NCBI GenBank assembly: GCA_022846075.1
Contig: AP025582.1
Location: 2,108,001 to 2,172,000, forward strand
Length of the DNA: 64,000 nt
Direction: 5' to 3'
Source: Oscillospiraceae bacterium
GTDB taxonomy: Bacteria > Bacillota > Clostridia > Oscillospirales > Oscillospiraceae
Below the pieces are notes generated by a model that was not told the DNA's origin, made no database searches, and was given only the letters and a program-made list of their open reading frames with translations. The translations under genes were made by a program, and so were the position numbers. How positions within the stretch are numbered: position 1 is the first letter of the stretch; each line of letters starts with the position of its first letter. Below, piece after piece: positions 1-64,000 of the stretch.

Positions 1-134
1 TCTCCCTCCAGCAGTCCCAGGGCCGCCGTCAGGGCCGTCAGCCCCTTTGCCCGGGCGTCCAGCGTTCCTACGGCCCCCAGCCCCAGGGCCAGCCCGCCCC
101 CCGTGAGGAGGAGGGCTCCCAACAGCTTCAGCAT
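1..134 (-). CDS. spoIIIAB: Stage III sporulation protein AB, N-terminal part (cut by window edge)
   Basis: Only the first 44 codons are in the window. The reading starts at ATG 134 and encodes a hydrophobic N-terminus (MLKLLGALLLTGGGLALGLG) followed by LDARAKGLTALTAALGLLEG, which matches the membrane anchor and start of the SpoIIIAB family. Its ATG overlaps the stop of spoIIIAA by 7 bases, the usual order in the spoIIIA operon. SpoIIIAB is a mother-cell membrane component of the SpoIIIA-SpoIIQ channel needed for late sigma-G activity in the forespore. Identification rests on this short piece plus the neighbour, and the rest of the operon should lie to the left. Confidence 0.8.
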   Translation of the reverse strand, partial: MLKLLGALLLTGGGLALGLGAVGTLDARAKGLTALTAALGLLEG

Positions 135-1027
135 GGCAGCTCCTCCACCCGGCAGCGGGGGCCGAACCCCCGCCGGTCCAGGTACACCACCCGCTGGAAA
201 AGCCCCCGGGCCAGGAGGTCCCGGTACACCGGCCGCCCCCGCAGGTCCTCTAGACTGGCGCCGTGGGCGGTGGCCAGCAGCCGCACCCCGCAGTTGGCGC
301 ACTGCTCCAGGGCGGCGCAGTCGGCGGGGGCGGTGATCTCGTCACAGGCCAAAACCTGGGGGTTCATCCCCCGCAGGAGCATCATCAGCCCTTGCGCCTT
401 GGGGCAGCCGTCCAGCACGTCGGTGCGGGCCCCCACGTCGAACTGGGGCACCCCCTCCCAGAGGGCGGCCACTTCCCCCCGCTCGTCGGCCAGGCCCACC
501 CGCAGGGGGGGCGCCCCCTCCCCGTCGGAGATCCGCCGGACCAGGTCCCGGAGGAGGGTGGTCTTTCCCCCGCCCGGCGGGGCCAGCAGGAGGGTGTTGG
601 GCAGGCTCCCCGCCGCCAGCAGATCCGCCAGCACCTCCGCCCCGCAGCCGGGGACGGCGTGGGCCACCCGGATATTCAAAGAAGAGAGGGTCCGCAGGTT
701 GCGGACTTGTCCCCCCTCCGCCGCCACGCTGCCGCACAGCCCCACCCGGTGGCCCCCCCGGACGGTGAAATAGCCCTGCCGCACCCGTTCCAGGGCGGCG
801 TGGGCGCTGGCCTGGGTGGCAATCTCCACCGTCAGCTCCAAATCCCGCACCGTCACCGGCTCCCCGCCGGGCAGGCCCAGCTCGTCCATCCCCACCGTCA
901 CGGTGGGGGGCCGCCCCGCCCGCAGGCGAAACTCCTCCACCTGCCGCTTCACCAGCGCGGGCAGCTCCTCCGCCCGCCGCCGGAGCCCGGGGGGCAGCAG
1001 TATGACCGCGTCGTCAAATCCCGCCAT
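128..1027 (-). CDS. spoIIIAA: Stage III sporulation protein AA, AAA-type ATPase
   Basis: The 299-residue product is a secretion-type ATPase of the mother cell that powers the SpoIIIA-SpoIIQ channel. The Walker A loop APPGGGKTT lies in the middle, and a Walker B-like strand (VLACDE) follows at about two-thirds of the length. The N-terminal half (VEEFRLRAGRPP) is the usual SpoIIIAA leader domain. I place the start at ATG 1027 because AGGAGG sits 7 bases upstream. An ATG two codons earlier (1033) is almost inside the ribosome site, and a longer in-frame start at 1108 has no such site. The gene is translationally coupled to spoIIIAB and shows that the organism is an endospore former. Confidence 0.93.
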   Translation of the reverse strand: MAGFDDAVILLPPGLRRRAEELPALVKRQVEEFRLRAGRPPTVTVGMDELGLPGGEPVTVRDLELTVEIATQASAHAALERVRQGYFTVRGGHRVGLCGSVAAEGGQVRNLRTLSSLNIRVAHAVPGCGAEVLADLLAAGSLPNTLLLAPPGGGKTTLLRDLVRRISDGEGAPPLRVGLADERGEVAALWEGVPQFDVGARTDVLDGCPKAQGLMMLLRGMNPQVLACDEITAPADCAALEQCANCGVRLLATAHGASLEDLRGRPVYRDLLARGLFQRVVYLDRRGFGPRCRVEELPC

Positions 1028-1117
1028 CGTCATCCCTCCTCTTTGGTACTGGCCTATCTCTATGAGGGCTTGGACCATTTTATGAATGAAAAAAAGGAGG
1101 CGGGTCATAGACCCGCC

Positions 1118-1381
1118 TCACCAGCGTGCGAAAGGAAGCAATAAAAATATCATAAAACTCAGGGCGAAGAAAGCGAGGAAATAGCCCAGGCTCACCTTCC
1201 ATAAAACGGAGAGCACCCGGTGCGTCCGTCTCCAGCCATGGGTCCCCGCCATGTAGGAAAAGGAGCCGGCGAAAAAGAGGGTCAGGAGGGCGAGGAGAAA
1301 GAGGGGGGCAGCCAGCTCCGTCATATAGAAAAACGCCCACAGGTCCAGCAGTCCCCTGCACAGGGAATCGGCAAGCGCCAC
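1118..1381 (-). CDS. Small membrane protein, paralogue of the next gene upstream
   Basis: An 87-residue protein with two hydrophobic segments (about residues 20-46 and 66-84) and a central basic stretch. It starts with GTG at 1381, preceded by an AGGGGGG site 7 bases upstream. The motif WRRTHRVLSVLWKVSLG near residue 50 matches WTRWSRVLSILWKVCLG in the neighbouring gene, so the two are diverged tandem copies. I do not recognise a named family. It follows the HTH and DUF2975 genes on the same strand, which suggests one transcript, possibly a membrane-stress or signalling set. Function unknown. Confidence 0.6.
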   Translation of the reverse strand: MALADSLCRGLLDLWAFFYMTELAAPLFLLALLTLFFAGSFSYMAGTHGWRRTHRVLSVLWKVSLGYFLAFFALSFMIFLLLPFARW

Positions 1382-1396
1382 GCATCATCCCCCCTT

Positions 1397-1630
1397 TCAC
1401 ATGGAGACACGCAGAAGAAACAGCCACAGGAAGGTCAGCGCCAGCCACACGGCCCAGATGCCCAGACATACCTTCCACAAAATGGAGAGCACCCGGCTCC
1501 ACCGGGTCCAGCCGCGGGCCTTTGCCGCCCAGCACAGGACGCCGGAGAGGGCGGACAGGCACACGGAGGGCAGGGCGATAAGGCCCCCCGCGGAGAAAAA
1601 GACCATGAACGCCTCAAAGCTCCCCTTCAT
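1397..1630 (-). CDS. Small membrane protein, paralogue of downstream gene
   Basis: A 77-residue protein with two predicted membrane helices (about residues 8-34 and 54-75) separated by a short basic loop. It shares the loop motif SRVLSILWKVCLG with the 87-residue protein encoded next to it. The ATG at 1630 lies inside the 3-prime end of the HTH gene (17-base overlap), so translation is probably coupled to that regulator. No known domain is recognised. The tandem arrangement behind an HTH/DUF2975 pair is the main clue to its role, and the function is open. Confidence 0.6.
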   Translation of the reverse strand: MKGSFEAFMVFFSAGGLIALPSVCLSALSGVLCWAAKARGWTRWSRVLSILWKVCLGIWAVWLALTFLWLFLLRVSM

Positions 1631-1862
1631 CGTTCCGTTCCTCCTCCCCCGCCCCCGGGCAGTATTCCAGCAGATCTCCCGGTTGGCAGTCCAGGGCGGC
1701 GCAGAGCTTAGCCAGGGTGGACACCTTCACCGCCTTAGCCTTGCCCGTCTTTAAAATGGACATGTTGGCCAGGGTGATGCCCACCCGCTCGGCCAGCTCC
1801 GTGACGCTCATTTTCCGCTTGGCCAGCAGTACGTCGATGCGAAAGACGATGGTCCCATCCAT
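1614..1862 (-). CDS. XRE-family helix-turn-helix regulator (YozG-like)
   Basis: A compact 82-residue Cro/C1-type DNA-binding protein. The helix-turn-helix covers roughly residues 17-60 (VTELAERVGITLANMSILKTG followed by the KVSTLAKLCAALDC helix and the family ending QPGDLLEY). ATG 1862 is preferred over an in-frame GTG at 1871 because a GAGGTGA site sits 5 bases before it. It lies 10 bases after the DUF2975 gene. DUF2975 membrane proteins paired with such short HTH proteins are common in Firmicutes. It probably regulates its own operon, whose promoter is at 2475-2503. Confidence 0.85.
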   Translation of the reverse strand: MDGTIVFRIDVLLAKRKMSVTELAERVGITLANMSILKTGKAKAVKVSTLAKLCAALDCQPGDLLEYCPGAGEEERNDEGEL

Positions 1863-1872
1863 ACCCCTCACC

Positions 1873-2451
1873 TCAAATCGTCAGGTCGTTTTCCGCCTTC
1901 AGCTCCGCCGCCTGGCGGAAGAGGGCGGACATGACCAGGCACAGAAGGCCCCCGGCGAAGAAAACGGGGACGAAGAGGGCGGCGGCCAGACTCAGCTGGA
2001 AGGTGCGGACAAAGATCCCCCACACCACGTAGGCCAACGCCCCGGCGGACACCAGGAAGCAGCATCCCGCCGCCCGGCGGAGGGCGGCGGCGTTCTCCAG
2101 GGAAAAGGGCTCCCCCCGGAGGATGGCCCCCAGCACCCGCCGGGCCTGCCAGAGGATGACGGCGGTGCAGCCGCCGGAGAGGAGGAGGGACAGGACGGGG
2201 ACCAGGGTCTCCGCGTCGCCCCAAAACCAGAACCAGGCCAGAACGCTGCCCGCCGCGCCGGCCATGACGATGTCGTCCTCCCCGGGGTGGAACAGGCCGG
2301 ACAGGTAGTCCCCCGCCCCCTCCAGGAAGCCCCCCTGGCTGAACATCACGGCCGTGGGCACCAGATACAAAAGGACCACGTTGCAGGCCAGGGCAAACAG
2401 GATGAGGACGTTCAGGGCTTTGGCGGCTTTTTGAACGGCGGTAAGGCGCAT
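1873..2451 (-). CDS. DUF2975 membrane protein
   Basis: A 192-residue protein with four hydrophobic segments: near residues 12-36, about 60-85, 115-137 and 148-172. The order of helices and the pairing with a YozG-like regulator are typical of DUF2975. The start at ATG 2451 follows a GGAGGAG site 6 bases upstream; an ATG further out at 2484 lacks one. Its biochemical function is not known. Partnership with the HTH gene suggests a membrane-bound sensor or anti-regulator, which is inference. Confidence 0.75.
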   Translation of the reverse strand: MRLTAVQKAAKALNVLILFALACNVVLLYLVPTAVMFSQGGFLEGAGDYLSGLFHPGEDDIVMAGAAGSVLAWFWFWGDAETLVPVLSLLLSGGCTAVILWQARRVLGAILRGEPFSLENAAALRRAAGCCFLVSAGALAYVVWGIFVRTFQLSLAAALFVPVFFAGGLLCLVMSALFRQAAELKAENDLTI

Positions 2452-2474
2452 GGCGATCTCCTCCTTTTTTCCAT

Positions 2475-2503
2475 ATCCTATCACAGCCCTTATTGAAAAT
2501 CAA
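2475..2503 (-). promoter_or_regulatory. Sigma-A promoter of the DUF2975/HTH operon
   Basis: Reading on the minus strand, TTGATT and TAGGAT are separated by 17 bases, just upstream of the DUF2975 start at 2451. It is the only good candidate in the divergent intergenic region on this strand. Confidence 0.6.
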
Positions 2504-2538
2504 TTATTATTTATTGAATTACAATAAATCCGTGCTGG

Positions 2539-2567
2539 TTGACATTTTTTCTGGTCGGGCCTATGAT
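2539..2567 (+). promoter_or_regulatory. Sigma-A promoter of the SLH-domain protein gene
   Basis: TTGACA at 2539-2544 and TATGAT at 2562-2567 with an exact 17-base spacer, 33 bases before the ATG at 2600. Near-consensus boxes predict strong vegetative transcription. Confidence 0.8.
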
Positions 2568-2599
2568 GGACTTACCAAAGGAATACGGGAGGGATTGAT

Positions 2600-4912
2600 A
2601 TGAAACGGGTCTTGGCCTTTTTGCTGGCGGTATGCCTCGCCGTTCCGGCGGCGTGGGCGGCGGAGAACAGCCCTGCCGAAGCAGGCTCCGGCAATCCCGC
2701 GCCGGAGGTGTTGGCGGGACAGCTCCAGAACCTAGGGCTGTTTTTGGGCAATGGCACTGGGGACTTCGACCTGGACCGGGCCCCCACCCGGGCAGAGGCG
2801 GTGGTGATGCTGGTGCGGGCCTTGGGCAAGGAGGATGAGGCCAAGACTCTGCCCACTGGCCACCCCTTTACCGACGTGCCCCAGTGGGCCGACGGGTATG
2901 TGAGCTACGCCTATGCCCACGGCCTGACCAAGGGCGCGTCGGAGACCTGGCTGAACGCCAGAGGCGACGCGGGGGCGGCCATGTACCTCACGTTCATGCT
3001 CCGGGCCCTGGGCTACTCCGACCAGGCGGACGGGCAGTTCACCTGGGACGCCCCTTGGGCGCTGGCCATCGACTGCGGCATTTTGCCCGAGAGCGTTGAC
3101 TGCGCCCTGTTCACCCGCGGGGACGCGGTGACGGTGACCGCCGCCGCCCTGTTTGCCCCCCTGCGGGGGATGAAAACCACCCTTGCCGGCCGGCTGGCGG
3201 AGGAGGGCGTCTTTTCCGATGAACAGTTCTCCGCCGCCTTCCCCGCCGACCCCTTTGCGGGCATTCCCCAGATGGACGAGGCTTCCGCTCTCCACCAGGA
3301 TATGGTGGCGGATTATATTTTTAAAGAAGAAATCGAGTTCCCCCGCATCCTGGAGTCCCCGCTGTGCACGGTCATCCTGGGCATTTACAGCACACCCCAC
3401 GGCGGGAACCACACCGTGGAGCTGCTCTATCCGGACGGCACAGTCCTCCGGCTGGAGACCCCGCGGACCTCCTATATGGTGCATACCACCATTTCCCCGG
3501 ATGAGATGGCCCTCAGCGCCGACGGGAAAATCCTCACTTACTCCTACCTCTTTGAGGAGCGCCTCACCAGCAGCGCCCAGAACCCGGACGACCCGGAGGC
3601 CCTCGTGTTCCACGAGGCCGGGCAGTATCTCTACACCGCCGACCTGACTACCGGGAAAAACACGCTGGAGATCGTACCCATCCCCTACGACATCGTGCTG
3701 GAGCGGACACTCCAGTTGGAGAGCTTCACGCCAGTACAAATCCTGGAGAGCGCCGACGCCACCATCCTGCTGGGCACGAAGTCCTATGGTTCCGGCGAGG
3801 ACGATTTCTTCCTCTACCTCGTCTACAAGCCGGGCCGGACTGTGCAGGAGGGCCTGCGGAAGGAACTGCCCCTGCCGGCCACGTACAACTACGGCACGGG
3901 CAGGGCGCCGGACAGTCTGGAGCTGAGCGCCGACGGCGCCACGCTGACCTACGCCTATCGCTTCGACGACCAGCTGCTGGTCAATTCGGCGCAGGGGCCA
4001 AGTTGGGGCGTATTCCACGAGGCGGGGACGTATACTTACACGGTGGACCTGGCCAGTGGGGCGGTCACCGAGACCATCTCCTCCCCCGCCTACGACGAGG
4101 CCGTCGCCGAACTGCAAAACAGTCCCGGCTATCGCAGCAGGCAAACCTATGAAACCGACCAGTGTACGATTTTCGTCTTTGACCGGGGCGGCTTTATGAA
4201 CGCCCCGCTGGGTATGACCGAGCTCATTTACAAGCCCGGCTCCGCCAAAGGGGTGGGAACGGTCATCGTTCTGCCCTACCCCAAGCCGGGCACCCTGTGG
4301 ACGTGTACGCCCGCCGACACCCGGGAGCTCAGCGAGGACAAAAGCACCTTCACCTATACCTACTACTTTGATGAGCCCTTTATCCTTGGGCCCCCCGTTG
4401 TGGATGAGCCCATCGTCTGTCATGAGGCGGGTACTTATACCTATACCACAGACCTGATGACCGGGCAGACCACAGAGACCATCACGCCCCCATCCTATGA
4501 CGGGGCCATGGCAAGCCTGGTCAAAAACCCGGTATACACCGTGGAACTACAACTGGAAGGCCCCGCCTGCACAGCGGTGCTGCGGTGGAAGGACGCCAAC
4601 TTCGAGGAGCCGGTAAAAGACTATGAGCTCTATCTGGTCTACCAGCCGGACAGCCCTCTGGCCGACACGATCCGCCAACGGCTGATTTTGCCCAGCACCG
4701 CCGCCGTTCAGGGCTATTCCAACGTCCCCACGGACCGGGTCCCGGACACGCTGGCATTCAGTGACAACGGGTCAGCGTTGCTCTACACCTATCACTTTGA
4801 CGAGGCCCTGTACGAATATCACGGGGACAAGCTGTACCACGATGCGGGGACATACACCTACACGGTTGACCTGTCCACCGGGGAGACCTCCGTAACACAT
4901 ACCTTTGACTGA
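2600..4912 (+). CDS. Secreted S-layer-homology protein with four internal repeats
   Basis: A 770-residue exported protein. Residues 1-20 form a signal peptide ending in AWAAE. An SLH-like region follows (about residues 50-175; motifs FTDVPQWADGYVSYAYAHGL and TRAEAVVMLVRALG), which should anchor it to secondary cell-wall polymer. The remainder consists of four similar units of about 137 residues, each ending in H(E/D)AGxYxYTxDLxTG, with that signature at residues near 337, 472, 608 and 747. Each unit also carries an SxDxxTLTY-type strand, suggesting beta-rich modules. The ATG follows GGGAGG. It has its own promoter and a terminator just after the stop. The ligand or role is unknown. Confidence 0.85.
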   Translation: MKRVLAFLLAVCLAVPAAWAAENSPAEAGSGNPAPEVLAGQLQNLGLFLGNGTGDFDLDRAPTRAEAVVMLVRALGKEDEAKTLPTGHPFTDVPQWADGYVSYAYAHGLTKGASETWLNARGDAGAAMYLTFMLRALGYSDQADGQFTWDAPWALAIDCGILPESVDCALFTRGDAVTVTAAALFAPLRGMKTTLAGRLAEEGVFSDEQFSAAFPADPFAGIPQMDEASALHQDMVADYIFKEEIEFPRILESPLCTVILGIYSTPHGGNHTVELLYPDGTVLRLETPRTSYMVHTTISPDEMALSADGKILTYSYLFEERLTSSAQNPDDPEALVFHEAGQYLYTADLTTGKNTLEIVPIPYDIVLERTLQLESFTPVQILESADATILLGTKSYGSGEDDFFLYLVYKPGRTVQEGLRKELPLPATYNYGTGRAPDSLELSADGATLTYAYRFDDQLLVNSAQGPSWGVFHEAGTYTYTVDLASGAVTETISSPAYDEAVAELQNSPGYRSRQTYETDQCTIFVFDRGGFMNAPLGMTELIYKPGSAKGVGTVIVLPYPKPGTLWTCTPADTRELSEDKSTFTYTYYFDEPFILGPPVVDEPIVCHEAGTYTYTTDLMTGQTTETITPPSYDGAMASLVKNPVYTVELQLEGPACTAVLRWKDANFEEPVKDYELYLVYQPDSPLADTIRQRLILPSTAAVQGYSNVPTDRVPDTLAFSDNGSALLYTYHFDEALYEYHGDKLYHDAGTYTYTVDLSTGETSVTHTFD

Positions 4913-4922
4913 CACAGACGGC

Positions 4923-4959
4923 AAGAAGCGCCGGACGGTTTCACCGTCCGGCGCTTCTT
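4923..4959. terminator. Bidirectional terminator between SLH gene and gpsA
   Basis: A perfect 17-base inverted repeat (4923-4939 with 4943-4959) and a 3-base loop lies between two convergent genes. The stem ends in AAG/CTT tracts that give short T runs in both directions. Confidence 0.85.
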
Positions 4960-4967
4960 CATGCGAG

Positions 4968-5969
4968 TCAGACCCAGCTTTCCTCGCTCTCGTGCTTTTT
5001 GTCCCGGGTCATCAGCTCCACGATAACCGCCTTGGGGTCCTTATTCTCGTACAACACCTGGTAGGCCGCCTGGGTAATGGGCATCTCCACCCCCATTTTG
5101 TCGGCCAGGGCCTTGGCATTGGCGGCGGCGTAGTAGCCCTCCACCACCATGCCGATCTGCTCCACCGCCTTGGCGGGGGGCACGCCCTCCCCGATAAGGA
5201 TGCCGCAGCGGCGGTTGCGTGAGTGCATGGAGGTGCAGGTGACGATGAGATCGCCGAGACCCGCGAGGCCAGCGAAGGTCTCTTTCCGGCCCCCCATGGC
5301 CTCCCCCAGGCGGGCAATCTCGGAGAGGCCCCGGGTCATGAGGGCGGCCTTGGTATTGTCGCCGCAGCCCAGGCCGTCGCAGGTGCCGGCGCAGAGGGCA
5401 ATGACGTTTTTCAGCGCCGCCCCCAGCTCCACGCCCACCACGTCGTCGGTGGTGTAGACCCGGAAGCGCTTGTTCATGAAGCTGTCCTGCACCAGCTGGG
5501 CGGCCGCCTTATCCTGGGAGGCAGCCACCACCACGGTAGGCACGCCCCGGCCCACCTCCTCGGCGTGAGAGGGGCCGGAGAGGGCCACCACCGGGTGGTC
5601 CTCCCCCACTTCCTGGGCAATGACCTCGGTGAGGGTGAGGGAGGTGTCCTTCTCCACGCCCTTGGACACGCTCACCAGCACCGCACCCGGGTCCAGCAGG
5701 GGTTTGGCCTGGGCGGCGGTGCCCCGGACGGCGAAGGAGGGGGTAGCCAGCAGCACCAGCCCCTTGCCCTTCACGCAGGCCAGGTCCGAGGTGAGCTTCA
5801 GCCCCTCAGGCAGGGGCACCCCCTTGAGAACGGGATTTTCCCGGGTTTGGCGCAGATTGGCGCACTCCTCCTCCCGGTAGGACCACAATGTCACGTCATG
5901 GCCGTTTTCCAACAGCAGGAGAGCCAGGGCCGTGCCCCAGCCGCCGGAGCCCAAGACAGCGATATTCAT
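4968..5969 (-). CDS. gpsA: Glycerol-3-phosphate dehydrogenase [NAD(P)+]
   Basis: The 333-residue cytoplasmic enzyme reduces dihydroxyacetone phosphate to sn-glycerol 3-phosphate for phospholipid synthesis. The N-terminal Rossmann motif VLGSGGWGTALA is intact. The central SGPSHAEEV and the KNVIALCAGTCDGLGCGDN region are the family's catalytic and substrate-binding segments, and GLGDLIVTCTS follows. Length is normal for GpsA. The ATG overlaps the stop of plsY by four bases, so the two consecutive steps of glycerolipid synthesis are translationally coupled. It ends against the convergent SLH gene. Confidence 0.97.
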   Translation of the reverse strand: MNIAVLGSGGWGTALALLLLENGHDVTLWSYREEECANLRQTRENPVLKGVPLPEGLKLTSDLACVKGKGLVLLATPSFAVRGTAAQAKPLLDPGAVLVSVSKGVEKDTSLTLTEVIAQEVGEDHPVVALSGPSHAEEVGRGVPTVVVAASQDKAAAQLVQDSFMNKRFRVYTTDDVVGVELGAALKNVIALCAGTCDGLGCGDNTKAALMTRGLSEIARLGEAMGGRKETFAGLAGLGDLIVTCTSMHSRNRRCGILIGEGVPPAKAVEQIGMVVEGYYAAANAKALADKMGVEMPITQAAYQVLYENKDPKAVIVELMTRDKKHESEESWV

Positions 5970-6712
5970 GTACTGGAATCCCCCTTCTTTTTATGAAAGG
6001 AGAGCTTGCTCTCCTCGCCCTTGAGAAGACGCTGGATGTTCCCCCGGTGCTTCCAGAGGATCAGGCCGCCCAAAAGGACGGACAAGACCATGATGACGGG
6101 GTCATGGCCGACGAAGAGCCAGGTGCCCACCGGGAAGAAGGCCGCGGCGTACACCGAACCCAGGGAGACGTAGCGGGTCAGCACCGTCAGCAGGAGGAAG
6201 CCGCCCCACACCAGCAGGGCCAGCCTCCAGTCGATCATCCAGGCAATGGTGCCGCCGGAGAGGATGCCCTTGCCCCCCTTGAAGCCGAACATGCAGGGGA
6301 ACATATGGCCCAGGAGGCAGAAGAGGCCCGCCCAATATTTATAAAAAATCACATGGAGCACCGGGTCGATGACAAAGGTCATTCCGCTGGCAAACGTGAC
6401 CGACTCCGTATGAATGGTCGCCCCCATGCCGAAAGGCAGGAAATCGGAAAGCCACACGCCCACCACTACGGCAAGCACAGCCTTGAGCACGTCGATGAGA
6501 ATGACGGCCAAGGTCAGCGGCCCGCCGAAAGTACGGAAAAAGTTGGTCAGCCCAGCGTTTCCGCTGCCGTGGGTGCGCACGTCGTCCCGAAGGATATACT
6601 TGGAGATGATGACCGCCCCGTTGGAGCAGCCCAGGAAATACGCGCAGATCGCTGCCACAATGAGCCTGGCCGGCTGGTCATAAAACAAAATCAGCAAATC
6701 CCAGGTGCCCAC
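5966..6712 (-). CDS. plsY: Acyl-phosphate:glycerol-3-phosphate acyltransferase
   Basis: A 248-residue polytopic membrane enzyme that transfers an acyl group from acyl phosphate to glycerol 3-phosphate, giving lysophosphatidate. The family motifs are present: YFLGCSNGAVII, then DVRTHGSGNAGLTNFFRTFG, and FKGGKGILSGG in the third cytoplasmic loop. About six membrane segments are visible. It lies 2 bases after der and overlaps gpsA by 4, in the common clostridial order der-plsY-gpsA. It is slightly longer than the typical 200-residue PlsY because of a loop insertion near the middle and a charged tail. Confidence 0.95.
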   Translation of the reverse strand: MGTWDLLILFYDQPARLIVAAICAYFLGCSNGAVIISKYILRDDVRTHGSGNAGLTNFFRTFGGPLTLAVILIDVLKAVLAVVVGVWLSDFLPFGMGATIHTESVTFASGMTFVIDPVLHVIFYKYWAGLFCLLGHMFPCMFGFKGGKGILSGGTIAWMIDWRLALLVWGGFLLLTVLTRYVSLGSVYAAAFFPVGTWLFVGHDPVIMVLSVLLGGLILWKHRGNIQRLLKGEESKLSFHKKKGDSST

Positions 6713-6714
6713 TG

Positions 6715-8043
6715 TTACCCCTCCTTATCGCCCTTCTGCCGGACGGTGATCTTGATGGGAGTGCCCTCCAGGCCGAAGGTGGCCCGGATCTGGTTCTCGA
6801 TATAGCGCTGATAGGAGAAGTGGAAAAGCTCCCGGCTGTTGCAGAAAATGACGAAGTGGGGCGGGCGGATGCCCACCTGGGTCATATAGTAGACCTTGAG
6901 GCGCTTACCTTTGTCCGTGGGGGGCTGGACCCGGGTCGTGGCGTCGGCCAGCACGTCGTTGAGCATGCCGGTGGTGATACGCATGGAGGCCTGGTTGGCC
7001 ACCTGGTTGATGGCGTCGAAGAGCCGGTCCACCCGGGAGCCGGTGAGGGCGGAGATGAACAGAATGGGGGCATAGTCCATATAGGCCAGGTCCCGGCGGA
7101 TGTCCTTGCACATCCGGTCCATGGTCTTGTCGTCCTTCTCCACCGCGTCCCACTTGTTGACCACGATGATGGAGGCCTTGCCCGCCTCGTGGGCCAGGCC
7201 CGCCACCTTGGTGTCCTGCTCGGTGACGCCCTCGTTGGCGTCGATCATGATGAGGCAGACGTCGGCCCGCTCCACCGCCAGGGTGGCCCGGAGGACGGAG
7301 AATTTTTCCACCCGGTCGTCCACCTTGGACTTTTTCCGCAGGCCGGCGGTGTCGATGAAGAGGTACTTGCCCTTGTCGTTCTCAAAGTAGTTGTCCACCG
7401 CGTCCCGGGTGGTGCCCGCCACGTCGGAGACGATGACCCGCTCCTGGCCCAGGATGCGGTTGACCAGGGAGGACTTGCCCGCGTTGGGCTTGCCGATGAT
7501 GGCCACCTTGATGACGTCGTCGCCCTCCTCCTCGTCGTCGGCCTCGGGGAAGTACTTGAAACACTCGTCCAGCAAGTCGCCGGTGCCGTGGCCGTGGATG
7601 GAGGAGACGGCCACCGGGTCCCCCAGGCCCAGGTTATAAAACTCGTAGATATCGGGGTTGGTCATGCCGGTCTGGTCCATCTTGTTTACCGCCAGCACCA
7701 CCGGCTTGCCCGATTTCAGCAGCATGGAGGCCACCTCCTGGTCGGAGGCGGTGAGGCCGGTCTGGATGTCGCAGACAAAGACGATGACCGTGGCGCTCTG
7801 GATGGCGATCTCCGCCTGCTGGCGCATGAACTGGAGGATCTCGCTGTCGGTGTCCGGCTCGATGCCGCCGGTGTCCACCAGGTCGAACTTGCGGCCCCGC
7901 CACTCACAGGGGGCGTACAGCCGGTCCCGGGTGACGCCGGGGGTGTCCTCCACGATGGACAACCGCTGGCCCACCAGCTTATTGAAGAGCATGGATTTGC
8001 CCACGTTGGGCCGGCCTACGATGGCCACCAGAGGTCTCGCCAT
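6715..8043 (-). CDS. der: Ribosome biogenesis GTPase Der (EngA)
   Basis: A 442-residue protein with two tandem G domains and a C-terminal KH-like domain, the layout unique to Der, which acts in 50S subunit maturation. The first G domain has GRPNVGKSM and DTGG, with NKMD further on. The second has GKPNAGKSS, DTAG and NKWD. The C-terminal part (RLKVYYMTQVGIRPPHFVIFCN) is the usual KH-like end. It is the first gene of the der-plsY-gpsA run. About 330 bases of non-coding sequence precede it. Confidence 0.97.
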   Translation of the reverse strand: MARPLVAIVGRPNVGKSMLFNKLVGQRLSIVEDTPGVTRDRLYAPCEWRGRKFDLVDTGGIEPDTDSEILQFMRQQAEIAIQSATVIVFVCDIQTGLTASDQEVASMLLKSGKPVVLAVNKMDQTGMTNPDIYEFYNLGLGDPVAVSSIHGHGTGDLLDECFKYFPEADDEEEGDDVIKVAIIGKPNAGKSSLVNRILGQERVIVSDVAGTTRDAVDNYFENDKGKYLFIDTAGLRKKSKVDDRVEKFSVLRATLAVERADVCLIMIDANEGVTEQDTKVAGLAHEAGKASIIVVNKWDAVEKDDKTMDRMCKDIRRDLAYMDYAPILFISALTGSRVDRLFDAINQVANQASMRITTGMLNDVLADATTRVQPPTDKGKRLKVYYMTQVGIRPPHFVIFCNSRELFHFSYQRYIENQIRATFGLEGTPIKITVRQKGDKEG

Positions 8044-8216
8044 GGAAACCCCTCCCTTTTTCTCAATTTATACTCATCGGTATTATTACACGTTCCGCCC
8101 CAGAAGTCAACGAAAGGTATCCAGCAAACCAGGGCAGCGGCGTTTCGAGCCTGTTGGGCCGCGGGCCGGAGGGATGCGGGGGCGCTTTCCCTTTTGCCGT
8201 TTCGTTCCCCTCATCC

Positions 8217-8260
8217 GGCCCCTGCGGGGCCACCTTCCCCCAGGGGAAGGCTCTTTTTTT
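8217..8260. repeat. Double-hairpin GC-rich repeat unit
   Basis: Two adjacent perfect hairpins, GGCCCC-TGC-GGGGCC (8217-8231) and CCTTCCCC-CA-GGGGAAGG (8233-8250), are followed by a run of seven T. There is no plus-strand gene upstream that it could end. I recall very similar CTCATCCGGCC... ACCTTCCCC elements as dispersed repeats in related gut Clostridia, but cannot check copy number here. The rest of the 331-base gap 8044-8374 shows nothing gene-like. Confidence 0.5.
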
Positions 8261-8325
8261 GACTTTGCCTGCCCTCATGACGCCCCAGCGGCCTCACGCC
8301 CTTTGATTACTCTTCCCATTTGGGC

Positions 8326-8360
8326 AAAAAGAAAGAGGGGAAAAATTCCCCTCTCGCTCT
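8326..8360 (-). terminator. Terminator downstream of rpmF
   Basis: On the minus strand a GAGAGGGGAA / TTCCCCTCTT stem is followed by a T-rich run, directly after the rpmF stop at 8375. Confidence 0.8.
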
Positions 8361-8374
8361 TTTCCGGTTCCGTC

Positions 8375-8572
8375 TTAGTTGCTGGCGGCGGGCGCCTCGG
8401 CCTTGTTGAAGTCGTGACCGTTGTAGGTCAGGCAGGACTTGCACATCCGATGCGGCAGGCGGTAGGCCCCGCACTTGGGGCAGGTGGTGACGCCGGGGGT
8501 CTCCAGCTTCCACACCGAAGAACGGCGCTTGTTCCGGCGCTGCTTGGAAACTTTACTCTTAGGGACTGCCAT
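8375..8572 (-). CDS. rpmF: 50S ribosomal protein L32
   Basis: A 65-residue zinc-ribbon ribosomal protein. The N-terminus MAVPKSKVSKQRRNKRRS and the C-P-K-C-G-A / C-K-S-C-L ribbon cysteines (about residues 30-33 and 44-47) are diagnostic. It normally forms an operon with the DUF177/YceD gene, which is found upstream here, but a 162-base palindromic element lies between them. The ribosome site GGAGGTG is 7-8 bases before the ATG. Confidence 0.97.
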   Translation of the reverse strand: MAVPKSKVSKQRRNKRRSSVWKLETPGVTTCPKCGAYRLPHRMCKSCLTYNGHDFNKAEAPAASN

Positions 8573-8607
8573 CTATGACACCTCCTTAACGTGACAGGGG
8601 CATTTGT

Positions 8608-8769
8608 GGAAACATCTGATTCAATCGGCGTGTGCGGATCGGTGCGCAGATTTTTTGTCTGGCAAGCCAAAAAGCCGCAAGAATACTGACGTATTTCAAG
8701 GGTTTTTGGCGCAGTCCAGGCGAAAAATATGCCGCCGAGACGTATGCGCAGATTGATTCAGAGGTTTCC
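8608..8769. repeat. 162 bp imperfect palindrome (MITE-like) between yceD and rpmF
   Basis: The outer 29 bases (8608-8636) match the reverse complement of 8741-8769 with about 6 mismatches. The inner parts also pair, for example CGG..ATTTTT..CTGG on the left against the complementary right half, and GCCAAAAA near 8669 against TTTTTGGC. The element would fold into one long hairpin as DNA or RNA. It has no coding capacity. It lies inside an operon, immediately after the YceD stop, so it is transcribed with it. Confidence 0.7.
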
Positions 8770-8782
8770 TAGCTCATGCTTC

Positions 8783-9295
8783 TTAATCGGACTCGGGAGA
8801 GTCCTTATCCAAAAGCTTCGCCAAAACGGCAAAGCGAGGATCCAATTCCTTTTTGCAGCCGCAGGGCCCATCGTTCAGGTCCGCGCCGCAGGTGGGGCAC
8901 AGCCCCTTGCAGTCTTCGCCGCACAGGTGCTTGCCGTCCAGAGAGAGGATGCAGGCGGTGGAGAATACCTCGTCCAAATCCACCTCGCCGTGCTCTAAAA
9001 GAACGATCTCGTCGCTCTCCTCGTCCTCCAGCTCCTCGGCCAGCAGAGTGGTCACGGGGACGGAGAAGGCCTCGGTGAGGGGCTTCAGGCAGCGGTCACA
9101 GCGGGTATCGAGGGTGGTTTCCGCCGCGCCCTCCAGCTCCAGGGCGCCCGCCATGTTCCGCACCGTGCCGGAGACCTGGATGGGCCGGTCGAAGGGCTTT
9201 TCCCCAAACAGCTCCACCTGGGACAGGTCCAGCTCATAGGCGAAATCCCGGCTGGCGCCAGGGGTATGGATGATGTCTCGTAAATCCAAACGCAT
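8783..9295 (-). CDS. yceD: YceD family protein (DUF177)
   Basis: A 170-residue protein of the DUF177/YceD family, linked in other bacteria to 23S rRNA accumulation and almost always encoded before rpmF. The C-R-C-D-R-C-L motif near residue 69 and the C-terminal cysteine cluster C-x4-C-x3-C-x2-C (LCGEDCKGLCPTCGADLN) suggest a metal-binding end. The C-terminus DPRFAVLAKLLD is typical. It has a near-consensus promoter and opens the yceD-rpmF transcript. Confidence 0.93.
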   Translation of the reverse strand: MRLDLRDIIHTPGASRDFAYELDLSQVELFGEKPFDRPIQVSGTVRNMAGALELEGAAETTLDTRCDRCLKPLTEAFSVPVTTLLAEELEDEESDEIVLLEHGEVDLDEVFSTACILSLDGKHLCGEDCKGLCPTCGADLNDGPCGCKKELDPRFAVLAKLLDKDSPESD

Positions 9296-9325
9296 AATGT
9301 TCTCCTCGCAACGGTACAGCGGACA

Positions 9326-9354
9326 TTATATCGAAAATTCGGGGCCGTGTCAAA
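9326..9354 (-). promoter_or_regulatory. Consensus sigma-A promoter of yceD-rpmF
   Basis: On the minus strand a perfect TTGACA and perfect TATAAT are separated by 17 bases, 31 bases from the yceD start. This is the strongest promoter visible in the window, as expected for a ribosomal protein operon. Confidence 0.92.
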
Positions 9355-9417
9355 TACTTTTTCATTTTTTTCATTTCTGTGGTAGAATAGTGGTAAATCC
9401 GCACAGGAGGGCATCTC

Positions 9418-10392
9418 ATGAAGGAATTCACCATTGGAAAAAACGACGCCGGGCAGCGGCTGGACCGCTGGCTGGGCAAGGCCGTGCCCCTCCTCCCCGC
9501 CCCCCTGGCCCAGAAGTACATCCGCCTCAAGCGGGTGAAGGTCAACGGTAAGGGCTCCCAGCGGGACGTCCGGCTCCAGACCGGGGACCTGCTGCAATTA
9601 TACATCAACGACGAGTTTTTTGACACCCCCACCGAGGACAACGCCTTCCTCTCCATCTTCAAGCCCCAGCTGGACATCGTCTACGAGGACGAGCACCTGC
9701 TGGTATGCAACAAGCGCCCCGGCCTGCTGTGCCACGCCGACGAGCACGAGTACGTCTCCACCCTCATCACCCACATCCAGGCCTACCTTTATCAAAAGAA
9801 GGAGTGGAGCCCCAGGTGGGAGAACGCCTTCGCCCCCGCTTTGTGCAACCGCATCGACCGGAACACCGGCGGGCTGGTCATCGCCGCCAAGACCGCCGAA
9901 GCCCTGCGGGTGATGAACGACAAAATCAGGGACCGGGAAATCTCCAAGTTCTACCTGGCCGCCGTGGTGGGGAAAATGGACCCGCCCCAGGGGGAGCTGC
10001 GGGGCTTTCTATTAAAGGATGAGGCCAAAAAACAGGTGACGGTCTACCGCAAGCCCGTGCCCGGGGGCAAGTCCGCCGCCACCCGGTACCGCACCCTGGC
10101 CGTCCAGGGGGGTCTGTCCCTGGTGGAGTGCGAGCTGCTCACCGGCCGCACCCACCAGATCCGGGCCCAGTTCGCCGCCGCTGGGCACCCTCTGGCGGGG
10201 GACGGCAAGTACGGCCGCCGCTCCGACAACCAAAGGACCGAGCGTAAGGGCCAGGCCCTATGGTCCTACAAGCTCACCTTCGACTTCCCCACTCCCGCCG
10301 GATGCCTGGAGCACCTCCGGGGCAGGACCCTGACCGTCCCCCCGGAGCAGATCGATTTTGTCCGGGAGTGGTTCCCCGGAACGGCTGTGTAG
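9418..10392 (+). CDS. RluD-family 23S rRNA pseudouridine synthase
   Basis: A 324-residue RNA-modifying enzyme. An S4-like RNA-binding domain occupies about residues 1-75 (RLDRWLGKAV, KYIRLKRVKVNG). The catalytic motif of the RluA/RluD family follows as NRIDRNTGGLVIAAKT near residue 145, with the active Asp in IDRNT. The family segment GRTHQIRAQFAAAGHPLAGD is near residue 245. The exact target uridine cannot be told from sequence. It is transcribed alone; a TAGAAT -10-like box lies at 9383-9388. The site AGGAGG is 8 bases before the ATG. Confidence 0.93.
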   Translation: MKEFTIGKNDAGQRLDRWLGKAVPLLPAPLAQKYIRLKRVKVNGKGSQRDVRLQTGDLLQLYINDEFFDTPTEDNAFLSIFKPQLDIVYEDEHLLVCNKRPGLLCHADEHEYVSTLITHIQAYLYQKKEWSPRWENAFAPALCNRIDRNTGGLVIAAKTAEALRVMNDKIRDREISKFYLAAVVGKMDPPQGELRGFLLKDEAKKQVTVYRKPVPGGKSAATRYRTLAVQGGLSLVECELLTGRTHQIRAQFAAAGHPLAGDGKYGRRSDNQRTERKGQALWSYKLTFDFPTPAGCLEHLRGRTLTVPPEQIDFVREWFPGTAV

Positions 10393-10443
10393 GCAGGGCC
10401 TTCCGCCGTCCCGGCGCCCCCTGAAATTTTTACTTGAAATCCG

Positions 10444-10472
10444 TTGACTTTTGGGGGTACAACATATATATT
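10444..10472 (+). promoter_or_regulatory. Promoter of potABCD with overlapping dyad
   Basis: TTGACT (10444-10449) and TATATT (10467-10472) are 17 bases apart. An inverted repeat TACAA-N8-TTGTA (10458-10475) overlaps the -10 box and is a plausible operator for a polyamine-responsive repressor. The regulator is not in the window. Confidence 0.65.
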
Positions 10473-10523
10473 GTAGTTTGCTATCTTTTATAAAAAATCA
10501 CGAAAAGGAATGGGGGAGGATAA

Positions 10524-11648
10524 ATGTCCAAGGAGCTGATCCGCCTGTCGGATTGCGTCGTGAAATTCGACGACGAGGTGATCCTGGATCGCCTGAACCT
10601 CTATATCAATGACAAGGAATTCCTCACGCTCCTGGGTCCCAGCGGGTGCGGCAAGACCACTACGCTGCGGATCATCGGCGGGTTTCAAAAGCCCACCTCC
10701 GGGGACGTGTTTTTTGACGGCAAACGCATCAACGACGTGCCGCCCCATAAACGGAAGGTGAACACGGTCTTTCAAAAGTACGCCCTGTTCACCCATATGA
10801 ACATCTTCGAGAACGTGGCCTTCGGCCTGCGCATCGCCAAGGTGCCCGAGGCCGACCTCACCCGCCGGGTGGAGGAGGCGCTGGAGCTGGTGAACCTGCC
10901 CGGTTACGGCAAGCGCGGGGTGGACTCCCTCTCCGGCGGCCAGCAGCAGCGGGTGGCCATCGCCCGGGCCATCGTCAACCGCCCCCAGGTGTTGCTGCTG
11001 GATGAGCCCCTGGGCGCGCTGGATTTGAAGCTGCGGAAGGACATGCAGGTGGAGCTGAAAAATATCCAGCGGGAGGTGGGCATCACCTTCGTCTACGTCA
11101 CCCACGACCAGGAGGAGGCCCTCACCATGTCCGACACGGTGGTGGTCATGGACAAGGGCAACATCCAGCAGGTGGGCACCCCCGTGGACATCTACAACGA
11201 ACCCAAGAACGCCTTCGTGGCCGACTTCATCGGGGAGTCCAACATCATCGACGGCACCATGCCCGAGGATAAGGTGGTGCGGATGTACGGCAAGAAGTTC
11301 CCCTGCCTGGACGGGGGCTTCGCCCCCAATGAACCGGTGGACGTGGTCATTCGTCCTGAGGACATCGACATCGTCCCCGTGGAGCAGGGCCAGCTCACCG
11401 GTACCGTCACCGAGGTCACCTTCAAGGGGATGCACTACGATATCATCGTGGACTTCCAGGGCTTCAAGTGGCTTATCCAGACTACGGACTACTCCCCCGA
11501 GGGGGCCAGGATCGGGGTGAAGATCGACCCCGACGGCTTCCATATCATGAAGAAGAGCCAGTATTCCGGCCGGTTCGGCGATTACAGCTCCTACTCCTCC
11601 GAGTACGACGAGCTCAACGAGGATACGGAGGCGGAAAATGAAGAGTAA
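10524..11648 (+). CDS. potA: Spermidine/putrescine ABC transporter, ATP-binding protein
   Basis: A 374-residue ABC ATPase that energises polyamine uptake. Walker [10 protein letters not shown] is near residue 38, the signature [14 protein letters not shown] near 136, Walker B VLLLDEP and the H-loop VTHDQEEA follow. The C-terminal TOBE-type domain (from about residue 280, [12 protein letters not shown]) is the regulatory part found in PotA/MalK-type ATPases. It overlaps potB by 11 bases and opens the complete potABCD operon. A GGGGGAGG site precedes the ATG. Confidence 0.96.
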
Positions 11649-12450
11649 GGGGATCGCCTACCCCTACGTGGGGTGGATGGGCCTTTTCGTGGTGGCGCCC
11701 ATCCTCATCATCGCCGTCTACGCCTTTACCTCCGCCGCCGGCGGTTTCACCCTGGCAAACTTCAAGGACATGGCCCAGTACGCCTCCGCCTTCGGCCGGT
11801 CCTTCCTGCTGGCCGCCGTGGCCACCGTTATCTGCCTGCTCATCGGCTACCCCCTGGCCTACTTCCTGGCCCGGGAGACCGGCTGGGTCCACCGCATGGC
11901 CACCATGCTCATCATGCTGCCCATGTGGATGAACTTCCTGCTGCGCACCTACTCTTGGAAGTTTCTTTTGGAGCGCAACGGCCTCATCAACACCCTGCTG
12001 GGTTTTCTGGGGCTGGGCCCCTTCCAGATGATCGACACCCAGGGGGCCATCGTGCTGGGGATGGTATATAACTTCCTGCCCTATATGATCCTGCCCATCT
12101 TCTCCGTCATTGAGAAAATCGACCCCAAGGTCATCGAAGCGGCCCAGGATTTGGGGGCCGACAGCCTCACCGTCTTCCGGCGGGTGACCTTCCCCCTGTC
12201 CCTGCCCGGGGTCCTCAGCGGCATCACCATGGTGTTCATCCCCTCGGTGTCCACCTTCGCCATTTCCTCCATGCTGGGGGGCGGCAAGATTTTGCTGCTG
12301 GGCAACCTCATCGACATGCAGTTTTTGGGTAACGCCTACAATCCCCATCTGGGCAGCGCCATTTCCCTGGTGATGATGGTCATCGTCATGGTGTGTATGG
12401 CCCTGATGAACCGCTTCGGCGAGGGCGAGGAGGGGGTGGCGGTGCTGTGA
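11638..12450 (+). CDS. potB: Spermidine/putrescine ABC transporter permease B
   Basis: A 270-residue inner-membrane permease with six membrane segments. The cytoplasmic EAA loop that docks onto PotA is visible as [25 protein letters not shown] near residue 165. It overlaps potA at its start and potC at its end (GTGA overlap). It is the first permease half of the polyamine importer and pairs with PotC. Confidence 0.95.
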
Positions 12451-13304
12451 AAAAGAACGGCATCCCCAGCCGGCTGTTTCTCGGATTGTGCTTTCTCTTC
12501 CTCTATGCCCCCATCCTGGTGCTGGTGGTCTTTTCCTTCAACGCCGCCAAGTCCAGCGCCGTGTGGACCGGATTCACCCTGAACTGGTACGTCCAGCTCT
12601 TCCAGAACAAGACCATCCTGGACGCGCTGTGGGTCACTCTGGCGGTGTCGGTGCTGGCGGCGGTCATCTCCACCGTCATCGGCACGGCGGCGGCCATCGG
12701 CTTCCGCAATCTGAAGCGCCGGACCCGCCACGTGTGCATGACGGTGAACAATATCCCCCTCACCAACGCCGACATCATCACGGGCGTGTCCATGATGCTC
12801 CTGTTCATGCTGGCAGTGGGGATGTGGAACGGCAGCTTCGTCAAAATGTTTGGCCTTCCCAAGCTCAATCTGGGCTTTTGGAGCCTTCTCATCGCCCACA
12901 TCACCTTCGATGTGCCCTACGTCATCCTGTCAGTGAGCCCCAAGCTGCGGCAGCTGGACCCCAACATCTACGAGGCGGCCCAAGACCTGGGGGATCACGG
13001 CTTCCACGCCTTCCGGCGGGTGGTTTTGCCTGAGATCATGCCGGGGGTGGTGAACGGCCTCATCATGGCCTTCACCCTCTCCATCGACGACTTTGTCATC
13101 AGCTATTTCACCGCCGGGCCCCGGACCCAGAATTTGTCCATGGTGGTCTACTCCATGGCCAAGAAGCGGGTCAGCCCGGAGATCAACGCCCTGTCCACCA
13201 TCATGTTCGTCACCGTGGTGGCGCTGATGGTAGTGGTCAACCTGCGACAGGCCAGCCAGGAGCGGCAGGCCAAGCGGCGGCGGGAGAACCTCACCGCCTC
13301 CTGA
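12447..13304 (+). CDS. potC: Spermidine/putrescine ABC transporter permease C
   Basis: A 285-residue permease with six membrane segments. I choose GTG 12447, which overlaps the potB stop as GTGA and is preceded by GGAGGGGG. A longer in-frame reading would add only glycine/arginine-rich sequence from within potB. The EAA loop (EAAQDLGDHGFHAFRRVVLPEIMPG) is near residue 175. It forms the permease heterodimer with PotB. Confidence 0.95.
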   Translation: MKKNGIPSRLFLGLCFLFLYAPILVLVVFSFNAAKSSAVWTGFTLNWYVQLFQNKTILDALWVTLAVSVLAAVISTVIGTAAAIGFRNLKRRTRHVCMTVNNIPLTNADIITGVSMMLLFMLAVGMWNGSFVKMFGLPKLNLGFWSLLIAHITFDVPYVILSVSPKLRQLDPNIYEAAQDLGDHGFHAFRRVVLPEIMPGVVNGLIMAFTLSIDDFVISYFTAGPRTQNLSMVVYSMAKKRVSPEINALSTIMFVTVVALMVVVNLRQASQERQAKRRRENLTAS

Positions 13305-13368
13305 CCCGTCTTTGGGGCCCTCGGGCCTTGAAGGGATATGATAACCGAAAGGAGCAAACTGAATCGAA

Positions 13369-14430
13369 TTGAAAAAGAAGCTGATCTCTCTCGCGCTGGC
13401 CGGAGCCAGCCTCCTGAGCCTGGCCGCCTGCGGCGGCGGGACCACCGCCGTCAAGGGTGAGGTGAACGTCTACAACTGGGGCGAGTACATCGACGAGTCC
13501 ATCTTTGACGAGTTCACCGCCCAGACAGGCATCCAGGTCAACTATCAGACCTACGAGTCCAACGAGGCCCTCTACGGCAAGCTGGCCGGCGGCGCCACCG
13601 GCTACGACGTGATCATCCCCTCCGACTACATGATCGGCCAGATGATCGAGGAAGACATGCTGGAACCCTTGAATTTTGACAACATCCCCAATTTCAGCGA
13701 CGTGGACAGCTCCCTCAAAAACCCGGAATACGACCCGGAGAACCTCTACTCCGTGCCCTACATGTTCGGAATTCTGGGCATCATCTACAACACCACCCTG
13801 GTGGACGAGGGAGAGGATATGGAGACCTGGGACCTGCTTTGGAATGAGAAGTACTCCAACGATATCCTCATGTTCAACAACTCCCGGGACACCATCGGCA
13901 TCGCCCTGAAAAAGCTGGGATATTCCTATAACACCACCGACCCCGCCCAGGTCACCCAGGCCGTGGATGAGCTGGTGGCCCAGAAGCCCCTGGTCCAGGC
14001 CTATGTGATGGACGACATTTTCCAAAAGCTGGAGGGCGGCAACGCCGCCATTGGGGTCTACTACTACGGCGACTACCTGACCATGGAGGAGAACAACTCC
14101 GACCTGGCCTTCGCCCTGCCCCGGGAGGGCACCAACCGCTATGTGGACGCCATGTGCATCCCCAAGGGCTCGGAGAACAAGGAGAACGCCGAGGCCTTCA
14201 TCAACTTCATGTGCTCCACCGACGCCGGTGTGAAGAACGTGGAGGCCACCTGGTACTCTTCCCCCCTCCTCTCCGTCCGGGAGGCCCTGGACCCCGAGGT
14301 GGTGGACGACCCCTTCGCCTACCCCGACGAGGCTTTTATGGCCCAGCAGTGCGAGACCTTTGCCTGCCTCCCCGCCGACATCCGCGCCCTCTATAACGAC
14401 CAGTGGGTGCGTCTGATGAACGCGTCCTGA
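13369..14430 (+). CDS. potD: Spermidine/putrescine-binding lipoprotein
   Basis: A 353-residue extracellular substrate-binding lipoprotein. The signal peptide is followed by the lipobox LAAC, giving a lipidated Cys at about residue 20. The mature part begins VNVYNWGEYIDESIFDEF, typical of PotD/PotF proteins. The start is a TTG at 13369: an in-frame TGA at 13360 rules out longer forms and no ATG is near. The GGAG site is unusually far (14 bases). A poor start may lower its yield. It closes the potABCD operon and is followed by a terminator. Confidence 0.94.
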   Translation: MKKKLISLALAGASLLSLAACGGGTTAVKGEVNVYNWGEYIDESIFDEFTAQTGIQVNYQTYESNEALYGKLAGGATGYDVIIPSDYMIGQMIEEDMLEPLNFDNIPNFSDVDSSLKNPEYDPENLYSVPYMFGILGIIYNTTLVDEGEDMETWDLLWNEKYSNDILMFNNSRDTIGIALKKLGYSYNTTDPAQVTQAVDELVAQKPLVQAYVMDDIFQKLEGGNAAIGVYYYGDYLTMEENNSDLAFALPREGTNRYVDAMCIPKGSENKENAEAFINFMCSTDAGVKNVEATWYSSPLLSVREALDPEVVDDPFAYPDEAFMAQQCETFACLPADIRALYNDQWVRLMNAS

Positions 14431-14451
14431 GACTCCAAAATATCTTTTCGC

Positions 14452-14485
14452 AAAAACGCTGACACAGAGTGTCAGCGTTTTTGTT
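14452..14485 (+). terminator. Rho-independent terminator after potD
   Basis: A 14-base perfect stem (14452-14465 with 14469-14482), loop AGA, and a trailing T run. Confidence 0.93.
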
Positions 14486-14657
14486 TTCTGTCGAAAATGA
14501 AGCGCAAAATTTTATCCCATGTTTTCGGCGGCCGGGCGGGGGAAAGCTCCGTCCGGCCCCTTTTTTCGATCCCTTCCTCTTTCATCTTGCAAAAAACCTA
14601 AAAATAGACTAAACTAATATTCGATTCCCGACACTTGTACAAAAAGGGGTTTTTACC

Positions 14658-15050
14658 ATGTCATTGACCATCGGTCTCACCGGCCGTGCCGAAACCACCG
14701 TCGTCCAGGAGAACACCGCCGCCGCCGTGGGCAGCGGCCTGCTGCCCGTCTTTGCCACCCCCATGATGGTGGCTCTTATGGAAAACGCCGCCGTCAACGC
14801 CTTGATCGGCCATCTGGACGAGGGCGAGGGCTCCGTGGGCACCCATATGGATATCTCCCATGACTCCGCCACCCCCATCGGACTGAAGGTCTGGGCCAAG
14901 GCCCAGCTCACCGCCGTGGACGGCCGGGCGCTCACCTTTTCCGTCACCGCATATGATGAGGCAGGCCCCATCGGCAAGGGCGTCCACCAGCGGTTTATCA
15001 TCCAAAATGAAAAATTCATGGGCAAAGCCCTGAAGAAGAAAGAGGGCTGA
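14658..15050 (+). CDS. Hotdog-fold thioesterase (FlK-like)
   Basis: A 130-residue single hotdog-domain protein. The segments TPMMVALMENAAVNAL, SVGTHMDISHDSATPIG and a C-terminal HQRFII fit the fluoroacetyl-CoA thioesterase-like family of acyl-CoA hydrolases. The actual acyl-CoA substrate cannot be read from sequence. It is the first of three closely packed plus-strand genes (6-base gap, then a 4-base overlap). A weak promoter, TTGCAA-N17-TAAACT (14587-14615), lies upstream. Confidence 0.88.
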   Translation: MSLTIGLTGRAETTVVQENTAAAVGSGLLPVFATPMMVALMENAAVNALIGHLDEGEGSVGTHMDISHDSATPIGLKVWAKAQLTAVDGRALTFSVTAYDEAGPIGKGVHQRFIIQNEKFMGKALKKKEG

Positions 15051-15056
15051 GCCGCC

Positions 15057-15545
15057 GTGTCCATCGAGAAAGTCCGCGCCTTCTTCGCCCAGCGGGGCCG
15101 GGAGGGCGACATTCTGGAATTCGACGTCTCCTCCGCCACGGTGGAGCTGGCCGCCCAGGCTGTGGGCTGCCCCCCGGAGCGTATCGCCAAGACCCTCTCC
15201 TTTGCCGTGGACGGCGGATGTGTATTAGTGGTCTGCGCGGGGGATGCTAAGGTGGACAACGCCAAATTCAAGGCCCAGTTCCACACCAAGGCCAAAATGC
15301 TCAGCCTCGACGAGGTGGTGGCTTTTACCGGCCACGCCGTGGGCGGGGTATGCCCCTTCGCCATTGACAATCCCGCCGTCACCACCTATCTGGATGAATC
15401 TCTTCGCCGGTTCGAGACCGTCTATCCCGCCGCGGGCAGCGCCAACTCCGCCATTGAGCTCACCCTGGACGAGCTGGCGGAGTTCTCCGGCTGTGCCGGC
15501 TGGGTGGACGTGTGCAAAAACTGGAACGGAAAGGAGCCGCTATGA
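15057..15545 (+). CDS. YbaK/EbsC-family aminoacyl-tRNA deacylase-like protein
   Basis: A 162-residue protein of the YbaK/ProX editing-domain family, which hydrolyses mischarged aminoacyl-tRNAs. The family landmarks are AKTLSFAVDG, the invariant-type lysine region DNAKFKAQF, and GHAVGGVCPF near residue 100. Translation starts at GTG 15057, 6 bases after the thioesterase. Which mischarged tRNA it edits is not evident. Confidence 0.9.
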   Translation: MSIEKVRAFFAQRGREGDILEFDVSSATVELAAQAVGCPPERIAKTLSFAVDGGCVLVVCAGDAKVDNAKFKAQFHTKAKMLSLDEVVAFTGHAVGGVCPFAIDNPAVTTYLDESLRRFETVYPAAGSANSAIELTLDELAEFSGCAGWVDVCKNWNGKEPL

Positions 15546-16078
15546 AAGGGAAAAACAGCCTGCTCACCGCCTCCGTGGTCTACCTGATCCTGGGGCTGGT
15601 CCTCATCTTCTTCCCTGGTCTCACCACCGGCATCTTCTGCACCGCCGTGGGGGTCCTTCTCCTGGTCTACGGCGGCATCACCATCGCCAGCTTTTTTGTC
15701 CACCAGGGCAGCAGCCGCAGCTTCAGCTTCCAGGCCGAGCTCATCCTGGGGGTCATCTCCGCCATTGTGGGCGTCTTTTTCCTGGCCCGGCCCAGCATCA
15801 TTCTCTCCATCCTCCCCACCATCCTGGGCCTCTATATCCTCATCGACGGCCTGGTGAATCTGAAACGGGGGCTGGACATGCGGGCTTTTGGCTACGCCGG
15901 CTGGACCGCCACGCTGGTCCTCTCCATCATCTCTCTGGTCCTGGGCGCCGTCATCCTCTGGAACCCCTTCGCCACCCAGCTTCTGCTGGTGCGGGTCATC
16001 GGCGCCGCCTTCCTCTATCAGGGCGGCTCCGACCTGTGGGCCATCCTCACGCTGAACAAACTTTCCAAAGACGAATAA
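15542..16078 (+). CDS. HdeD/DUF308 family membrane protein
   Basis: A 178-residue protein with six regularly spaced hydrophobic helices in the DUF308 pattern (LTASVVYLILGLVLIFFPG, then three LxLGxxxL-type repeats). The ATG at 15542 overlaps the previous stop (ATGA) and has AAAGGAG 6 bases upstream. The function is uncertain; the Escherichia coli member HdeD is linked to acid resistance. The gene ends in a strong hairpin shared with the convergent small gene. Confidence 0.85.
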   Translation: MKGKNSLLTASVVYLILGLVLIFFPGLTTGIFCTAVGVLLLVYGGITIASFFVHQGSSRSFSFQAELILGVISAIVGVFFLARPSIILSILPTILGLYILIDGLVNLKRGLDMRAFGYAGWTATLVLSIISLVLGAVILWNPFATQLLLVRVIGAAFLYQGGSDLWAILTLNKLSKDE

Positions 16079-16117
16079 AAGAAGTCCCCGGTACGTATCG
16101 TACCGGGGACTTCTTTT
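16077..16117. terminator. Bidirectional terminator between convergent genes
   Basis: A perfect stem of about 19 bases with A tracts on the left and T tracts on the right (16077-16095 with 16099-16117), serving the HdeD-like gene and the 60-residue gene on the other strand. Confidence 0.9.
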
Positions 16118-16299
16118 CAGCCGTCGCCCCGAAGGACGTTGTGGACATAGCCCTCCAGAGCGTCCATGGAGCCCACGTTGTCCCCCCGGCTCATGATCTG
16201 GTCCTTGGCGTACTGGGGGATCTGGTCGAAGAGGGCCGACGCCCTGGGGTCCTTCGCCAGCAAGGTGTTCAGATCCCGATATTCTTTTCTTTTTGACAT
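16117..16299 (-). CDS. Small conserved hypothetical protein
   Basis: A 60-residue soluble protein beginning MSKRKEYRDLNTLL and containing AKDPRASALFDQIPQYAKDQI. It has a good ribosome site (GAGGTGA, 4-5 bases before the ATG) and sits between a bidirectional terminator and a divergent gene. Length, composition and site support a real gene. I do not recognise a characterised family. Confidence 0.65.
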   Translation of the reverse strand: MSKRKEYRDLNTLLAKDPRASALFDQIPQYAKDQIMSRGDNVGSMDALEGYVHNVLRGDG

Positions 16300-16434
16300 T
16301 TCATCTCACCTCGGCTTTAGGTTCCCCCGCCGGAACATGGGATATCCTGTCATATTTTACTTGCCTCCAGCCCCGGAGACGTGTAAAATAAAGTCAGCGT
16401 TATTTCGAAATCCGAAAAACAGGAGGCAGAGAAA

Positions 16435-17112
16435 ATGGAATATAAAATCATTGGCGAGCCAATGCCCGTTGTGGAATGCCAGCTCAACCCCGGCGAGAGC
16501 ATGATCACGGAGCGGGGCTCCATGTGCTGGATGAGCCCCAATATGCAAATGGCCACCGGCGCGGGCGGGATCGGCAAGGCCTTTGGCCGCATGTTCTCTG
16601 GAGAGTCCATGTTCCAGAATACATACACCGCCCAGGGCGGCCCCGGAATGATCGCCTTCGCCTCCAGCTTCCCCGGCTCCATCCGGGTCTTTGACATCAC
16701 CCCCGACAGACCCATCGTGGTGCAAAAGGCCGGGTTCCTGGCCTCTGAGCAGGGCGTGGATCTGTCCATCTTTTTTCAGAAGAAGGCCGGCGCCGGCTTC
16801 TTCGGCGGCGAGGGCTTCATCATGCAGAAGCTCTCCGGACAGGGCACCGCTTTCATCGAGATCGACGGCTACGCCGTGGAGTATGAGCTGGCGGCCGGCC
16901 AGCAGATGATCGTGGACACCGGCAACCTGGCCATGTGCGACGCCACCTGCTCTATTGACATCCAGACCGTCAAGGGGGTCAAGAACGTCCTCTTCGGCGG
17001 CGAGGGGCTCTTTAACACGGTGGTCACCGGGCCGGGCCGGGTGGTGCTCCAGACCATGCCTGTCAGCGGCTTCGCCGCCTCCCTGGCTCCCTTCTTCAAC
17101 ACGGGAAATTAA
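16435..17112 (+). CDS. TIGR00266/AIM24 family protein
   Basis: A 225-residue protein of the AIM24 (DUF124, TIGR00266) family, a beta-rich fold of unclear role. The typical N-terminus (MEYKIIGEPMPVVECQLNPGES with SMCWMSPNMQM) and the glycine-rich end are complete. A ribosome site (GGAGGCAG) precedes the ATG. It stands alone, with the tRNA-Gln promoter directly after it. Confidence 0.92.
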   Translation: MEYKIIGEPMPVVECQLNPGESMITERGSMCWMSPNMQMATGAGGIGKAFGRMFSGESMFQNTYTAQGGPGMIAFASSFPGSIRVFDITPDRPIVVQKAGFLASEQGVDLSIFFQKKAGAGFFGGEGFIMQKLSGQGTAFIEIDGYAVEYELAAGQQMIVDTGNLAMCDATCSIDIQTVKGVKNVLFGGEGLFNTVVTGPGRVVLQTMPVSGFAASLAPFFNTGN

Positions 17113-17137
17113 ATCCGGAATTTTTCGGACAAACCTA

Positions 17138-17165
17138 TTGACAATCCGCCGGTATTTGGTATAAT
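17138..17165 (+). promoter_or_regulatory. Sigma-A promoter of tRNA-Gln
   Basis: TTGACA (17138-17143) and TATAAT (17160-17165), 16-base spacer, 32 bases before the tRNA. Confidence 0.88.
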
Positions 17166-17197
17166 AACTCTTGCGTTTGCGGTAGCGAGCGCAAGAT

Positions 17198-17271
17198 AGC
17201 GGGTTTGTGTAAGGGTAGCACAGCAGACTCTGACTCTGTATGTGAGGGTTCGAATCCTTCACCCGCTGCCA
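17198..17271 (+). tRNA. tRNA-Gln (anticodon CTG)
   Basis: All four stems fold: acceptor AGCGGGT/ACCCGCT, D-stem GTGT/GCAC, anticodon stem GCAGA/TCTGT with loop CTCTGAC (anticodon CTG at 17230-17232), and T-stem GAGGG/CCTTC with TTCGAAT. Discriminator G and encoded CCA follow. The anticodon reads CAG codons. Confidence 0.95.
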
Positions 17272-17278
17272 AAACAAA

Positions 17279-17333
17279 AGGCAAGTGGATGCTTGGTTAC
17301 TTTAAGTAGCTAAGCATCCGCTTGTCTTTTATT
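17279..17333 (+). terminator. Terminator after tRNA-Gln
   Basis: A hairpin pairing GGCAAGTGGATGCTT with AAGCATCCGCTTGTC, followed by TTTTATTT. Confidence 0.85.
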
Positions 17334-17641
17334 TCAATGATTGTTAAATTGAATAAGTTGGAGCAGTTTTAGATGAAGAGTTTTTCTTTATGCTCTGGAA
17401 CTGCTGGTATCAATATATTTTTACAATCTTTCAGCAAATAATATATCCCACCTGTCCTCTCACTCAGACCGCAAAAGGACAAGTGGGATATTTTTAAAAT
17501 CTTTGATGGGCTTTAGACATTATAGAATTCTAAATAATATATTAGACCCATTTCATGACTACATACCAATATGCCTAATTCATAGATTGATCCATCTACG
17601 TCATCATCCGGAAAAAGAATTGAGCTGGTGTCTATGCTGAT
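17334..17641. other. Non-coding gap with one hairpin
   Basis: AT-rich spacer between tRNA-Gln and the convergent TRAP cluster. It contains a hairpin pairing ATATCCCACCTGTCC (17443-17457) with GGACAAGTGGGATAT (17477-17491) followed by T5. This may be a second terminator or the end of a decayed gene. No reading frame with a ribosome site is seen. Confidence 0.6.
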
Positions 17642-17896
17642 TCAGCCAACCTGCGAAGTACTATAAATCAATGCCACGCCAAGAATCAGGGCCGCGAAAC
17701 ACAGGACCACGCAGACCAAAACGCTGGTTCTCTTCTGGCTCCTGCACATTTTCTGCAACAGCCCATCATAGTTGCTCTGGTTGGACGCAAAGTCCGGCTG
17801 AGTCTCCATAAACTTTGCCATCCGCTTTTTGTAGCAAAGATAATCCACATACACCAGGGCTGGCATAACGGCTACAAATAACAGGTAATAATACAT
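17642..17896 (-). CDS. Small two-helix membrane protein next to TRAP genes
   Basis: An 84-residue protein with a hydrophobic helix at about residues 3-20 and another at 59-79, with a basic linker between (CYKKRMAKFMETQPDF). It begins at ATG 17896 after AAGGGGAGATC. It lies 47 bases after the TRAP large permease on the same strand and may share its transcript. No family is recognised; a role in the transporter is only inferred from position. Confidence 0.55.
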   Translation of the reverse strand: MYYYLLFVAVMPALVYVDYLCYKKRMAKFMETQPDFASNQSNYDGLLQKMCRSQKRTSVLVCVVLCFAALILGVALIYSTSQVG

Positions 17897-17943
17897 GTTT
17901 TGATCTCCCCTTACTGTTAAGGCGGATGACCGTCCGCCGGGCC

Positions 17944-19233
17944 TTATCCCAGTACCAGACCAGGCAGAAAGGTGACAATGCCGGGAACATATGTAAATAG
18001 GAACAAATCAAAAATCAGAACCAAGAGGAAAGGAATCACCTGCCGTATCACCGCTTCCAGCTTCACATTGGCAATGTTAGCAGCCACGAAAAGGTTCATT
18101 CCGATGGGCGGGGTAATCTGGCCGATGGAGAGATTGATGATCATGATGATGCCAAAGAAGGTAGGGTCAATGCCGTAGGCCTTCACAAGAGGTACCAGAA
18201 CCGGTGTGAGCAAGGTGATTGCCGCCACATTGTCCAGTAAGGCACCAGCCACCAAGAGGGCCAGGTTGCACAGCAGCAATACTACCCGGGGGCTGCTTGT
18301 TAGGCCCTGAATGGCCTTAGTGATCATGGTGGGAATTTGCTGCATCGTAAGCATCCAGCCAAAAACTGACGCCGCACCAATGAGGAAGAGAATTGTAGAA
18401 CTGCTGATACCTGTTTTGACGCAGGCGTTGAAAGCATCCTTGAAGGTAAGCTGTTTGTATACAAAATAACCGATGAGAAGGCCATAGAGTACCGAGACAC
18501 CCGCCGCCTCAGTGGCGGTAAACTTGCCGGAATAGATGCCGCCGAGGATGATGACCGGCGACAGCAGAGCCAGAAAGCTGTGGACAATGATTTTTGACTT
18601 CTTCTGGGTCTTGAATTCTTCCAGTTCGAAGGTAGACTTGCCGTAGCCCTGCTTTTTTGAGACGAAGAACTCCACGATCATGAGAGAGATTCCCATAATA
18701 ATACCGGGGATAATGCCGCCGGTGAACATCTCCAGCACAGAGACATCGGCAACGATAGCGTACATAAGCATGGTTCCACTGGGAGGAATAATGAGTCCCA
18801 ACAGTCCGGAGGAGGCAATGACGGCGGCAGAGAAGTCCCGTCGATACCCTGCCCGCTCCATGGGTGGCACCATGATGCCTCCGATGGCAGACGCGGTAGC
18901 GGTGGCAGAGCCGGAGATGGCCCCAAAAAACATGCTGGCCAGGGTGGCCACCATGGCCAAGCCTCCCCGAAACCGGCCCACCACTTTGTTGGCCAGGTAG
19001 ATGAGCTTGTCGGAGGTGCCGCCAATGGACATAATCTCACCGGCTAAGGAAAACATGGGGATTGCCAGCAGGGAAAATTTATTGACGCCGCCCATCAGCT
19101 TCTGAGTAATGATGAGAGCATTGAGAGATCCACCTGCCAAAATAGTCAGCAGAGACGCCGACCCCAGCGCAATGCCCACGGGAACCGCCGCCAGAAGCAG
19201 AACACCAACACAAATCAGAAGAAACGCAGTCAT
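17944..19233 (-). CDS. dctM: TRAP transporter large permease (DctM), system 1
   Basis: A 429-residue protein with about 12 membrane helices, the DctM subunit that moves the substrate in exchange for sodium. Family segments include the start FLLICVGVLLLAAVPVGIALG, FFGAISGSATATASAIG, and LGLIIPPSGTMLMY. The near-terminal IGQITPPIGMNLFVA is characteristic. It overlaps dctQ by 4 bases. The transported organic acid cannot be deduced directly; neighbours point to a hydroxy- or carboxylic acid. Confidence 0.95.
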   Translation of the reverse strand: MTAFLLICVGVLLLAAVPVGIALGSASLLTILAGGSLNALIITQKLMGGVNKFSLLAIPMFSLAGEIMSIGGTSDKLIYLANKVVGRFRGGLAMVATLASMFFGAISGSATATASAIGGIMVPPMERAGYRRDFSAAVIASSGLLGLIIPPSGTMLMYAIVADVSVLEMFTGGIIPGIIMGISLMIVEFFVSKKQGYGKSTFELEEFKTQKKSKIIVHSFLALLSPVIILGGIYSGKFTATEAAGVSVLYGLLIGYFVYKQLTFKDAFNACVKTGISSSTILFLIGAASVFGWMLTMQQIPTMITKAIQGLTSSPRVVLLLCNLALLVAGALLDNVAAITLLTPVLVPLVKAYGIDPTFFGIIMIINLSIGQITPPIGMNLFVAANIANVKLEAVIRQVIPFLLVLIFDLFLFTYVPGIVTFLPGLVLG

Positions 19234-19742
19234 TCAATCCCCTCCTTGGTGTTGGCCTTGCCCGTCAAAACGGCGGCCCGATCAAGAATAATGCACAGGA
19301 AGTTCAGCACCATGACTACCGCGCCAAAGGTCACCGCCACATAGTACCAACCGAAGGTCACCGGTGAAGCTCCCACAATCACCGTGATGTTTTCGCTTGC
19401 TAAGGAAACGGCCTGCCAAGTAACTACGGCTAAGAACGCAATGCTGATTAGGTCCGCCACGATAAGGATTACATTCCGTGGCTTCTCCGGAATCAGGTCC
19501 ACAAAAACCTCCAGGCGGATCTGCTTGCCGGCGGCGGTGGCAGATCCCGTTCCCAAGAATACGGCAACCACCAACATGAACACGATGAGGTCTTGTGACC
19601 AAGGCAGTGGCATGAAGGCCACGAACCGCGAAAAAATCTGCAATAACAGAATAAGGAACATAGCCACCATATCAATACCCAAAAGGACGGCGCAGGCCTT
19701 GTTCAGCCCGCCCACCGCTTTTTTCAGAGTTTTGCGCAACAC
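19230..19742 (-). CDS. dctQ: TRAP transporter small permease (DctQ), system 1
   Basis: A 170-residue protein with four membrane helices, the small membrane subunit that pairs with DctM. The motif WSQDLIVFMLVVAVFLGTGSA in the second helix region is typical. The start is probably GTG 19742 (GGGAGGG lies 4 bases upstream), with a TTG one codon later as an alternative; the first upstream GTG, at 19757, overlaps the ribosome site. It is located between the binding protein and DctM. Confidence 0.9.
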   Translation of the reverse strand: MLRKTLKKAVGGLNKACAVLLGIDMVAMFLILLLQIFSRFVAFMPLPWSQDLIVFMLVVAVFLGTGSATAAGKQIRLEVFVDLIPEKPRNVILIVADLISIAFLAVVTWQAVSLASENITVIVGASPVTFGWYYVAVTFGAVVMVLNFLCIILDRAAVLTGKANTKEGIE

Positions 19743-19775
19743 ATTACCCTCCCTCACTCAAGATATAGACCTTCC

Positions 19776-20813
19776 TTACTTGCCTGCCTTGATCTGCTCC
19801 AGCAGGTTGGTAAAATCTTCTCCGTACTGATCACAGTAGGACTGGGTGACAGGCTCCATAGCCGCTTTGAAGGGCTCCAAATCAGGATAGGTAATGGTGA
19901 CGTTATTGCTTTCAATAAGGGCCAAGTCGTCCGCCTCAGCGTTGGCACAGTGCTCCACATCCGCGGCGCAGACCTCTTTGGCTGCGGTCAGTAGAATTTG
20001 CTGGACATCGGCACTCAGGCTGTCAAATTTGGCTTTGTTCATAATGAGTGGTTCAGATACGTACTGGTGATGGGTCACGGCCAAATAGGGCTGGACCTCA
20101 TAGAACTTACTGCCGATAATATTGGAGGTGGGGTTTTCCTGTCCATCCACGATTCCGGTTTGGATCCCGTTGTAGGTATCGGACATGGAAAGAGTCGTAG
20201 GGCTGGCGTTCAGCGCGGTCAGCATGTCGGAGATGAGTTTGGCCGAACCCACCCGGATCTTCAGGCCAGAAAAATCCGCAGGGCTGTTGATGGGAGTCTT
20301 GGAGGTAGTGACCCGGAAACCATTGGCCGCCCAGCCCAGAATGACCATGCCCTGATCTTGGGCGGCCTTCTCAAGGATCTTGGCGGAATCAGTTTCAGGG
20401 AAAGCTTTGACCGCGTCCCAATCGTCAAATACGTAAGGCATCCCGATGGTGTTGAAGATAGGGTCATAGTTAGCCAGATAGGCATCAGGGTCCAAAACCA
20501 TATCCTGCGTGCCGGATTTTACGCCCTCCAGCATCTCAACTCCGGACCCAAGCTGTTCGGCGGGGTAAATGTCGATGGTAATCTGACCATTGGTCTGCTC
20601 AGAGACAATCTTGGCAAAGTCTTCCGCAAGGGTCTGATAGTGATGCTCCAGATTGTTCGTGTGGCCCAGGCTCAGATTGATGGCTTTGCCATCGTTAGCA
20701 GGGACCTGGGACTCGCCGCCGGGAGCTTGACTTTGCGCGGTTTCACCGCCGCAAGCAGTCAATGCCAGAGTCAGAACAGATGCCAGAACAAGAGATGTAA
20801 AACGCTTTTTCAT
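19776..20813 (-). CDS. dctP: TRAP transporter solute-binding lipoprotein (DctP), system 1
   Basis: A 345-residue extracellular binding protein. The lipobox LTAC at about residues 16-19 marks lipidation, followed by a low-complexity linker rich in S, Q and G. The DctP fold is shown by INLSLGHTNNLEHHYQ at the start of the mature part, the conserved-arginine segment GLKIRVGS near residue 160, and DGQENPTSNI near 200. The start at ATG 20813 follows GGAAAGGAAG. It is the first gene of the system-1 transporter operon and sits behind a sigma-54 promoter. Confidence 0.94.
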   Translation of the reverse strand: MKKRFTSLVLASVLTLALTACGGETAQSQAPGGESQVPANDGKAINLSLGHTNNLEHHYQTLAEDFAKIVSEQTNGQITIDIYPAEQLGSGVEMLEGVKSGTQDMVLDPDAYLANYDPIFNTIGMPYVFDDWDAVKAFPETDSAKILEKAAQDQGMVILGWAANGFRVTTSKTPINSPADFSGLKIRVGSAKLISDMLTALNASPTTLSMSDTYNGIQTGIVDGQENPTSNIIGSKFYEVQPYLAVTHHQYVSEPLIMNKAKFDSLSADVQQILLTAAKEVCAADVEHCANAEADDLALIESNNVTITYPDLEPFKAAMEPVTQSYCDQYGEDFTNLLEQIKAGK

Positions 20814-20886
20814 AGTGGTCTTCCTTTCCTCATTAAAATATTGTCTTTTCTCTAAAGGCACGGATTCATCAGGCAATAATTATACT

Positions 20887-20903
20887 TGCAAATCTCATGC
20901 CAG
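20887..20903 (-). promoter_or_regulatory. Sigma-54 (-24/-12) promoter of dctP system 1
   Basis: The minus strand reads CTGGCATGAGATTTGCA, which matches the RpoN consensus YTGGCACGrNNNTTGCW at all fixed positions but one, with correct spacing of the GG and GC dinucleotides. It lies 74 bases before the ATG. An ACCGA-N9-TCGGT dyad at 20969-20987 is a possible upstream activator site. A sigma-54 activator gene is encoded 1.6 kb away. Confidence 0.82.
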
Positions 20904-21122
20904 TTTTAAAATCCTTGACAATATTTACAAAAGGGCGGACTGAAAAACCTTGTAATTACACAGTTTTTACCGATTTAATTTTTCGGTCAGTTTTGCCAAA
21001 CAATACAGCAGACAGTATAGCAGCGGAAAAGTGGTAACTCAAAGTTAACCTCAGTTTACATCTTTCTGCCAAAAAAGCTTCTGTCTGTCATATATCCGAT
21101 GAATGCTAGAAGACGATGGATG

Positions 21123-22394
21123 TCAAGAAATGATTTGGGGAAGCGTAAGTCCCGCCTGAGGCATGTAAAGGACTTTGGCCCTTTTATAGTCCGCCAAAAC
21201 CTCCCGAACGACTTGATTTAACGCTTCCTTGGGCTGGCATTCCACTCCCACCCGAGCCATCCGATCCCGGGAAAGATCGGTAATGAGGATAAGCCGGCAA
21301 TGAGACTGGACTTCCCTGACCTTGTAACAATTGAGTCCGCCCATATTCACATTCCGCTCCAGTTCCGCCTTCACTGAAATCAAGTCCGGAAAGCGGCTCA
21401 ACCACTCTTCAAAGGGATCATCCATTTCCTTGCTGCATCCCTCGGCGCATTGCGCCAGACAAATCACGGTCCCCCCTTCCCGCACCGCCCGGGCGGCGTT
21501 ATAAAATCCCTTCTTGCTCTGACGCAGATCCATATCCTTGGGAAAGCCTCCACAAGAGGCAACAACTACATCAGGCCGATCCTTCAGAGGGTAAAGATAG
21601 CGGGCCTTCGCCTTCTCAACGCCGTAGAGGTAAGCGTCACGCCAGTGGCCAGCCACAGCCTCCCGAATGTGACTATGGTCATCGCAAATCACATTTAGGA
21701 GAAAGGCCGGATGAGTAAATGCACAGGCTTCCATAAAGTCCTCGTGGACGGGATTTCCCTCCAATACCCCGGCTTGCGCATTGGGATGGACCACCATTTG
21801 ATGGTTTTGCAGGATGGTGTCTTTTCTTGCGCAGCCGGGAATAATATCTTTCCGACCGCCGCCAAATCCCGCCATATGGTGAACCAGAATACCTCCAGTG
21901 AGGATCAGTTTGTCCGACTCTAAAGCAATTTTGTTCGCCCATACATCATGGCCATAACTGGTGGTGCCGACCAGCACACACGGCGAATGCACGCAGTCAT
22001 GCTGGACCACCCGGACCCGACGGTAAATATCTTCGGTGATCAGACTCACCATCTGTTCCTCAGTCATTGCGCTGTGCATTCCGTTGGCAAAGAGCAGGGT
22101 GATGTCCTGATCCGGTACCCCCGCCCGGTTCAATTCTTCCACCAGCACCGGGATATAAATATGGCTGCGGGTAAGCCGGGTAATATCGTTCGTGAGAATA
22201 CACACACTGTCTCCGGGCCTGATTTCTTGGTTCAAATGCCCGCTTCCAACGGGATGGAGCAGAGCCGCCCTCACCACCGCCTCCTCATTCAAGACTGCCG
22301 CCGCCTCTTCCCGGGGACGCATGACGGTGAGATCTACTCCATCGGGAATCTCCAGTTCCAGCAGCTCTTTTCCGTATTTGACTTGATCTTTCAC
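21123..22394 (-). CDS. LarA-family nickel-pincer-dependent racemase/epimerase
   Basis: A 423-residue protein of the lactate racemase family. Residues matching the LarA active site are present with the right spacing: H107 (ANGMHSAMT), H172 (VHHMAG), K182 in GGGRKDIIPG (the lysine that binds the pincer nucleotide) and H198. These enzymes interconvert stereoisomers of 2-hydroxy acids, and family members act on substrates other than lactate. It lies between the TRAP operon and the divergent sigma-54 activator, suggesting it racemises the imported hydroxy acid. No larB, larC or larE cofactor genes are in the window. Confidence 0.88.
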   Translation of the reverse strand: MKDQVKYGKELLELEIPDGVDLTVMRPREEAAAVLNEEAVVRAALLHPVGSGHLNQEIRPGDSVCILTNDITRLTRSHIYIPVLVEELNRAGVPDQDITLLFANGMHSAMTEEQMVSLITEDIYRRVRVVQHDCVHSPCVLVGTTSYGHDVWANKIALESDKLILTGGILVHHMAGFGGGRKDIIPGCARKDTILQNHQMVVHPNAQAGVLEGNPVHEDFMEACAFTHPAFLLNVICDDHSHIREAVAGHWRDAYLYGVEKAKARYLYPLKDRPDVVVASCGGFPKDMDLRQSKKGFYNAARAVREGGTVICLAQCAEGCSKEMDDPFEEWLSRFPDLISVKAELERNVNMGGLNCYKVREVQSHCRLILITDLSRDRMARVGVECQPKEALNQVVREVLADYKRAKVLYMPQAGLTLPQIIS

Positions 22395-22540
22395 TTTCCA
22401 TTCTCCCTTTCCTGATCATGACTTCCTTTTTCTTGCCAGAATTCTTGCTTTTTTCACTATGGCCGATATAATGAAAGATATCATTCCCCTCCGGATACTC
22501 CGGCGGGCATTTCCCATTCGTCCAGAAGGGAGCAAAGCGC

Positions 22541-24457
22541 ATGTCTTATTGTATAGGCTTCCTCGTCTCAGATGAGGACGAGGCCCAAAGTATCACGCAA
22601 GAGCTCTTCCCCCAGGAAGTGGCCCAGAAAACAGTTTTGGTTCGGGCCGTCCATCCCGACCAAGTGATGGCGGCGGCCCGGGAGCTGATCCAGTCAGGGG
22701 CGCAGGCTCTTGTGGCACGGGGCGGCAACTTCCGCGATCTGAAGGCGGTCATCACCGAGGTCCCATTGGTAGAGCTGATTTTCCGCACCTCGGACGTTCT
22801 GGATGTCTTGGGCGCCCAGCCGGAGGGCTACGATGAGATCTGGTTGGTGCTCTCCAAATTCATCCGCTTCGACTTTGACAGCTGCCGGCCCTTCCTCCCG
22901 GAAAAGGTACACTGTTTCCGCTATGGACCGGTGTCTGAGATGCGGGCCTTTTTAGCGACTTTGGATGCCCCCGCCAATACGTTGGTCGTGGGCAGCGGAT
23001 TTGTCCGAGCGCCAGCCCAGGCACGCGGTTTCGCCGTGGCCCAGATCAGCAGTTCATTGGAAGGCACCCAGGAAAGCTACGCCACCGCCCTGAAAATTCT
23101 GCGTGAGCGGGACAAGGAGGCCGCCAAGGCCCGCCAGATCGCGACCATCTTGTCCAACATTGAGGACGGCGTGGTGGTTCTGGATAACAAGAGCCGGGTC
23201 ACCCTTTGCAATCGAAAGGCGGAGGAGCTGCTGGGACTTTCTTTCGAGACCTTGCGGGGCAAAGATCTTATCGCTCTTCTGCCCGCCATGGCTCCGGTAT
23301 CCGAGGCCTATCTCCAGCACAAAACCTCCGACAAGCTGGTCCGACTTCAGGATCATGCACTGTCGGTAAACATGAGTCCCGTTACCGACTTGTCCGATGG
23401 GGTCCCGGTGGGGGGTGTGCTTCTTACCTTGCGGGACGTGACCAAGCTCCAAGAGCTGGAAAAAAACCTGCGGTTCCAGTTGAGTAAAAAGGGACTCACC
23501 GCCCGCTACCACTTTTCCGACATTCTGACCCAGGACAGCGGAATGCTTCGGGTCATCAGCCAGGCCCGCCGCTACGCCGAGACAGACAACACCGTAGTGC
23601 TCTATGGACAGAGCGGCACCGGCAAGGAGCTCTTCGCCCAATCCATCCATAATCACAGCCATCGGAAAAGCAGTCCCTTTGTGGCCGTAAACTGTGCCGC
23701 CCTCTCCGAAAGCCTTTTGGAAAGTGAACTTTTCGGCTACGTGGGCGGCGCCTTCACCGGGGCCCGAAAGGAAGGTAAGGCGGGCCTTTTTGAGCTGGCC
23801 CATGGAGGCACGATCTTTCTAGACGAGATCAACAGCATGTCCCCCAGCACCCAGGCCAAGATCCTGCGCGTCATTGAGGAGCGGGAAGTCATGCGCATCG
23901 GTTCCGACTACATCATCCCTTTGGATGTGCGCATCCTGGCTGCCGCCAACGAGGACTTGGTGGAAATGGTGAAGGCCGACAAGTTCCGCCGGGACCTCTT
24001 CTTCCGGCTCAACGTGCTGGAGCTTCACATTCCCACCCTTAACGACCGCCCCAAAGATATTCCCTACCTTTTCCAACTTTTTGTCGCCGAACTGCGGGGC
24101 TGCATGGCTCAGGATATAAAGCTCTCTTCAGAATTGAGGAATGCCCTGTCAGCCCACAACTGGTGGGGCAACGTTCGGGAGCTGCGGAACACCGCGCAAA
24201 AATATGCTGTGCTGGGAGAGGACTTTCCATTGGATTCTCTCCTGTCTGGCACCTCAGAGGATGTCCCCGTTCAGCTTTTGGACGACAGTTTCCGCGTCGA
24301 CCTGAAAGCACTGGACCGCGTGGTGGAGGGAATGGTCATAGAGTCCCTTCTCTCCCGAGGCCTCACCAAGACCCAAACCGCCAAAGCCATCGGCATCAGC
24401 CGCACCGCTCTTTTCAAGAAGATGGAGCTGCAAAAGCAAAAAGATATAGAAGGATAA
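22541..24457 (+). CDS. PrpR-like sigma-54-dependent transcriptional activator
   Basis: A 638-residue enhancer-binding protein. Residues 1-185 form a PrpR_N-type sensor domain (ALVARGGNFRDLK near 57-68). A PAS domain follows at about 200-305 (NIEDGVVVLDNKSRVTLCN). The AAA+ domain at 325-560 has Walker A GQSGTGKE (356-363), GAFTGA (403-408, the sigma-54 contact loop) and Walker B GTIFLDE. A Fis-type helix-turn-helix ends the protein (LTKTQTAKAIGISRTALFKKM). PrpR_N domains in studied regulators sense methylcitrate-type or related ligands. It likely activates the sigma-54 promoters at 20887 and perhaps 41699. It is divergent from larA. Confidence 0.93.
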   Translation: MSYCIGFLVSDEDEAQSITQELFPQEVAQKTVLVRAVHPDQVMAAARELIQSGAQALVARGGNFRDLKAVITEVPLVELIFRTSDVLDVLGAQPEGYDEIWLVLSKFIRFDFDSCRPFLPEKVHCFRYGPVSEMRAFLATLDAPANTLVVGSGFVRAPAQARGFAVAQISSSLEGTQESYATALKILRERDKEAAKARQIATILSNIEDGVVVLDNKSRVTLCNRKAEELLGLSFETLRGKDLIALLPAMAPVSEAYLQHKTSDKLVRLQDHALSVNMSPVTDLSDGVPVGGVLLTLRDVTKLQELEKNLRFQLSKKGLTARYHFSDILTQDSGMLRVISQARRYAETDNTVVLYGQSGTGKELFAQSIHNHSHRKSSPFVAVNCAALSESLLESELFGYVGGAFTGARKEGKAGLFELAHGGTIFLDEINSMSPSTQAKILRVIEEREVMRIGSDYIIPLDVRILAAANEDLVEMVKADKFRRDLFFRLNVLELHIPTLNDRPKDIPYLFQLFVAELRGCMAQDIKLSSELRNALSAHNWWGNVRELRNTAQKYAVLGEDFPLDSLLSGTSEDVPVQLLDDSFRVDLKALDRVVEGMVIESLLSRGLTKTQTAKAIGISRTALFKKMELQKQKDIEG

Positions 24458-24460
24458 GCC

Positions 24461-24512
24461 GTAAAAGCATCACCTCCGCCCTGTTGGCAGAGGTGATGCT
24501 TTTACTTTTTTA
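24461..24512. terminator. Terminator between the activator and aconitase genes
   Basis: A perfect 16-base stem (24461-24476 with 24490-24505) followed by a T run, between convergent genes. Confidence 0.9.
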
Positions 24513-26447
24513 TTGAGCGTTGGCCAGATGGTTGAGCGCGCCGCCCTCCAGCAAAAGCAACTTGTCTTCTTCGGATGCCTCCAGCACCGCGTGAAACGCC
24601 ACTCCCTTGGCAGGGATTTTCACGACAAAGCGGCCCGAGCGGATGCTTTCAGACACATTTTCGATGACCAGCGCATCTCCCTGCTCCACCCTCTCGTAGT
24701 CGGAGTCATCGGCGAAAAGCAGCGGAAGAATCCCGTAATTGAACAGGTTTTCCTTGTGGATACGAGCGTAAGACTTGGCGAGCACCGCCTCGGTACCCAA
24801 ATACATGGGGAGCATGGCGGCATGCTCCCGGCTGGAGCCCTGGCCGTAGTTGTCTCCTCCCACAATGACGCTGTGCCCCAGTTCCCGGGCCCGACGGACA
24901 AAATCAGGGTCGGTGTAGCAGAAGGTATATTTGGCGAACTCCGGGATGTTGGAGATGTATTTGAGAATAGCGGAACCGCCAGGAATAATGTCGTCGGTGG
25001 TGATGTTGTCTCCCAGCTTGATGACCACTCCAGCGTCAATGGTCTCCCGTACCGGCCCCCGCATAGGCAAGTCGGAAATGTTGGGCCCCTTGATGACCTC
25101 CACGCCGCGGCGGTCTGCCACGTCGGCGGGGGTGATAAAGGAGGAGTCGTCCACGATATAGGTCTCCGGCTCCCGGATCGTTGTCAGCAAACTGACGTCC
25201 ATCAGATCCCGCGGGTCGGTGATGCGGCCGGTGACCGCCGTAGCCGCCGCCGTCTCCGGGCTGGCCAGGTAGACATAGGCATCGTTGCTTCCGCTGCGGC
25301 CGGGGAAATTTCGGTTGGAGGTCCTCACCGAGATCCCGTTGTAGGGCGGCACCTGGCCTACTCCAATACAGGGGCCGCAGGCACACTCCAGGATGCGGCA
25401 GCCCGATTCTACCAGGTCGGCCAAAATGCCGTCTTTGATGAGTTGGGCCAATACCTGCCGGGAACCGGGGGCCACGGTGCAGTCGATGTCCTTGTGGACC
25501 TTGTGCCCTTTCAGGATGACGGCGGCCCGCGCAATATCGGTATAGGAAGCGTTGGTACAGCTGCCGATGAACACAGAGTTAGGTTTTACCCCGCCGGCAG
25601 ATCGGGCCGTACATACCTTATCGGGCATGGAAGGCTCGGCCACCAGAGGTTCCAGCGCGGCAAGGTCGATCTCCACGACCTTGTCGTAGACAGCTCCCTG
25701 GTCGGCCTGGAGGGGCACATAGTCCCCCTCCCGTTTTTGGGCTTTCAGGAACATGCGGGTCATTTCATCGCTGGGAAAGATCCCGGTCGTCGCGCCGATC
25801 TCGATGCTCATGTTGGCGATGGTCTGCCGCTCACTGATCGGTAATGTGGCGACCCCATCGCCAATGTACTCCACGATGTAGCCAATGCCGCCCTTCACGC
25901 TGACCTGCCGCAGCAACTCGAGTGCGATGTCCTTTGCTGTGACGCCGGGGCGGAGAGCTCCGGTGAGTCTCACCCCCATGACTTTGGGCGCGTTCATGCG
26001 GAAGCCTTGGCCCAGGGCGGCCTCGGCCACGGTGAGACCGCCGCTGCCGATGGCCAGCATCCCCAGCGCGCCGGAGGTTGGGGTGTGGCTGTCCGCCCCC
26101 AGCATCACTTTGCCAGGCTTCGCGAAACGCTGGCAGTGGAGGAAGTGGCAGATGCCGTTGCCCGGCTTGGAGTAGTAGGCGCCGAACCGTTCCGCCGCCG
26201 TCTTGAGGAAGAGATGGTCATCGGCATTCTCCGAACTGACGCAGAGCGTGTTGTGGTCGCAGTAGAAAACCGAAGCCTCGGTCTGGACCCGGTCGGCACC
26301 GACGGCCAGGAAGGTCTGGCCGGCCATGATGGCGGTCAGGTCGTGACCCAGCGTTTGGTCCACCCGGATGGTGATGGGAGACCCAGCGGTCAGCTCCCCC
26401 TTCGCCAGATGGCTTTTCAAAATTTTGTAGACGATGGTATCAGGCAT
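24510..26447 (-). CDS. Aconitate hydratase (bacterial/clostridial single-chain type)
   Basis: A 645-residue enzyme with the full four-domain aconitase fold, including the C-terminal swivel domain (GDNITTDDIIPGG near 500, YGQGSSREHA near 560). The [4Fe-4S] ligands are C297 (IGSCTNA) and C357/C360 (CACGPC), and the catalytic segment GADSHT is at 117-122. It isomerises citrate to isocitrate or a related tricarboxylate or alkylmalate. It is the last gene of the minus-strand operon starting at 31896. With a LeuDC-type isomerase in the same operon, its substrate may not be plain citrate, but the sequence alone does not say. Confidence 0.92.
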   Translation of the reverse strand: MPDTIVYKILKSHLAKGELTAGSPITIRVDQTLGHDLTAIMAGQTFLAVGADRVQTEASVFYCDHNTLCVSSENADDHLFLKTAAERFGAYYSKPGNGICHFLHCQRFAKPGKVMLGADSHTPTSGALGMLAIGSGGLTVAEAALGQGFRMNAPKVMGVRLTGALRPGVTAKDIALELLRQVSVKGGIGYIVEYIGDGVATLPISERQTIANMSIEIGATTGIFPSDEMTRMFLKAQKREGDYVPLQADQGAVYDKVVEIDLAALEPLVAEPSMPDKVCTARSAGGVKPNSVFIGSCTNASYTDIARAAVILKGHKVHKDIDCTVAPGSRQVLAQLIKDGILADLVESGCRILECACGPCIGVGQVPPYNGISVRTSNRNFPGRSGSNDAYVYLASPETAAATAVTGRITDPRDLMDVSLLTTIREPETYIVDDSSFITPADVADRRGVEVIKGPNISDLPMRGPVRETIDAGVVIKLGDNITTDDIIPGGSAILKYISNIPEFAKYTFCYTDPDFVRRARELGHSVIVGGDNYGQGSSREHAAMLPMYLGTEAVLAKSYARIHKENLFNYGILPLLFADDSDYERVEQGDALVIENVSESIRSGRFVVKIPAKGVAFHAVLEASEEDKLLLLEGGALNHLANAQ

Positions 26448-26475
26448 GATGTACCCCTCTTTCTAAAATGAACGC

Positions 26476-27714
26476 TCAAAAAGCAAAGAGCTTAAAGAAG
26501 CCCAGCAAACCGAGCAAGGCCGTAAAAGCAATGAACAAAAGTGCCGTCAAAAGAAGCTGATTGAACATTTTCTGCTTATCCACACTCTCCGGAGTCCCCG
26601 CCAGACACATGCCGCCCACCGTCGAGAGCGGACTGATGACCACCCCATTGATGCCCACACAGACACAGAGCACCAGCGTGCTCAAGCTGACGGCGGAGCC
26701 CATCTGCTCAGCGATGGCGGCACAGGCCGGGATAAGGGTAGGCATCGCCACACCGGTGCCGCTGGACACCGCCCCCAGCAGGGCTCCGCAGATCATCATG
26801 ACCGGATAGACCGTGGTGGAATTCATAAGAGCGGAAACTTTTTCCGACAGCAGGTCGATGCCTCCGGCCTCCACCACTACATGTACAAAGATGGACATGC
26901 CGGCAATCATCAGCACCGTGTTCCAGGGCATGGATCTGATGACAGCCTTTTCCTCCGCAAAATCCATCAGCAGTAAAATCCCCGCCAGGGCATAGGCCAG
27001 CAGGCTGATCTCCTGATGAAAGACCAGAGTCCCCACCAACACCGTGAAAATGGCCGCAAGGGTGATGGCCTGCTTCACGGTGAGTTTTTCCAGTGTCCCC
27101 GTAATGACCTGATCGTCCCGCTGCAGCTTCCAGCCGCCCAGAAGGAAGTAGGCCCCGAAGGAGAATACGGTCATGCAAAGGCCGTAGGCCAGAAAAATGG
27201 GGGTATAGCCCACCACGCCGACCTCCGCGGCCAGGCCGGACGCCACGATGCCGTTGAGGGCCAAAGGGGACATGCCTCCCACCATCAGTCCGCCCATGCT
27301 CATGATGGCCATGACCATAGGCGGGATGGCGTTTTGTACGCCAATGGTCATAGCCAGGGGCAGCAGCAGCCCGCACAGGGGCGCTCCGCCGCCGATGCCG
27401 GAGAGGACCGCGCAAAAGAGGAAAAATATGATCGGCAGGACCTTTCGGTTGCCCCGGGCAAAACAGACGATGCTTCTCGCCAGCCGCTCGGTGGTGCCGT
27501 TGGCGTTAGCGATGCCGAAGAGCAGGCAGACACCCAGCGTGGTAAAGATCACATTGGAGGGCCATCCATCCACATAGATGGCCTTGGCCTTCATGCCCAG
27601 GCCGAAGATCCCGACGAGATAGGCAAATACCACGGCCAGGATCCCGCAGTTTTTCTTGAATTTGGCCCCACAGAAAATCACAAAGGCCAGACAGAGCAGG
27701 CTGATAACTGCCAT
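26476..27714 (-). CDS. MatC-like / ion-transporter-superfamily dicarboxylate carrier
   Basis: A 412-residue polytopic membrane protein with 11-12 helices. I choose ATG 27714 because GGAGG lies 8 bases upstream, rather than the ATG at 27729. The layout and segments such as GIANANGTTERLARSIV, GGGAPLCGLLLPLAM and AIMSMGGLMVGGMSPLALNGIV resemble MatC_N/CitMHS-type carriers for malonate, citrate and other carboxylates. It lies inside the LeuB-aconitase operon, so it likely moves the substrate or product of those enzymes. A GC hairpin (27735-27753) sits in the gap before it. Confidence 0.75.
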   Translation of the reverse strand: MAVISLLCLAFVIFCGAKFKKNCGILAVVFAYLVGIFGLGMKAKAIYVDGWPSNVIFTTLGVCLLFGIANANGTTERLARSIVCFARGNRKVLPIIFFLFCAVLSGIGGGAPLCGLLLPLAMTIGVQNAIPPMVMAIMSMGGLMVGGMSPLALNGIVASGLAAEVGVVGYTPIFLAYGLCMTVFSFGAYFLLGGWKLQRDDQVITGTLEKLTVKQAITLAAIFTVLVGTLVFHQEISLLAYALAGILLLMDFAEEKAVIRSMPWNTVLMIAGMSIFVHVVVEAGGIDLLSEKVSALMNSTTVYPVMMICGALLGAVSSGTGVAMPTLIPACAAIAEQMGSAVSLSTLVLCVCVGINGVVISPLSTVGGMCLAGTPESVDKQKMFNQLLLTALLFIAFTALLGLLGFFKLFAF

Positions 27715-27792
27715 AGGGGGTTCCTCCATTCCATCGGGCGGTTCGGCCGCCCGTCTCTCTATTGTTGTTTCAGGTCTTAAAATACGCGCACT

Positions 27793-28878
27793 TCACTTGG
27801 TGATCCGTGCGGCGGTCTGGACCCCCATCTCCTCAGTCGTGGATCTGATCTGACCGGGAGCGTCCCGATAGATGTCGGGAGTGCGGTAGCCGTCATGGAG
27901 CACGGCGTTGATGGCCCGGTCCACCGCCGCAGACTCCTCCTTGAGCCCAAAAGCGATGTCCAGCATCATCCCCACCGCCCCGATAGCCGCCAGAGGATTG
28001 GCGATCCCCTTGCCGGCGATGTCAGGAGCGGTGCCGTGGATGGGCTCATAGAGGCCAAAATTCTTGTCGTTGATGGCCGCCGAGGCCAGCATCCCCACCG
28101 AGCCGGTGGTCACCCCGGCCTCGTCGGAGAGAATGTCACCAAAGATGCTGGTGGTGAGCATCACGTCGAACCGGCTGGGGTTGCAGGCCAGCTCCATGGC
28201 CGCTTTATCCACCAGCAGATGGGTAAGCTCCACGTCGGGGTAGTCGGCATCGTGGACCCGGGTCACCGTCTCCCGCCACATACGGGAAGACTCCAGGGCG
28301 TTGGACTTGTCTATGCTGGTCACGCTGCCGCGCCGGGTTCGTGCGATCTCAAAGGCGCGGCGGGCCACTCGCTCCACCTCGAAGGCGCTGTAACACTCCA
28401 CGTCGTAGCCCTCGACGCCGTACTTTCCCTGACGGGTCCCCTTCTCTCCGAAATAGATGCCGCCGGTCAAGTCCCGGATCAGCATCAGGTCCACCCCCTT
28501 GTTCACCACCTCGGCCTTTAGCGGCGAGTTGTCCTTCAAATCCTCGTAGATTTTGGCAGGGCGGAGGTTGCAGAAGAGATTGAAGGTCCGCCGCAGGGCG
28601 GCCAAGCCGCTCTCCGGCCTGTCCTTTCGGGGCAGGTGATCCCACTTGGGCCCCCCGGCGGCACCAAAAAGGATAGCGTCACAGCTCTCACAAATTTTAA
28701 GTGTCTCCTCCTGTATCGGGGTGCCAAACGCGTCGATGCAGCAGCCCCCCACCAGGCGCTTCTCATAGCGGAACGTGTGTCCATAGACACCGGCAATCTG
28801 ATCCAGGGCCCGAACCGCTTCACGGGTCACGTCTACGCCGATACCGTCCCCAGGAATAACCGCAATTTTGAATTCCAT
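27793..28878 (-). CDS. LeuB-family (3-isopropylmalate-type) dehydrogenase
   Basis: A 361-residue NAD-dependent beta-decarboxylating dehydrogenase. Substrate motif NLRPAK, the catalytic TGGIYFG/R-x2-G region, the SIDKSNALE segment and [21 protein letters not shown] (NAD-binding) are all present, favouring LeuB over isocitrate dehydrogenase. In the specificity helix the sequence is [10 protein letters not shown] (88-97), equivalent to PExGLLxLR in LeuB: the second leucine is an alanine (A93), enlarging the pocket for the gamma substituent. It is encoded within the aconitase/LeuDC operon rather than with leuA or ilv genes, which suggests a catabolic role. Biosynthetic LeuB remains the alternative. 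Confidence 0.88.
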
Positions 28879-28965
28879 TAAAATGCCTCCTCATTTTATT
28901 GCGTTACGGCGGTTCACGCCGTACATACCAAAGAGCTTGGAGTCTTACAAGGCGGGTCCCTCCCC

Positions 28966-30759
28966 TCAAAAATCCCGGGGATCCGCCACCGCGCCGGCAA
29001 TGGCAGTCACCGCCGCTACGGCCGGAGAGCAGAGATAGGACAAGGTTTTCTTTGTCCCCTGCCGGCCGATAAAGTTCCGGTTCGCGGTGGAGAGGATACG
29101 CTCGTCGTCGGCCATCAGGCCATAGGGCATCCCACAGCATAGCCCACAGCAGGGATGACTCACCACCGCCCCCGCCTCCACAAAGGTCTGGATATAGCCC
29201 AAGCGAATGGCCTCCTTATAGACCCGGTTGGTGGCGGGTACCACGATGAAGCGCAGGTCGGGAGCCACCCGCTTTCCCTTGAGATACCTGGCCGCGATGG
29301 CCAGATCCTCCAAATCCCCGTTGGTGCAGGAGCCCAGATAAACCTCGTCGATCCGAGTGCCCAGCAGCTCGGAGACCGGGTGTACATTGTCCACGCCCTG
29401 GGGGCAGGCGATTTGAGACTCCAAGTTGGTGACGTCATAGGTCAGAACCTTCTCGTAGCGGTCGTCCTCCCCCGCCCTTACCCAGGCGATCTCCTCCAGG
29501 GGCATGTCGTAATACGCGGCGGTTTTCTCATCGCACTCGAAAAGTCCGCACTTGGCCCCAGCCTCCAGCGCCATGTTGGCGATGGTGAACCGAGCCGCCA
29601 TGGACATTTCCCGCACGGCGGGGCCCACAAATTCCAAGCTCTTGTATTGGCCGCCGTCAGCCTTGATGTCCCCCAAAATCTTTAAAATCACGTCCTTGGA
29701 GGCCACCCCCTCCGGCAGGTGGCCGTTGAGGACAATTTTGATGGCCTGGGGCACCTTGAGCCACAGCTCCCCGGTGATAAGCGCGGCGCACATCTCAGCG
29801 GTGCCAATACCGGTGCTGAAGTTGCCCGCGCCGCCGTAGGTCGTGGTGTGAGAGTCGGTGGCGACCGCGATCTCTCCAGGGCGCGCGTAGCGCTTCTCGT
29901 GCATGATCGTGTGACAGATCCCCTCGCCGATGTGGTGCTTTTTGACGCCGAACTCCTCCCCGATAGACAGCCCGGCGCGGTAGTGACTGGTGTCGTTGCT
30001 GGCCACAGCGGTGGGCATACAGTGGTCGTAGACCACGGCCACTCTGTCGGGAGCCGCCAGCTTTTTTGCTCCCATACGGTGGAGGGTGTCCAACACGTAA
30101 GGGGTATAGATATCATGGATCAGAAAGAAATCAGGGTGGGTAATGAGAATGTCTCCAGGTGCGCAGTCCGCGGCCCCCGTGTTGGCCATCAGCAGCTTTT
30201 CCGCCATGGTGTGGTTGCCCGCCCCCCGCTCCGCCAGGGGCAAGGGCGTTCCGCAGGTCGGCTTCTGCCCCGCGGCCAGCCGCCGCTTGGTGTCCTCCAC
30301 GAGGCCGCCGTTGGCGACAATTTGAAGCAGGTTATCGGGACAGCTCCCGATGGGAAAGGTATGCCCGTTTACCGAAACACTTTTTCCCACCTCGACGCTG
30401 ACCGTATCCCCCTCCTCGCAGAAATCCTGGATCTGATCGCAGGTCACCAGCAGGATGCCGGAATTGAAAGCATTGCGGAAAAAGATGCGGGCAAAGCTCT
30501 TGGCAATGATACAGCGCACCCCATTGCCCGACAGGACAGTGGCCGCCTGTTCCCGGGAGGAGCCGCAGCCAAAGTTGGTTCCGGCCACCAGAATATCTCC
30601 CGGCCGGACATTGGCTCCAAATTCCGGCTTCAGCAGTTCAAAAGCATACTTTTTCATCTCTTCGATCGTCGGGATGGTCCCCCGCCTGCCGGGGATGATG
30701 GTGTCGGTATCGATGTCGTTACCGAATTTCCAGATCCGGCCACGGAACGCTTTTTCCAT
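28966..30759 (-). CDS. LeuD-LeuC fusion: isopropylmalate isomerase/homoaconitase-type hydro-lyase
   Basis: A 597-residue protein in which a small-subunit (LeuD, swivel) domain at residues 1-160 precedes a large-subunit (LeuC) domain at 185-597, so it is a fusion in reversed order. LeuD motifs: NDIDTDTIIPG, NFGCGSSREQA, AKSFARIFFRNA. LeuC motifs: YDHCMPT, ATDSHTTTYGG, and cluster ligands C478 (LGSCTN) and C538/C541 (HPCCGLCCG, with two extra cysteines). The substrate-recognition loop after IIPG reads RRGTIPT instead of the YLRT or YLVY type, so an unusual substrate is likely. It lies 15 bases after the Fe-S-less paralogue in one operon. Confidence 0.88.
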   Translation of the reverse strand: MEKAFRGRIWKFGNDIDTDTIIPGRRGTIPTIEEMKKYAFELLKPEFGANVRPGDILVAGTNFGCGSSREQAATVLSGNGVRCIIAKSFARIFFRNAFNSGILLVTCDQIQDFCEEGDTVSVEVGKSVSVNGHTFPIGSCPDNLLQIVANGGLVEDTKRRLAAGQKPTCGTPLPLAERGAGNHTMAEKLLMANTGAADCAPGDILITHPDFFLIHDIYTPYVLDTLHRMGAKKLAAPDRVAVVYDHCMPTAVASNDTSHYRAGLSIGEEFGVKKHHIGEGICHTIMHEKRYARPGEIAVATDSHTTTYGGAGNFSTGIGTAEMCAALITGELWLKVPQAIKIVLNGHLPEGVASKDVILKILGDIKADGGQYKSLEFVGPAVREMSMAARFTIANMALEAGAKCGLFECDEKTAAYYDMPLEEIAWVRAGEDDRYEKVLTYDVTNLESQIACPQGVDNVHPVSELLGTRIDEVYLGSCTNGDLEDLAIAARYLKGKRVAPDLRFIVVPATNRVYKEAIRLGYIQTFVEAGAVVSHPCCGLCCGMPYGLMADDERILSTANRNFIGRQGTKKTLSYLCSPAVAAVTAIAGAVADPRDF

Positions 30760-30774
30760 ATCACTCTTTCCCCC

Positions 30775-31896
30775 TTAAAGCCGTCCAGTCACGGCCGCTT
30801 TCACTACGGATTCCACCGAAGCGGTGTAGACCTCGCCCCCCAGCGCTCCCATACAGCCGTCAAAGGTGTATAGGCCTGTGGTGACAAGCCGTTCCCCCCG
30901 GTCGATGACTCCGGCCCCCTGCCGGACCACACTGCGCTCCCCCGCCGCCAGGACCTGGGCGTTGAACGCGATAAAATGTTCGATCAAGCCCTCGTCGAGG
31001 GCCATCAGGTAGTCCCGGCTGGTGGCGGGCACTATGGAGAGGCGAAACCCTCTAGCAAGTGTCTGGCCCTCCATCCACCGGGCGGCCATCCGCAGATCGT
31101 CAATGGTTCCACCGGTGAAGCCGCCGATCTGGCCCGCCTGAACCTCCATACCCGCCGCCTCAGACAGCGGGCAGATGGCGGCAGCGGCCTGTTTCTCCCG
31201 TCCGCCGCAGAGTAGCTGGACCATCGGGACCGCCTCGGATAAAGGCAGGCACAGGTCAGGTACCCCGCCATCCGAGAACAGGGCGGTAAAAGCCCCCGTG
31301 CCGCAAGCCACGCCGCAGAGGATCGCTTTCTCCTGGCGCGTCAAGCGATCCCCGCCCACAAACTGGAGGGCCTTTCCACAAATCCGCCTCCCCAGCTTTT
31401 GAAGCAGAAGCAAGCCAAGATCCAGGGCCGAGCCGCAGGCAAGCGCACCAGTCAATTCCACCGTCATTGTCTCCGGGACAACAATTTGGATCTTTCCCTC
31501 CTCCACCGTGCGCGCCAGCCGGGCCGAAGAAAGGCCCACTCCAAGGGCGCCGATGGCGCCGTAGATCCCGTTGTGCGTCCCGCCCCCTACGACGATTTGC
31601 CCCGGTTGGAGCATCTCGTTCAGCATCCACTGGCGGCCTACCCCCACGCTCTGGACAAACCGACAGCCAAAGCGGTGGGCAAAACGATTGATTTTTCCAA
31701 AGATGGCGGCACCTTCCGAGCTGCCGGCGGGCACGTCGTGGTCATAGATGACCGTCACCCTTTCAGGCGCCGCCACCCGTAATATCCCTTCCATCGCCCG
31801 GTGGGAAGGCCCATCCGTGAGAATGATATGATCCGGCTGAATCTCGACGGCCGTACCAGCTTGTGCTCCCAAAATTTCTTCAATCAAAGCCGCCAT
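30775..31896 (-). CDS. Aconitase-superfamily (LeuC-like) protein lacking Fe-S ligands
   Basis: A 373-residue protein that aligns along its length with the LeuC half of the next gene: ILTDGPSHRAMEGI, VIYDHDVPAGSSEGA, QIVVGGGTHNGIYGAIG, IVPATSRDYLMAL. The three cluster cysteines are gone: the GSCTN site is GGFTG, and the CxxC stretch near the C-terminus reads RSVVRQGAG. The catalytic DSH triad is GTH. It should therefore not bind a [4Fe-4S] cluster or work as a normal hydro-lyase. It is the first gene of the operon, so it is probably expressed, not a relic. Roles as a regulatory subunit, sugar-acid binder or a new enzyme are all open. Confidence 0.8.
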   Translation of the reverse strand: MAALIEEILGAQAGTAVEIQPDHIILTDGPSHRAMEGILRVAAPERVTVIYDHDVPAGSSEGAAIFGKINRFAHRFGCRFVQSVGVGRQWMLNEMLQPGQIVVGGGTHNGIYGAIGALGVGLSSARLARTVEEGKIQIVVPETMTVELTGALACGSALDLGLLLLQKLGRRICGKALQFVGGDRLTRQEKAILCGVACGTGAFTALFSDGGVPDLCLPLSEAVPMVQLLCGGREKQAAAAICPLSEAAGMEVQAGQIGGFTGGTIDDLRMAARWMEGQTLARGFRLSIVPATSRDYLMALDEGLIEHFIAFNAQVLAAGERSVVRQGAGVIDRGERLVTTGLYTFDGCMGALGGEVYTASVESVVKAAVTGRL

Positions 31897-31917
31897 GCAA
31901 ATACACGCTCCCGTCTA

Positions 31918-31937
31918 TTTAATAAATCGTTAAATTA
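31918..31937. promoter_or_regulatory. Candidate operator between the LacI gene and the aconitase operon
   Basis: An AT-rich dyad of the form TTTAA-N7-TTAAA around a central TCG lies just downstream of the minus-strand promoter, where a LacI-type repressor would block transcription. The symmetry is imperfect, so this is tentative. Confidence 0.35.
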
Positions 31938-31954
31938 ATATTTTTATATTTAAT

Positions 31955-31983
31955 ATATAATCATTTTTAATTTAATATGTCAA
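31955..31983 (-). promoter_or_regulatory. Sigma-A promoter of the LeuC-like/LeuDC/LeuB operon
   Basis: On the minus strand TTGACA (31978-31983) and TTATAT (31955-31960) are 17 bases apart, 59 bases before the start at 31896. Five genes down to 24510 have gaps under 90 bases and could share this promoter. Confidence 0.75.
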
Positions 31984-32077
31984 TATATGCGCTCAATAAT
32001 TGTATATTTGTACATTTTAGTTGATTTGCGCTTGTTGGTTTAATCTAAATTATTTTACTAAAATATATGCAATTTTC

Positions 32078-32106
32078 TTGACAATTTACCATAGGTTTAC
32101 TATGAT
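32078..32106 (+). promoter_or_regulatory. Sigma-A promoter of the LacI-family gene
   Basis: TTGACA (32078-32083) and TATGAT (32101-32106) with a 17-base spacer, divergent from the promoter at 31955-31983. Confidence 0.85.
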
Positions 32107-32164
32107 AATTAATACAGTCCCTTTCCCATGCGGATGCTCTACGCAGTCGTTAGGAGGAAAAACA

Positions 32165-33187
32165 ATGGCAACGCTAAAGGATGTCGCCCAGCGGGCGGGC
32201 GTCTCACTCACCACCGCATCCATCGTCGCCAATGGACGCGGCGAGGAAAAGCATATTTCTCCCGCCACCATAGAACGGGTCGCCACTGTTATTGAAGCGT
32301 TGGGGTATCACCCCAACCAGAACGCTCAGCAGCTTCGGGCAAAAAATGCCCGCCAACCCGTCATCGCCTTTTACTGGCCTTTGGATTATCGGGCCAATAT
32401 GCTGGGCATACGGCTGGTCAACCTTCACAGCGTGCTGCTGGAGCAGGAACTGAACTATGAAATCGTGGTACAGACCTATTTCAACAATCAACTGGAGCGG
32501 TTTTTACCGCCTCTTCAGGATGGCCGCTACACCGGAGCTATCATCGCGGGGGCCAGCGACCAGGATATGGTCCAGCTGGAGTCCACAAAAATTACTGTCC
32601 CAGTGATTTTGATCAACCTGGAAAGCCGGAAGTATTCTACCGTTGGGGTCAGCCATGCCCAAATGGGCGCCCAAGCGGCGGCTCTCCTGCACAAAAAGGG
32701 CTACCAGGAATGTGCCGTCGTCAAATCCATGGAACGTTATGGAGGCACCGCCCGGCGCACCAAAGCCTTCCTCTACTCCTGCAAACAGCTCGGCATCACG
32801 GTCCGCCCCGAATGGACCTTCAGCGCCCCGGCCACTATTCTCGGCGGCGTACAGGCCACAGAAGAATTCTGCGCTCTGACAGAACGGCCCGGGGTCATCT
32901 TCTATGAAACAGACTGTATGGCTCAAGGTGGCTTATATACCTTGCAGCGGCGGAGGATTGCTGTTCCGGGCGACATCGAACTCTTGAGCATCGGGGTACA
33001 GGAGCCAGAGACCATGCAGTATCTCACCCCCTCCATCAGCTGTGTCACCGTACCACCCAACGTGGACAAGCAGGCCATGTCCATTATGATCCGCATTTTG
33101 CAGGAGCACCCAGAAGAACCCCTCCATCTGGAGTTGGAACCTCTGATCCAGCTCCGGGAGAGCTTCACCCTCCCTTCGCCTCTCTGA
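32165..33187 (+). CDS. LacI-family transcriptional regulator
   Basis: A 340-residue regulator. The N-terminal headpiece ATLKDVAQRAGVSLTTASIVANG (residues 2-24) is a classical LacI helix-turn-helix. The hinge is atypical: the segment EKHISPATIERVATVIEALGYHPNQNAQQL leads into a periplasmic-binding-protein-like effector domain (from about residue 60). ATG 32165 is preferred (GGAGG 8 bases upstream) over longer starts in the AT-rich leader. Being divergent from the aconitase/LeuDC operon, it most likely represses that operon and itself, responding to a sugar acid or carboxylate. Confidence 0.92.
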   Translation: MATLKDVAQRAGVSLTTASIVANGRGEEKHISPATIERVATVIEALGYHPNQNAQQLRAKNARQPVIAFYWPLDYRANMLGIRLVNLHSVLLEQELNYEIVVQTYFNNQLERFLPPLQDGRYTGAIIAGASDQDMVQLESTKITVPVILINLESRKYSTVGVSHAQMGAQAAALLHKKGYQECAVVKSMERYGGTARRTKAFLYSCKQLGITVRPEWTFSAPATILGGVQATEEFCALTERPGVIFYETDCMAQGGLYTLQRRRIAVPGDIELLSIGVQEPETMQYLTPSISCVTVPPNVDKQAMSIMIRILQEHPEEPLHLELEPLIQLRESFTLPSPL

Positions 33188-33221
33188 CGCTCTCCGTTTC
33201 TCCTTTTAAAATTTAAAAATG

Positions 33222-33260
33222 AAAGCAGGCCCCGCCAAGTTTTTGGAGGGGCCTGCTTTT
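33222..33260. terminator. Terminator between LacI gene and symporter gene
   Basis: AAAGCAGGCCCC pairs with GGGGCCTGCTTT (loop about 15 bases), followed by T5, between two convergent genes. Confidence 0.88.
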
Positions 33261-33280
33261 TATGAAGAGTAATCGGATAT

Positions 33281-34795
33281 TTAGCCGTTGCCGGTCTTGG
33301 CGGGAACCACGGAGCGGCCCACGCCAAACCAGACGTCCAGGGTTTGGGCATCCGGAGCGGGAGTGAGAAGGCTCACCACCACCATGGCCACGCAAGCGAT
33401 AACCAGAGAGGGCACCAGAGGCAGCAGGCCAAAGGTAAGCGCCGGGAAAACCGTGGACAGCAGATAGTAGCCAATGCCCAGAATCATGGAGGCGATGCAT
33501 CCATACTTATTCGCCCGCTTCCACCAGGTCCCGAAGAGGACCGGCATAAAGAAAGCGCAGGCACCGCCGGCAATGGTAAAGTTGTTGATGACGCCAATCA
33601 GGGCGGGAGGCTTGATGGCGAAGAGGACCGTGATGGCGACCACCACCACCACAGCCGCGGTATTCACTTTTTTGAGCTGCTCATCGGAGGCCTTGCCCTT
33701 TTTGATGAGGCCGCCGTAAATATCCATGACCACGCAGGAGTTCACGTTGAGCAGCTGGAAGGCGATGGTGGACTGGATGGCGGCCACCACGCCGGAGGCC
33801 ACGATGCCGGCAAAAACCGGGGGCAGCACAGTGAGCGCGGCGGTTGGGATAATGGTATCTGGCACCACGTCGGGGAAAACCGTCTTTCCCACCGTGCCCA
33901 GCGTAGGCATCACGATGCTCCACAGCCCCACGAAGGCCAAAGTAATGGCAGTGGAATTGTGCAGGGACTTGCTGTCGCCGATCTTGACAGCCTGAGCCAC
34001 GTTGTCCTTGCCGATGTTGCCGGACACACCGATCTGGAAGAGATAGCACGCCACGATGGCAAAGCTGAAGTTAGCTACGGGGCTGACACTGGTGGGAGAG
34101 GTTGCGGCCAGATCCCGGAAGGCGTTCTCCAGGCTGCCGAAGTGACCCCCGACATAGGAGACGATGCCGATGGCCAGCACCACAGTGGTGACGGTCATCA
34201 CAAACCCCTGGAAAATGGACACCGCGGCCGTACCCTTACTGCCGCCCACGACGGTGTAGGCCAACAGGATGACCCCGAAAATCACCAGGCCCCAGACATA
34301 GGGCAGACCGGTCATGGTCTCCATGAGCCGGGCCCCGGAGGTCATTTGCTGGTACAAGAACAGGCCGGTGAAGAGGATGATGGAAATGGGGGTGTACCAT
34401 GCGATAAACTTGTTATTGCCATAGCGGTTCTGGAGCACAGCGCCCAGAGACACGGCGTTGATGCGGTTGCAGACAATCTTCAGTTTCTTGTTGATGATGC
34501 TGGCGGCGATAAGGCCGGAGAAGGTGAAGGTGGCGATGCACACCGGCCACATGAGGCCCCAGGCGTGGGCCAGGCCGGGATTGGACAGGAAGGTGCCGCC
34601 GCTAGCAAAGCTGGCCGCGATCATAAAGCCCGCCGCCAGGAAGTTCATATTGCCGCCGCCGGCAAAGTAGCTCTTGCCGAAGCCCTCACCCTTTTTCGCC
34701 TTGCGGCTGACCACATTGCCGAGCACGACGCAGACCACGGCATAGATGATAAAGGTAACGATGGCAAAAATCCGAGTGCTGGTACTGACCTCCAT
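33281..34795 (-). CDS. Sodium:solute symporter (PanF-like SSS family)
   Basis: A 504-residue protein with 13 predicted helices of the sodium:solute symporter family. Landmarks are FGKSYFAGGGNMNFLAAGFMIAASFASGGTFLSNPG near the N-terminus and the YTVVGGSKGTAAVSIFQGFVM segment of helix 6. Gene order with a YhdT-like partner matches pantothenate-type (PanF) symporters, but substrate assignment by family is unreliable. Its neighbours (two esterases, 2-oxoacid oxidoreductase) suggest an organic acid or ester substrate. The ATG overlaps the YhdT stop by one base. Confidence 0.9.
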   Translation of the reverse strand: MEVSTSTRIFAIVTFIIYAVVCVVLGNVVSRKAKKGEGFGKSYFAGGGNMNFLAAGFMIAASFASGGTFLSNPGLAHAWGLMWPVCIATFTFSGLIAASIINKKLKIVCNRINAVSLGAVLQNRYGNNKFIAWYTPISIILFTGLFLYQQMTSGARLMETMTGLPYVWGLVIFGVILLAYTVVGGSKGTAAVSIFQGFVMTVTTVVLAIGIVSYVGGHFGSLENAFRDLAATSPTSVSPVANFSFAIVACYLFQIGVSGNIGKDNVAQAVKIGDSKSLHNSTAITLAFVGLWSIVMPTLGTVGKTVFPDVVPDTIIPTAALTVLPPVFAGIVASGVVAAIQSTIAFQLLNVNSCVVMDIYGGLIKKGKASDEQLKKVNTAAVVVVVAITVLFAIKPPALIGVINNFTIAGGACAFFMPVLFGTWWKRANKYGCIASMILGIGYYLLSTVFPALTFGLLPLVPSLVIACVAMVVVSLLTPAPDAQTLDVWFGVGRSVVPAKTGNG

Positions 34796-35106
34796 TACTT
34801 CTTCTCCCCTTTCTCATAGTCGAACTCAGGGTCGCCCGCATCCAGGGACACGTCCTTGAATATCTTTTTTACCAGGAAAATCCCTACCACGATACCGACG
34901 ATCATGATGCCGATACAAACGGTATACCAGAGGGGGAAGCCAAAAAGATACGTATATTCCGCGGGGTCGCCGCCGCCCAGGAAGACGGCGGAAAGCATGA
35001 CTCCCGCGAACATGGCCAGCCAGTAGACCACCACGATCAGGGCCTCCTTGCCCATGGTTTGAAAGCGGCTGTCCGGAACCAGGGTGTCTTGTTTCTTGTT
35101 TTCCAT
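34795..35106 (-). CDS. YhdT-like (DUF997) small membrane partner of the symporter
   Basis: A 103-residue protein with two membrane helices (about residues 24-44 and 58-80) and a charged tail. YhdT/DUF997 proteins are encoded next to PanF-type symporters; here it overlaps the symporter start by one base, which strongly couples them. The motif FGFPLWYTVCIG is typical. Its role in transport is presumed, not shown. Confidence 0.82.
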   Translation of the reverse strand: MENKKQDTLVPDSRFQTMGKEALIVVVYWLAMFAGVMLSAVFLGGGDPAEYTYLFGFPLWYTVCIGIMIVGIVVGIFLVKKIFKDVSLDAGDPEFDYEKGEKK

Positions 35107-35142
35107 GCGTGTTTCCTCCCTTTCTTTTTTACGCCGGGGGCC

Positions 35143-35973
35143 TTACAGCCAGCCCAGCGCCTCTCGCAAGCTTTGATCCACAAAATCCCAATCAAAGAAA
35201 ATCCGGGTCTCTTTTCCCGAATAGCCGGGATAGTTACCCTCCAGACGGGCAGCCAGAGCGCGGTTCATCTCACTTTTTGCCCCCTCCTTGCTCCAAATCT
35301 GGAGGATGCGGGGTGGCTCTTCGGCATCCGCCATCTCTGCACAGCGGGCGGGCAGGTCATTCTCTCCCTCAGCGTGCAAAGTTCCAAAAATTGCCTCAAA
35401 CTGCTCTCTGCGCTCCGGGCGGTGATCCATAAGCCATTGCAAATCGGTATCCCCTTCAATGGAGAAAACGGCGGAGAACAGCTCTGGGTGGGCCATCGCC
35501 AGCTTCAAGGCGCCAAAGCCTCCCATGCCCACACCGCCGACATAGGTCTTGCTGCGGTCACGGCTCACAGGCAGGAGACGGCGGATATGCTCTACCATCT
35601 CAAGAAGATACGTTCCATAGCGCATCTCTGTAAAGTCGTTCTCAATGTTCCCCGCTCCAGCGCTGTTGGCGGCGTTTTGGTTGGCGTCCCGTTGGGCGTA
35701 ATCGGTGTACCAGCTGAGAAGTCCTTGCGGCATAACCACCACCACGCCGGCCTCGTCGGCAAAGCGTTGAATGTTGGTCATGGCGCACAGCTCGCCGGGG
35801 GATGAGGCCTCGTCGTGAAGCAGGAACAGGAGCGGATAATTTTGCTGAAAGGACCCCAGCCGGAGCTCCCTGGAATTTTCCCGGCGGACGTGTTTCTTTT
35901 GAGGGACGGCAATCAGCAGGTCCATCCGGTCCTTTACACAATCCACAGTACAATTCAGCCGCAGAAAGGCCAT
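35143..35973 (-). CDS. Alpha/beta-hydrolase, EstA/tributyrin-esterase-like (first copy)
   Basis: A 276-residue serine hydrolase-like protein of the putative-esterase (esterase D / EstA) family. After N-terminal sheets it has PLLFLLHDE and a nucleophile elbow region GGVGMGGFGALKLAMAHPELF. The usual elbow GxSxGG is G-V-G-M-G-G, so the nucleophile Ser is replaced by Gly, which may make it inactive as an esterase. It starts at ATG 35973 after GGGAGGGG, overlapping the upstream esterase stop by one base. The two are paralogues and are encoded between the symporter and the oxidoreductase. Confidence 0.75.
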   Translation of the reverse strand: MAFLRLNCTVDCVKDRMDLLIAVPQKKHVRRENSRELRLGSFQQNYPLLFLLHDEASSPGELCAMTNIQRFADEAGVVVVMPQGLLSWYTDYAQRDANQNAANSAGAGNIENDFTEMRYGTYLLEMVEHIRRLLPVSRDRSKTYVGGVGMGGFGALKLAMAHPELFSAVFSIEGDTDLQWLMDHRPERREQFEAIFGTLHAEGENDLPARCAEMADAEEPPRILQIWSKEGAKSEMNRALAARLEGNYPGYSGKETRIFFDWDFVDQSLREALGWL

Positions 35974-36779
35974 CAGCCTTCCCCTCCCTTCGCAAACCAG
36001 TCCAGAAACAGGTGGAGCCCTTGTCCATGGATGCCCCATCCGTGGGGCCCCGGAATCAAATGGAAGGTGTAGTCCAGATGCTTCAGCTGTTTCATATGCG
36101 CGTTCATGTGCTCATTGGGAATCGCCAGGTAGTCCTCCTCTCCCCAGCTCTGAAAAAGCTTGGGCAGGCACTTCTCCCCGGCGGCGGCCCGGGCGTCCAT
36201 TTGGGCGGTGATGGCATAGAGGTCGTATTTGGTATCCCGAATAGTGAGATCGTCTCCGAATTGGCGTTGATGCTTGATTGTCATGAACGGCCGGTTCGCC
36301 ACCGCCCACTCCATATCCAGCATCCCGCTCTGCGCCCCCACAAAGCCATAGGTCTCCGGGTTGTTAAGGCCGCAGTAGTAGGCCCCCCAGCCGCCCATGG
36401 AACAGCCATAGATCGCGGTATCCTCCCGGCGGCAGGACAGAGGAAACAGTGTGCGGGTCATCTCTACCAGCTCTTTGGTGATATAGGTGAAGTATTGGTG
36501 GGCAAAACGGTACTCCTTCTGATAGTCGGTGTAAAAGCTGAAAGTCGGAGTAACGCAGAAAATCGCCGTGTTTTCCAACGCCCGTCCTTCAAAGTAAGAG
36601 GCCAGATCGGTCTCGGTAAAAAGACCGTCGGCACCGCTGAGCGCGCCCGGGAGCAGATAGACGGTCCGCAGTTTCCCCTCTCGGGGGAGGAGATCCGGAA
36701 ACAGGGCACAGACCTGGGTCGGTCTGCCCAGCGCTTCAGAATGCCATTCGGCTTGCAGTATTTGGCCTGGCATAGGCAT
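35973..36779 (-). CDS. Alpha/beta-hydrolase, EstA/tributyrin-esterase-like (second copy)
   Basis: A 268-residue esterase family protein. The nucleophile elbow GCSMGGWGAYYCGLN near residue 120 keeps the GxSxGG pattern, so this copy should be catalytically competent, unlike the neighbouring copy. The start is taken at ATG 36779 (GAGAGGA upstream). The family cleaves short-chain acyl or methyl esters, or S-formylglutathione-type thioesters. Its place between transporter and 2-oxoacid oxidoreductase suggests that it de-esterifies an imported compound. Confidence 0.82.
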   Translation of the reverse strand: MPMPGQILQAEWHSEALGRPTQVCALFPDLLPREGKLRTVYLLPGALSGADGLFTETDLASYFEGRALENTAIFCVTPTFSFYTDYQKEYRFAHQYFTYITKELVEMTRTLFPLSCRREDTAIYGCSMGGWGAYYCGLNNPETYGFVGAQSGMLDMEWAVANRPFMTIKHQRQFGDDLTIRDTKYDLYAITAQMDARAAAGEKCLPKLFQSWGEEDYLAIPNEHMNAHMKQLKHLDYTFHLIPGPHGWGIHGQGLHLFLDWFAKGGEG

Positions 36780-36837
36780 ATTCCTCTCTGATCGTTTTTC
36801 TTGGTGATAGGCAGTAACAACGGTAGAATCACTAGAT

Positions 36838-37383
36838 TTACTTCTGCGCTCTTCCCAGCTCCAGGCCCTTGTCAAATGCCTGCTTGTTGAGGGGCAGGAG
36901 CTTGGGCTTGCTGGAGAGCTTGTGCTCGATGGTCTGCCAGACGATCTCCGGGGCGATGACCTCGGTGTAGCCCACGTACACCCCCAGCATAATGACGTTG
37001 AGCACCTTGGCGCTGCCCATCTCCAGGGCCAGCTCGGTCACCGGGGCCTTCACCAGCTTCACGTCGGCGCGGTCGATCTGGTCGGAGACGATGGAGCTGT
37101 TGATGAACAGGGTGCCGTTTTTCTTCAGCTTGGGCAGGAATTTATTGAGGGACGGGCCGTTCATCACAATGAGGTCGTCCATCACGTCCCCCAGGGGCGC
37201 CCCCACCTCCTCGTCGGAGATGACCACGTAGCAGTTGGCGGTGCCGCCCCGCTGCTCGGCGCCGTAGGAGGGGAAAAAGGTCACTTTCTTATCGGTGGAA
37301 TTGCAGGTGGCGTCGGCCAGGAACTTCCCCAGGGTCATGACCCCCTGGCCGCCGAAGCCGGCCACACAAAGATTGGTTTCCAT
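36838..37383 (-). CDS. 2-oxoacid:ferredoxin oxidoreductase, gamma subunit
   Basis: A 181-residue gamma subunit with the standard N-terminus CVAGFGGQGVMTLGKFLADA and AEQRGGTANCYVVIS. It completes a four-subunit enzyme (delta ferredoxin, alpha, beta, gamma) that oxidatively decarboxylates a 2-oxoacid to acyl-CoA, reducing ferredoxin. It is the last of the four genes on this strand, 13 bases after the beta subunit. Confidence 0.94.
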   Translation of the reverse strand: METNLCVAGFGGQGVMTLGKFLADATCNSTDKKVTFFPSYGAEQRGGTANCYVVISDEEVGAPLGDVMDDLIVMNGPSLNKFLPKLKKNGTLFINSSIVSDQIDRADVKLVKAPVTELALEMGSAKVLNVIMLGVYVGYTEVIAPEIVWQTIEHKLSSKPKLLPLNKQAFDKGLELGRAQK

Positions 37384-37396
37384 GTTCTCTCCTCCT

Positions 37397-38134
37397 TCAG
37401 CGGTCCCGCACGACGCCCAGCGGGAACTCGGGCAGCATCTTTTCCTCGATGAAGTCCAGGCTTTGCAGGGCGTCCATGCCCCAGTTGGTGGGGCAGCCGG
37501 TGACGATCTCCACCATGGAGAAGCCCTTGCCGTCCAGCTGGTTCTGGAACGCCTTCCTGATGGCGTTCTTGGTCTTCATCACGTTCTGGGGGGTGTTGCA
37601 GCTGGTGCGCTCCAGGTAGGCCGGGGCGGTGAGCTGGTTCAAAATCTCGCACATGTGCATGGGGTAGCCGTGCTCCTTGGGGTCCCGGCCCTTGGGGGCG
37701 GTGGAGGCCTTCATTCCCACCAGGGTGGTGGGGGCCATCTGGCCGCCGGTCATGCCGTAGATGCCGTTGTTGATGAAGATGACGGTGATGTTGTCCCCCC
37801 GGTTGGCGGCGGACATGGTCTCGGCCAGGCCGATGGAGGCCAGGTCGCCGTCCCCCTGGTAAGTATACACCAAAGTGTCCGGGTTGGCCCGCTTCATCCC
37901 CGTGGCCACCGCACAGGCCCGGCCGTGGGGGGCGGTGGTGTTGTCGTAGGCCATGTAGTCCATGTGCAGCCCGCAGCAGCCGATGCCCAGCACGGCGGCG
38001 GCCCTGTCCACACAGTTCATCTCCTCCAGCACCTCGCCGATGAGCTTGATGACGGTGGAGTGCATACACCCGGGGCAGAAGCCGGAGACTTTGTCCTCCT
38101 GGATGGTCTTGGTCCTCGTATAGATCTTTTCCAT
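37397..38134 (-). CDS. 2-oxoacid:ferredoxin oxidoreductase, beta (TPP-binding) subunit
   Basis: A 245-residue subunit. FCPGCMHST near the N-terminus supplies a conserved C-x2-C. The thiamine pyrophosphate/Mg motif is GDGDLASIGLAETMSAANRG ending in INNGIYGMTGGQ. The FeS ligand GIGCCGLH is also visible. It forms the catalytic core with the alpha subunit, encoded 3 bases upstream. Confidence 0.95.
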   Translation of the reverse strand: MEKIYTRTKTIQEDKVSGFCPGCMHSTVIKLIGEVLEEMNCVDRAAAVLGIGCCGLHMDYMAYDNTTAPHGRACAVATGMKRANPDTLVYTYQGDGDLASIGLAETMSAANRGDNITVIFINNGIYGMTGGQMAPTTLVGMKASTAPKGRDPKEHGYPMHMCEILNQLTAPAYLERTSCNTPQNVMKTKNAIRKAFQNQLDGKGFSMVEIVTGCPTNWGMDALQSLDFIEEKMLPEFPLGVVRDR

Positions 38135-38137
38135 TGC

Positions 38138-39217
38138 TCAGCCCTCCATGATGGTCTTGGCCGCGGCGAGAATGGCCTCACGGCTCATGATGTTGCCGCC
38201 GGAGCAAAGGCACTTCTCCACCCTGCAGCGGTCCTTCACGCCCACCAGCACGTCATTGACGAACTGGGCGGGGATGGACATCTCCACGTCCAGCACCGCC
38301 TTCACCTTCTTATAATCGATGTGGTCGTAGGCGGCGTAGGGGAAGGGATGGACGGTGATGGGCCGGATGAGGCCGGCCTTGACCCCCTGCTGGCGCAGCA
38401 GGTTCACGGCGGATTTGGCGATGCGGGCGGAGATGCCGTAGGCGGTGAGGACCAGCTCGGCGTCCTCCACCAGGTACTCCTCCGCCTGGGCGTCCTTCTC
38501 CCAGGAGCGGTACAGGGCCTCCGCGGCCTCGTTCTCCTCCTGCATCCGCGCCGTGGACCACTGGCCCGGCTGGATCCAGGCCCGGTGGGCGTAGTCCAGC
38601 GGGTGGCCCACGCAGGCCCAGCTCTTCTTGCCCTCCTTGATGGCGGCGATCTCGGCGTCCGACTTCATCTCCGGCAGCACCACCGGCTCCATCATGGTGG
38701 CGATGACGCCGTCGGCCAGGATGAGGACGGGGTTGCGGTTCCGGTCGGCGTAGTCGAAGGCCTGATAGGTCATGTCCACCGCCTCCTGGACGGTGGAGGG
38801 GGCAAAGACCATCATCTGGAAGCCGCCGTTGCCGCTGGCCTTGGTGGCCTGGAGGTAGTCCTGCTGGGCGGGCTGGATGGAGCCCACCCCCGGGCCGCCC
38901 CGGGCGAAGTTGGCGTACACCATGGGCACCCGGGCGGCGGCGCAATAGCTGATGCCCTCGCTCTTCAGGGAAATCCCGGGGCTGGAGGAGGAGGTCATGG
39001 ACCGCACCCCCATGGAGGCCGCGCCATAGACCATGTTGATGGACGCCACCTCGCTCTCCCCCTGGACGAACACCCCGTTCACCTCCGGCAGCCGCCGGGA
39101 GAAGTACTCCGGCACCTCGTTCTGGGGGGTGATGGGATAGCCGGCAAAGAACCGGCACCCGGCCCGGACGGCGGCCTCGGCTACCGCCTCCGTGCCCTTC
39201 ATAAATACTCTCGCCAT
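38138..39217 (-). CDS. 2-oxoacid:ferredoxin oxidoreductase, alpha subunit (VorB/KorA-like)
   Basis: A 359-residue subunit with MKGTEAVAEAAVRAGCRFFAGYPITPQNEVPEYF at its start; the YPITPQ loop is the 2-oxoacid-binding motif. The length and arrangement match VorB-type (branched-chain 2-oxoacid) and KorA-type enzymes; the sequence does not decide which. Given the LeuB-type enzyme nearby, a branched 2-oxoacid would fit. The four-gene set is highly GC-rich and may be older than the flanking genes. Confidence 0.93.
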   Translation of the reverse strand: MARVFMKGTEAVAEAAVRAGCRFFAGYPITPQNEVPEYFSRRLPEVNGVFVQGESEVASINMVYGAASMGVRSMTSSSSPGISLKSEGISYCAAARVPMVYANFARGGPGVGSIQPAQQDYLQATKASGNGGFQMMVFAPSTVQEAVDMTYQAFDYADRNRNPVLILADGVIATMMEPVVLPEMKSDAEIAAIKEGKKSWACVGHPLDYAHRAWIQPGQWSTARMQEENEAAEALYRSWEKDAQAEEYLVEDAELVLTAYGISARIAKSAVNLLRQQGVKAGLIRPITVHPFPYAAYDHIDYKKVKAVLDVEMSIPAQFVNDVLVGVKDRCRVEKCLCSGGNIMSREAILAAAKTIMEG

Positions 39218-39230
39218 GTTCTTTCCCTCC

Positions 39231-39434
39231 TTATTTGTACACGTCGATGGCCCCGTCGGGGCACATCCGGGCGCAGATGGCGCACCCGATGCACGCCTCC
39301 GGCTTCACCGGCTCCACGTACTCATACCCCTTCGAGTTCACCTTCGTCCCGATGGCCAAAACCCCCTTGGGGCAGAACTTGATGCAGTACCCGCAGCTCT
39401 TGCACCGCTCCGCTACGATCTCTACTTTTGCCAT
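39231..39434 (-). CDS. Ferredoxin-like 4Fe-4S delta subunit of 2-oxoacid oxidoreductase
   Basis: A 67-residue ferredoxin with two C-x2-C-x2-C-x3-C clusters: ERCKSCGYCIKFCPKG near the N-terminus and EACIGCAICARMCPDG at the end, so it binds two [4Fe-4S] clusters. It starts the four-gene oxidoreductase set, 14 bases upstream of the alpha gene, and takes electrons from the alpha/beta core. Confidence 0.95.
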   Translation of the reverse strand: MAKVEIVAERCKSCGYCIKFCPKGVLAIGTKVNSKGYEYVEPVKPEACIGCAICARMCPDGAIDVYK

Positions 39435-39521
39435 ACCAAAATCTCCCTTCCTCCAAAACCGTACAACACGCGCCGTCTTTCAGCGCCCCTGTTTATCACC
39501 GCCGCTTTGTTAACGCCTTAC

Positions 39522-40421
39522 TTACTGATGGCAAACAGCGCTCTGGCAGCTTACCAACGCAGCCTGAATCTCAGCTGCCATGTCTTTTGCGGCGGCGTTG
39601 AGGGCGTCCAGGTCATACCCGGTTTCAATCCCCATAGAGTGAAGCATATACACCAGGTCCTCCGTGGCAATGTTCCCTTTCGCGCCGGGAGCGAAGGGAC
39701 ACCCTCCCATACCGCCCAGAGAAGCATCCAGCATGGTGATCCCTTCCTCCAGTGCCACATAGGCGTTGGCAAGACCCATACCATAGGTGTCATGAAGGTG
39801 TACGCTCACTTTATTCAAATCGGTATACTCCCGGATTGCCCGCAGAACCCGCCGGGTGTGCTCCGGATTGCTGATGCCGGCGGTATCAGCCACGCCAAAT
39901 TCCGCCACACCTACGCTCTCCGCCTCTTCAATGAGCCATTTCAGCCGGTCCATGGGGACCTCATCCCCAAAGGGGGAGCCAAACACACAGGGCATAGCCA
40001 GGATAATATGGAGGTCCCGCGCCTCCCGGGCCAGAGTCTTCAGCCCATCCAAGGACTCCTGAATGGTCCGGCGGGAATTGCGCAGGTTGTGTTCCTCACT
40101 GGCAGAGAGTACAAACACCACCCGCTGGAACCCGGCAGCTCTGGCATCCTCCACACCGTGCTTATTCAGGGCCAGGGCAAAATGCATGATGCCCTTTTCC
40201 TTTAAATAAGGAATGACCGCCCGCGCCACCTCTTTGGCGTCTCCCATCTGTGGGACATATTTCGGGCTGACAAAGGAGGTGGTCTCCATTTTTTTTGCGC
40301 CGCACTCCGCCATCCGCTTGATGTATTTGACCTTCGTTGCGGCGGGTATGGCCACCGGGTGGTTTTGCCAGCCATCCCGGGGACAAACTTCGCAAACCGT
40401 CACCTTTTTAGGCATTGCCAT
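39522..40421 (-). CDS. HMG-CoA-lyase-like enzyme (DRE-TIM metallolyase)
   Basis: A 299-residue protein of the hydroxymethylglutaryl-CoA lyase family. CEVCPRDGWQN near the N-terminus gives the metal Asp and catalytic Arg; HLHDTYGMGLANAY provides the metal histidines; and SLGGMGGCPFAPGAKGNIATED is the HMGL signature with the loop cysteine. Homologues paired with CaiB-type transferases can act on other 3-hydroxyacyl-CoA thioesters such as citramalyl-CoA. It lies 15 bases after the CoA-transferase, pointing to CoA activation followed by retro-aldol cleavage to acetyl-CoA or an equivalent. Confidence 0.88.
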   Translation of the reverse strand: MAMPKKVTVCEVCPRDGWQNHPVAIPAATKVKYIKRMAECGAKKMETTSFVSPKYVPQMGDAKEVARAVIPYLKEKGIMHFALALNKHGVEDARAAGFQRVVFVLSASEEHNLRNSRRTIQESLDGLKTLAREARDLHIILAMPCVFGSPFGDEVPMDRLKWLIEEAESVGVAEFGVADTAGISNPEHTRRVLRAIREYTDLNKVSVHLHDTYGMGLANAYVALEEGITMLDASLGGMGGCPFAPGAKGNIATEDLVYMLHSMGIETGYDLDALNAAAKDMAAEIQAALVSCQSAVCHQ

Positions 40422-40436
40422 GTCGTATCACCCCTT

Positions 40437-41654
40437 TCAGTTCATGATCCCCTTGGCCCGATAGGCCCGAAGCTGTTCGTCGCTGAATCCCAGCTCTTTG
40501 AAGATGGCCTCGTTATCCTCGCCCAAATCGGGGGCAGCCTTCACATATTGACACGGCGTTTCCTCCATTTTGATGGGATTCCCCAGCACCGTAAGCTCAT
40601 CAGGCACCTCCGGGTGCTTTGCCGGGCGGGGAACTTTCACCAGCATTTCCCGAGTCTCCACGATGTTTTTATCCTTACAGACCTGCTCGCAGTTATAGAT
40701 AGGCGCCACCGGAATTCCGGCGCCGTCAATGATCTCCACCACCTCGGATACGGTCTTGCTGGATGCCCAGCCTTCAATAACCTGTTTCAGGCTGTCAGCA
40801 TTCTTCTTCCGGCTCTCGGTATCGATGTACAAAGGATCTTTGGCCAACTCAGGCATCCCCATAGCGGCAGACAGGCTCTCAAAGTGTTTATCCGTGCCGG
40901 AGGCGATGACAAAATAGTCATCCTTAGCCTTAAAGGAGTCATAGGGGGCGCTGGAAATGTATTTGTTGCCGCTCATAGTGGGAGAAACGCCCTCATAGAG
41001 GTACTGCATCAGTTTTGCTTCCATGCCCGAGACGATAGAATCCACAAGGGCCACGTCGATATGGTTGCCCTTTCCGGTCTCCTTGCGCTTGAAGAGAGAA
41101 GCACAGATGGCAAAACCAGCGTTAAGGCCGGCAAACATGTCCCCGATGGCCATGCCTGCGCGGGTAGGCTCCATTCCGGGCCAGCCGGTAATCGACATAG
41201 ATCCGCCCATGGCCTGGGCAATCAGGTCATAGCCCGGCCGACGGGAATAAGGGCCATACTGGCCGAATCCAGAAATAGAGGCATAAATCAGCCGGGGATT
41301 CAGCTTTCGGCAATCCTCCCAGCCAAAGCCCAGCCGAGCCATCACGCCGGGGCGGTTGTTCTCAATCAGAACATCGGCGGATTTCACCAGCTCCGCAAAC
41401 AGTTCCTTGCCCTCAGGCTGTTTCAAATCCAGGGCCACGCCCCGTTTGTTGCGGTTCAGATTTTGAAAGTACATGCTGATCTCGGTGTCCTTCACCTTGG
41501 GTCTGGCATTACGCACGAAATTACCTCCGCTACGAAGATTTTCGAACTTGATGACATCAGCTCCCAGATCAGCAAAATACATTCCAACGTAAGGTCCTGC
41601 CAAAAAGTCAGTAAAGTCAATGACACGGATCCCTTTCAGCAATTGTTCAGGCAT
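40437..41654 (-). CDS. Class III (CaiB/BaiF, Frc-type) CoA-transferase
   Basis: A 405-residue family III CoA-transferase. The N-terminus KGIRVIDFTDFLAGPYVGMYFADLGADVIKFE is diagnostic. The catalytic aspartate is in RPGYDLIAQAMGG near residue 150. It would transfer CoA between an acyl-CoA donor and a carboxylic acid. It opens the HMGL operon and has a sigma-54 promoter at 41699-41715, which links it to the activator in the neighbouring cluster. The acceptor acid is unknown. Confidence 0.9.
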   Translation of the reverse strand: MPEQLLKGIRVIDFTDFLAGPYVGMYFADLGADVIKFENLRSGGNFVRNARPKVKDTEISMYFQNLNRNKRGVALDLKQPEGKELFAELVKSADVLIENNRPGVMARLGFGWEDCRKLNPRLIYASISGFGQYGPYSRRPGYDLIAQAMGGSMSITGWPGMEPTRAGMAIGDMFAGLNAGFAICASLFKRKETGKGNHIDVALVDSIVSGMEAKLMQYLYEGVSPTMSGNKYISSAPYDSFKAKDDYFVIASGTDKHFESLSAAMGMPELAKDPLYIDTESRKKNADSLKQVIEGWASSKTVSEVVEIIDGAGIPVAPIYNCEQVCKDKNIVETREMLVKVPRPAKHPEVPDELTVLGNPIKMEETPCQYVKAAPDLGEDNEAIFKELGFSDEQLRAYRAKGIMN

Positions 41655-41698
41655 ACTTTTTTCCTCCCTATAAGAGTTTTATTTGCGTTTTTATTAGA

Positions 41699-41715
41699 AG
41701 CAGATTGCATGCCAA
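41699..41715 (-). promoter_or_regulatory. Sigma-54 (-24/-12) promoter of the CoA-transferase operon
   Basis: The minus strand reads TTGGCATGCAATCTGCT, which keeps the invariant GG and GC dinucleotides at RpoN spacing and matches most of YTGGCACGrNNNTTGCW. It starts with the same TGGCATG as the dctP promoter at 20887. It lies 45-61 bases before the CaiB start. Confidence 0.7.
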
Positions 41716-42287
41716 CTCTCACTTACCAAAAAGGGCCGAGTCCAAAAAGCGTGGAATAGGAAGCTTTTGAGGATTATCTTGTTCCCCCTATAGTTTAAAC
41801 AGACAAAGTGAAAACACTCAGATCGTTGTAACTTTTGTTAATATAAATTTACACTCATTAACACTTCTTGTTATTTACAGCGCATGTCTCAGTAGAACCA
41901 GGGAACTAATATCCATCACCTCCCTCCCCTTCATGCTTTCTTTACCAAGAGTGCTATTTTATCTACATAGAATGCACCTGTCGATCAAAAATTTTATAAA
42001 TATCGCAAGGGCAAATATGTAAAAATTCTAAAAACAGAAAGTTTGTCGCCTAACAGCACAATGCGTCAATTTTCGTTAAAAATTCTCATTTTCGGCTTGC
42101 CCCCGAGCCAGCTCATTTTTTAGGCCGGACAATTTCACACACCTTTTCTATATTTACTTCGCTGCATATACGCGCCAATTTCAGTCAATTCGTGTGCTTA
42201 AAACAGCCCAAAACGGAATTTAAATTCCATTTTTGGCTGTTTTTTAATGAAAAAGTCTATATTTTTATACAAAAAATGCATTTCTTC
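41716..42287. other. AT-rich intergenic region with hairpin
   Basis: A long non-coding stretch between divergent operons. A long hairpin at about 42201-42246 pairs AAACAGCC..AAAA..GGAATTT with AAATTCC..TTTT..GGCTGTTT, ending in a T6 run, so it could be a terminator or a regulatory structure. No plausible gene is seen in the rest. Confidence 0.6.
42215..42228. promoter_or_regulatory. Candidate IclR operator, site 1
   Basis: A perfect 14-base palindrome GGAATTTAAATTCC. A near copy, GGAATTTTAATTTC, lies at 42365-42378, flanking the promoter of the IclR gene (12 of 14 bases match). This suggests autoregulation. Confidence 0.5.
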
Positions 42288-42316
42288 TTTACAGGTGAAG
42301 CCAGTTGTAGTATTAT
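42288..42316 (+). promoter_or_regulatory. Promoter of the IclR-M24-TRAP operon
   Basis: TTTACA (42288-42293) and TATTAT (42311-42316) with a 17-base spacer, 83 bases before the IclR start. Confidence 0.65.
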
Positions 42317-42364
42317 TATCCAAAAGGAAGATTTCATAAAATTATTCTAATATATTAATAAATT

Positions 42365-42378
42365 GGAATTTTAATTTC
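42365..42378. promoter_or_regulatory. Candidate IclR operator, site 2
   Basis: GGAATTTTAATTTC, an imperfect copy of the palindrome at 42215-42228, placed between the promoter and the IclR ribosome site where binding would block transcription. Confidence 0.45.
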
Positions 42379-42398
42379 ATTTTTAGGGGGTTTGCAAA

Positions 42399-43157
42399 TT
42401 GGCTGCCAAGAGCTCTTATAATTTGACAAAAAAAACTCTTGATGTCCTTGAGTACATCAGTGCGGCACACCACAGTTCGTCATTACAGGAAATTGCCCAA
42501 AATGTGGGGCTTCCTCCGGCAACTACACATCGGATTCTTACAGTGCTAAGAGAATCTGGTTACGTGGAGCAACGTGACAATAAGGACTACTACTCCACCT
42601 ACAAGATGTATGTTCTCTCCGGCAAGGTGATGGAGAACGATCCACACGTGTCCAAGGTGCTCCCTTTTCTCAATTATTTCATTTTGAAACTGGGTGCCGA
42701 TTGTGGTGCTTCCCTCACTACATTTTGTGAGGATGCCTGTGTTAACCTAATTTCTGCGGGAAGGGAAATGCGGTTTCGGACAAAGCTGGCGATTCCCGGA
42801 GCGGCCCATCCCTGCCACTGCACCGCAGCCGGCAAGCTGTTTCTCTCCTGCCTGTCTGAAGCTGAACTGGAGCAGTGGCTCTCTCGTAACGCGCTTCTCC
42901 CCTACACCAAATATTCCCTTACAGATGTTGACGCACTAAAAAAAGAGCTGGAAAAAACCCGGGCCCAGGGTTACGCCACTATGTATGCCGAACTTACAGA
43001 TAACCTGGCAGTGATCTCGATCCCGGTTCACGAAAAGGACGGGCAAATTGACCTGGCTGTCAATTTTTCTATTGTGACGAATCGGTTCTCGGAGATTAAC
43101 AACCCGGAGTTTGTGCAGTCAGTTCGGGATGTTCTGAAGAAATACAATGTTTTCTGA
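42399..43157 (+). CDS. IclR-family transcriptional regulator
   Basis: A 252-residue regulator. The N-terminal winged helix (TLDVLEYISAAHHSSSLQEIAQNVGLPPATTHRILTVLRESGYV) and the C-terminal IclR effector domain with GAAHPCHCTAAGKLFLSCL are both complete. The start codon is TTG at 42399, preceded by AGGGGG 8 bases upstream. It lies directly before two creatinase-fold genes and TRAP system 2 on the same strand and probably controls them. IclR effectors are typically small carbon compounds. Confidence 0.93.
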   Translation: MAAKSSYNLTKKTLDVLEYISAAHHSSSLQEIAQNVGLPPATTHRILTVLRESGYVEQRDNKDYYSTYKMYVLSGKVMENDPHVSKVLPFLNYFILKLGADCGASLTTFCEDACVNLISAGREMRFRTKLAIPGAAHPCHCTAAGKLFLSCLSEAELEQWLSRNALLPYTKYSLTDVDALKKELEKTRAQGYATMYAELTDNLAVISIPVHEKDGQIDLAVNFSIVTNRFSEINNPEFVQSVRDVLKKYNVF

Positions 43158-43207
43158 GGTACATCTCTAACAATATCCGAAAAATTAAAATGGAAAGGAA
43201 GAAGTTT

Positions 43208-44338
43208 ATGGACATTGTTGACGAACTCAGGCAGAGACAAACAGCCCTGGAGGGTATCATGCGCGACCTGGCGCTTGATGCGGTCACCATTGTTGGAAAC
43301 AGCGCTGTCGGCCCCATTTCTTATGGTTGTTTCAGGTATTTTACCGATCATCGCACGTACTATCACCTTCAAGCACTGGTAGCCCGCCCCAGCGAGGAGA
43401 TGGCAATCTGTGTCGGGTCCATCCTTCACCTTGACGGCGTTCGCAGCAAAGGGTTTGAGGACATTCGTCTGGGCCCGGACATTCTGGGAAGCGTGCTGTC
43501 GGTGCTTTCCGAGCAAAAGATTCACAGGCTGGGTGTCTCCTTTGAGATGCTGCCCGCCAACTGGGAACTGGCAATCAAGGAAAAGTTTCCCGACATGGAA
43601 CTTGTTGATATCACAGACGATATCTTTGCGCTGCGCAACGTACATAGTAATTATGAGATCGAGTGCATTAAGGAATGCGCCAAAATGACAGATACGGCTT
43701 ACGCCGCGGTGTGCGCCATGGTAAAGCCCGGCGTACGTATGAGTGACCTGCACGCCGAAATGGACTATGCCATGAAAAAGGCAGGGGCAGAGGAGACCTT
43801 CACCTTAATGACCAATGGTGTATTTTCCTACAAGGATAATCAGCTGCCCTGCCTCCAACCATTTAGCTGGCCCGATGACCGCATTGTACAAAACGGCGAC
43901 TGCATTGGTATGGAAATCACGCCGAGGTACAAGGGATACTGGACGCAGCTAGCCCGCACCGTCTGTGTGGGCGAAATGAACCAGGACCTTAAGAAGGCCC
44001 ACGAGCTCCAGCTTAAAGCCATCGACTTTGCCGTTGAAATGTTTAAACCGGGGGCCAGGCTAGAGGCCATCCTCAAGGCCCTTTGGTCGTTCACACAAGA
44101 GCATGGGTATATCCCCAAGCTGCCATTTGGCCATATTGTAGGGCTGGATCTGGATGAGGGGGGCCGCGGCTCCCTGGAGAGCAAGCTGGTCATCCAGAAG
44201 GGCACAAATTTTGTGCTCCACCCCACCATGGTTCTGGACGATATGGATTACAGCATTTTCTGGGGCGACCCCTATCTGGTGACCGACGGGGGCGCCGTGC
44301 GTATGAATGACAGCAGCACTGAGCTGCTCGTACTGTAA
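43208..44338 (+). CDS. M24/creatinase-fold protein without most metal ligands (copy 1)
   Basis: A 376-residue protein with creatinase N-domain (to about residue 140) and pita-bread C-domain. Aligned with aminopeptidase P, the metal-binding Asp-Asp pair is replaced by Glu and Gln (MEITPRYKGYWTQLARTV), the His is kept (GHIVGLDL), and both Glu ligands are gone (LHPTMV, FWGDPY). That pattern resembles metal-free creatinase rather than a peptidase. ATG 43208 is chosen (AAAGGAAG 5 bases before). Together with copy 2 and TRAP system 2 it probably hydrolyses a small C-N-bonded substrate. Confidence 0.85.
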   Translation: MDIVDELRQRQTALEGIMRDLALDAVTIVGNSAVGPISYGCFRYFTDHRTYYHLQALVARPSEEMAICVGSILHLDGVRSKGFEDIRLGPDILGSVLSVLSEQKIHRLGVSFEMLPANWELAIKEKFPDMELVDITDDIFALRNVHSNYEIECIKECAKMTDTAYAAVCAMVKPGVRMSDLHAEMDYAMKKAGAEETFTLMTNGVFSYKDNQLPCLQPFSWPDDRIVQNGDCIGMEITPRYKGYWTQLARTVCVGEMNQDLKKAHELQLKAIDFAVEMFKPGARLEAILKALWSFTQEHGYIPKLPFGHIVGLDLDEGGRGSLESKLVIQKGTNFVLHPTMVLDDMDYSIFWGDPYLVTDGGAVRMNDSSTELLVL

Positions 44339-44354
44339 GCGAGGAGGCACAGCT

Positions 44355-45494
44355 ATGTTCAGTGAAAACGAGCGCAAAAGACGACTGGATGCCGCTGCTC
44401 AGCTGATTAAGGATGAGGGGCTTGAGGCAATTTACCTCATTGGCAACGGAACCGTTGGCACCAATTCGTTCGGATGTTTCCGCTATTTTACCGACAACCG
44501 TGTATTCTTTTATCTCTCCAGCGCAGTTATTACGCCTGATGGTAACATCATCGGTGTAGTAAACAATCAGATGGGGCGGCTCAATCTGATTCGAAGTTCC
44601 TTCGTCCGTGAGGCCATCATTAATGGCGACCAGGTGGATGGTGTCGTGGAGATACTGAAGTCCCACGGTATCACCAAGGGACGGCTGGGCGTCTTCTTTG
44701 AGGTTTTGCCATCCGCGTGGATGCACAGGCTCCAGACCGCCATGCCCGAACTCGAACTTGTTGATGTCTCCGAGCAGGTTTTTGCGCTGCGCACCCAGAA
44801 GAGCGCAGAAGAAATTGAGGCCCAGCGGATCTGCGGTAAAATTGCCGATGCCGGCTATAAAGCCCTGTGTGAGGCCGCAAAGCCCGGCGTCCGAGAGAAT
44901 GAAGTCGTGGCGGCGGTGGATCGAACCATGCAGAAACTTGGGATGGAAGAGTCTTTTATGCTCATTACCTCCGGCCGCTTTTCCGCTGAAAAACATGGAC
45001 TTCCTACGCTTCATAATACCGCCTCCATTAACAGAGTCATCGAAGCCGGCGACAGCGTAGCGATGGAAATCACGCCACGGTACAGAGGCTATTGGACCCA
45101 GATCGTCCGCACGATCAGCGTCGGCGAGCCCAACGCCGATCTTGACGAGTTCCGCCGCATTATTGTCGGTGCCATCGACGCCGCCAAGACGATTTTGAAA
45201 GCCGGTATCCCTGTGGGAGATGTTGTGAAGAAAATGCGCCAGTATATCGAGGGAGAGGGGTATCGGCTCAGTATGCCCTGTGGCCACATTGCGGCCATCG
45301 ATCTGAATGAAGAACGGCTGGTGGAGGACAACACCCGTCCGCTGACTCCCGGGATGCTGGTCATCATCCATCCCACCGTTTTGAACGACAAACTGTCCAG
45401 CGGCATCTTTTGGGGCGAGTCGTATCTCATCACCGAAGAGGGATACGAAGCCGTAATGGAAAGCCCCAGCGAACTTCATATTTCCCAGGCTTAA
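44355..45494 (+). CDS. M24/creatinase-fold protein without most metal ligands (copy 2)
   Basis: A 379-residue paralogue of the preceding gene (shared GCFRYFTD near the start and MEITPRYRGYWTQIVRT near residue 240). The same four metal ligands are missing and the histidine in CGHIAAIDL is kept. The start at ATG 44355 follows GAGGAGG, 16 bases after copy 1. Two diverged copies side by side suggest either a heterodimer or two steps with related substrates. A function as Xaa-Pro peptidase is unlikely given the ligand losses. Confidence 0.85.
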   Translation: MFSENERKRRLDAAAQLIKDEGLEAIYLIGNGTVGTNSFGCFRYFTDNRVFFYLSSAVITPDGNIIGVVNNQMGRLNLIRSSFVREAIINGDQVDGVVEILKSHGITKGRLGVFFEVLPSAWMHRLQTAMPELELVDVSEQVFALRTQKSAEEIEAQRICGKIADAGYKALCEAAKPGVRENEVVAAVDRTMQKLGMEESFMLITSGRFSAEKHGLPTLHNTASINRVIEAGDSVAMEITPRYRGYWTQIVRTISVGEPNADLDEFRRIIVGAIDAAKTILKAGIPVGDVVKKMRQYIEGEGYRLSMPCGHIAAIDLNEERLVEDNTRPLTPGMLVIIHPTVLNDKLSSGIFWGESYLITEEGYEAVMESPSELHISQA

Positions 45495-45558
45495 TGGTCA
45501 GGCGTTTCAATAAACCGGAAGCAGATACCTAAAATGAAGAAGAAAGGAAAATGGAAAA

Positions 45559-46596
45559 ATGAAAAACAAGAAACGAATCGCACTGTTCCTCACTCTGGCC
45601 CTGTCCGCATCTCTTCTTGCCGGCTGTGGAGACGCAGCAGGCGACACCCCCGGCGGCGGAGACAACACCGAGACGATTACCCTGCGCGCCTCCACTCCCA
45701 CTGATCCCGGCACCGGCTGGACGGTCTGCCTTGAGACCATTGCCGAGGAAGTCAGCAAGAATACCAATGGCAAGTATAAGATCGATGTCTATCCCAACGC
45801 GTCTCTGTCCGAAAGCAGCGAAAAGACCATGACGGAGCAGACTTATGCCGGAACCCTCGACATGTGTGTGACCCCTGCCTCCCTGGCCTCGGCCGAGTGG
45901 GGCGCATTTTCCATCCCTTTCATGTTTGATGACCGCGACCACATCTGGCGCGTCTGTGAGACTGATGTGGTCCAGGGTATGATGGACCGGATGGAAGAGA
46001 AGGGCATGAAGGCTCTGGGCATTGTGGAGAATGGTTTCTTCCAGATCACTAACTCCGTCAAGGAAATCAAGGTCCCTGCGGACTGCGCGGGGATTAAGCT
46101 CCGTACGCCCCAGGCCCAGTCCTCTATCGACCTGGCTAATATGATGGGCTTCAACCCCGTTTCCGTCAGCTCCGGTGAGCTCTACGTCGCGTTGCAGCAG
46201 GGAACTGCCGATGCCCAGCAGAATGCCATGAGCACCATTTACTCCAAGGGCTTTTATGATGTACAGAAATACCTTACCGTCATCAACTATAACTGGAGTC
46301 CCGCTCTGGTGGGTATGAACCTGGATCTGTGGAACAGCATGGATGCTGAGACCCAGGAAATCTTCAGGGCCGCTATTGAGAAGGGTTGTCAGGTCTGTAA
46401 TGACAAGCTGGCGGCTGAGGATTCCGAGTACATTGCCAAGCTGGAAGAAAAGGGTATGCAGGTCTACGTCTGCACTCCGGAAGATATTGCGGTCTGGAAG
46501 GACACGCTGAAAGACGTTGCCGAGGTTTACAAGCCTTCTGTGGGCGAGGAACTGGTCGATGAATTTGTAGCGGCTGTGGAGGAATGCCGGCAATAA
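45559..46596 (+). CDS. dctP: TRAP transporter solute-binding lipoprotein (DctP), system 2
   Basis: A 345-residue binding protein with lipobox LAGC (Cys near residue 22) and a mature start ITLRASTPTDPGTGW. The DctP region PADCAGIKLRTPQAQ has the conserved arginine. It begins 64 bases after the second creatinase-fold gene on the same strand and opens a complete second TRAP system, which should import the substrate of those enzymes. Confidence 0.94.
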   Translation: MKNKKRIALFLTLALSASLLAGCGDAAGDTPGGGDNTETITLRASTPTDPGTGWTVCLETIAEEVSKNTNGKYKIDVYPNASLSESSEKTMTEQTYAGTLDMCVTPASLASAEWGAFSIPFMFDDRDHIWRVCETDVVQGMMDRMEEKGMKALGIVENGFFQITNSVKEIKVPADCAGIKLRTPQAQSSIDLANMMGFNPVSVSSGELYVALQQGTADAQQNAMSTIYSKGFYDVQKYLTVINYNWSPALVGMNLDLWNSMDAETQEIFRAAIEKGCQVCNDKLAAEDSEYIAKLEEKGMQVYVCTPEDIAVWKDTLKDVAEVYKPSVGEELVDEFVAAVEECRQ

Positions 46597-46680
46597 GCAA
46601 TGTACCATTGCTTGGACGATACTTTCATTCGATACATTCTGTTCTGGTAAAATTGCCAATAATGAAAGTGGAGATTTTCT

Positions 46681-47208
46681 ATGAAAGTAATTCATTCGAT
46701 TCTGGATGTCATTAAAAAGGTGGAATACGTGCTGCTCGTCACGATTCTTGCCGCAATCGTGCTTGCAACCTTCCTGCAGGTTGTCGGCCGCTACACGCCT
46801 CTCCCCTTCTCCAGCAAGTTTGAGGAGTTGGCTACATTTTCTTTTGTTTGGGTAACCATGATTGGCGCCGGTGCATGTGTGCGGGAAGGCGGCCATATGA
46901 CCATGGACTTCATGGTTTCCTTTGTCCCCGAGAATAAAAGGGTCTTCTTTAAACTCCTCAATGACGTGGTCGCATTGCTGATCGGAGCCGCCATCGTCTA
47001 CTGTGCGGCTATGCTGATCCCCAAGCTGCGCCGAACCGGCATGACCTCCGCCGCCATGGATCTCCCGCTATGGATCCAGAATCTATCGATTCCTGTGGGG
47101 GGAGCACTGATCTCCCTTTGGGGATGTGTAAACATCGTTGAGGACATTAGACACATCGTGAAAAAAGAACCCCTGACAAACAAAAGCGGCGCGGGCAAGG
47201 AGGAATGA
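46681..47208 (+). CDS. dctQ: TRAP transporter small permease (DctQ), system 2
   Basis: A 175-residue protein with four membrane helices; VVGRYTPLPFSSKFEELATFSFVWVTMIGAG is the typical DctQ second-helix region. An 84-base gap separates it from dctP, and it ends 3 bases before dctM. It is the small membrane subunit of system 2. Confidence 0.93.
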   Translation: MKVIHSILDVIKKVEYVLLVTILAAIVLATFLQVVGRYTPLPFSSKFEELATFSFVWVTMIGAGACVREGGHMTMDFMVSFVPENKRVFFKLLNDVVALLIGAAIVYCAAMLIPKLRRTGMTSAAMDLPLWIQNLSIPVGGALISLWGCVNIVEDIRHIVKKEPLTNKSGAGKEE

Positions 47209-47211
47209 TTT

Positions 47212-48492
47212 ATGATTGCGCTGATGATCATTGTATTCTTTGTTCTGCTGCTGCTCGGTGTACCCATTATCTATACCCTGCTGGCCTCCTCTATTGTGGC
47301 ATATATTGCTTTTTCGCCCAGGGATTTGATCACCGTGGTCCAGAATATGTATTCCGCCAACGAGTCCTTTGCTCTGCTGGCAATTCCCTTGTTTATTCTC
47401 TCGGGAATGCTTATGTCCGGCGGCGGTATCAGCAGGCGGTTGGTCAACTTTTTTGAAAAGCTGATGGGGTTCATGTCCGGTGGATTGGCGATTGTCGCCA
47501 TTGTAGCCTGCGTGTTCTTCGGCGCGCTGTCCGGTTCCGCCCCGGCCACGGTGGCTGCCATCGGTTCCATAATGATTCCCTCCATGGTGGAAAAGGGATA
47601 TGATAAGGCGTGGACCGCAAATCTGCTGGCCGCCACCGGCACATTGGGGTGCGTGATTCCGCCGAGCATTCCCCTGGTGCTCTATGGTGTACTGGCCCAT
47701 ACCTCGGTGACGGCACTGTTCACCGCCGGCGTGATCCCCGGGCTTATTACCGGCCTGTGTTACTGTGTGTATGCGCATATCAAATGCAAAAAAGAGGGCA
47801 TTGGAAAAGCGCAAAAGTATTCCGCCCAAGAAATTTGGAAGAGCTTTGTGGATGCCATCTGGGCATTGCTGATGCCCGTTATTATTCTGGGCGGCATCTA
47901 TTCCGGCGTGTTTACTGCCACCGAAGCCGCAACTGTCTCGGTGGTCTACGCGTTGATCGTAGGTATTTTTGTCTATAAAGAAATCAAGTTCAAGGACGTG
48001 TCCAAAATTTTCTTCCAAGCCGCGAAATCCTCCGCGTCCATCCTGATGATCATTACCACTGCAGCCTCCTTTGCAACAATCCTGACCAGAAACAACATTC
48101 CCACCATCGTGGCAAACTGGATCATCGGGTTTGCGAAAACCCCGGCCATGTTCTGGCTGGCCTTCAGTGGCTTTATGCTGATTCTTGGTATGTTCATGTC
48201 GGTATCCCCGGCCTTGGTCATTCTGACCCCGATCCTAAGCCCGGCCGTAACCGCCCTGAACATCGATCCCATTCACTTCGGACTGGTGTTTGTCATCTGG
48301 ATGTGTATTGGTACCATTACGCCACCCTTTGGATCCAGTGTGTTCATAACTTGCGGCATTACGAACATTTCCTCCGCAGAGGCATTTCGAAAGATTATCC
48401 CGTTTGTGATCATCTTCACTGTTGTAGTGATTCTACTTATGGCGTTCCCAGAAATTACGCTCTTCTTACCCAGGCTCTTTGGACTGGTATAA
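47212..48492 (+). CDS. dctM: TRAP transporter large permease (DctM), system 2
   Basis: A 426-residue protein with about 12 helices. FFGALSGSAPATVAAIGSIMIP, LGCVIPPSIPLVLYG and IGTITPPFGSSVFITCGI are DctM landmarks. It closes the IclR-M24-M24-TRAP operon. Both DctM proteins in the window have the same organisation but differ in the selectivity-region residues, so different substrates are likely. Confidence 0.95.
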   Translation: MIALMIIVFFVLLLLGVPIIYTLLASSIVAYIAFSPRDLITVVQNMYSANESFALLAIPLFILSGMLMSGGGISRRLVNFFEKLMGFMSGGLAIVAIVACVFFGALSGSAPATVAAIGSIMIPSMVEKGYDKAWTANLLAATGTLGCVIPPSIPLVLYGVLAHTSVTALFTAGVIPGLITGLCYCVYAHIKCKKEGIGKAQKYSAQEIWKSFVDAIWALLMPVIILGGIYSGVFTATEAATVSVVYALIVGIFVYKEIKFKDVSKIFFQAAKSSASILMIITTAASFATILTRNNIPTIVANWIIGFAKTPAMFWLAFSGFMLILGMFMSVSPALVILTPILSPAVTALNIDPIHFGLVFVIWMCIGTITPPFGSSVFITCGITNISSAEAFRKIIPFVIIFTVVVILLMAFPEITLFLPRLFGLV

Positions 48493-48934
48493 AATGCCGG
48501 GGGCAGACGTTATTGAAACGCAACGGCAAAGGGACAGAAGCGAGTTTTCTCCCTGCCATATGTACAGTCCTGTTTTGCAGTTCATTTTTTAAGGTTCTGA
48601 CTAAATAAAATTCCATTGGCGGTTCTTGAAGTATACCCAATCTTGTAGCCCTCTGCGATAGCCAGAGAAAATTGCTGGCTATCCGCAGGGGGCTACTGTA
48701 AAAATTGACATACGCCAGGAACCATCTCGGCGTCAGGCGGTCTAAAGGTGTAGTCAGAGTGCAGCACTTGCGCGCGTTCCGCACAAAATTTGCTGACACA
48801 AGCCTGCGCACCCCTTATGGCAGTCTGGCCAAGCTCCTGCCCGCCGCCAACCGAGGGAACAGCACCACTGTCGCCTTTATCAGCGGCGGTGCCCATGGTA
48901 TGACCTGCAAAATCCAAGGATATGGAGGTTTCCT
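48493..48934. other. Intergenic region with a long hairpin, possible gene remnant
   Basis: No credible gene. A strong imperfect palindrome pairs 48645-48665 with 48675-48696 (GTAGCCC..CTGCG.ATAGCCAG against CTGGCTATCCGCAGGGGGCTAC) with no T run. Sequence on both sides gives short open frames with no recognised domains; it may be a decayed insertion. Confidence 0.55.
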
Positions 48935-50272
48935 ATGAATGTACAGGAACTATATCAGCAGAAACTCTGTACAGCCGAGTCGGCTGTCAAACTGGTCAAG
49001 AGCGGGGACTGGGTAGATTACAGCCAGACCTGCTCCTTCCCTGAGGCCCTGGATGCCGCCTTGGCCGCCCGGCGGAATGAGTTGACCGATGTCAAGATCC
49101 GCAGCGCCATCTCCATGAAGCCAGTGCAGGTGGTGGAACAAGATCCTGAGCACAAAGCGTTTACCTTCAACGTTTGGCACTGCTCTGGCCTGGATCGAAA
49201 GTATGTGGACAAGGGTCTGGCCTACTATACTCCCATGCTGTTCCGCGATAACGGCTCATATTATACCAAGGGTTTTGCCCCTGTAAATGTGGCTATGGTC
49301 TCTGTTGCCCCTATGGATAGGCATGGAAACTTTAATTTTGGCCTTACCAACTGCTGTATGCAGGAAATTATGAATGTGGCTGAGCATATAATTCTGGAAG
49401 TAAATGAATCCATGCCCGTCATCTGTGGCTCCGCCGCGGACCACATCCACATCTCCAAAGTGGATGCCGTGGTGGAGGGCGGCAAGGAAATCCCTTGTGT
49501 CCAGCTTCCGCCCGCCACTGAAATGGACCGCAAAATAGCAGCTAATATCTTCCCCTATCTGCGGGACGGGATTACCCTTCAGTTGGGTATCGGCGGTATG
49601 CCCAACGCCTTAGGTACCTTAATCGCGGACTCCGACCTAAAGGATCTCGGCATGCACACCGAACTCATGAGTGATGGCTATCTGAAACTTTATCAGGCCG
49701 GTAAGATCACCAATCGCAGAAAGGAACTGGATAAAGGCAAAGGCGTGTTCTCTATCTGCAACGGATCTCGTGAGCTCTACGATTTCCTGGACCACAACCT
49801 GGATGTCATGTCCGCCCCTATGCGATATGTGAATGACCCCTGCGTGCTTCGCCAGCTAAAAAATTTCGTATCCATCAACAGCTGCATCGCCATGGATCTC
49901 TACGGCCAAGTCTGCTCCGAAACTGCCGGCATCCGGCATATCAGCGGCACTGGAGGTCAGTTGGATTTTGTCACCGGTGCTTATGCTTCCGACGGAGGCA
50001 AGGCTTTTTTGGCCATGTCATCCACCTATCAGGACAAGCAGGGCGTAATACACTCCCGTATCCTGCCTAAATTTACCGAGGGCGATGTGATCACCACGCC
50101 CCGCACCCAAGCCCCCTATATGGTAACCGAATATGGCGTGGCCTGCCTGTCCGGCCTGACAACCTGGCAGCGGGCAGAGGCTATTATCTCGATTGCTCAC
50201 CCTGATTTTCGCGAGGAGCTGATACGTGCCGCTGAGAAGCAGCACATCTGGCGCAGCTCCAATCGCAAGTGA
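48935..50272 (+). CDS. Acetyl-CoA hydrolase/transferase family protein (class I CoA-transferase)
   Basis: A 445-residue class I CoA-transferase of the 4-hydroxybutyrate/butyryl-CoA:acetate type. GIGGMPNALGTLI, the glutamate-bearing stretch LGMHTELMSDG near residue 250 (covalent CoA-ester Glu) and SGTGGQLDFVTGAYASDGGKAF are present. GGAGG precedes the ATG. It could release acetate or butyrate while forming acyl-CoA. It lies alone between a hairpin region and a mobile-element remnant, and the physiological acid is not clear. Confidence 0.9.
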   Translation: MNVQELYQQKLCTAESAVKLVKSGDWVDYSQTCSFPEALDAALAARRNELTDVKIRSAISMKPVQVVEQDPEHKAFTFNVWHCSGLDRKYVDKGLAYYTPMLFRDNGSYYTKGFAPVNVAMVSVAPMDRHGNFNFGLTNCCMQEIMNVAEHIILEVNESMPVICGSAADHIHISKVDAVVEGGKEIPCVQLPPATEMDRKIAANIFPYLRDGITLQLGIGGMPNALGTLIADSDLKDLGMHTELMSDGYLKLYQAGKITNRRKELDKGKGVFSICNGSRELYDFLDHNLDVMSAPMRYVNDPCVLRQLKNFVSINSCIAMDLYGQVCSETAGIRHISGTGGQLDFVTGAYASDGGKAFLAMSSTYQDKQGVIHSRILPKFTEGDVITTPRTQAPYMVTEYGVACLSGLTTWQRAEAIISIAHPDFREELIRAAEKQHIWRSSNRK

Positions 50273-50419
50273 GAGGCTTAGTTTGTCAATTTTTAAAGCA
50301 CCCTTGAAGGCGGAAAACACTTGCAACCACAGGGATCGAACGGTATACTTTAGGTAAGGGAAAGGAGCTGACCCGATAAGCTGAGGCTTCGGTCGACGAT
50401 CTGACGAGCTGGCCGGTAC

Positions 50420-51030
50420 ATCCGCACAACAAGGCACCGTGAAAAGGACATGGTAGGAATTGCTACTGAAGGCTCTGTTTTTCTTCTGGCATCGCATGGC
50501 CAGAAAGAGCCGCACGAAGCCCAGGGCTTTGACGGTACGGCAGACAGTGGCGATACTGGCCCCTATGTCACGGCATATGGCCCGAAGGCTGGGATGGCTG
50601 CGAGTGCTGTTCCCAGTCTGAAGGTACAAGTAGAGAGCCGCCACAAAGACACTGCTTTTCATAGGCGTGTCAAAGACGCTCCAGGGGATCAAGGTAACCC
50701 TTTGGAGACAGAAAGGAGGCATTGGTAGACGCCAACGGCGTAGACCATGCGTCCAAGCCTCTCATTGTAGCGGTAGGTGTTGATATGGGCTATGTACCCG
50801 GCATCCGACAGTTCAGAGATTGCTTTTCGGGCAGTTGTTACGGACATTCCGACGAGGGCGGCCAACGTGTCCAGGGACTTCCGGCAGCAGCCAAATGGAT
50901 TCCGGCAGCTGTGCAGGACGGCCCCCAGGCGGCGGGCGCTGAAGCTGAGAGAAGCGTCCAAAATAAGCTCATTGGGGAGCTTGAACGCAGCGTGAGACCT
51001 ACGATACTTTGACAAATCTTTTCCCTCCAA
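50420..51030 (-). pseudogene. Frameshifted helix-turn-helix protein of mobile-element type
   Basis: Two overlapping minus-strand frames give one continuous two-winged-helix protein. The first half (from 51030: MEGKDLSKYRRSHAAFKLP, then a DTLAALVGMSVTTARKAISEL helix-turn-helix) runs out of frame at 50689. The second half continues in another frame from about 50705 (TLIPWSVFDTPMKSSVFVAALYLYL, then AICRDIGASIATVCRTVKALGFV). A single lost base in the GGGTT stretch near 50700-50705 would explain it. Such proteins are typical of integrative elements in Clostridia. The C-terminal end is unclear because the second frame runs into the antisense of the CoA-transferase. Confidence 0.72.
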
Positions 51031-51033
51031 TTA

Positions 51034-51063
51034 GGGCGTCTGCCGGTGGTGCGGCAGACGCCC
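51034..51063 (+). terminator. Hairpin with T run upstream of the HTH remnant
   Basis: GGGCGTCTGCC (51034-51044) pairs perfectly with GGCAGACGCCC (51053-51063), followed by TGACTTTTTAT. As a plus-strand terminator it lies 760 bases beyond the CoA-transferase gene, with no intact gene between. Confidence 0.65.
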
Positions 51064-51108
51064 TGACTTTTTATCAAGAGACTTAACGTTCACATGCATA
51101 ACCGCAAA

Positions 51109-51162
51109 ATATGCAGCAAGAAAGGACAGCATCGTTTGATGCTGTCCTTTCTTGCTGCATAT
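51109..51162. repeat. 25 bp perfect inverted repeat
   Basis: 51109-51133 is the exact reverse complement of 51138-51162 with a GTTT loop. There is no adjacent T run. It lies 48 bases beyond the stop of the SLC13 transporter gene, so it may be its 3-prime end structure or the trace of a mobile element. Confidence 0.8.
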
Positions 51163-51210
51163 GAACTGCCTCCGTTATGAAAAGGGCGGAGGTATAAAGT
51201 CCCAGGGCTG

Positions 51211-52668
51211 TTAAAGCAAGGCATTTGCCATGGGCCAGAAGATAAAGAACAAAAGAAGCGTACCGATAACCGCCATGGGAAGGCCTAGCTTAAGGCCGTC
51301 TTTAATCTCCAGGTAACCGGAGCCGTAGCAGATGGGCGCGCACATATAGGAGGACGGAAACATAAACGATACATTTACGGCCATGGTCAAAACCATGCCA
51401 AAGGCGGCAATACTGAAGTTGGTAACTCCGGCGGCGTTGGTTGCCTGGATCACAGGGACAAAGGCCGCGAAAAACAAAGACTGCACGACCATATTGGATA
51501 AAAATTGCGTAAGCACTACGCTGGCCACCAGAATAACCGCTATGAACAGCGCGGGAGGCAGCGAAGAGGCAATGGGGGTGAATACGTTGCCCAGGAAGGT
51601 ATTTACCCCCGTGGCATCGCTGGTAATGGTATTGCAGAACACCTGAATACCCATTACAAAAATGAGCGTAGGCATCGAGATCTGGGTAAGGCCCTTTGCG
51701 ACGTCGAAAACAGGCTTTCCCTTGACATGGACGATCGCCAGGATGGCAATGCCGAGCAGCGGAGCACAGGTGGTACCGATCGAGCTGAAATAGGCCGCTA
51801 CCCCGGGAAACACGCCGCTGAGCAGGTCGGGAGCGAGCCACATGACGACGACCGCGGCAAATACACCGATGCTGATTTTCGCTTCCGGGGAGAGCGTTTT
51901 CATCTGCGCGGCCTTCGCGTCGGGATCATATTTTTCAAACTTGGTGAAGTCGGGCTTACAGAGAAGCCGCAGAACAACGATGGTCGCAATGAAAAACAGT
52001 ACGCCAAACGGAATCCCAATTTTGCAGAAGTCCAGCATCGAAACCGGGGCCCCAGCGGAGGACATCTGGCCCAGCATGACCATGGCGATCGGATGCGAGA
52101 TCGGAGTGGAGGTGTATCCAATCACGACAAGCCACAGGGTGGCGGCGGTCAGAACCTTTCCGAAGCGGTCGCCCTCCTCATACCCCAGTTCTTTGCAGAT
52201 GGAATCAACCATAGTCATATAGACCAGTGTGACAGGCGCACAGTCCAGAAACAGGGCGACGATGAACTCCGAGAGAAGAAACATCGTGATAAACACCCAG
52301 GGCCGACCTTTGCAGATTTTCCTGCTGATAAACCAGGTGGAGATGTGGTCGATGACGCCGGTCTCAATCAAAGCGGTGTTCAGCAGCATTGCGGTAAGGA
52401 TAAATCCGAAACTCCAATGGCCATAGGTCACCGCGGCAAGGGAATTGGGATCCGAAATGCCGAACATGATGACCAGAGCGAAGGCCAGCAGCGAGGGCCA
52501 AACGGTGCTGGCAAAGACCCAAAGCCAAATGGTCGCTGCAAAAATCGCGATAATATTTACGCCTGTGGCAGTTAACCCGTTGATTTCCGGCAAGAACAGC
52601 TTGATTGCGAGAAAAATCAGGACCGCTATAAAGACGCGTATGTATTTATTTTTTGTACCTGCGCTCAC
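51211..52668 (-). CDS. SLC13/DASS-family anion transporter
   Basis: A 485-residue protein with about 12-13 helices of the divalent anion:sodium symporter family. Segments such as TAATLWLVVIGYTSTPISHPIAM and VNVSFMFPSSYMCAPICYGSGY correspond to the two halves of the family repeat, with polar hairpins near the middle and C-terminus. Substrates in the family are succinate, citrate, sulfate and similar. It ends the transcript starting with the FAD oxidoreductase and probably imports the acid that enzyme acts on. Confidence 0.9.
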   Translation of the reverse strand: MSAGTKNKYIRVFIAVLIFLAIKLFLPEINGLTATGVNIIAIFAATIWLWVFASTVWPSLLAFALVIMFGISDPNSLAAVTYGHWSFGFILTAMLLNTALIETGVIDHISTWFISRKICKGRPWVFITMFLLSEFIVALFLDCAPVTLVYMTMVDSICKELGYEEGDRFGKVLTAATLWLVVIGYTSTPISHPIAMVMLGQMSSAGAPVSMLDFCKIGIPFGVLFFIATIVVLRLLCKPDFTKFEKYDPDAKAAQMKTLSPEAKISIGVFAAVVVMWLAPDLLSGVFPGVAAYFSSIGTTCAPLLGIAILAIVHVKGKPVFDVAKGLTQISMPTLIFVMGIQVFCNTITSDATGVNTFLGNVFTPIASSLPPALFIAVILVASVVLTQFLSNMVVQSLFFAAFVPVIQATNAAGVTNFSIAAFGMVLTMAVNVSFMFPSSYMCAPICYGSGYLEIKDGLKLGLPMAVIGTLLLFFIFWPMANALL

Positions 52669-52686
52669 GATAACCCCTCCTAAAAG

Positions 52687-54009
52687 TCAGTGGTGGCTCT
52701 CTCTCAAAATGACCGATTCAGAAACGATATTTTGATCTCCCAACGCATCGTTCACATATTGCCGTTTGGTCTTATTCTCCAGCCTCATCGCTTCGGTGAG
52801 ATGCAGGATGATCCCGCTGTTTGCCAGCATGTCCTGGAGCGTGCCGACCTCAAGATCGTGAAGCGTCTTCCCACGCTTGACCGCCAGCGCCGCAGCCAGG
52901 CCCGCAACCTGGCCGGTGAACGCGCACGCGGGGATAAACCGCGTAAGCTCCCAGGCCTCTTTACTGCCGCCCACCGTCCTGCCCGCTACAATCATATTGT
53001 CAAACTGGCCGCTGAGCAGCGCTTCATAGGGCAGCTCGTACACCGGGGCATGGGGCTTGATGGAATCCACGACGCAGCCCACGGAGTTCGGCTCGTACTT
53101 TTCGGGCACAGGTACAAAGGGCACCTTTGAGCGGATGGATCTGGTGGTGCGGAACTGCGGCGTAAACGGCATGGTGAGCATAGCGTAGTCCGCCCTCTGA
53201 TGCGCTTTCAGATACTCCCGCGCCAGTTTTCTGCTGAGCTTGATGTATTCGTTTCGGCTTTCACTGTCGCAGCCAGTGAACGTAGGCAGCTCGGTGCCAG
53301 AATTATCGGAACAGGCATTCTGGCCGATCCACCTGATCCGCACGGCGTCTATCATGCTTCCCCGGGAAATTCCCTTCCGCATGACGTCAAAGTTCAATTC
53401 ATGGCACCAGAAGGAAACCAGGTTTTCCGCGGTGACGCAATCCGCCCCCGCCCGGGCAAATACATCGCAGTCGCCAGATGCGTCAACCACCATTTTAGCC
53501 ATGTAGGCGGTCCTGCCGGATTTATTTTCCACAATTACGCCCTTGCATTTCCTGCCCTCCAGAATGGGCTCAGAAAACACCGTGTCAAATACGACCTCTA
53601 CGCCCTCGCGTTCCATCATTTCATCAAAGGCAAAAATGGCGGCGGGCACGTTGAACTGGGTACGGTATCTCCCGGCGGGGGCCTCCAGGCGGAAAGGGCG
53701 GCCGCGCCAGCAGTCAGGAAGGTTATCGTAGCCATACCGAATCGTTTCATGCAGCAGTTCTTCTGCCAGGCCGCCATATACTTTGTTCCCGCAGCCGTCA
53801 CAAAGCGCCAAGTAAATGCAGACGTTTCCCAAGGTCGCCAGGCCGCCCAGGACGATGCTCTTTTCTATCAAAACCACATGCATGCCGTTTCTCGCCGCGC
53901 TTACGGCGGCGGAAATTCCCGCGATCCCGCCTCCTACGACGACGACATCACAGTTCTTTACAACAGGAACCGTTTGCTTTGCAATAACAAATTCATCATG
54001 CAGCTCCAC
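52687..54009 (-). CDS. FAD-dependent oxidoreductase (FAD_oxidored family)
   Basis: A 440-residue flavoprotein. The dinucleotide-binding motif VVVVGGGIAGISAAVSAARNG is near residue 25, and the FAD-ribose glutamate in VLIEKS follows. The C-terminal GRTVGGSKEAW and ACAFTGQVAGLAAALA segments belong to the family. Members are little characterised; some reduce or oxidise unsaturated acids. It is divergent from a LysR regulator and is followed 18 bases later by a SLC13 transporter, so a two-gene acid-using operon is likely. Confidence 0.85.
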   Translation of the reverse strand: MELHDEFVIAKQTVPVVKNCDVVVVGGGIAGISAAVSAARNGMHVVLIEKSIVLGGLATLGNVCIYLALCDGCGNKVYGGLAEELLHETIRYGYDNLPDCWRGRPFRLEAPAGRYRTQFNVPAAIFAFDEMMEREGVEVVFDTVFSEPILEGRKCKGVIVENKSGRTAYMAKMVVDASGDCDVFARAGADCVTAENLVSFWCHELNFDVMRKGISRGSMIDAVRIRWIGQNACSDNSGTELPTFTGCDSESRNEYIKLSRKLAREYLKAHQRADYAMLTMPFTPQFRTTRSIRSKVPFVPVPEKYEPNSVGCVVDSIKPHAPVYELPYEALLSGQFDNMIVAGRTVGGSKEAWELTRFIPACAFTGQVAGLAAALAVKRGKTLHDLEVGTLQDMLANSGIILHLTEAMRLENKTKRQYVNDALGDQNIVSESVILRESHH

Positions 54010-54047
54010 GCCACACCACTCCCCGTTTTATTGACTTTTGATAAATA

Positions 54048-54061
54048 CAATGGTACCATTG
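54048..54061. promoter_or_regulatory. Candidate LysR operator: perfect 14 bp palindrome
   Basis: CAATGGTACCATTG lies in the 140-base region between the divergent FAD oxidoreductase and LysR genes. A TTGACT-N17-TACCAT promoter for lysR (54031-54059) overlaps it, which would give autorepression. Confidence 0.6.
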
Positions 54062-54149
54062 CATTACATATTTTATGAGAATTTTACAAGAAAGTAAATT
54101 ATGGATATGTTTATTGATGCTTAACAGAAAGGTTAAGGGGCTGAGTTTT

Positions 54150-55061
54150 ATGAATAAGTTGGCATACGAATACTTTCTCGAAGTGGTAAAACGCGGAACC
54201 CTCTCTGAAGCTGCGGAGCATCTTTATGTTTCACAGCCGGCCATCTCCCGGCAGATTTCCAATCTGGAGAGTGAGCTGGGGTTTGCCCTTTTTTACAGGG
54301 AGCCTCACGGGCTTCGTCTGACCCCGGGTGGAAATCTGTTTTTTCAGGAATGCGAAAAGCTGCAGACCCGGTACGAGCAGATATTGTCGGAGGCCCAAAG
54401 TGCCAACGCCGGAAAGATCGGCTATGTAAAGATCGGCATACAAGAGGGGCATGACGTGGATGATTCGTTGATTGACATCATACATAACTTCAGAAATGAA
54501 CATCCGGACATTGCCGTCGAGGTGGTTTCTCTCTCTCACAAAGCGCTTCTTGAGAGCTTGTCGCTTAATAAGCTGGATGTAGGGATCGCAATTTGCTTCA
54601 ACGAGAAAAATGAATTCAGCAATTTGGGAAGCCGATTCCTGAGACAGCGGCAGAGCTATGTCATATTGAACCAGGATCATCGTCTTTCGCGCTCCGGTAA
54701 ACTTGACTTGGAGGCGTTAAGCGATGAGACGCTAATGATTACCTGCCCGGATGTCGCCACAGATGGAGTCGATTTTGTAAAAAGAACGTGCGGCAAACTG
54801 AACATCCACCCGAAGAGCATCCGCCTGGCTCCCAGTTATTCCACCCTTTATATCTGGCTGTCAATGAACGAAGGCTTTGCCATCTCCGATCAAAACGCAT
54901 GGTTTGAAAACCGTAAACTCAAGTATTTCCCCCTGCCTTCAGAGGGAGACTCAACGCAGGTTGCCTATTGGGCAAAAAACAAGATTTCTCCATGCGCAAA
55001 GATGTTCGTAGATTATCTTGACAGCAACATTAACGTTTTTGAGGCAGGCTTGACAAAATAG
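54150..55061 (+). CDS. LysR-family transcriptional regulator
   Basis: A 303-residue LysR regulator. The N-terminal winged helix (FLEVVKRGTLSEAAEHLYVSQPAISRQISNLESELGFALF) is classic, followed by the linker helix and a two-subdomain effector region (GKIGYVKIGIQ at about residue 90). The start is ATG 54150 with AAGGGG 10 bases upstream; longer starts add unlikely sequence. It should control the divergent FAD oxidoreductase/SLC13 operon from the palindrome at 54048-54061. Confidence 0.93.
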   Translation: MNKLAYEYFLEVVKRGTLSEAAEHLYVSQPAISRQISNLESELGFALFYREPHGLRLTPGGNLFFQECEKLQTRYEQILSEAQSANAGKIGYVKIGIQEGHDVDDSLIDIIHNFRNEHPDIAVEVVSLSHKALLESLSLNKLDVGIAICFNEKNEFSNLGSRFLRQRQSYVILNQDHRLSRSGKLDLEALSDETLMITCPDVATDGVDFVKRTCGKLNIHPKSIRLAPSYSTLYIWLSMNEGFAISDQNAWFENRKLKYFPLPSEGDSTQVAYWAKNKISPCAKMFVDYLDSNINVFEAGLTK

Positions 55062-55161
55062 GCAAACTTTTCGTCCGTCGACTTTGAAGTATAATTTTCA
55101 AATATTTGCTACATGCAACGCAGCCTCTCGACTGCATAATGCTAATCTCTTTCCCGCCGTC

Positions 55162-55200
55162 AAAAGCTCCAAGGTCATTGACCTTGGAGCTTTTCCTTTT
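55162..55200 (+). terminator. Terminator after the LysR gene
   Basis: A 16-base perfect stem AAAAGCTCCAAGGTCA / TGACCTTGGAGCTTTT, then CCTTTTC. Confidence 0.88.
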
Positions 55201-55252
55201 CACTTCTTAATATAAGTTTACAATCTGTTCACCCCTTCCTTCCCTCCTTCGG

Positions 55253-55281
55253 TTGCTAAATAGGCATTTTTAGGCTATAAT
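55253..55281 (+). promoter_or_regulatory. Sigma-A promoter of the 599-residue membrane protein gene
   Basis: TTGCTA (55253-55258) and TATAAT (55276-55281) with a 17-base spacer. Confidence 0.75.
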
Positions 55282-55345
55282 ACCCACAGTTGGCAACGCA
55301 AACACGGACGGGCCTTTCCCGTCCGCACAAAGGAGAATGGTCATA

Positions 55346-57142
55346 TTGAGTAACGAAGCGGTCAAACAGGGCCACGGCCCAAAGGGAAAAATGGGAAAGA
55401 TCCTCATCAATCTGCTGGTCACTTTGGTAGTTGGCGCGGTCTATTTCTACATCTCCCTCCCCGCCCTTAACCTCCAGTCCGAGGAATTCTACGGCTTTGT
55501 GCTGCTGTTGTGCGTCGTATACATCCTCTCCGCCCTGGTAACCTCCGGTTTCGATGTGAAGGGCGCCAGCGGACTGAAGGAGTACTTCAAGTTCATCAAG
55601 TCACAGTGCATGCCCATCGGCATCCTGCTGGCGGGGCTCATCGTGATCGCCATTGTCGGCCAGGTGGTGTCCATGCCCATCTTCCGGGCCGGCGCCTACC
55701 GGGACCTGCTGGATGTCCAGGAGATGAACGCCGAGGACTTCTCCAAGGACGTCAGCGAGATCTCCTTCAGCGAGATCCCCACCCTGGATCTGGCCTCCGC
55801 CCAGTATTTGGGCGACCGGCAGATGGGCACCCTCTCCGACATGGTCAGCCAGTTTGAGGTCTCCGACGCCTACACTCAGATCAACTACAACGGCCAGCCC
55901 TATCGGGTGGCGGCGCTGGAGTACGCCGACCTCATCAAGTGGTTCACCAACCGCTCCGAAGGCCTGCCCGCCTATGTCATGGTAAACATGGTCACTCAGA
56001 AGGCCGACGTCATCCGTCTGCCCGAGGGCCAGGGCGTAAAGTACTCCCCCTCCGAACCCCTCAACCGCAACATCGCCCGCCACCTGCGCTTCCAGTATCC
56101 TACCTTTATGTTCGGCACCCCCGTCTTTGAGGTGGACGACCAGGGCAACCCCTGGTGGATCGCCCCCAAGATCGTCAAGACCATCGGCCTGTTCGGCGGC
56201 ACCGACATCAACGGGGCCGTCATGGTCAACGCCATCACCGGGGAGAGCCAGTACTACGAAGAGGTCCCCAACTGGGTGGATAACGTCTACAACCCCGCAC
56301 TCATTGCCCAGCAGTACGATTATCACGGCACTCTGGTCCACGGCTTTATCAACTCCGTATTCGGCCAGCGGGACGTGAAGGTAACGACCCGGGACTCCAA
56401 CTATATCGCGTTAAACGACGACGTATATATGTACACCGGCATCACTTCCGCCACCAGCGACCAGTCCAACCTGGGCTTCCTCCTGTCCAACCAGCGGACC
56501 AAAGAGACCAAGTACTACACCGCCCCCGGCGCCACCGAGCAGTCGGCCATGAACTCCGCCATGGGCGTGGTCCAGGACCTTGGCTACACCGCCACTTTCC
56601 CCCTGCTGCTGAACATCTCCGGGGAGCCCACCTACTTCATCCCCCTGAAAGACAAGACCCAGCTCGTCAAAATGTACGCCATGGTCAACGTTGAGCAGTA
56701 CCAGATCGTGGCCACCGACACTACGGTCTCCGGCTGCGAGCAGAAGTATATTTCCCTCCTGGCCGAAAAGGGCATCACGCTCCCGGAGGCCCTGCCCCAG
56801 ACCACCGCCTCCGGCGTCATTGCCGAGCTCCGTTCCGCCGTGCTGGACGGCAACACCTATTACTTTATCCGCCTGGAGAACGAAGAAGTCTTCTACTCCA
56901 TCTCCGCCGCAAAGAACAACGTGGCCGTCATCCTCAACGTGGGCGACACAGTGACCATTGAGCACGCCCCCGCCGGAGAGGGTGCCCCGTCCTCCATCCT
57001 CAGCGGCTACTCCGTGACCCTGAACCAAAAGGGCGACGGCGCCGCAGTTCCCTCTGTGGCCCCCGTCATTCCTCTTCCCGAGGAGAGCTTGTCCTCCGAT
57101 AACGTCCTCCCCTCCGAGCCTCCCACGGACACTGTGGGCTGA
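55346..57142 (+). CDS. Large membrane-anchored protein of unknown function
   Basis: About 598 residues. The N-terminus has three hydrophobic helices (about residues 17-40, 45-65, 85-110); the rest is a large soluble domain with repeated aromatic-rich strands (NPWWIAPKIVKTIGLFGGTDINGAVMVN, EVPNWVDNVYNPALIAQQYDYHG). A low-complexity tail rich in P, S and V closes it. I start at TTG 55346, 10 bases after GGAG; the ATG at 55337 sits directly against the ribosome site. Related proteins occur in many clostridia without a function. Cell-envelope work is likely because of the anchor plus large extracytoplasmic part. Confidence 0.7.
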   Translation: MSNEAVKQGHGPKGKMGKILINLLVTLVVGAVYFYISLPALNLQSEEFYGFVLLLCVVYILSALVTSGFDVKGASGLKEYFKFIKSQCMPIGILLAGLIVIAIVGQVVSMPIFRAGAYRDLLDVQEMNAEDFSKDVSEISFSEIPTLDLASAQYLGDRQMGTLSDMVSQFEVSDAYTQINYNGQPYRVAALEYADLIKWFTNRSEGLPAYVMVNMVTQKADVIRLPEGQGVKYSPSEPLNRNIARHLRFQYPTFMFGTPVFEVDDQGNPWWIAPKIVKTIGLFGGTDINGAVMVNAITGESQYYEEVPNWVDNVYNPALIAQQYDYHGTLVHGFINSVFGQRDVKVTTRDSNYIALNDDVYMYTGITSATSDQSNLGFLLSNQRTKETKYYTAPGATEQSAMNSAMGVVQDLGYTATFPLLLNISGEPTYFIPLKDKTQLVKMYAMVNVEQYQIVATDTTVSGCEQKYISLLAEKGITLPEALPQTTASGVIAELRSAVLDGNTYYFIRLENEEVFYSISAAKNNVAVILNVGDTVTIEHAPAGEGAPSSILSGYSVTLNQKGDGAAVPSVAPVIPLPEESLSSDNVLPSEPPTDTVG

Positions 57143-57154
57143 TTAATAAAAAAC

Positions 57155-57185
57155 GGCGGGTGGAACCCAAGAGGTTCCACCCGCC
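57155..57185. terminator. Terminator between the membrane protein and Cys/Gly-rich genes
   Basis: GGCGGGTGGAACC (57155-57167) pairs with GGTTCCACCCGCC (57173-57185). The flanking A6 at 57148-57153 makes a good T run for the minus strand, so it ends the Cys-rich gene best. Confidence 0.88.
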
Positions 57186-57212
57186 ATTTATGTTTTGCTT
57201 TGGTATTGCAGC

Positions 57213-57392
57213 TCAGCAGCCACAGCCGGTGTTACAGCCGCAGCCATTGTTGCAGCCACAGCCGCAGCCGCAGCCGCAGCTATTGCCGCCCCAGCCGCCG
57301 CCACAGCAGCAGATGATGATGAGGATCAGGATGATCCACAGGCAGCCGCCGCCGCCCCAGCCGCCGCCACAACCATTATTGCAGCACCCCAT
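57213..57392 (-). CDS. Small Cys/Gly-rich peptide with a central membrane helix
   Basis: A 59-residue product: MGCCNNGCGGGWGGGGC, a hydrophobic core LWIILILIIICCC, then a tail of (GC)n and N-G-C-G-C repeats, with about 17 cysteines. GGGAGG sits 7-8 bases before ATG 57392. I recall such sequences annotated as chorion-class high-cysteine proteins in clostridia, and the layout also resembles YjcZ-type sporulation peptides. A role as metal-binding, spore-coat or crosslinked surface peptide is a guess. The gene ends in a strong terminator, which supports real expression. Confidence 0.65.
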   Translation of the reverse strand: MGCCNNGCGGGWGGGGCLWIILILIIICCCGGGWGGNSCGCGCGCGCNNGCGCNTGCGC

Positions 57393-57484
57393 AAGAAGTA
57401 CCTCCCAAAAAGAGAATTTGAAGTCCGGCAGGTCTTTCCTGTCCGTCTCCATTTCATCTTATGCGGCACTCCCCCGGTGGTGCG

Positions 57485-58162
57485 TCACTCCACGCCGGTT
57501 TCTTTTCCCGCCGTCTCCGGCGGCAGGGCCTCCATGGTGCCAACACAGCGGTTGATGGGTGTCCCCAGCTGATAGAATTTCTCCTCATAGTCGGTCATGA
57601 TCCCCGTAGGGCCGCCGGCGTGGAGATCCCGCGTCACCTCGGACAGCGTAAACCCGGCCTTGGGGAACTGAAACAGAGACCACTCGAAAAGGTCATGGTT
57701 ATCCGTCTTAAAATGAATCTGCCCCCCTTGAGACAACACCTTGCGGTAGCGCAGTAGAAAACCCGGATGGGTCAGCCTCCGCTTGGCGTACCGGGCCCCG
57801 GGCCACGGGTCACAAAAATTGATATAGATCCGATCCACCTCGCCGGGGGCAAAATACGCCTCCAAATCGGCGGCGTCGGCGTCCAGGAAAAAGACGTTGT
57901 TCAGCTCCAGCTCCCTGGCCCGCTCGGCAGCGATGACCATGGCGTCCGGCACCCGCTCCACGGCGATCAAAAGCGCATCCGGCTCCGCCTGGGCGGTCCC
58001 CACCGTAAAACGTCCCTTGCCGCAGCCCAGCTCCACCCGGAGCGCCCCGGTCCCCGGCATCAGCTCCCGCCACCGGCCCCTGTGCTCCTTTGGGTCTGTG
58101 ATTACCAGTTCCCCACAGGCTTCCAGACGGGGGATCAAATTGGGTTTCTTTCTCATTCGCAT
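57485..58162 (-). CDS. trmB: tRNA (guanine-N7-)-methyltransferase
   Basis: A 225-residue SAM-dependent enzyme that makes m7G46 in tRNA. The SAM-binding segment VELGCGKGRFTVGTA is near residue 43. INFCDPWPGARYAKRRLTHPGFL is the TrmB signature with the catalytic Asp, and the C-terminal TDYEEKF is typical. Length is normal. It is transcribed alone, between the Cys-rich gene and the tRNA-Pro repeat region. Confidence 0.96.
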   Translation of the reverse strand: MRMRKKPNLIPRLEACGELVITDPKEHRGRWRELMPGTGALRVELGCGKGRFTVGTAQAEPDALLIAVERVPDAMVIAAERARELELNNVFFLDADAADLEAYFAPGEVDRIYINFCDPWPGARYAKRRLTHPGFLLRYRKVLSQGGQIHFKTDNHDLFEWSLFQFPKAGFTLSEVTRDLHAGGPTGIMTDYEEKFYQLGTPINRCVGTMEALPPETAGKETGVE

Positions 58163-58436
58163 GGCAGTTTCCTCATTTCCCAGATATTGTTTTTAGAATA
58201 CCACACCGAAAGAACTCTTGCAATCCCGGCATTTTTAACGTATAATAAATAGGCATTTTGAGAGTCCCCCATTGGCAGTGTGTCACACTTGGAAAATGCC
58301 GTGCCTGTACCCAACCCATGCTGATATAAAACATCGTAATTCTTTGATATATGGCAGTTGTGTGGTTTCTTTCCCAATGATAGCCCCCTTTAGGGTTGTT
58401 TGGGAGATGTAGAAGGCCACAGGCAACATCAAATAT

Positions 58437-58474
58437 CCGGGTATAGCGAAGTTGGTATCGCGCCTGGTTTGGGA
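58437..58474 (+). repeat. tRNA-Pro 5-prime half copy A
   Basis: This stretch resembles the first 37-38 bases of the intact tRNA-Pro at 59052, up to the anticodon loop TTTGGG, and then diverges. The D-stem is GCGA/TCGC, a compensated change from GCGC/GCGC. No 3-prime half follows, so it is not a tRNA gene. Confidence 0.85.
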
Positions 58475-58638
58475 GCACCGAGTACGCAAACAGTTTGTGT
58501 TTTCTCCGGCGAAAAAGATGCGGAATTTCGTTGTGACCTCTTGAAAAAGTTGAAATTAAGGTTAAAATAATATGGGTCACAGTATGGGTCAAAAGCCCGT
58601 GACCCATACCTGACCCATACGGGAATAAAATCAAATAT

Positions 58639-58676
58639 CCGGGTGTAGCGAAGGTGGTATCGCGCTTGATTTGGGA
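58639..58676 (+). repeat. tRNA-Pro 5-prime half copy B
   Basis: A second copy, 202 bases after copy A, again ending at TTTGGGA. Upstream at 58571-58619 are two TATGGGTCA and two TGACCCATA motifs facing each other. Confidence 0.85.
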
Positions 58677-58840
58677 GTGCCGTGCCGCTATCCGGGGCGG
58701 GTGAAGGGGAAACGCCGGAAGCCTTTGGGACACGGTCGCTTGTGGCATTTGACCGTCAGTTGAAAAGCACCGCAAAATTGCATCTGACCACATCTTTGAC
58801 CACAGACAGCAGAATTTCCGAAAACCGAAACAGCAAATAT

Positions 58841-58878
58841 CCGGGTATAGCGAAGTTGGTATCGCGCCTGGTTTGGAA
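58841..58878 (+). repeat. tRNA-Pro 5-prime half copy C
   Basis: A third copy, 202 bases after copy B, nearly identical to copy A. Paired TGACCACA motifs at 58785-58792 and 58797-58804 precede it. The last interval to the true tRNA is 211 bases, with the same pair at 58985-58992 and 58997-59004. Confidence 0.85.
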
Positions 58879-59051
58879 GTACGCGGGCCTCATCCATGAG
58901 GGAAAAAGCACAACCCCACGACCCGCTGGGACACTACCAGAAGCGGGAACCGTTCCAGAAAAGTCTTTGGTCAAAAATCGGCGTTGACCACATGTTTGAC
59001 CACATTTGGAAAACCTCCGAGTTTCCTTCCGCAGAACGGAAAACTGAATAT

Positions 59052-59127
59052 CCGGGTGTAGCGCAGTTGGTAGCGCACGTGATTTGGGTTCACGGGGCCG
59101 GGCGTTCGAATCGCCCCACTCGGACCA
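59052..59127 (+). tRNA. tRNA-Pro (anticodon TGG)
   Basis: Acceptor CCGGGTG/CACTCGG, D-stem GCGC/GCGC, anticodon stem CGTGA/TCACG with loop TTTGGGT (anticodon TGG at 59085-59087), T-stem GGGCG/CGCCC around TTCGAAT, discriminator A and encoded CCA. It reads CCN proline codons and appears to be an integration target. Confidence 0.95.
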
Positions 59128-59130
59128 CAA

Positions 59131-59166
59131 AAACCGCCAAAATATTTCGATTTTGGCGGTTTTTTA
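59131..59166 (+). terminator. Terminator after tRNA-Pro
   Basis: AAACCGCCAAAAT pairs with ATTTTGGCGGTTT and is followed by a T run. Confidence 0.92.
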
Positions 59167-59366
59167 TAACTTTATGGGACTTTAGTTATATCCACTATTA
59201 GGGTCTGACTTTTACCATGCTTCCCAAGAAGTGCGTTAATTCCTTTTGTGGATTGTTCCATGGTTTTCATTACAGTTGATTCTGTTCTATATTATAATTG
59301 AACAGACCTATGAATCGGAATTTGTAAACCAATATATTTCTTACAAAGACAACAAGGATGATGGTA

Positions 59367-59849
59367 ATGACGGATAGAGAATTAAATGAGTTTAATAGGC
59401 GACTCAATAAAATAAAAGAACTCGGCATTTATGTTCCGAAAGAAATGACACCAGAGAGTAAAATTAGAGGTGTATATGGATTTTTTGTTAAATTAGATGT
59501 AAATAATACTTGTTTTTATATAGGAAAATCAAACAATATTTTTCTTAGAATATTCGGGAATACTTCACATCTAAATGATTATTTGCGTGATATTAGGAGA
59601 ACAGATGTTCATAAAAAAATCGAGAAATATTTAAATGATGGACATGAAATTGAAATTAAAATTCTTCAAAAAATCGATTATATTGGGGATTCATTTGAAA
59701 AGGACGCAAACAGATTGGCACTTGCAGAATTACAAGAATTAGTGAAATATCAAGACATGGGTGGATGTCAAGAACAATTATCAGAAGCTGTTAAAGAGAG
59801 GTATGAAAGGATTGAATGGGAGCGCATTTTCAAACCATTTAAAATATGA
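59367..59849 (+). CDS. GIY-YIG nuclease-domain protein in an AT-rich islet
   Basis: A 160-residue protein with a GIY-YIG-like core: GVYGFF (about residue 35), CFYIGKS 10 residues later, LRIFG with the arginine, and a glutamate in LALAELQELVKYQ near residue 130. Such domains cleave or nick DNA in mobile elements and homing systems. ATG 59367 is chosen (AAGGA 8 bases before). The gene is strikingly AT-rich compared with flanking core genes, and it lies directly after tRNA-Pro, so it was probably acquired. The substrate is unknown. Confidence 0.78.
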   Translation: MTDRELNEFNRRLNKIKELGIYVPKEMTPESKIRGVYGFFVKLDVNNTCFYIGKSNNIFLRIFGNTSHLNDYLRDIRRTDVHKKIEKYLNDGHEIEIKILQKIDYIGDSFEKDANRLALAELQELVKYQDMGGCQEQLSEAVKERYERIEWERIFKPFKI

Positions 59850-59960
59850 TATATTCCTTGAAATACCTGTTTGTATGAGAGATTATGAACATAATTAATA
59901 GTGAATGGTCAAGTTCTGTGTTAAAAATCCACTCGCATCAATAATAGGTATCAAACACAA

Positions 59961-59994
59961 AAAACCTCTGAAATCGGCTGATTCCAGAGGTTTT
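59961..59994. terminator. Terminator between the GIY-YIG gene and convergent gene
   Basis: AAAACCTCTG pairs with CAGAGGTTTT, with T runs on either side, between converging genes. Confidence 0.8.
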
Positions 59995-60035
59995 TCTTGT
60001 GCATTGTCACTTGCGTCGCAGGAACTAAAACGATA

Positions 60036-60287
60036 TTAATCATCGTTCGAAAGATACCAACCATGTTCACGATGGACACCATAACTTTTGCCAGAATGAT
60101 CTTCACTGTTATAACTATCCCACTCTCTTTGGTTTATTTCTTCATCAATGGCATCTATCGTTTCGATTTCTGCGTCGAAATCTCCATCCAGAATTGAACC
60201 GGAACACCAGTCTGTACTGGATGATATTTCAGATTTTTTGGCTCTGAGTTCATCCTCACTTGCTGATTTAAGCCAACTTTTCTTCAT
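60036..60287 (-). CDS. Small acidic hypothetical protein
   Basis: An 83-residue soluble protein, strongly acidic in the middle (DGDFDAEIETIDAIDEEINQ). A GAGGAGG site lies 8 bases before the ATG, and it is 18 bases downstream of the next hypothetical gene on the same strand. No domain is recognised. Position in the islet after tRNA-Pro suggests a mobile origin. Confidence 0.6.
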   Translation of the reverse strand: MKKSWLKSASEDELRAKKSEISSSTDWCSGSILDGDFDAEIETIDAIDEEINQREWDSYNSEDHSGKSYGVHREHGWYLSNDD

Positions 60288-60305
60288 TACAATGACCTCC
60301 TCAAT

Positions 60306-60872
60306 TTATGCAACTTTGTATTCGTGAGCCTCTGGTGACTGCCTACGTTCATTCCACCAAGATTTTACCTTTGGTGCCACTTTGTAAATTCCGTATCCAA
60401 GAATAATTACCCCACCCCAAGCGAGTCCGATTTTACCGCCTGTCTTCCATTTCGTGATGAGTTCCTCTGTTTCCAAAGCAGCACGCTCTGCCGCTTCCCG
60501 CGTTGCTTTTTCTGCGGCTTCTTTTGCCAGAAAATCCGTATTAGCCCGCGCCCTTGCTGCAGCTTGGGCGGCATACCTTGCAACACGATCTGCGGCTATC
60601 TCGCCACGCACTTCGCTAATAAACTCGGCGGAGACATCCAACACATCTTTTATCGAATCATCGAAGGTTCGTGTAGTCCAATAGCGGTTATAGCAAGCAT
60701 AGCCGCCCGTACCACGGTGAAAGTCTTTTTCTACAGCATATTGGAGAGCCTTCTGTGTCACGTCATAATTACCCGGTGTTCCCTGAAGAAAACCTTGTTT
60801 TACCAAGACTCGATTCATTTCCTCTGCTGTCAAACCGTAATTTTGTCCTAAAACTCTCGCTGATACCAGCAT
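60306..60872 (-). CDS. Hypothetical protein: phage-like N-domain, Ala-rich coil, membrane anchor
   Basis: A 188-residue protein in three parts. Residues 1-75 resemble the small DNA-binding-like domain of phage KilA-C/antirepressor proteins (TAEEMNRVLVKQGFLQ..NYDVTQKALQYA with WTTRTF). Residues 95-145 are a long Ala/Arg/Glu-rich helix with coiled-coil character. One membrane helix follows (about 149-168), with a charged end. AAAGGGGACG precedes the start. The combination is unusual; a membrane-tethered DNA-binding or immunity protein would fit. No confident family. Confidence 0.6.
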   Translation of the reverse strand: MLVSARVLGQNYGLTAEEMNRVLVKQGFLQGTPGNYDVTQKALQYAVEKDFHRGTGGYACYNRYWTTRTFDDSIKDVLDVSAEFISEVRGEIAADRVARYAAQAAARARANTDFLAKEAAEKATREAAERAALETEELITKWKTGGKIGLAWGGVIILGYGIYKVAPKVKSWWNERRQSPEAHEYKVA

Positions 60873-60905
60873 AGGCTACTCGTCCCCTTTCTAATTTCTA
60901 ACTCG

Positions 60906-61682
60906 TCACGGAGTTATTTTCTTTCTATCGCAGAATACTTGAATGGCCCGGATTATGTATGCCGTTGCCCCGTTACCGCACTGAAGTTCAACCATTTGCA
61001 GGAGTTCGGGATCGTTTACCATATCCTGTATTCCTTCCAAAAAGACCTCCGCAAGTTCTGCTTCATCCAGATCTTCATCAGAGCTATCCTCGTCAGCTTT
61101 TACCATATTAATTATATCCTGGTAAGCCTCTTCAACAGCAGTTTGAACCTGCTCGGCCTCTTCAGGTGTGCCCATAAAGCATCCGACAGCGATGAGCTTA
61201 TACCAGAACGGCATATACAATTCAGCTTCCGCATTATCGTCATCGCTGTATTCCGCAGAGTGAATGATGGAATCCTCAAGATATGAGACAAAGCTCTTAT
61301 CCCTATAAATGCGTGTTACATCCAGATTACCCATCGCACGAATTGTGCTTTCCGGAAGTTTTGCAGTCAGTTTCAAGGTTTTGATTGTATTGATCATGCC
61401 ATCGATTCTCTTCCGTTTTTTCTCCAGAGTATTTATAAGATGGTCAAATTCCTCAAGAATATCTAATATAGGTGACTCCAAAAGAGATTTTATGTTCTTG
61501 CGTTCATAGCCGACCTCTACAAAGATTTGGATCATGATTAGCTTCTTTATTGCGGCATCATCGTAAAGCCAATAGCCACACTCGGTTTTACTCGTTGGTT
61601 TTAGCAGATTAACTTTGTCATACTCCTGCAGGGTTCTGCGAGTAACGCCTACGATTTTACAGACTTCACTGAGCTTTTTCAT
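60906..61682 (-). CDS. MerR-family transcriptional regulator
   Basis: A 258-residue regulator with an N-terminal MerR winged helix (LSEVCKIVGVTRRTLQEYDKVNLLKP), a coiled-coil dimerisation helix (INTLEKKRKRIDGMINTI) and an acidic C-terminal effector domain of about 150 residues (EDSSDEDLDEAELAEVF). The start is ATG 61682 with AAGGAG 9 bases before; the ATG at 61691 has no spacing. Its own promoter is a classical MerR target. The TipAS-like or other effector class is not recognised. Confidence 0.9.
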   Translation of the reverse strand: MKKLSEVCKIVGVTRRTLQEYDKVNLLKPTSKTECGYWLYDDAAIKKLIMIQIFVEVGYERKNIKSLLESPILDILEEFDHLINTLEKKRKRIDGMINTIKTLKLTAKLPESTIRAMGNLDVTRIYRDKSFVSYLEDSIIHSAEYSDDDNAEAELYMPFWYKLIAVGCFMGTPEEAEQVQTAVEEAYQDIINMVKADEDSSDEDLDEAELAEVFLEGIQDMVNDPELLQMVELQCGNGATAYIIRAIQVFCDRKKITP

Positions 61683-61707
61683 AGCGTTCATCTCCTTTTG
61701 TGCCTAT

Positions 61708-61738
61708 ATTATAATTTCTGCACGCTACGTGCAGTCAA
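61708..61738 (-). promoter_or_regulatory. MerR-type promoter with 19 bp spacer and operator dyad
   Basis: On the minus strand TTGACT and TATAAT are separated by 19 bases. The spacer holds the perfect dyad CTGCACG-TAG-CGTGCAG (61718-61734). This overlong spacer with a central dyad is the hallmark of MerR-activated promoters, indicating autoregulation. Confidence 0.9.
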
Positions 61739-62039
61739 GACATTTTTAAAAAAATTTTAGATTTTGTGGGAAAGAAGAAAATGTTTATACCTTATTACAT
61801 CTCTCCTCCAAAGCTCATAAAAATGAGAACCCAATATTTTGCATTTGGGCATCCATCCACTCACATTGTTGTGACCACTACATTTCACGCAGTACTGACT
61901 ACTTAACTTTTTCGTTTTCTTTTGCACAACTTTCTATTTGACAAACACAATGGGCCGAAGGGGCTGGTACTGCATTGCGGTACCGGCCCCTTATCATGAG
62001 CAAAATCTGAAAGTGGGGTGTCGGATTATTCTACTTTTC
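61739..62039. other. Non-coding gap with a hairpin
   Basis: No gene is seen. A hairpin pairs AAGGGGCTGGTAC (61958-61970) with GTACCGGCCCCTT (61980-61992) without a T run; it may end a lost gene or be an RNA element. Confidence 0.6.
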
Positions 62040-62068
62040 TTGCCCCTCACGACTCAACCGTGTATAAT
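62040..62068 (+). promoter_or_regulatory. Sigma-A promoter of the SGNH hydrolase operon
   Basis: TTGCCC (62040-62045) and TATAAT (62063-62068) with a 17-base spacer. Confidence 0.7.
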
Positions 62069-62103
62069 GCAGATAAACAGGAAAACAGACAAGGAGCATC
62101 GCT

Positions 62104-62676
62104 ATGCGCATTCTCATGCTGGGCAACAGCTTTACTTTCACCAACAACATACCGCGAATGCTGGCGGAGCTGACCGGGGCGGAGGTGGTCCACCACACAC
62201 GGGGTGGGGCGCGGCTGTCGGAGCAGCTGAATCCGCAGACCCGCCTGGGCGCAAAAACCCAAGCGGCGTTGGCGAATGAGCGGTGGGACTATGTGGTACT
62301 CCAGGAGATGAGCCACGGCCCCATCACCGCCCCAAAGAGCTTTTTGGGCAGCGTCCGACTGCTGTGTGAGCAGATCCGGGAAAACGGGGCCGTCCCGCTC
62401 CTCTACGCCACTTGGGCGTACCAAAAGGGCGGGGACAAGCTGGCGGCCAAGGGCTGGGACTATGACGAGATGGCCCGTAAGCTGTCCGTGGCATACCGCC
62501 AAGCCGCCCAGGAGAACAACGCACTGCTTGCCGATGTGGGCCAGCGGTTTTACGAGTTGTCCCACACGCAGGACCTCTACGCCGCCGACGGCGTCCACCC
62601 CAATGAGGCGGGCTCCCGCATCGCGGCGGAGACCCTTGCGGCCGTGATTCAACAACAGAAGGAGAACCAACTATGA
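62104..62676 (+). CDS. SGNH/GDSL-type hydrolase
   Basis: A 190-residue hydrolase. Block I is MLGNSFTFTNN with the nucleophile Ser in GNSFT, and the C-terminal block DGVHPNEAGS supplies the catalytic Asp-His. The middle has VLQEMSHGP. Such enzymes remove acyl or acetyl groups from sugars, lipids or peptidoglycan. It opens a plus-strand operon and overlaps the deformylase start by 4 bases. Confidence 0.87.
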   Translation: MRILMLGNSFTFTNNIPRMLAELTGAEVVHHTRGGARLSEQLNPQTRLGAKTQAALANERWDYVVLQEMSHGPITAPKSFLGSVRLLCEQIRENGAVPLLYATWAYQKGGDKLAAKGWDYDEMARKLSVAYRQAAQENNALLADVGQRFYELSHTQDLYAADGVHPNEAGSRIAAETLAAVIQQQKENQL

Positions 62677-63083
62677 TTCGTGAGATCTGTAAAGACGAGG
62701 CCTTTCTGGCCCAGAAGGCGGAGCCCGCCACACCGGACGACATTCAAATTGCAACGGACCTGCTGGAGACATTGGAGCACCATAAGTCCGGCTGCGTGGG
62801 TATGGCGGCCAACATGATCGGCGTGAACAAGCGCATCATCGCCTTTGACAATGAGGGCGAGTACATGGTCATATTCAACCCGGAGATCATCAAAAAATCG
62901 GAGCCCTATCAGACGGAGGAGGGCTGTCTCTCCCTCAACGGCGTCCGCCCCGCCAAGCGGTGGAAGTCCGTCAAGGTACGCTGGCAGAACGAGAAATTCC
63001 AGGAGCGGGTCAAGACTTTTACCGGCTGGACGGCCCAAATCATCCAGCACGAGCTGGACCACTGCGAGGGCATCATCATCTGA
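62673..63083 (+). CDS. Peptide-deformylase-family protein
   Basis: A 136-residue metallohydrolase with the three deformylase motifs: GCVGMAANMIG (usual GxGxAAxQ, with N for Q), EEGCLSLNG (metal Cys) and QHELDHCEG (metal histidines and catalytic Glu). It is shorter than typical Def and the Gln-to-Asn change is in a conserved site, so it may be a secondary or specialised deformylase. It overlaps the SGNH gene by 4 bases. Confidence 0.9.
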   Translation: MIREICKDEAFLAQKAEPATPDDIQIATDLLETLEHHKSGCVGMAANMIGVNKRIIAFDNEGEYMVIFNPEIIKKSEPYQTEEGCLSLNGVRPAKRWKSVKVRWQNEKFQERVKTFTGWTAQIIQHELDHCEGIII

Positions 63084-63095
63084 GGAGGGACAGCT

Positions 63096-63410
63096 GTGAA
63101 AAAGTGTAAGATCACTGTCATGCGGATGGCCCGATATGACGACCTGATGGCACAATATGAAAATCCCATTTCCCACGCCTGCGACATTAAGGTGGGGCAG
63201 GTCTTTGTCGCCAACGGCTGGGAGAAGCCGGAGGGCTTCTGTCCCAGCGCCTGGGACACCCTCTCGCCCTTCGTGCTGGCCCTGAGCCACGGGGCGGCGG
63301 ATTTTTACGACGGCTGGATGAAAAATCCCAAGTCCGCCATGCTCTCCTGCAACGACGGCTTCCGTCCGGTGAGCTTCCTGGTGGAGGCCCTGGATGAGGA
63401 CGCGGACTAA
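63096..63410 (+). CDS. TIGR04076 family protein
   Basis: A 104-residue protein with the family pattern CKITVMR near the start, HACDIKVGQVF, and CPSAWDTLSPFVLALSHG. Several conserved cysteines suggest metal or redox chemistry, but the role is unknown. It starts at GTG 63096, after GGAGGGAC, in the small-enzyme operon. Confidence 0.88.
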   Translation: MKKCKITVMRMARYDDLMAQYENPISHACDIKVGQVFVANGWEKPEGFCPSAWDTLSPFVLALSHGAADFYDGWMKNPKSAMLSCNDGFRPVSFLVEALDEDAD

Positions 63411-63422
63411 AGGAGGAGCCTA

Positions 63423-63884
63423 ATGAAACTCGCCATTCTCTCAGACACCCACGGCCTGCTACGGCCGGAGGTGGTGGAGTATCTGCAAACCGCCGACGCC
63501 ATCCTCCACGCCGGGGACATCAACACCCAGGCCATCGTGGACCGGCTGGCGTCCATGGCTCCCCTGTACATCGTCCGGGGCAACAACGATAAGGACTGGG
63601 CAGAGGCCATCCCCCACGACCTCACCGTCACCCTGGGCGGTGTGACCTTTTACATGGTCCACAACAAGAAAGAGGTCCCAGCAGAACTCCCCGGCGTGGA
63701 CGCGGTGGTGTTCGGCCACTTCCACAAGTATGTGGAGGAGGAGAAAAACGGCCTTCGCTGGCTGAACCCCGGCTCCTGCGGCCCCCGGCGGTTCCATCAG
63801 GAGATCACCCTGATGATGGCGGAGGCGGAGGACGGCCAACTCCGGGTGGAGAAAATCACCATTCCCCATGAGGTGAAGGGATAA
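63423..63884 (+). CDS. YfcE/MJ0936-type metallophosphodiesterase
   Basis: A 153-residue calcineurin-like phosphoesterase. Metal-binding motifs: LSDTHG (DxH), LHAGDI (GD), IVRGNNDK (GNxD), and VFGHFHK (GHxH), followed by NPGSCGPRR. The family hydrolyses phosphodiesters in vitro. It lies 12 bases after the TIGR04076 gene. Confidence 0.93.
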   Translation: MKLAILSDTHGLLRPEVVEYLQTADAILHAGDINTQAIVDRLASMAPLYIVRGNNDKDWAEAIPHDLTVTLGGVTFYMVHNKKEVPAELPGVDAVVFGHFHKYVEEEKNGLRWLNPGSCGPRRFHQEITLMMAEAEDGQLRVEKITIPHEVKG

Positions 63885-63903
63885 CCGGCAGGGAGGGACG
63901 AGC

Positions 63904-64000
63904 ATGACCGACGGAACTGTGACTGCCACGGTACTGGCCTACATCAGGGAGCAGTACGGCAGCGAGCCGGAATACCTGTGGGCCAAGAGCCCCAACAACG
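63904..64000 (+). CDS. MmcQ/YjbR-family protein, N-terminal part (cut by window edge)
   Basis: Only the first 32 codons are in the window. The start MTDGTVTATVLAYIREQYG followed by SEPEYLWAKSPNN matches the opening helix and the EPEYLWAK motif of the MmcQ/YjbR family, a CyaY-like fold with double-wing DNA-binding features. ATG 63904 follows GGAGGGACG. Identification rests on the short piece. Confidence 0.7.
   Translation, partial: MTDGTVTATVLAYIREQYGSEPEYLWAKSPNN

Follow-up and report, generated by a model that had tools for sequence, protein, structure and literature searches.

The aconitase superfamily is the standard case of an iron-sulfur cluster acting as a Lewis acid, and in aconitase the arginines R447 and R452 bind the substrate carboxylates. 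Regulatory members occur in eukaryotes, where IRP1 and IRP2 bind RNA and carry a domain 4. PMC8184944 describes aconitase X (AcnX, types I and II) as having an aconitase fold with cluster and substrate sites unlike the classical ones and clusters carried on other cysteines, gives Cys257 as one of the four ligands of the linear cluster form of mitochondrial aconitase, and includes the view that the ancestral fold had no cluster. On the metabolic side, a Peribacillus plasmid locus (L031, 1775-7675) combines an aconitase-type isomerase and a beta-decarboxylating dehydrogenase in an organic-acid catabolic setting, with genes for a CaiB-type CoA-transferase, LeuC, LeuD, an HMG-CoA lyase, an Asp/Glu racemase and a tartrate dehydrogenase.

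In the window, the 64,000-nucleotide stretch of DNA analysed here, we found a gene for a LeuC-like protein that has lost the canonical ligands of the [4Fe-4S] cluster, which we call dLeuC (Table 1). Its frame runs from an ATG without frameshift or internal stop. The best sequence and predicted-fold matches are large subunits of the LeuC/homoaconitase type (hacA; MJ0499, 4kp1, and MJ1003, 4kp2), with which dLeuC shares the fold and full-length homology; the nearest solved structures are the large subunits of homoaconitase and isopropylmalate isomerase from Methanocaldococcus jannaschii. Unlike these proteins, dLeuC lacks the canonical cluster cysteines, the substrate arginines, D165 and H147, and is about 24 residues shorter after the GAFTAL motif. 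The Pfam Aconitase model PF00330 scores 89.2 bits against a cut-off of 28.7. The 15 matching NCBIfam models, mostly of LeuC, homoaconitase and aconitase, all stay below their cut-offs, including the curated LeuC/hacA models TIGR01343 (172.1 bits for a required 385.7), NF001614 (168.9 for 385) and TIGR02083 (111.7 for 610.65). When a profile built from three members of the dLeuC family is compared with six LeuC-type rows, the alignment spans 364 columns (hhalign probability 100, E 1.4e-46). The earlier note's alignment with the LeuC half of the neighboring LeuDC protein is borne out, at about 26% identity.

Table 1. Features of the dLeuC locus in the window, with the basis of each assignment
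Feature	Position	Strand	Basis or remark
dLeuC, LeuC-like protein without canonical [4Fe-4S] ligands, 373 aa	30775..31896	-	intact frame and PF00330
LeuDC, 597-aa fusion of an N-terminal LeuD with a C-terminal LeuC	28966..30759	-	TIGR02087 172.4 bits (cut-off 108.95), NF001614 487.2 bits (cut-off 385)
Gap between dLeuC and LeuDC, 15 nt, with G-rich ribosome-binding site	30760..30774	-	14 nt in L009, 13 nt in L011
LeuB-like beta-decarboxylating dehydrogenase	27793..28878	-	TIGR00169 446.2 bits (cut-off 353.2)
MatC/CitMHS-type carboxylate transporter	26476..27729	-	PF07158 and PF03600
Aconitase with its own C-terminal domain, 645 aa	24510..26447	-	NF005558 846.5 bits (cut-off 612)
LacI-family regulator, divergent	32165..33187	+	56% and 50% identical to the L009 and L011 counterparts
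Probable LacI operator TTTACTAAA	32054..32062	.	only TTTA[CG]TAAA copy in the 64-kb window, in the divergent gap
Possible dLeuC promoter, TTGACA-18-TATATA, 10/12	31954..31983	-	looser scan; 95 of 500 base shuffles reach at least 10
GGGTH, residues 104-108, corresponding to the DSH region; D165 replaced by G, H167 kept	31573..31587	-	alignment
GGFTGG, residues 258-263, corresponding to GSCTNG; lacks the first cluster cysteine, C358	31108..31125	-	alignment
RSVVRQGAG, residues 321-329, within the segment matching the CGPC region; E320 stands opposite C421 and V323 opposite C424	30910..30936	-	alignment
TTGLYTFDGCMG, residues 339-350, counterpart of STxNRNFxGRxG; R447 replaced by Y343 and R452 by C348 in all four members	30847..30882	-	alignment

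We predicted the structure of dLeuC with AlphaFold2. The model is of modest confidence (pLDDT 63.5), and it was built from a five-row alignment including three ordinary aconitase/LeuC rows, which steer it. Its best structural match is 4kp2_A (E 1.4e-20, TM-score 0.68, rmsd 8.3), and pLDDT falls below 50 at residues 230-238, 319-332 and 344-352, in the loops of the old active site. Homology and predicted fold place dLeuC in the aconitase superfamily (domains 1-3), as a conserved LeuC paralogue lying outside the classical [4Fe-4S] enzymes, the curated LeuC families and AcnX. Similarity to IRP1 and IRP2, which are also superfamily members, is only weak. AcnX shares with dLeuC an aconitase fold with altered sites, but it is a dehydratase that binds its cluster through cysteines of its own, and dLeuC is much nearer LeuC. 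We rejected assignment of dLeuC to AcnX, as PF00330 is the sole Pfam family found in the four known members (E <= 0.01). A search of one open-access literature collection with limited terms returned no description of a dLeuC-like protein.

Residues were mapped in the numbering of mitochondrial aconitase, taken from chain 5acn; the roles of C358, C421, C424, D165, H147, H167, H101 and S642 follow PMC8184944. All three cluster cysteines are replaced in the window protein (C358 by F260, C421 by E320, C424 by V323), and across the four members these positions read F/I/Y/Y, E/D/D/D and V/V/V/V. The catalytic and substrate positions show H147 replaced by R88 (R/Y/Y/Y across the family), D165 by G106, R447 by Y343 and R452 by C348, the last three with the same replacement in every member; E262, here G199, is lost in only two of the four. 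Kept throughout are the D100-H101 pair (D52-H53) and H167 (H108). The earlier note had read GGFTG and RSVVRQGAG in place of the cysteine motifs, exactly as we find them. Its change of DSH to GTH is likewise present in the window, but the middle residue varies in the family (T, R, S, S), and the shared loss is that of the aspartate. With these positions gone, ordinary aconitase chemistry by dLeuC is very unlikely.

Three relatives of dLeuC were found, in L009, G617 and G830 (57%, 53% and 51% identical to the window protein, respectively), the first by a species-wide scan and the other two, which belong to one genus, by genome searches. Counting the own genome where it belongs, dLeuC was detected in 1 of 300 genomes of its own family, 1 of 16 of its genus, 2 of 394 of the order, 2 of 247 of the family of G617 and 2 of 4 of the genus of G617; the class gave 2 of 391 (one being an ordinary LeuC), the phylum 1 of 348, and the relatives of the L009 genome 1 of 104, namely L009 itself. 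The genome searches came to 1997 with repeats, in overlapping sets, at thresholds of E <= 1e-60 (family and family of G617), 1e-40 (order) and 1e-50 (others), which may have passed over members with identities far lower than 50%. The scan of 84,980 species, which worked from six 8-residue patterns, yielded neither G617 nor G830; these may be absent from the collection. A candidate fifth member (G1221/L016, E 2e-55) was rejected as an ordinary LeuC with its cysteines. Viral contigs scanned with dLeuC and LeuC alignments gave no relative, and the plasmid collection gave 64 matching records, all below 60% identity, the ten listed lying at 26.0-28.3%. The family is rare and spread over at least two families of one order.

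The relatives bear directly on the possibility that dLeuC is a decaying or misassembled relic of LeuC, which could be suspected from its lost catalytic residues and its faster change relative to LeuDC. By the Nei-Gojobori method the close pair G617-G830 has a dN/dS of 0.113, and the other pairs, whose dS exceeds 1.2 and is near saturation, lie at 0.19-0.37; the corresponding values for LeuDC are 0.049 and 0.06-0.19. In the close pair dN is 0.096 for dLeuC and 0.042 for LeuDC, so that dLeuC changes about twice as fast. Because the same replacements recur in all four members, each with an intact frame in its own genome, and dN/dS stays between 0.11 and 0.37, the losses are not due to chance or error. 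Decay, frameshift and misassembly are refuted by these shared, constrained replacements, and a relic is barely credible. The earlier note, which had judged that relics do not look like this, had named homologues with cysteines restored in shifted positions, dN/dS near 1 and a frameshift as observations that would speak against it. The canonical cysteines are restored in none of the three relatives, dN/dS is well below 1, and the gene has no frameshift. That all three relatives retain both the losses and the neighbor suggests a job of its own for dLeuC.

Across the four members 151 of 373 positions are invariant. In segments of ±4 residues around the 15 active-site positions, 57% of residues are invariant against 36% elsewhere, a contrast equalled in only 2 of 372 circular shifts, which serve as a yardstick and not as a probability, the segments having been picked after the alignment was seen; with half-widths of 2 and 6 the counts are 11 and 3 of 372. 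Moreover, 43 residues are invariant in dLeuC yet absent from 15 LeuC/aconitase rows, and 21 of them fall within the active-site segments, where 9.3 are expected (3 of 372 shifts as high). Enriched conservation at the old site would not be expected of a decaying site, and it therefore argues for a re-used cavity. Conserved turns may instead reflect a constraint of the fold, since the active LeuDC is also enriched in the same segments (85% against 70%, a smaller contrast than in dLeuC) and the effect in dLeuC weakens when glycine and proline are omitted (33, 6 and 1 of 372 shifts as high for half-widths of 2, 4 and 6). On the alignment evidence, the extra conservation of the altered cavity favors ligand binding or catalysis.

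One form that catalysis could take is an independent, cluster-free enzyme, for example a cis-trans isomerase or hydratase that would convert a trans-enoate of the mesaconate or trans-aconitate kind to the cis form for hydration by LeuDC, with D52-H53 and H108 as acid-base residues and C348 or C198 as nucleophile. H53 and H108, the counterparts of aconitase H101 and H167, are the only two histidines invariant in the family (the window protein has six). Y343 and C348 take both substrate-arginine positions in all four members, and the 21 newly fixed residues at the old active site fit the same reading. The Asp/Glu racemase superfamily includes the cysteine-dependent maleate isomerase, and the distant Peribacillus LeuC-LeuD locus has a gene annotated as an Asp/Glu racemase. 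However, the only NCBIfam model matched by that Peribacillus protein is EutA, far below cut-off (98.3 of 318 bits), the nucleophile is proposed by analogy, and dLeuC has no LeuD-like domain to close its cavity. We regard such an enzyme as possible but somewhat doubtful.

The cysteines raise a related question. Four are invariant (C194, C198, C230 and C348), of which three fall on or next to positions of the former cluster and substrate site in the alignment. C194 corresponds to mitochondrial Cys257, C198 follows four residues later, adjacent to the position of E262, and C348 replaces R452. The cluster could thus have moved within the old cavity, with C194, C198, C348 and perhaps C230 forming a new site for a metal or an Fe-S cluster; the linear-cluster role of Cys257 and the clusters of AcnX on other cysteines, both described in PMC8184944, offer precedents in the same fold. 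Yet 4 invariant cysteines among 9 is close to the background of 151 among 373 residues, so that the count itself carries no signal, C194 is also found in 6 of 15 ordinary LeuC/aconitase rows, and the predicted model is of low confidence in the stretches around C230 and C348. A relocated site is unlikely. The description of the protein as stripped of its Fe-S ligands accordingly holds for the canonical ligands in all four members, but with four other cysteines invariant a cluster-free dLeuC is likely rather than proven.

The constant neighbor of dLeuC is LeuDC. In all four genomes dLeuC lies directly upstream of this rare fusion, and 13-15 nt separate the two genes in the window, L009 and L011. 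The searches for LeuDC covered 187 and 4 genomes and the plasmid collection. Within the order it occurs in 1 of 187 genomes, the own genome only (E <= 1e-160), and in the genus of G617 two of the four genomes have both genes and two have neither, their closest proteins reaching just 38-39% in the match to the LeuC half of LeuDC. Wherever both genes were looked for, they were either both present or both absent. Among plasmids, 609 records match LeuDC, of which 251 cover at least 80% at below 60% identity; two were inspected. A tree was built from 19 LeuC-type rows; the plasmid loci L030 and L032 were omitted because neither yielded a stop-free frame of the expected length and motif. In this tree all four dLeuC proteins group in one clade and all four LeuDC proteins in another (100/100 for both). 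Both clades separate the window and L009 from G617 and G830 (98/96 and 97/96 for dLeuC, 94/95 and 83/63 for LeuDC). Given this adjacency, co-occurrence and matching of clade splits, the two genes have apparently been inherited or transferred together. The G830 copy of LeuDC has a frame broken near its start in the draft genome (L017, about 10170-10264), perhaps an assembly error.

LeuDC itself looks complete. In each of the four LeuDC proteins the LeuC half has the canonical residue at all 15 mapped active-site positions. LeuDC has in addition the GSSRE motif that belongs to the small-subunit domain, and so does not depend on dLeuC for a full active site. It also shows a CCGLCC cluster motif, a small-large order of fusion, and a GRRGTI stretch at what we take to be the place of the substrate-recognition loop of LeuD proteins. 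This loop was matched to no known substrate; the motif strings searched were absent from the passages of PMC7308503 consulted. Another LeuC of the same genome passes the leucine-pathway cut-off of TIGR02083 (685.2 bits against 610.65), and LeuDC is therefore probably not the leucine enzyme. A conserved catalytic loss alongside a complete, co-inherited partner is what a pseudoenzyme partner should display, and the combination is found here, in four members only. The co-occurrence with LeuDC thus favors a partner role for dLeuC.

The surrounding genes suggest a catabolic context. In the window the order is dLeuC, LeuDC, the LeuB-like gene, the MatC/CitMHS-type transporter and the aconitase. The Peribacillus locus differs, its LeuC and LeuD being separate genes in another order, with no degenerate LeuC among the seven annotated genes shown. 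In L011 (6395-18545) the row begins with a pyruvate:ferredoxin oxidoreductase gene that passes its cut-off, followed by dLeuC and LeuDC, phosphate-butyryltransferase-like and CitS-like genes (both below cut-off), a metallo-hydrolase recognized by eye (no NCBIfam match), a butyrate kinase (passing) and a LeuB-like gene (below cut-off). L009 (4408-16619), most of whose genes were assigned by similarity and not by model scan, shares this order as far as the kinase, which is preceded by an MFS transporter gene, and shows no LeuB-like gene in the stretch examined. In L017 an ORF for the later part of pyruvate:ferredoxin oxidoreductase precedes dLeuC. The claim that dLeuC is first in its operon therefore holds for the window but not for L009 and L011. 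From the gene content, the L009 and L011 cassettes would take up a hydroxy-carboxylate, isomerize it, decarboxylate it oxidatively and pass the acyl-CoA via acyl-phosphate to ATP in a fermentation.

Upstream, the motif TTTA[CG]TAAA, which marks the probable operator of Table 1, recurs in the corresponding divergent gaps of L009 (two copies) and L011 (one copy), and these loci contain no further copy; L017 lacks the motif, and no LacI-type ORF is among those listed there. The divergent LacI orthologue and the shared 9-bp site link the cassettes. The promoter argument for dLeuC is weak, since a stricter consensus scan found no site on the minus strand and shuffled sequences often score as well as the candidate from the looser scan; the good promoter of the earlier note is only a fair one. 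The best site (TTGACA-17-TATGAT, 32078-32106) points the opposite way, into the LacI gene.

Several other gene groups were observed in the window. A second organic-acid catabolic operon (36838-41654, minus strand) holds 2-oxoacid:ferredoxin oxidoreductase genes (VorB passing its cut-off), an HMG-CoA lyase family gene (passing) and a CaiB-type CoA-transferase gene whose best match, succinyl-CoA:mesaconate CoA-transferase, is below cut-off. On the same strand, 17944-22394 carries TRAP-type transporter genes (by eye) and a LarA-family racemase-like gene (best NCBIfam match malate racemase LarAH6, below cut-off), and 35143-36875 two slightly overlapping esterase-like genes (by eye) of similar length, one with a weak PHA-depolymerase match and the other with none in NCBIfam. 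On the plus strand, tandem genes of 382 and 395 aa (43190-45494) resemble paralogous M24-type metallopeptidase relatives (by eye).

The regulatory setting invites the reading of dLeuC as a free ligand-binding sensor that would signal to regulation or transport and not act on LeuDC. Its conserved altered cavity, its place as the first gene after the divergent regulator in the window, and the regulatory use of the fold by IRP1 and IRP2 (which appear as weak matches) are in line with this. On the other hand, the LacI regulator already provides a ligand-binding domain, the constant neighbor is LeuDC, and in L009 and L011 a large oxidoreductase gene separates the regulator from dLeuC, which makes a free sensor very improbable.

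Taken together, we give about an even chance to dLeuC being an accessory protein that binds a ligand and is dedicated to LeuDC, in a hydroxy-acid catabolic cassette under LacI control. Having given up the classical iron-sulfur cluster, dLeuC would have become the dedicated partner of the neighboring isomerase. The divergent LacI-type regulator would release co-expression of the two when a hydroxy-carboxylic acid of the citrate or 2-alkylmalate type can be fermented; LeuDC, with its complete active site, would carry out the dehydration and rehydration, and its product would then be oxidatively decarboxylated by the LeuB-like enzyme. Most likely dLeuC would assemble with LeuDC, and its altered cavity (D52-H53, H108, Y343, C348) would bind either the substrate or the unsaturated intermediate, thereby tuning LeuDC or feeding it. 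Caution is due, as the family has four members, two of them near relatives, and dLeuC changes faster than its presumed partner. Against a partner role, a conserved cavity is just as compatible with an independent enzyme, and a binding site would not strictly require that two acid-base residues be retained.

By combining an independent enzyme with a relocated metal site, we arrive at a further reading, which we hold tentatively as a possibility: dLeuC would be the first of an aconitase-superfamily lineage working without the classical cluster, an enzyme whose site is rebuilt from C198, C348, Y343, H53 and H108, with or without a different metal, and which acts on the unsaturated intermediate of LeuDC. 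The earlier note had left a regulatory partner, a cluster-free isomerase and a ligand sensor side by side; co-occurrence with LeuDC now favors the partner and cavity conservation a binding or catalytic role, and the data do not decide among the three. dLeuC may work either as a pseudoenzyme-type partner with a ligand site or as a small enzyme with rebuilt chemistry.

A natural member of the superfamily that has lost its cluster site but whose cavity is still under constraint would reveal what the fold is capable of in the absence of a cluster, and dLeuC is a small, expressible test case. If it is a partner of LeuDC, a metabolic isomerase would have a dedicated pseudoenzyme at its side. For the bacteria that carry it, dLeuC marks a putative LacI-linked cassette for hydroxy-acid fermentation.
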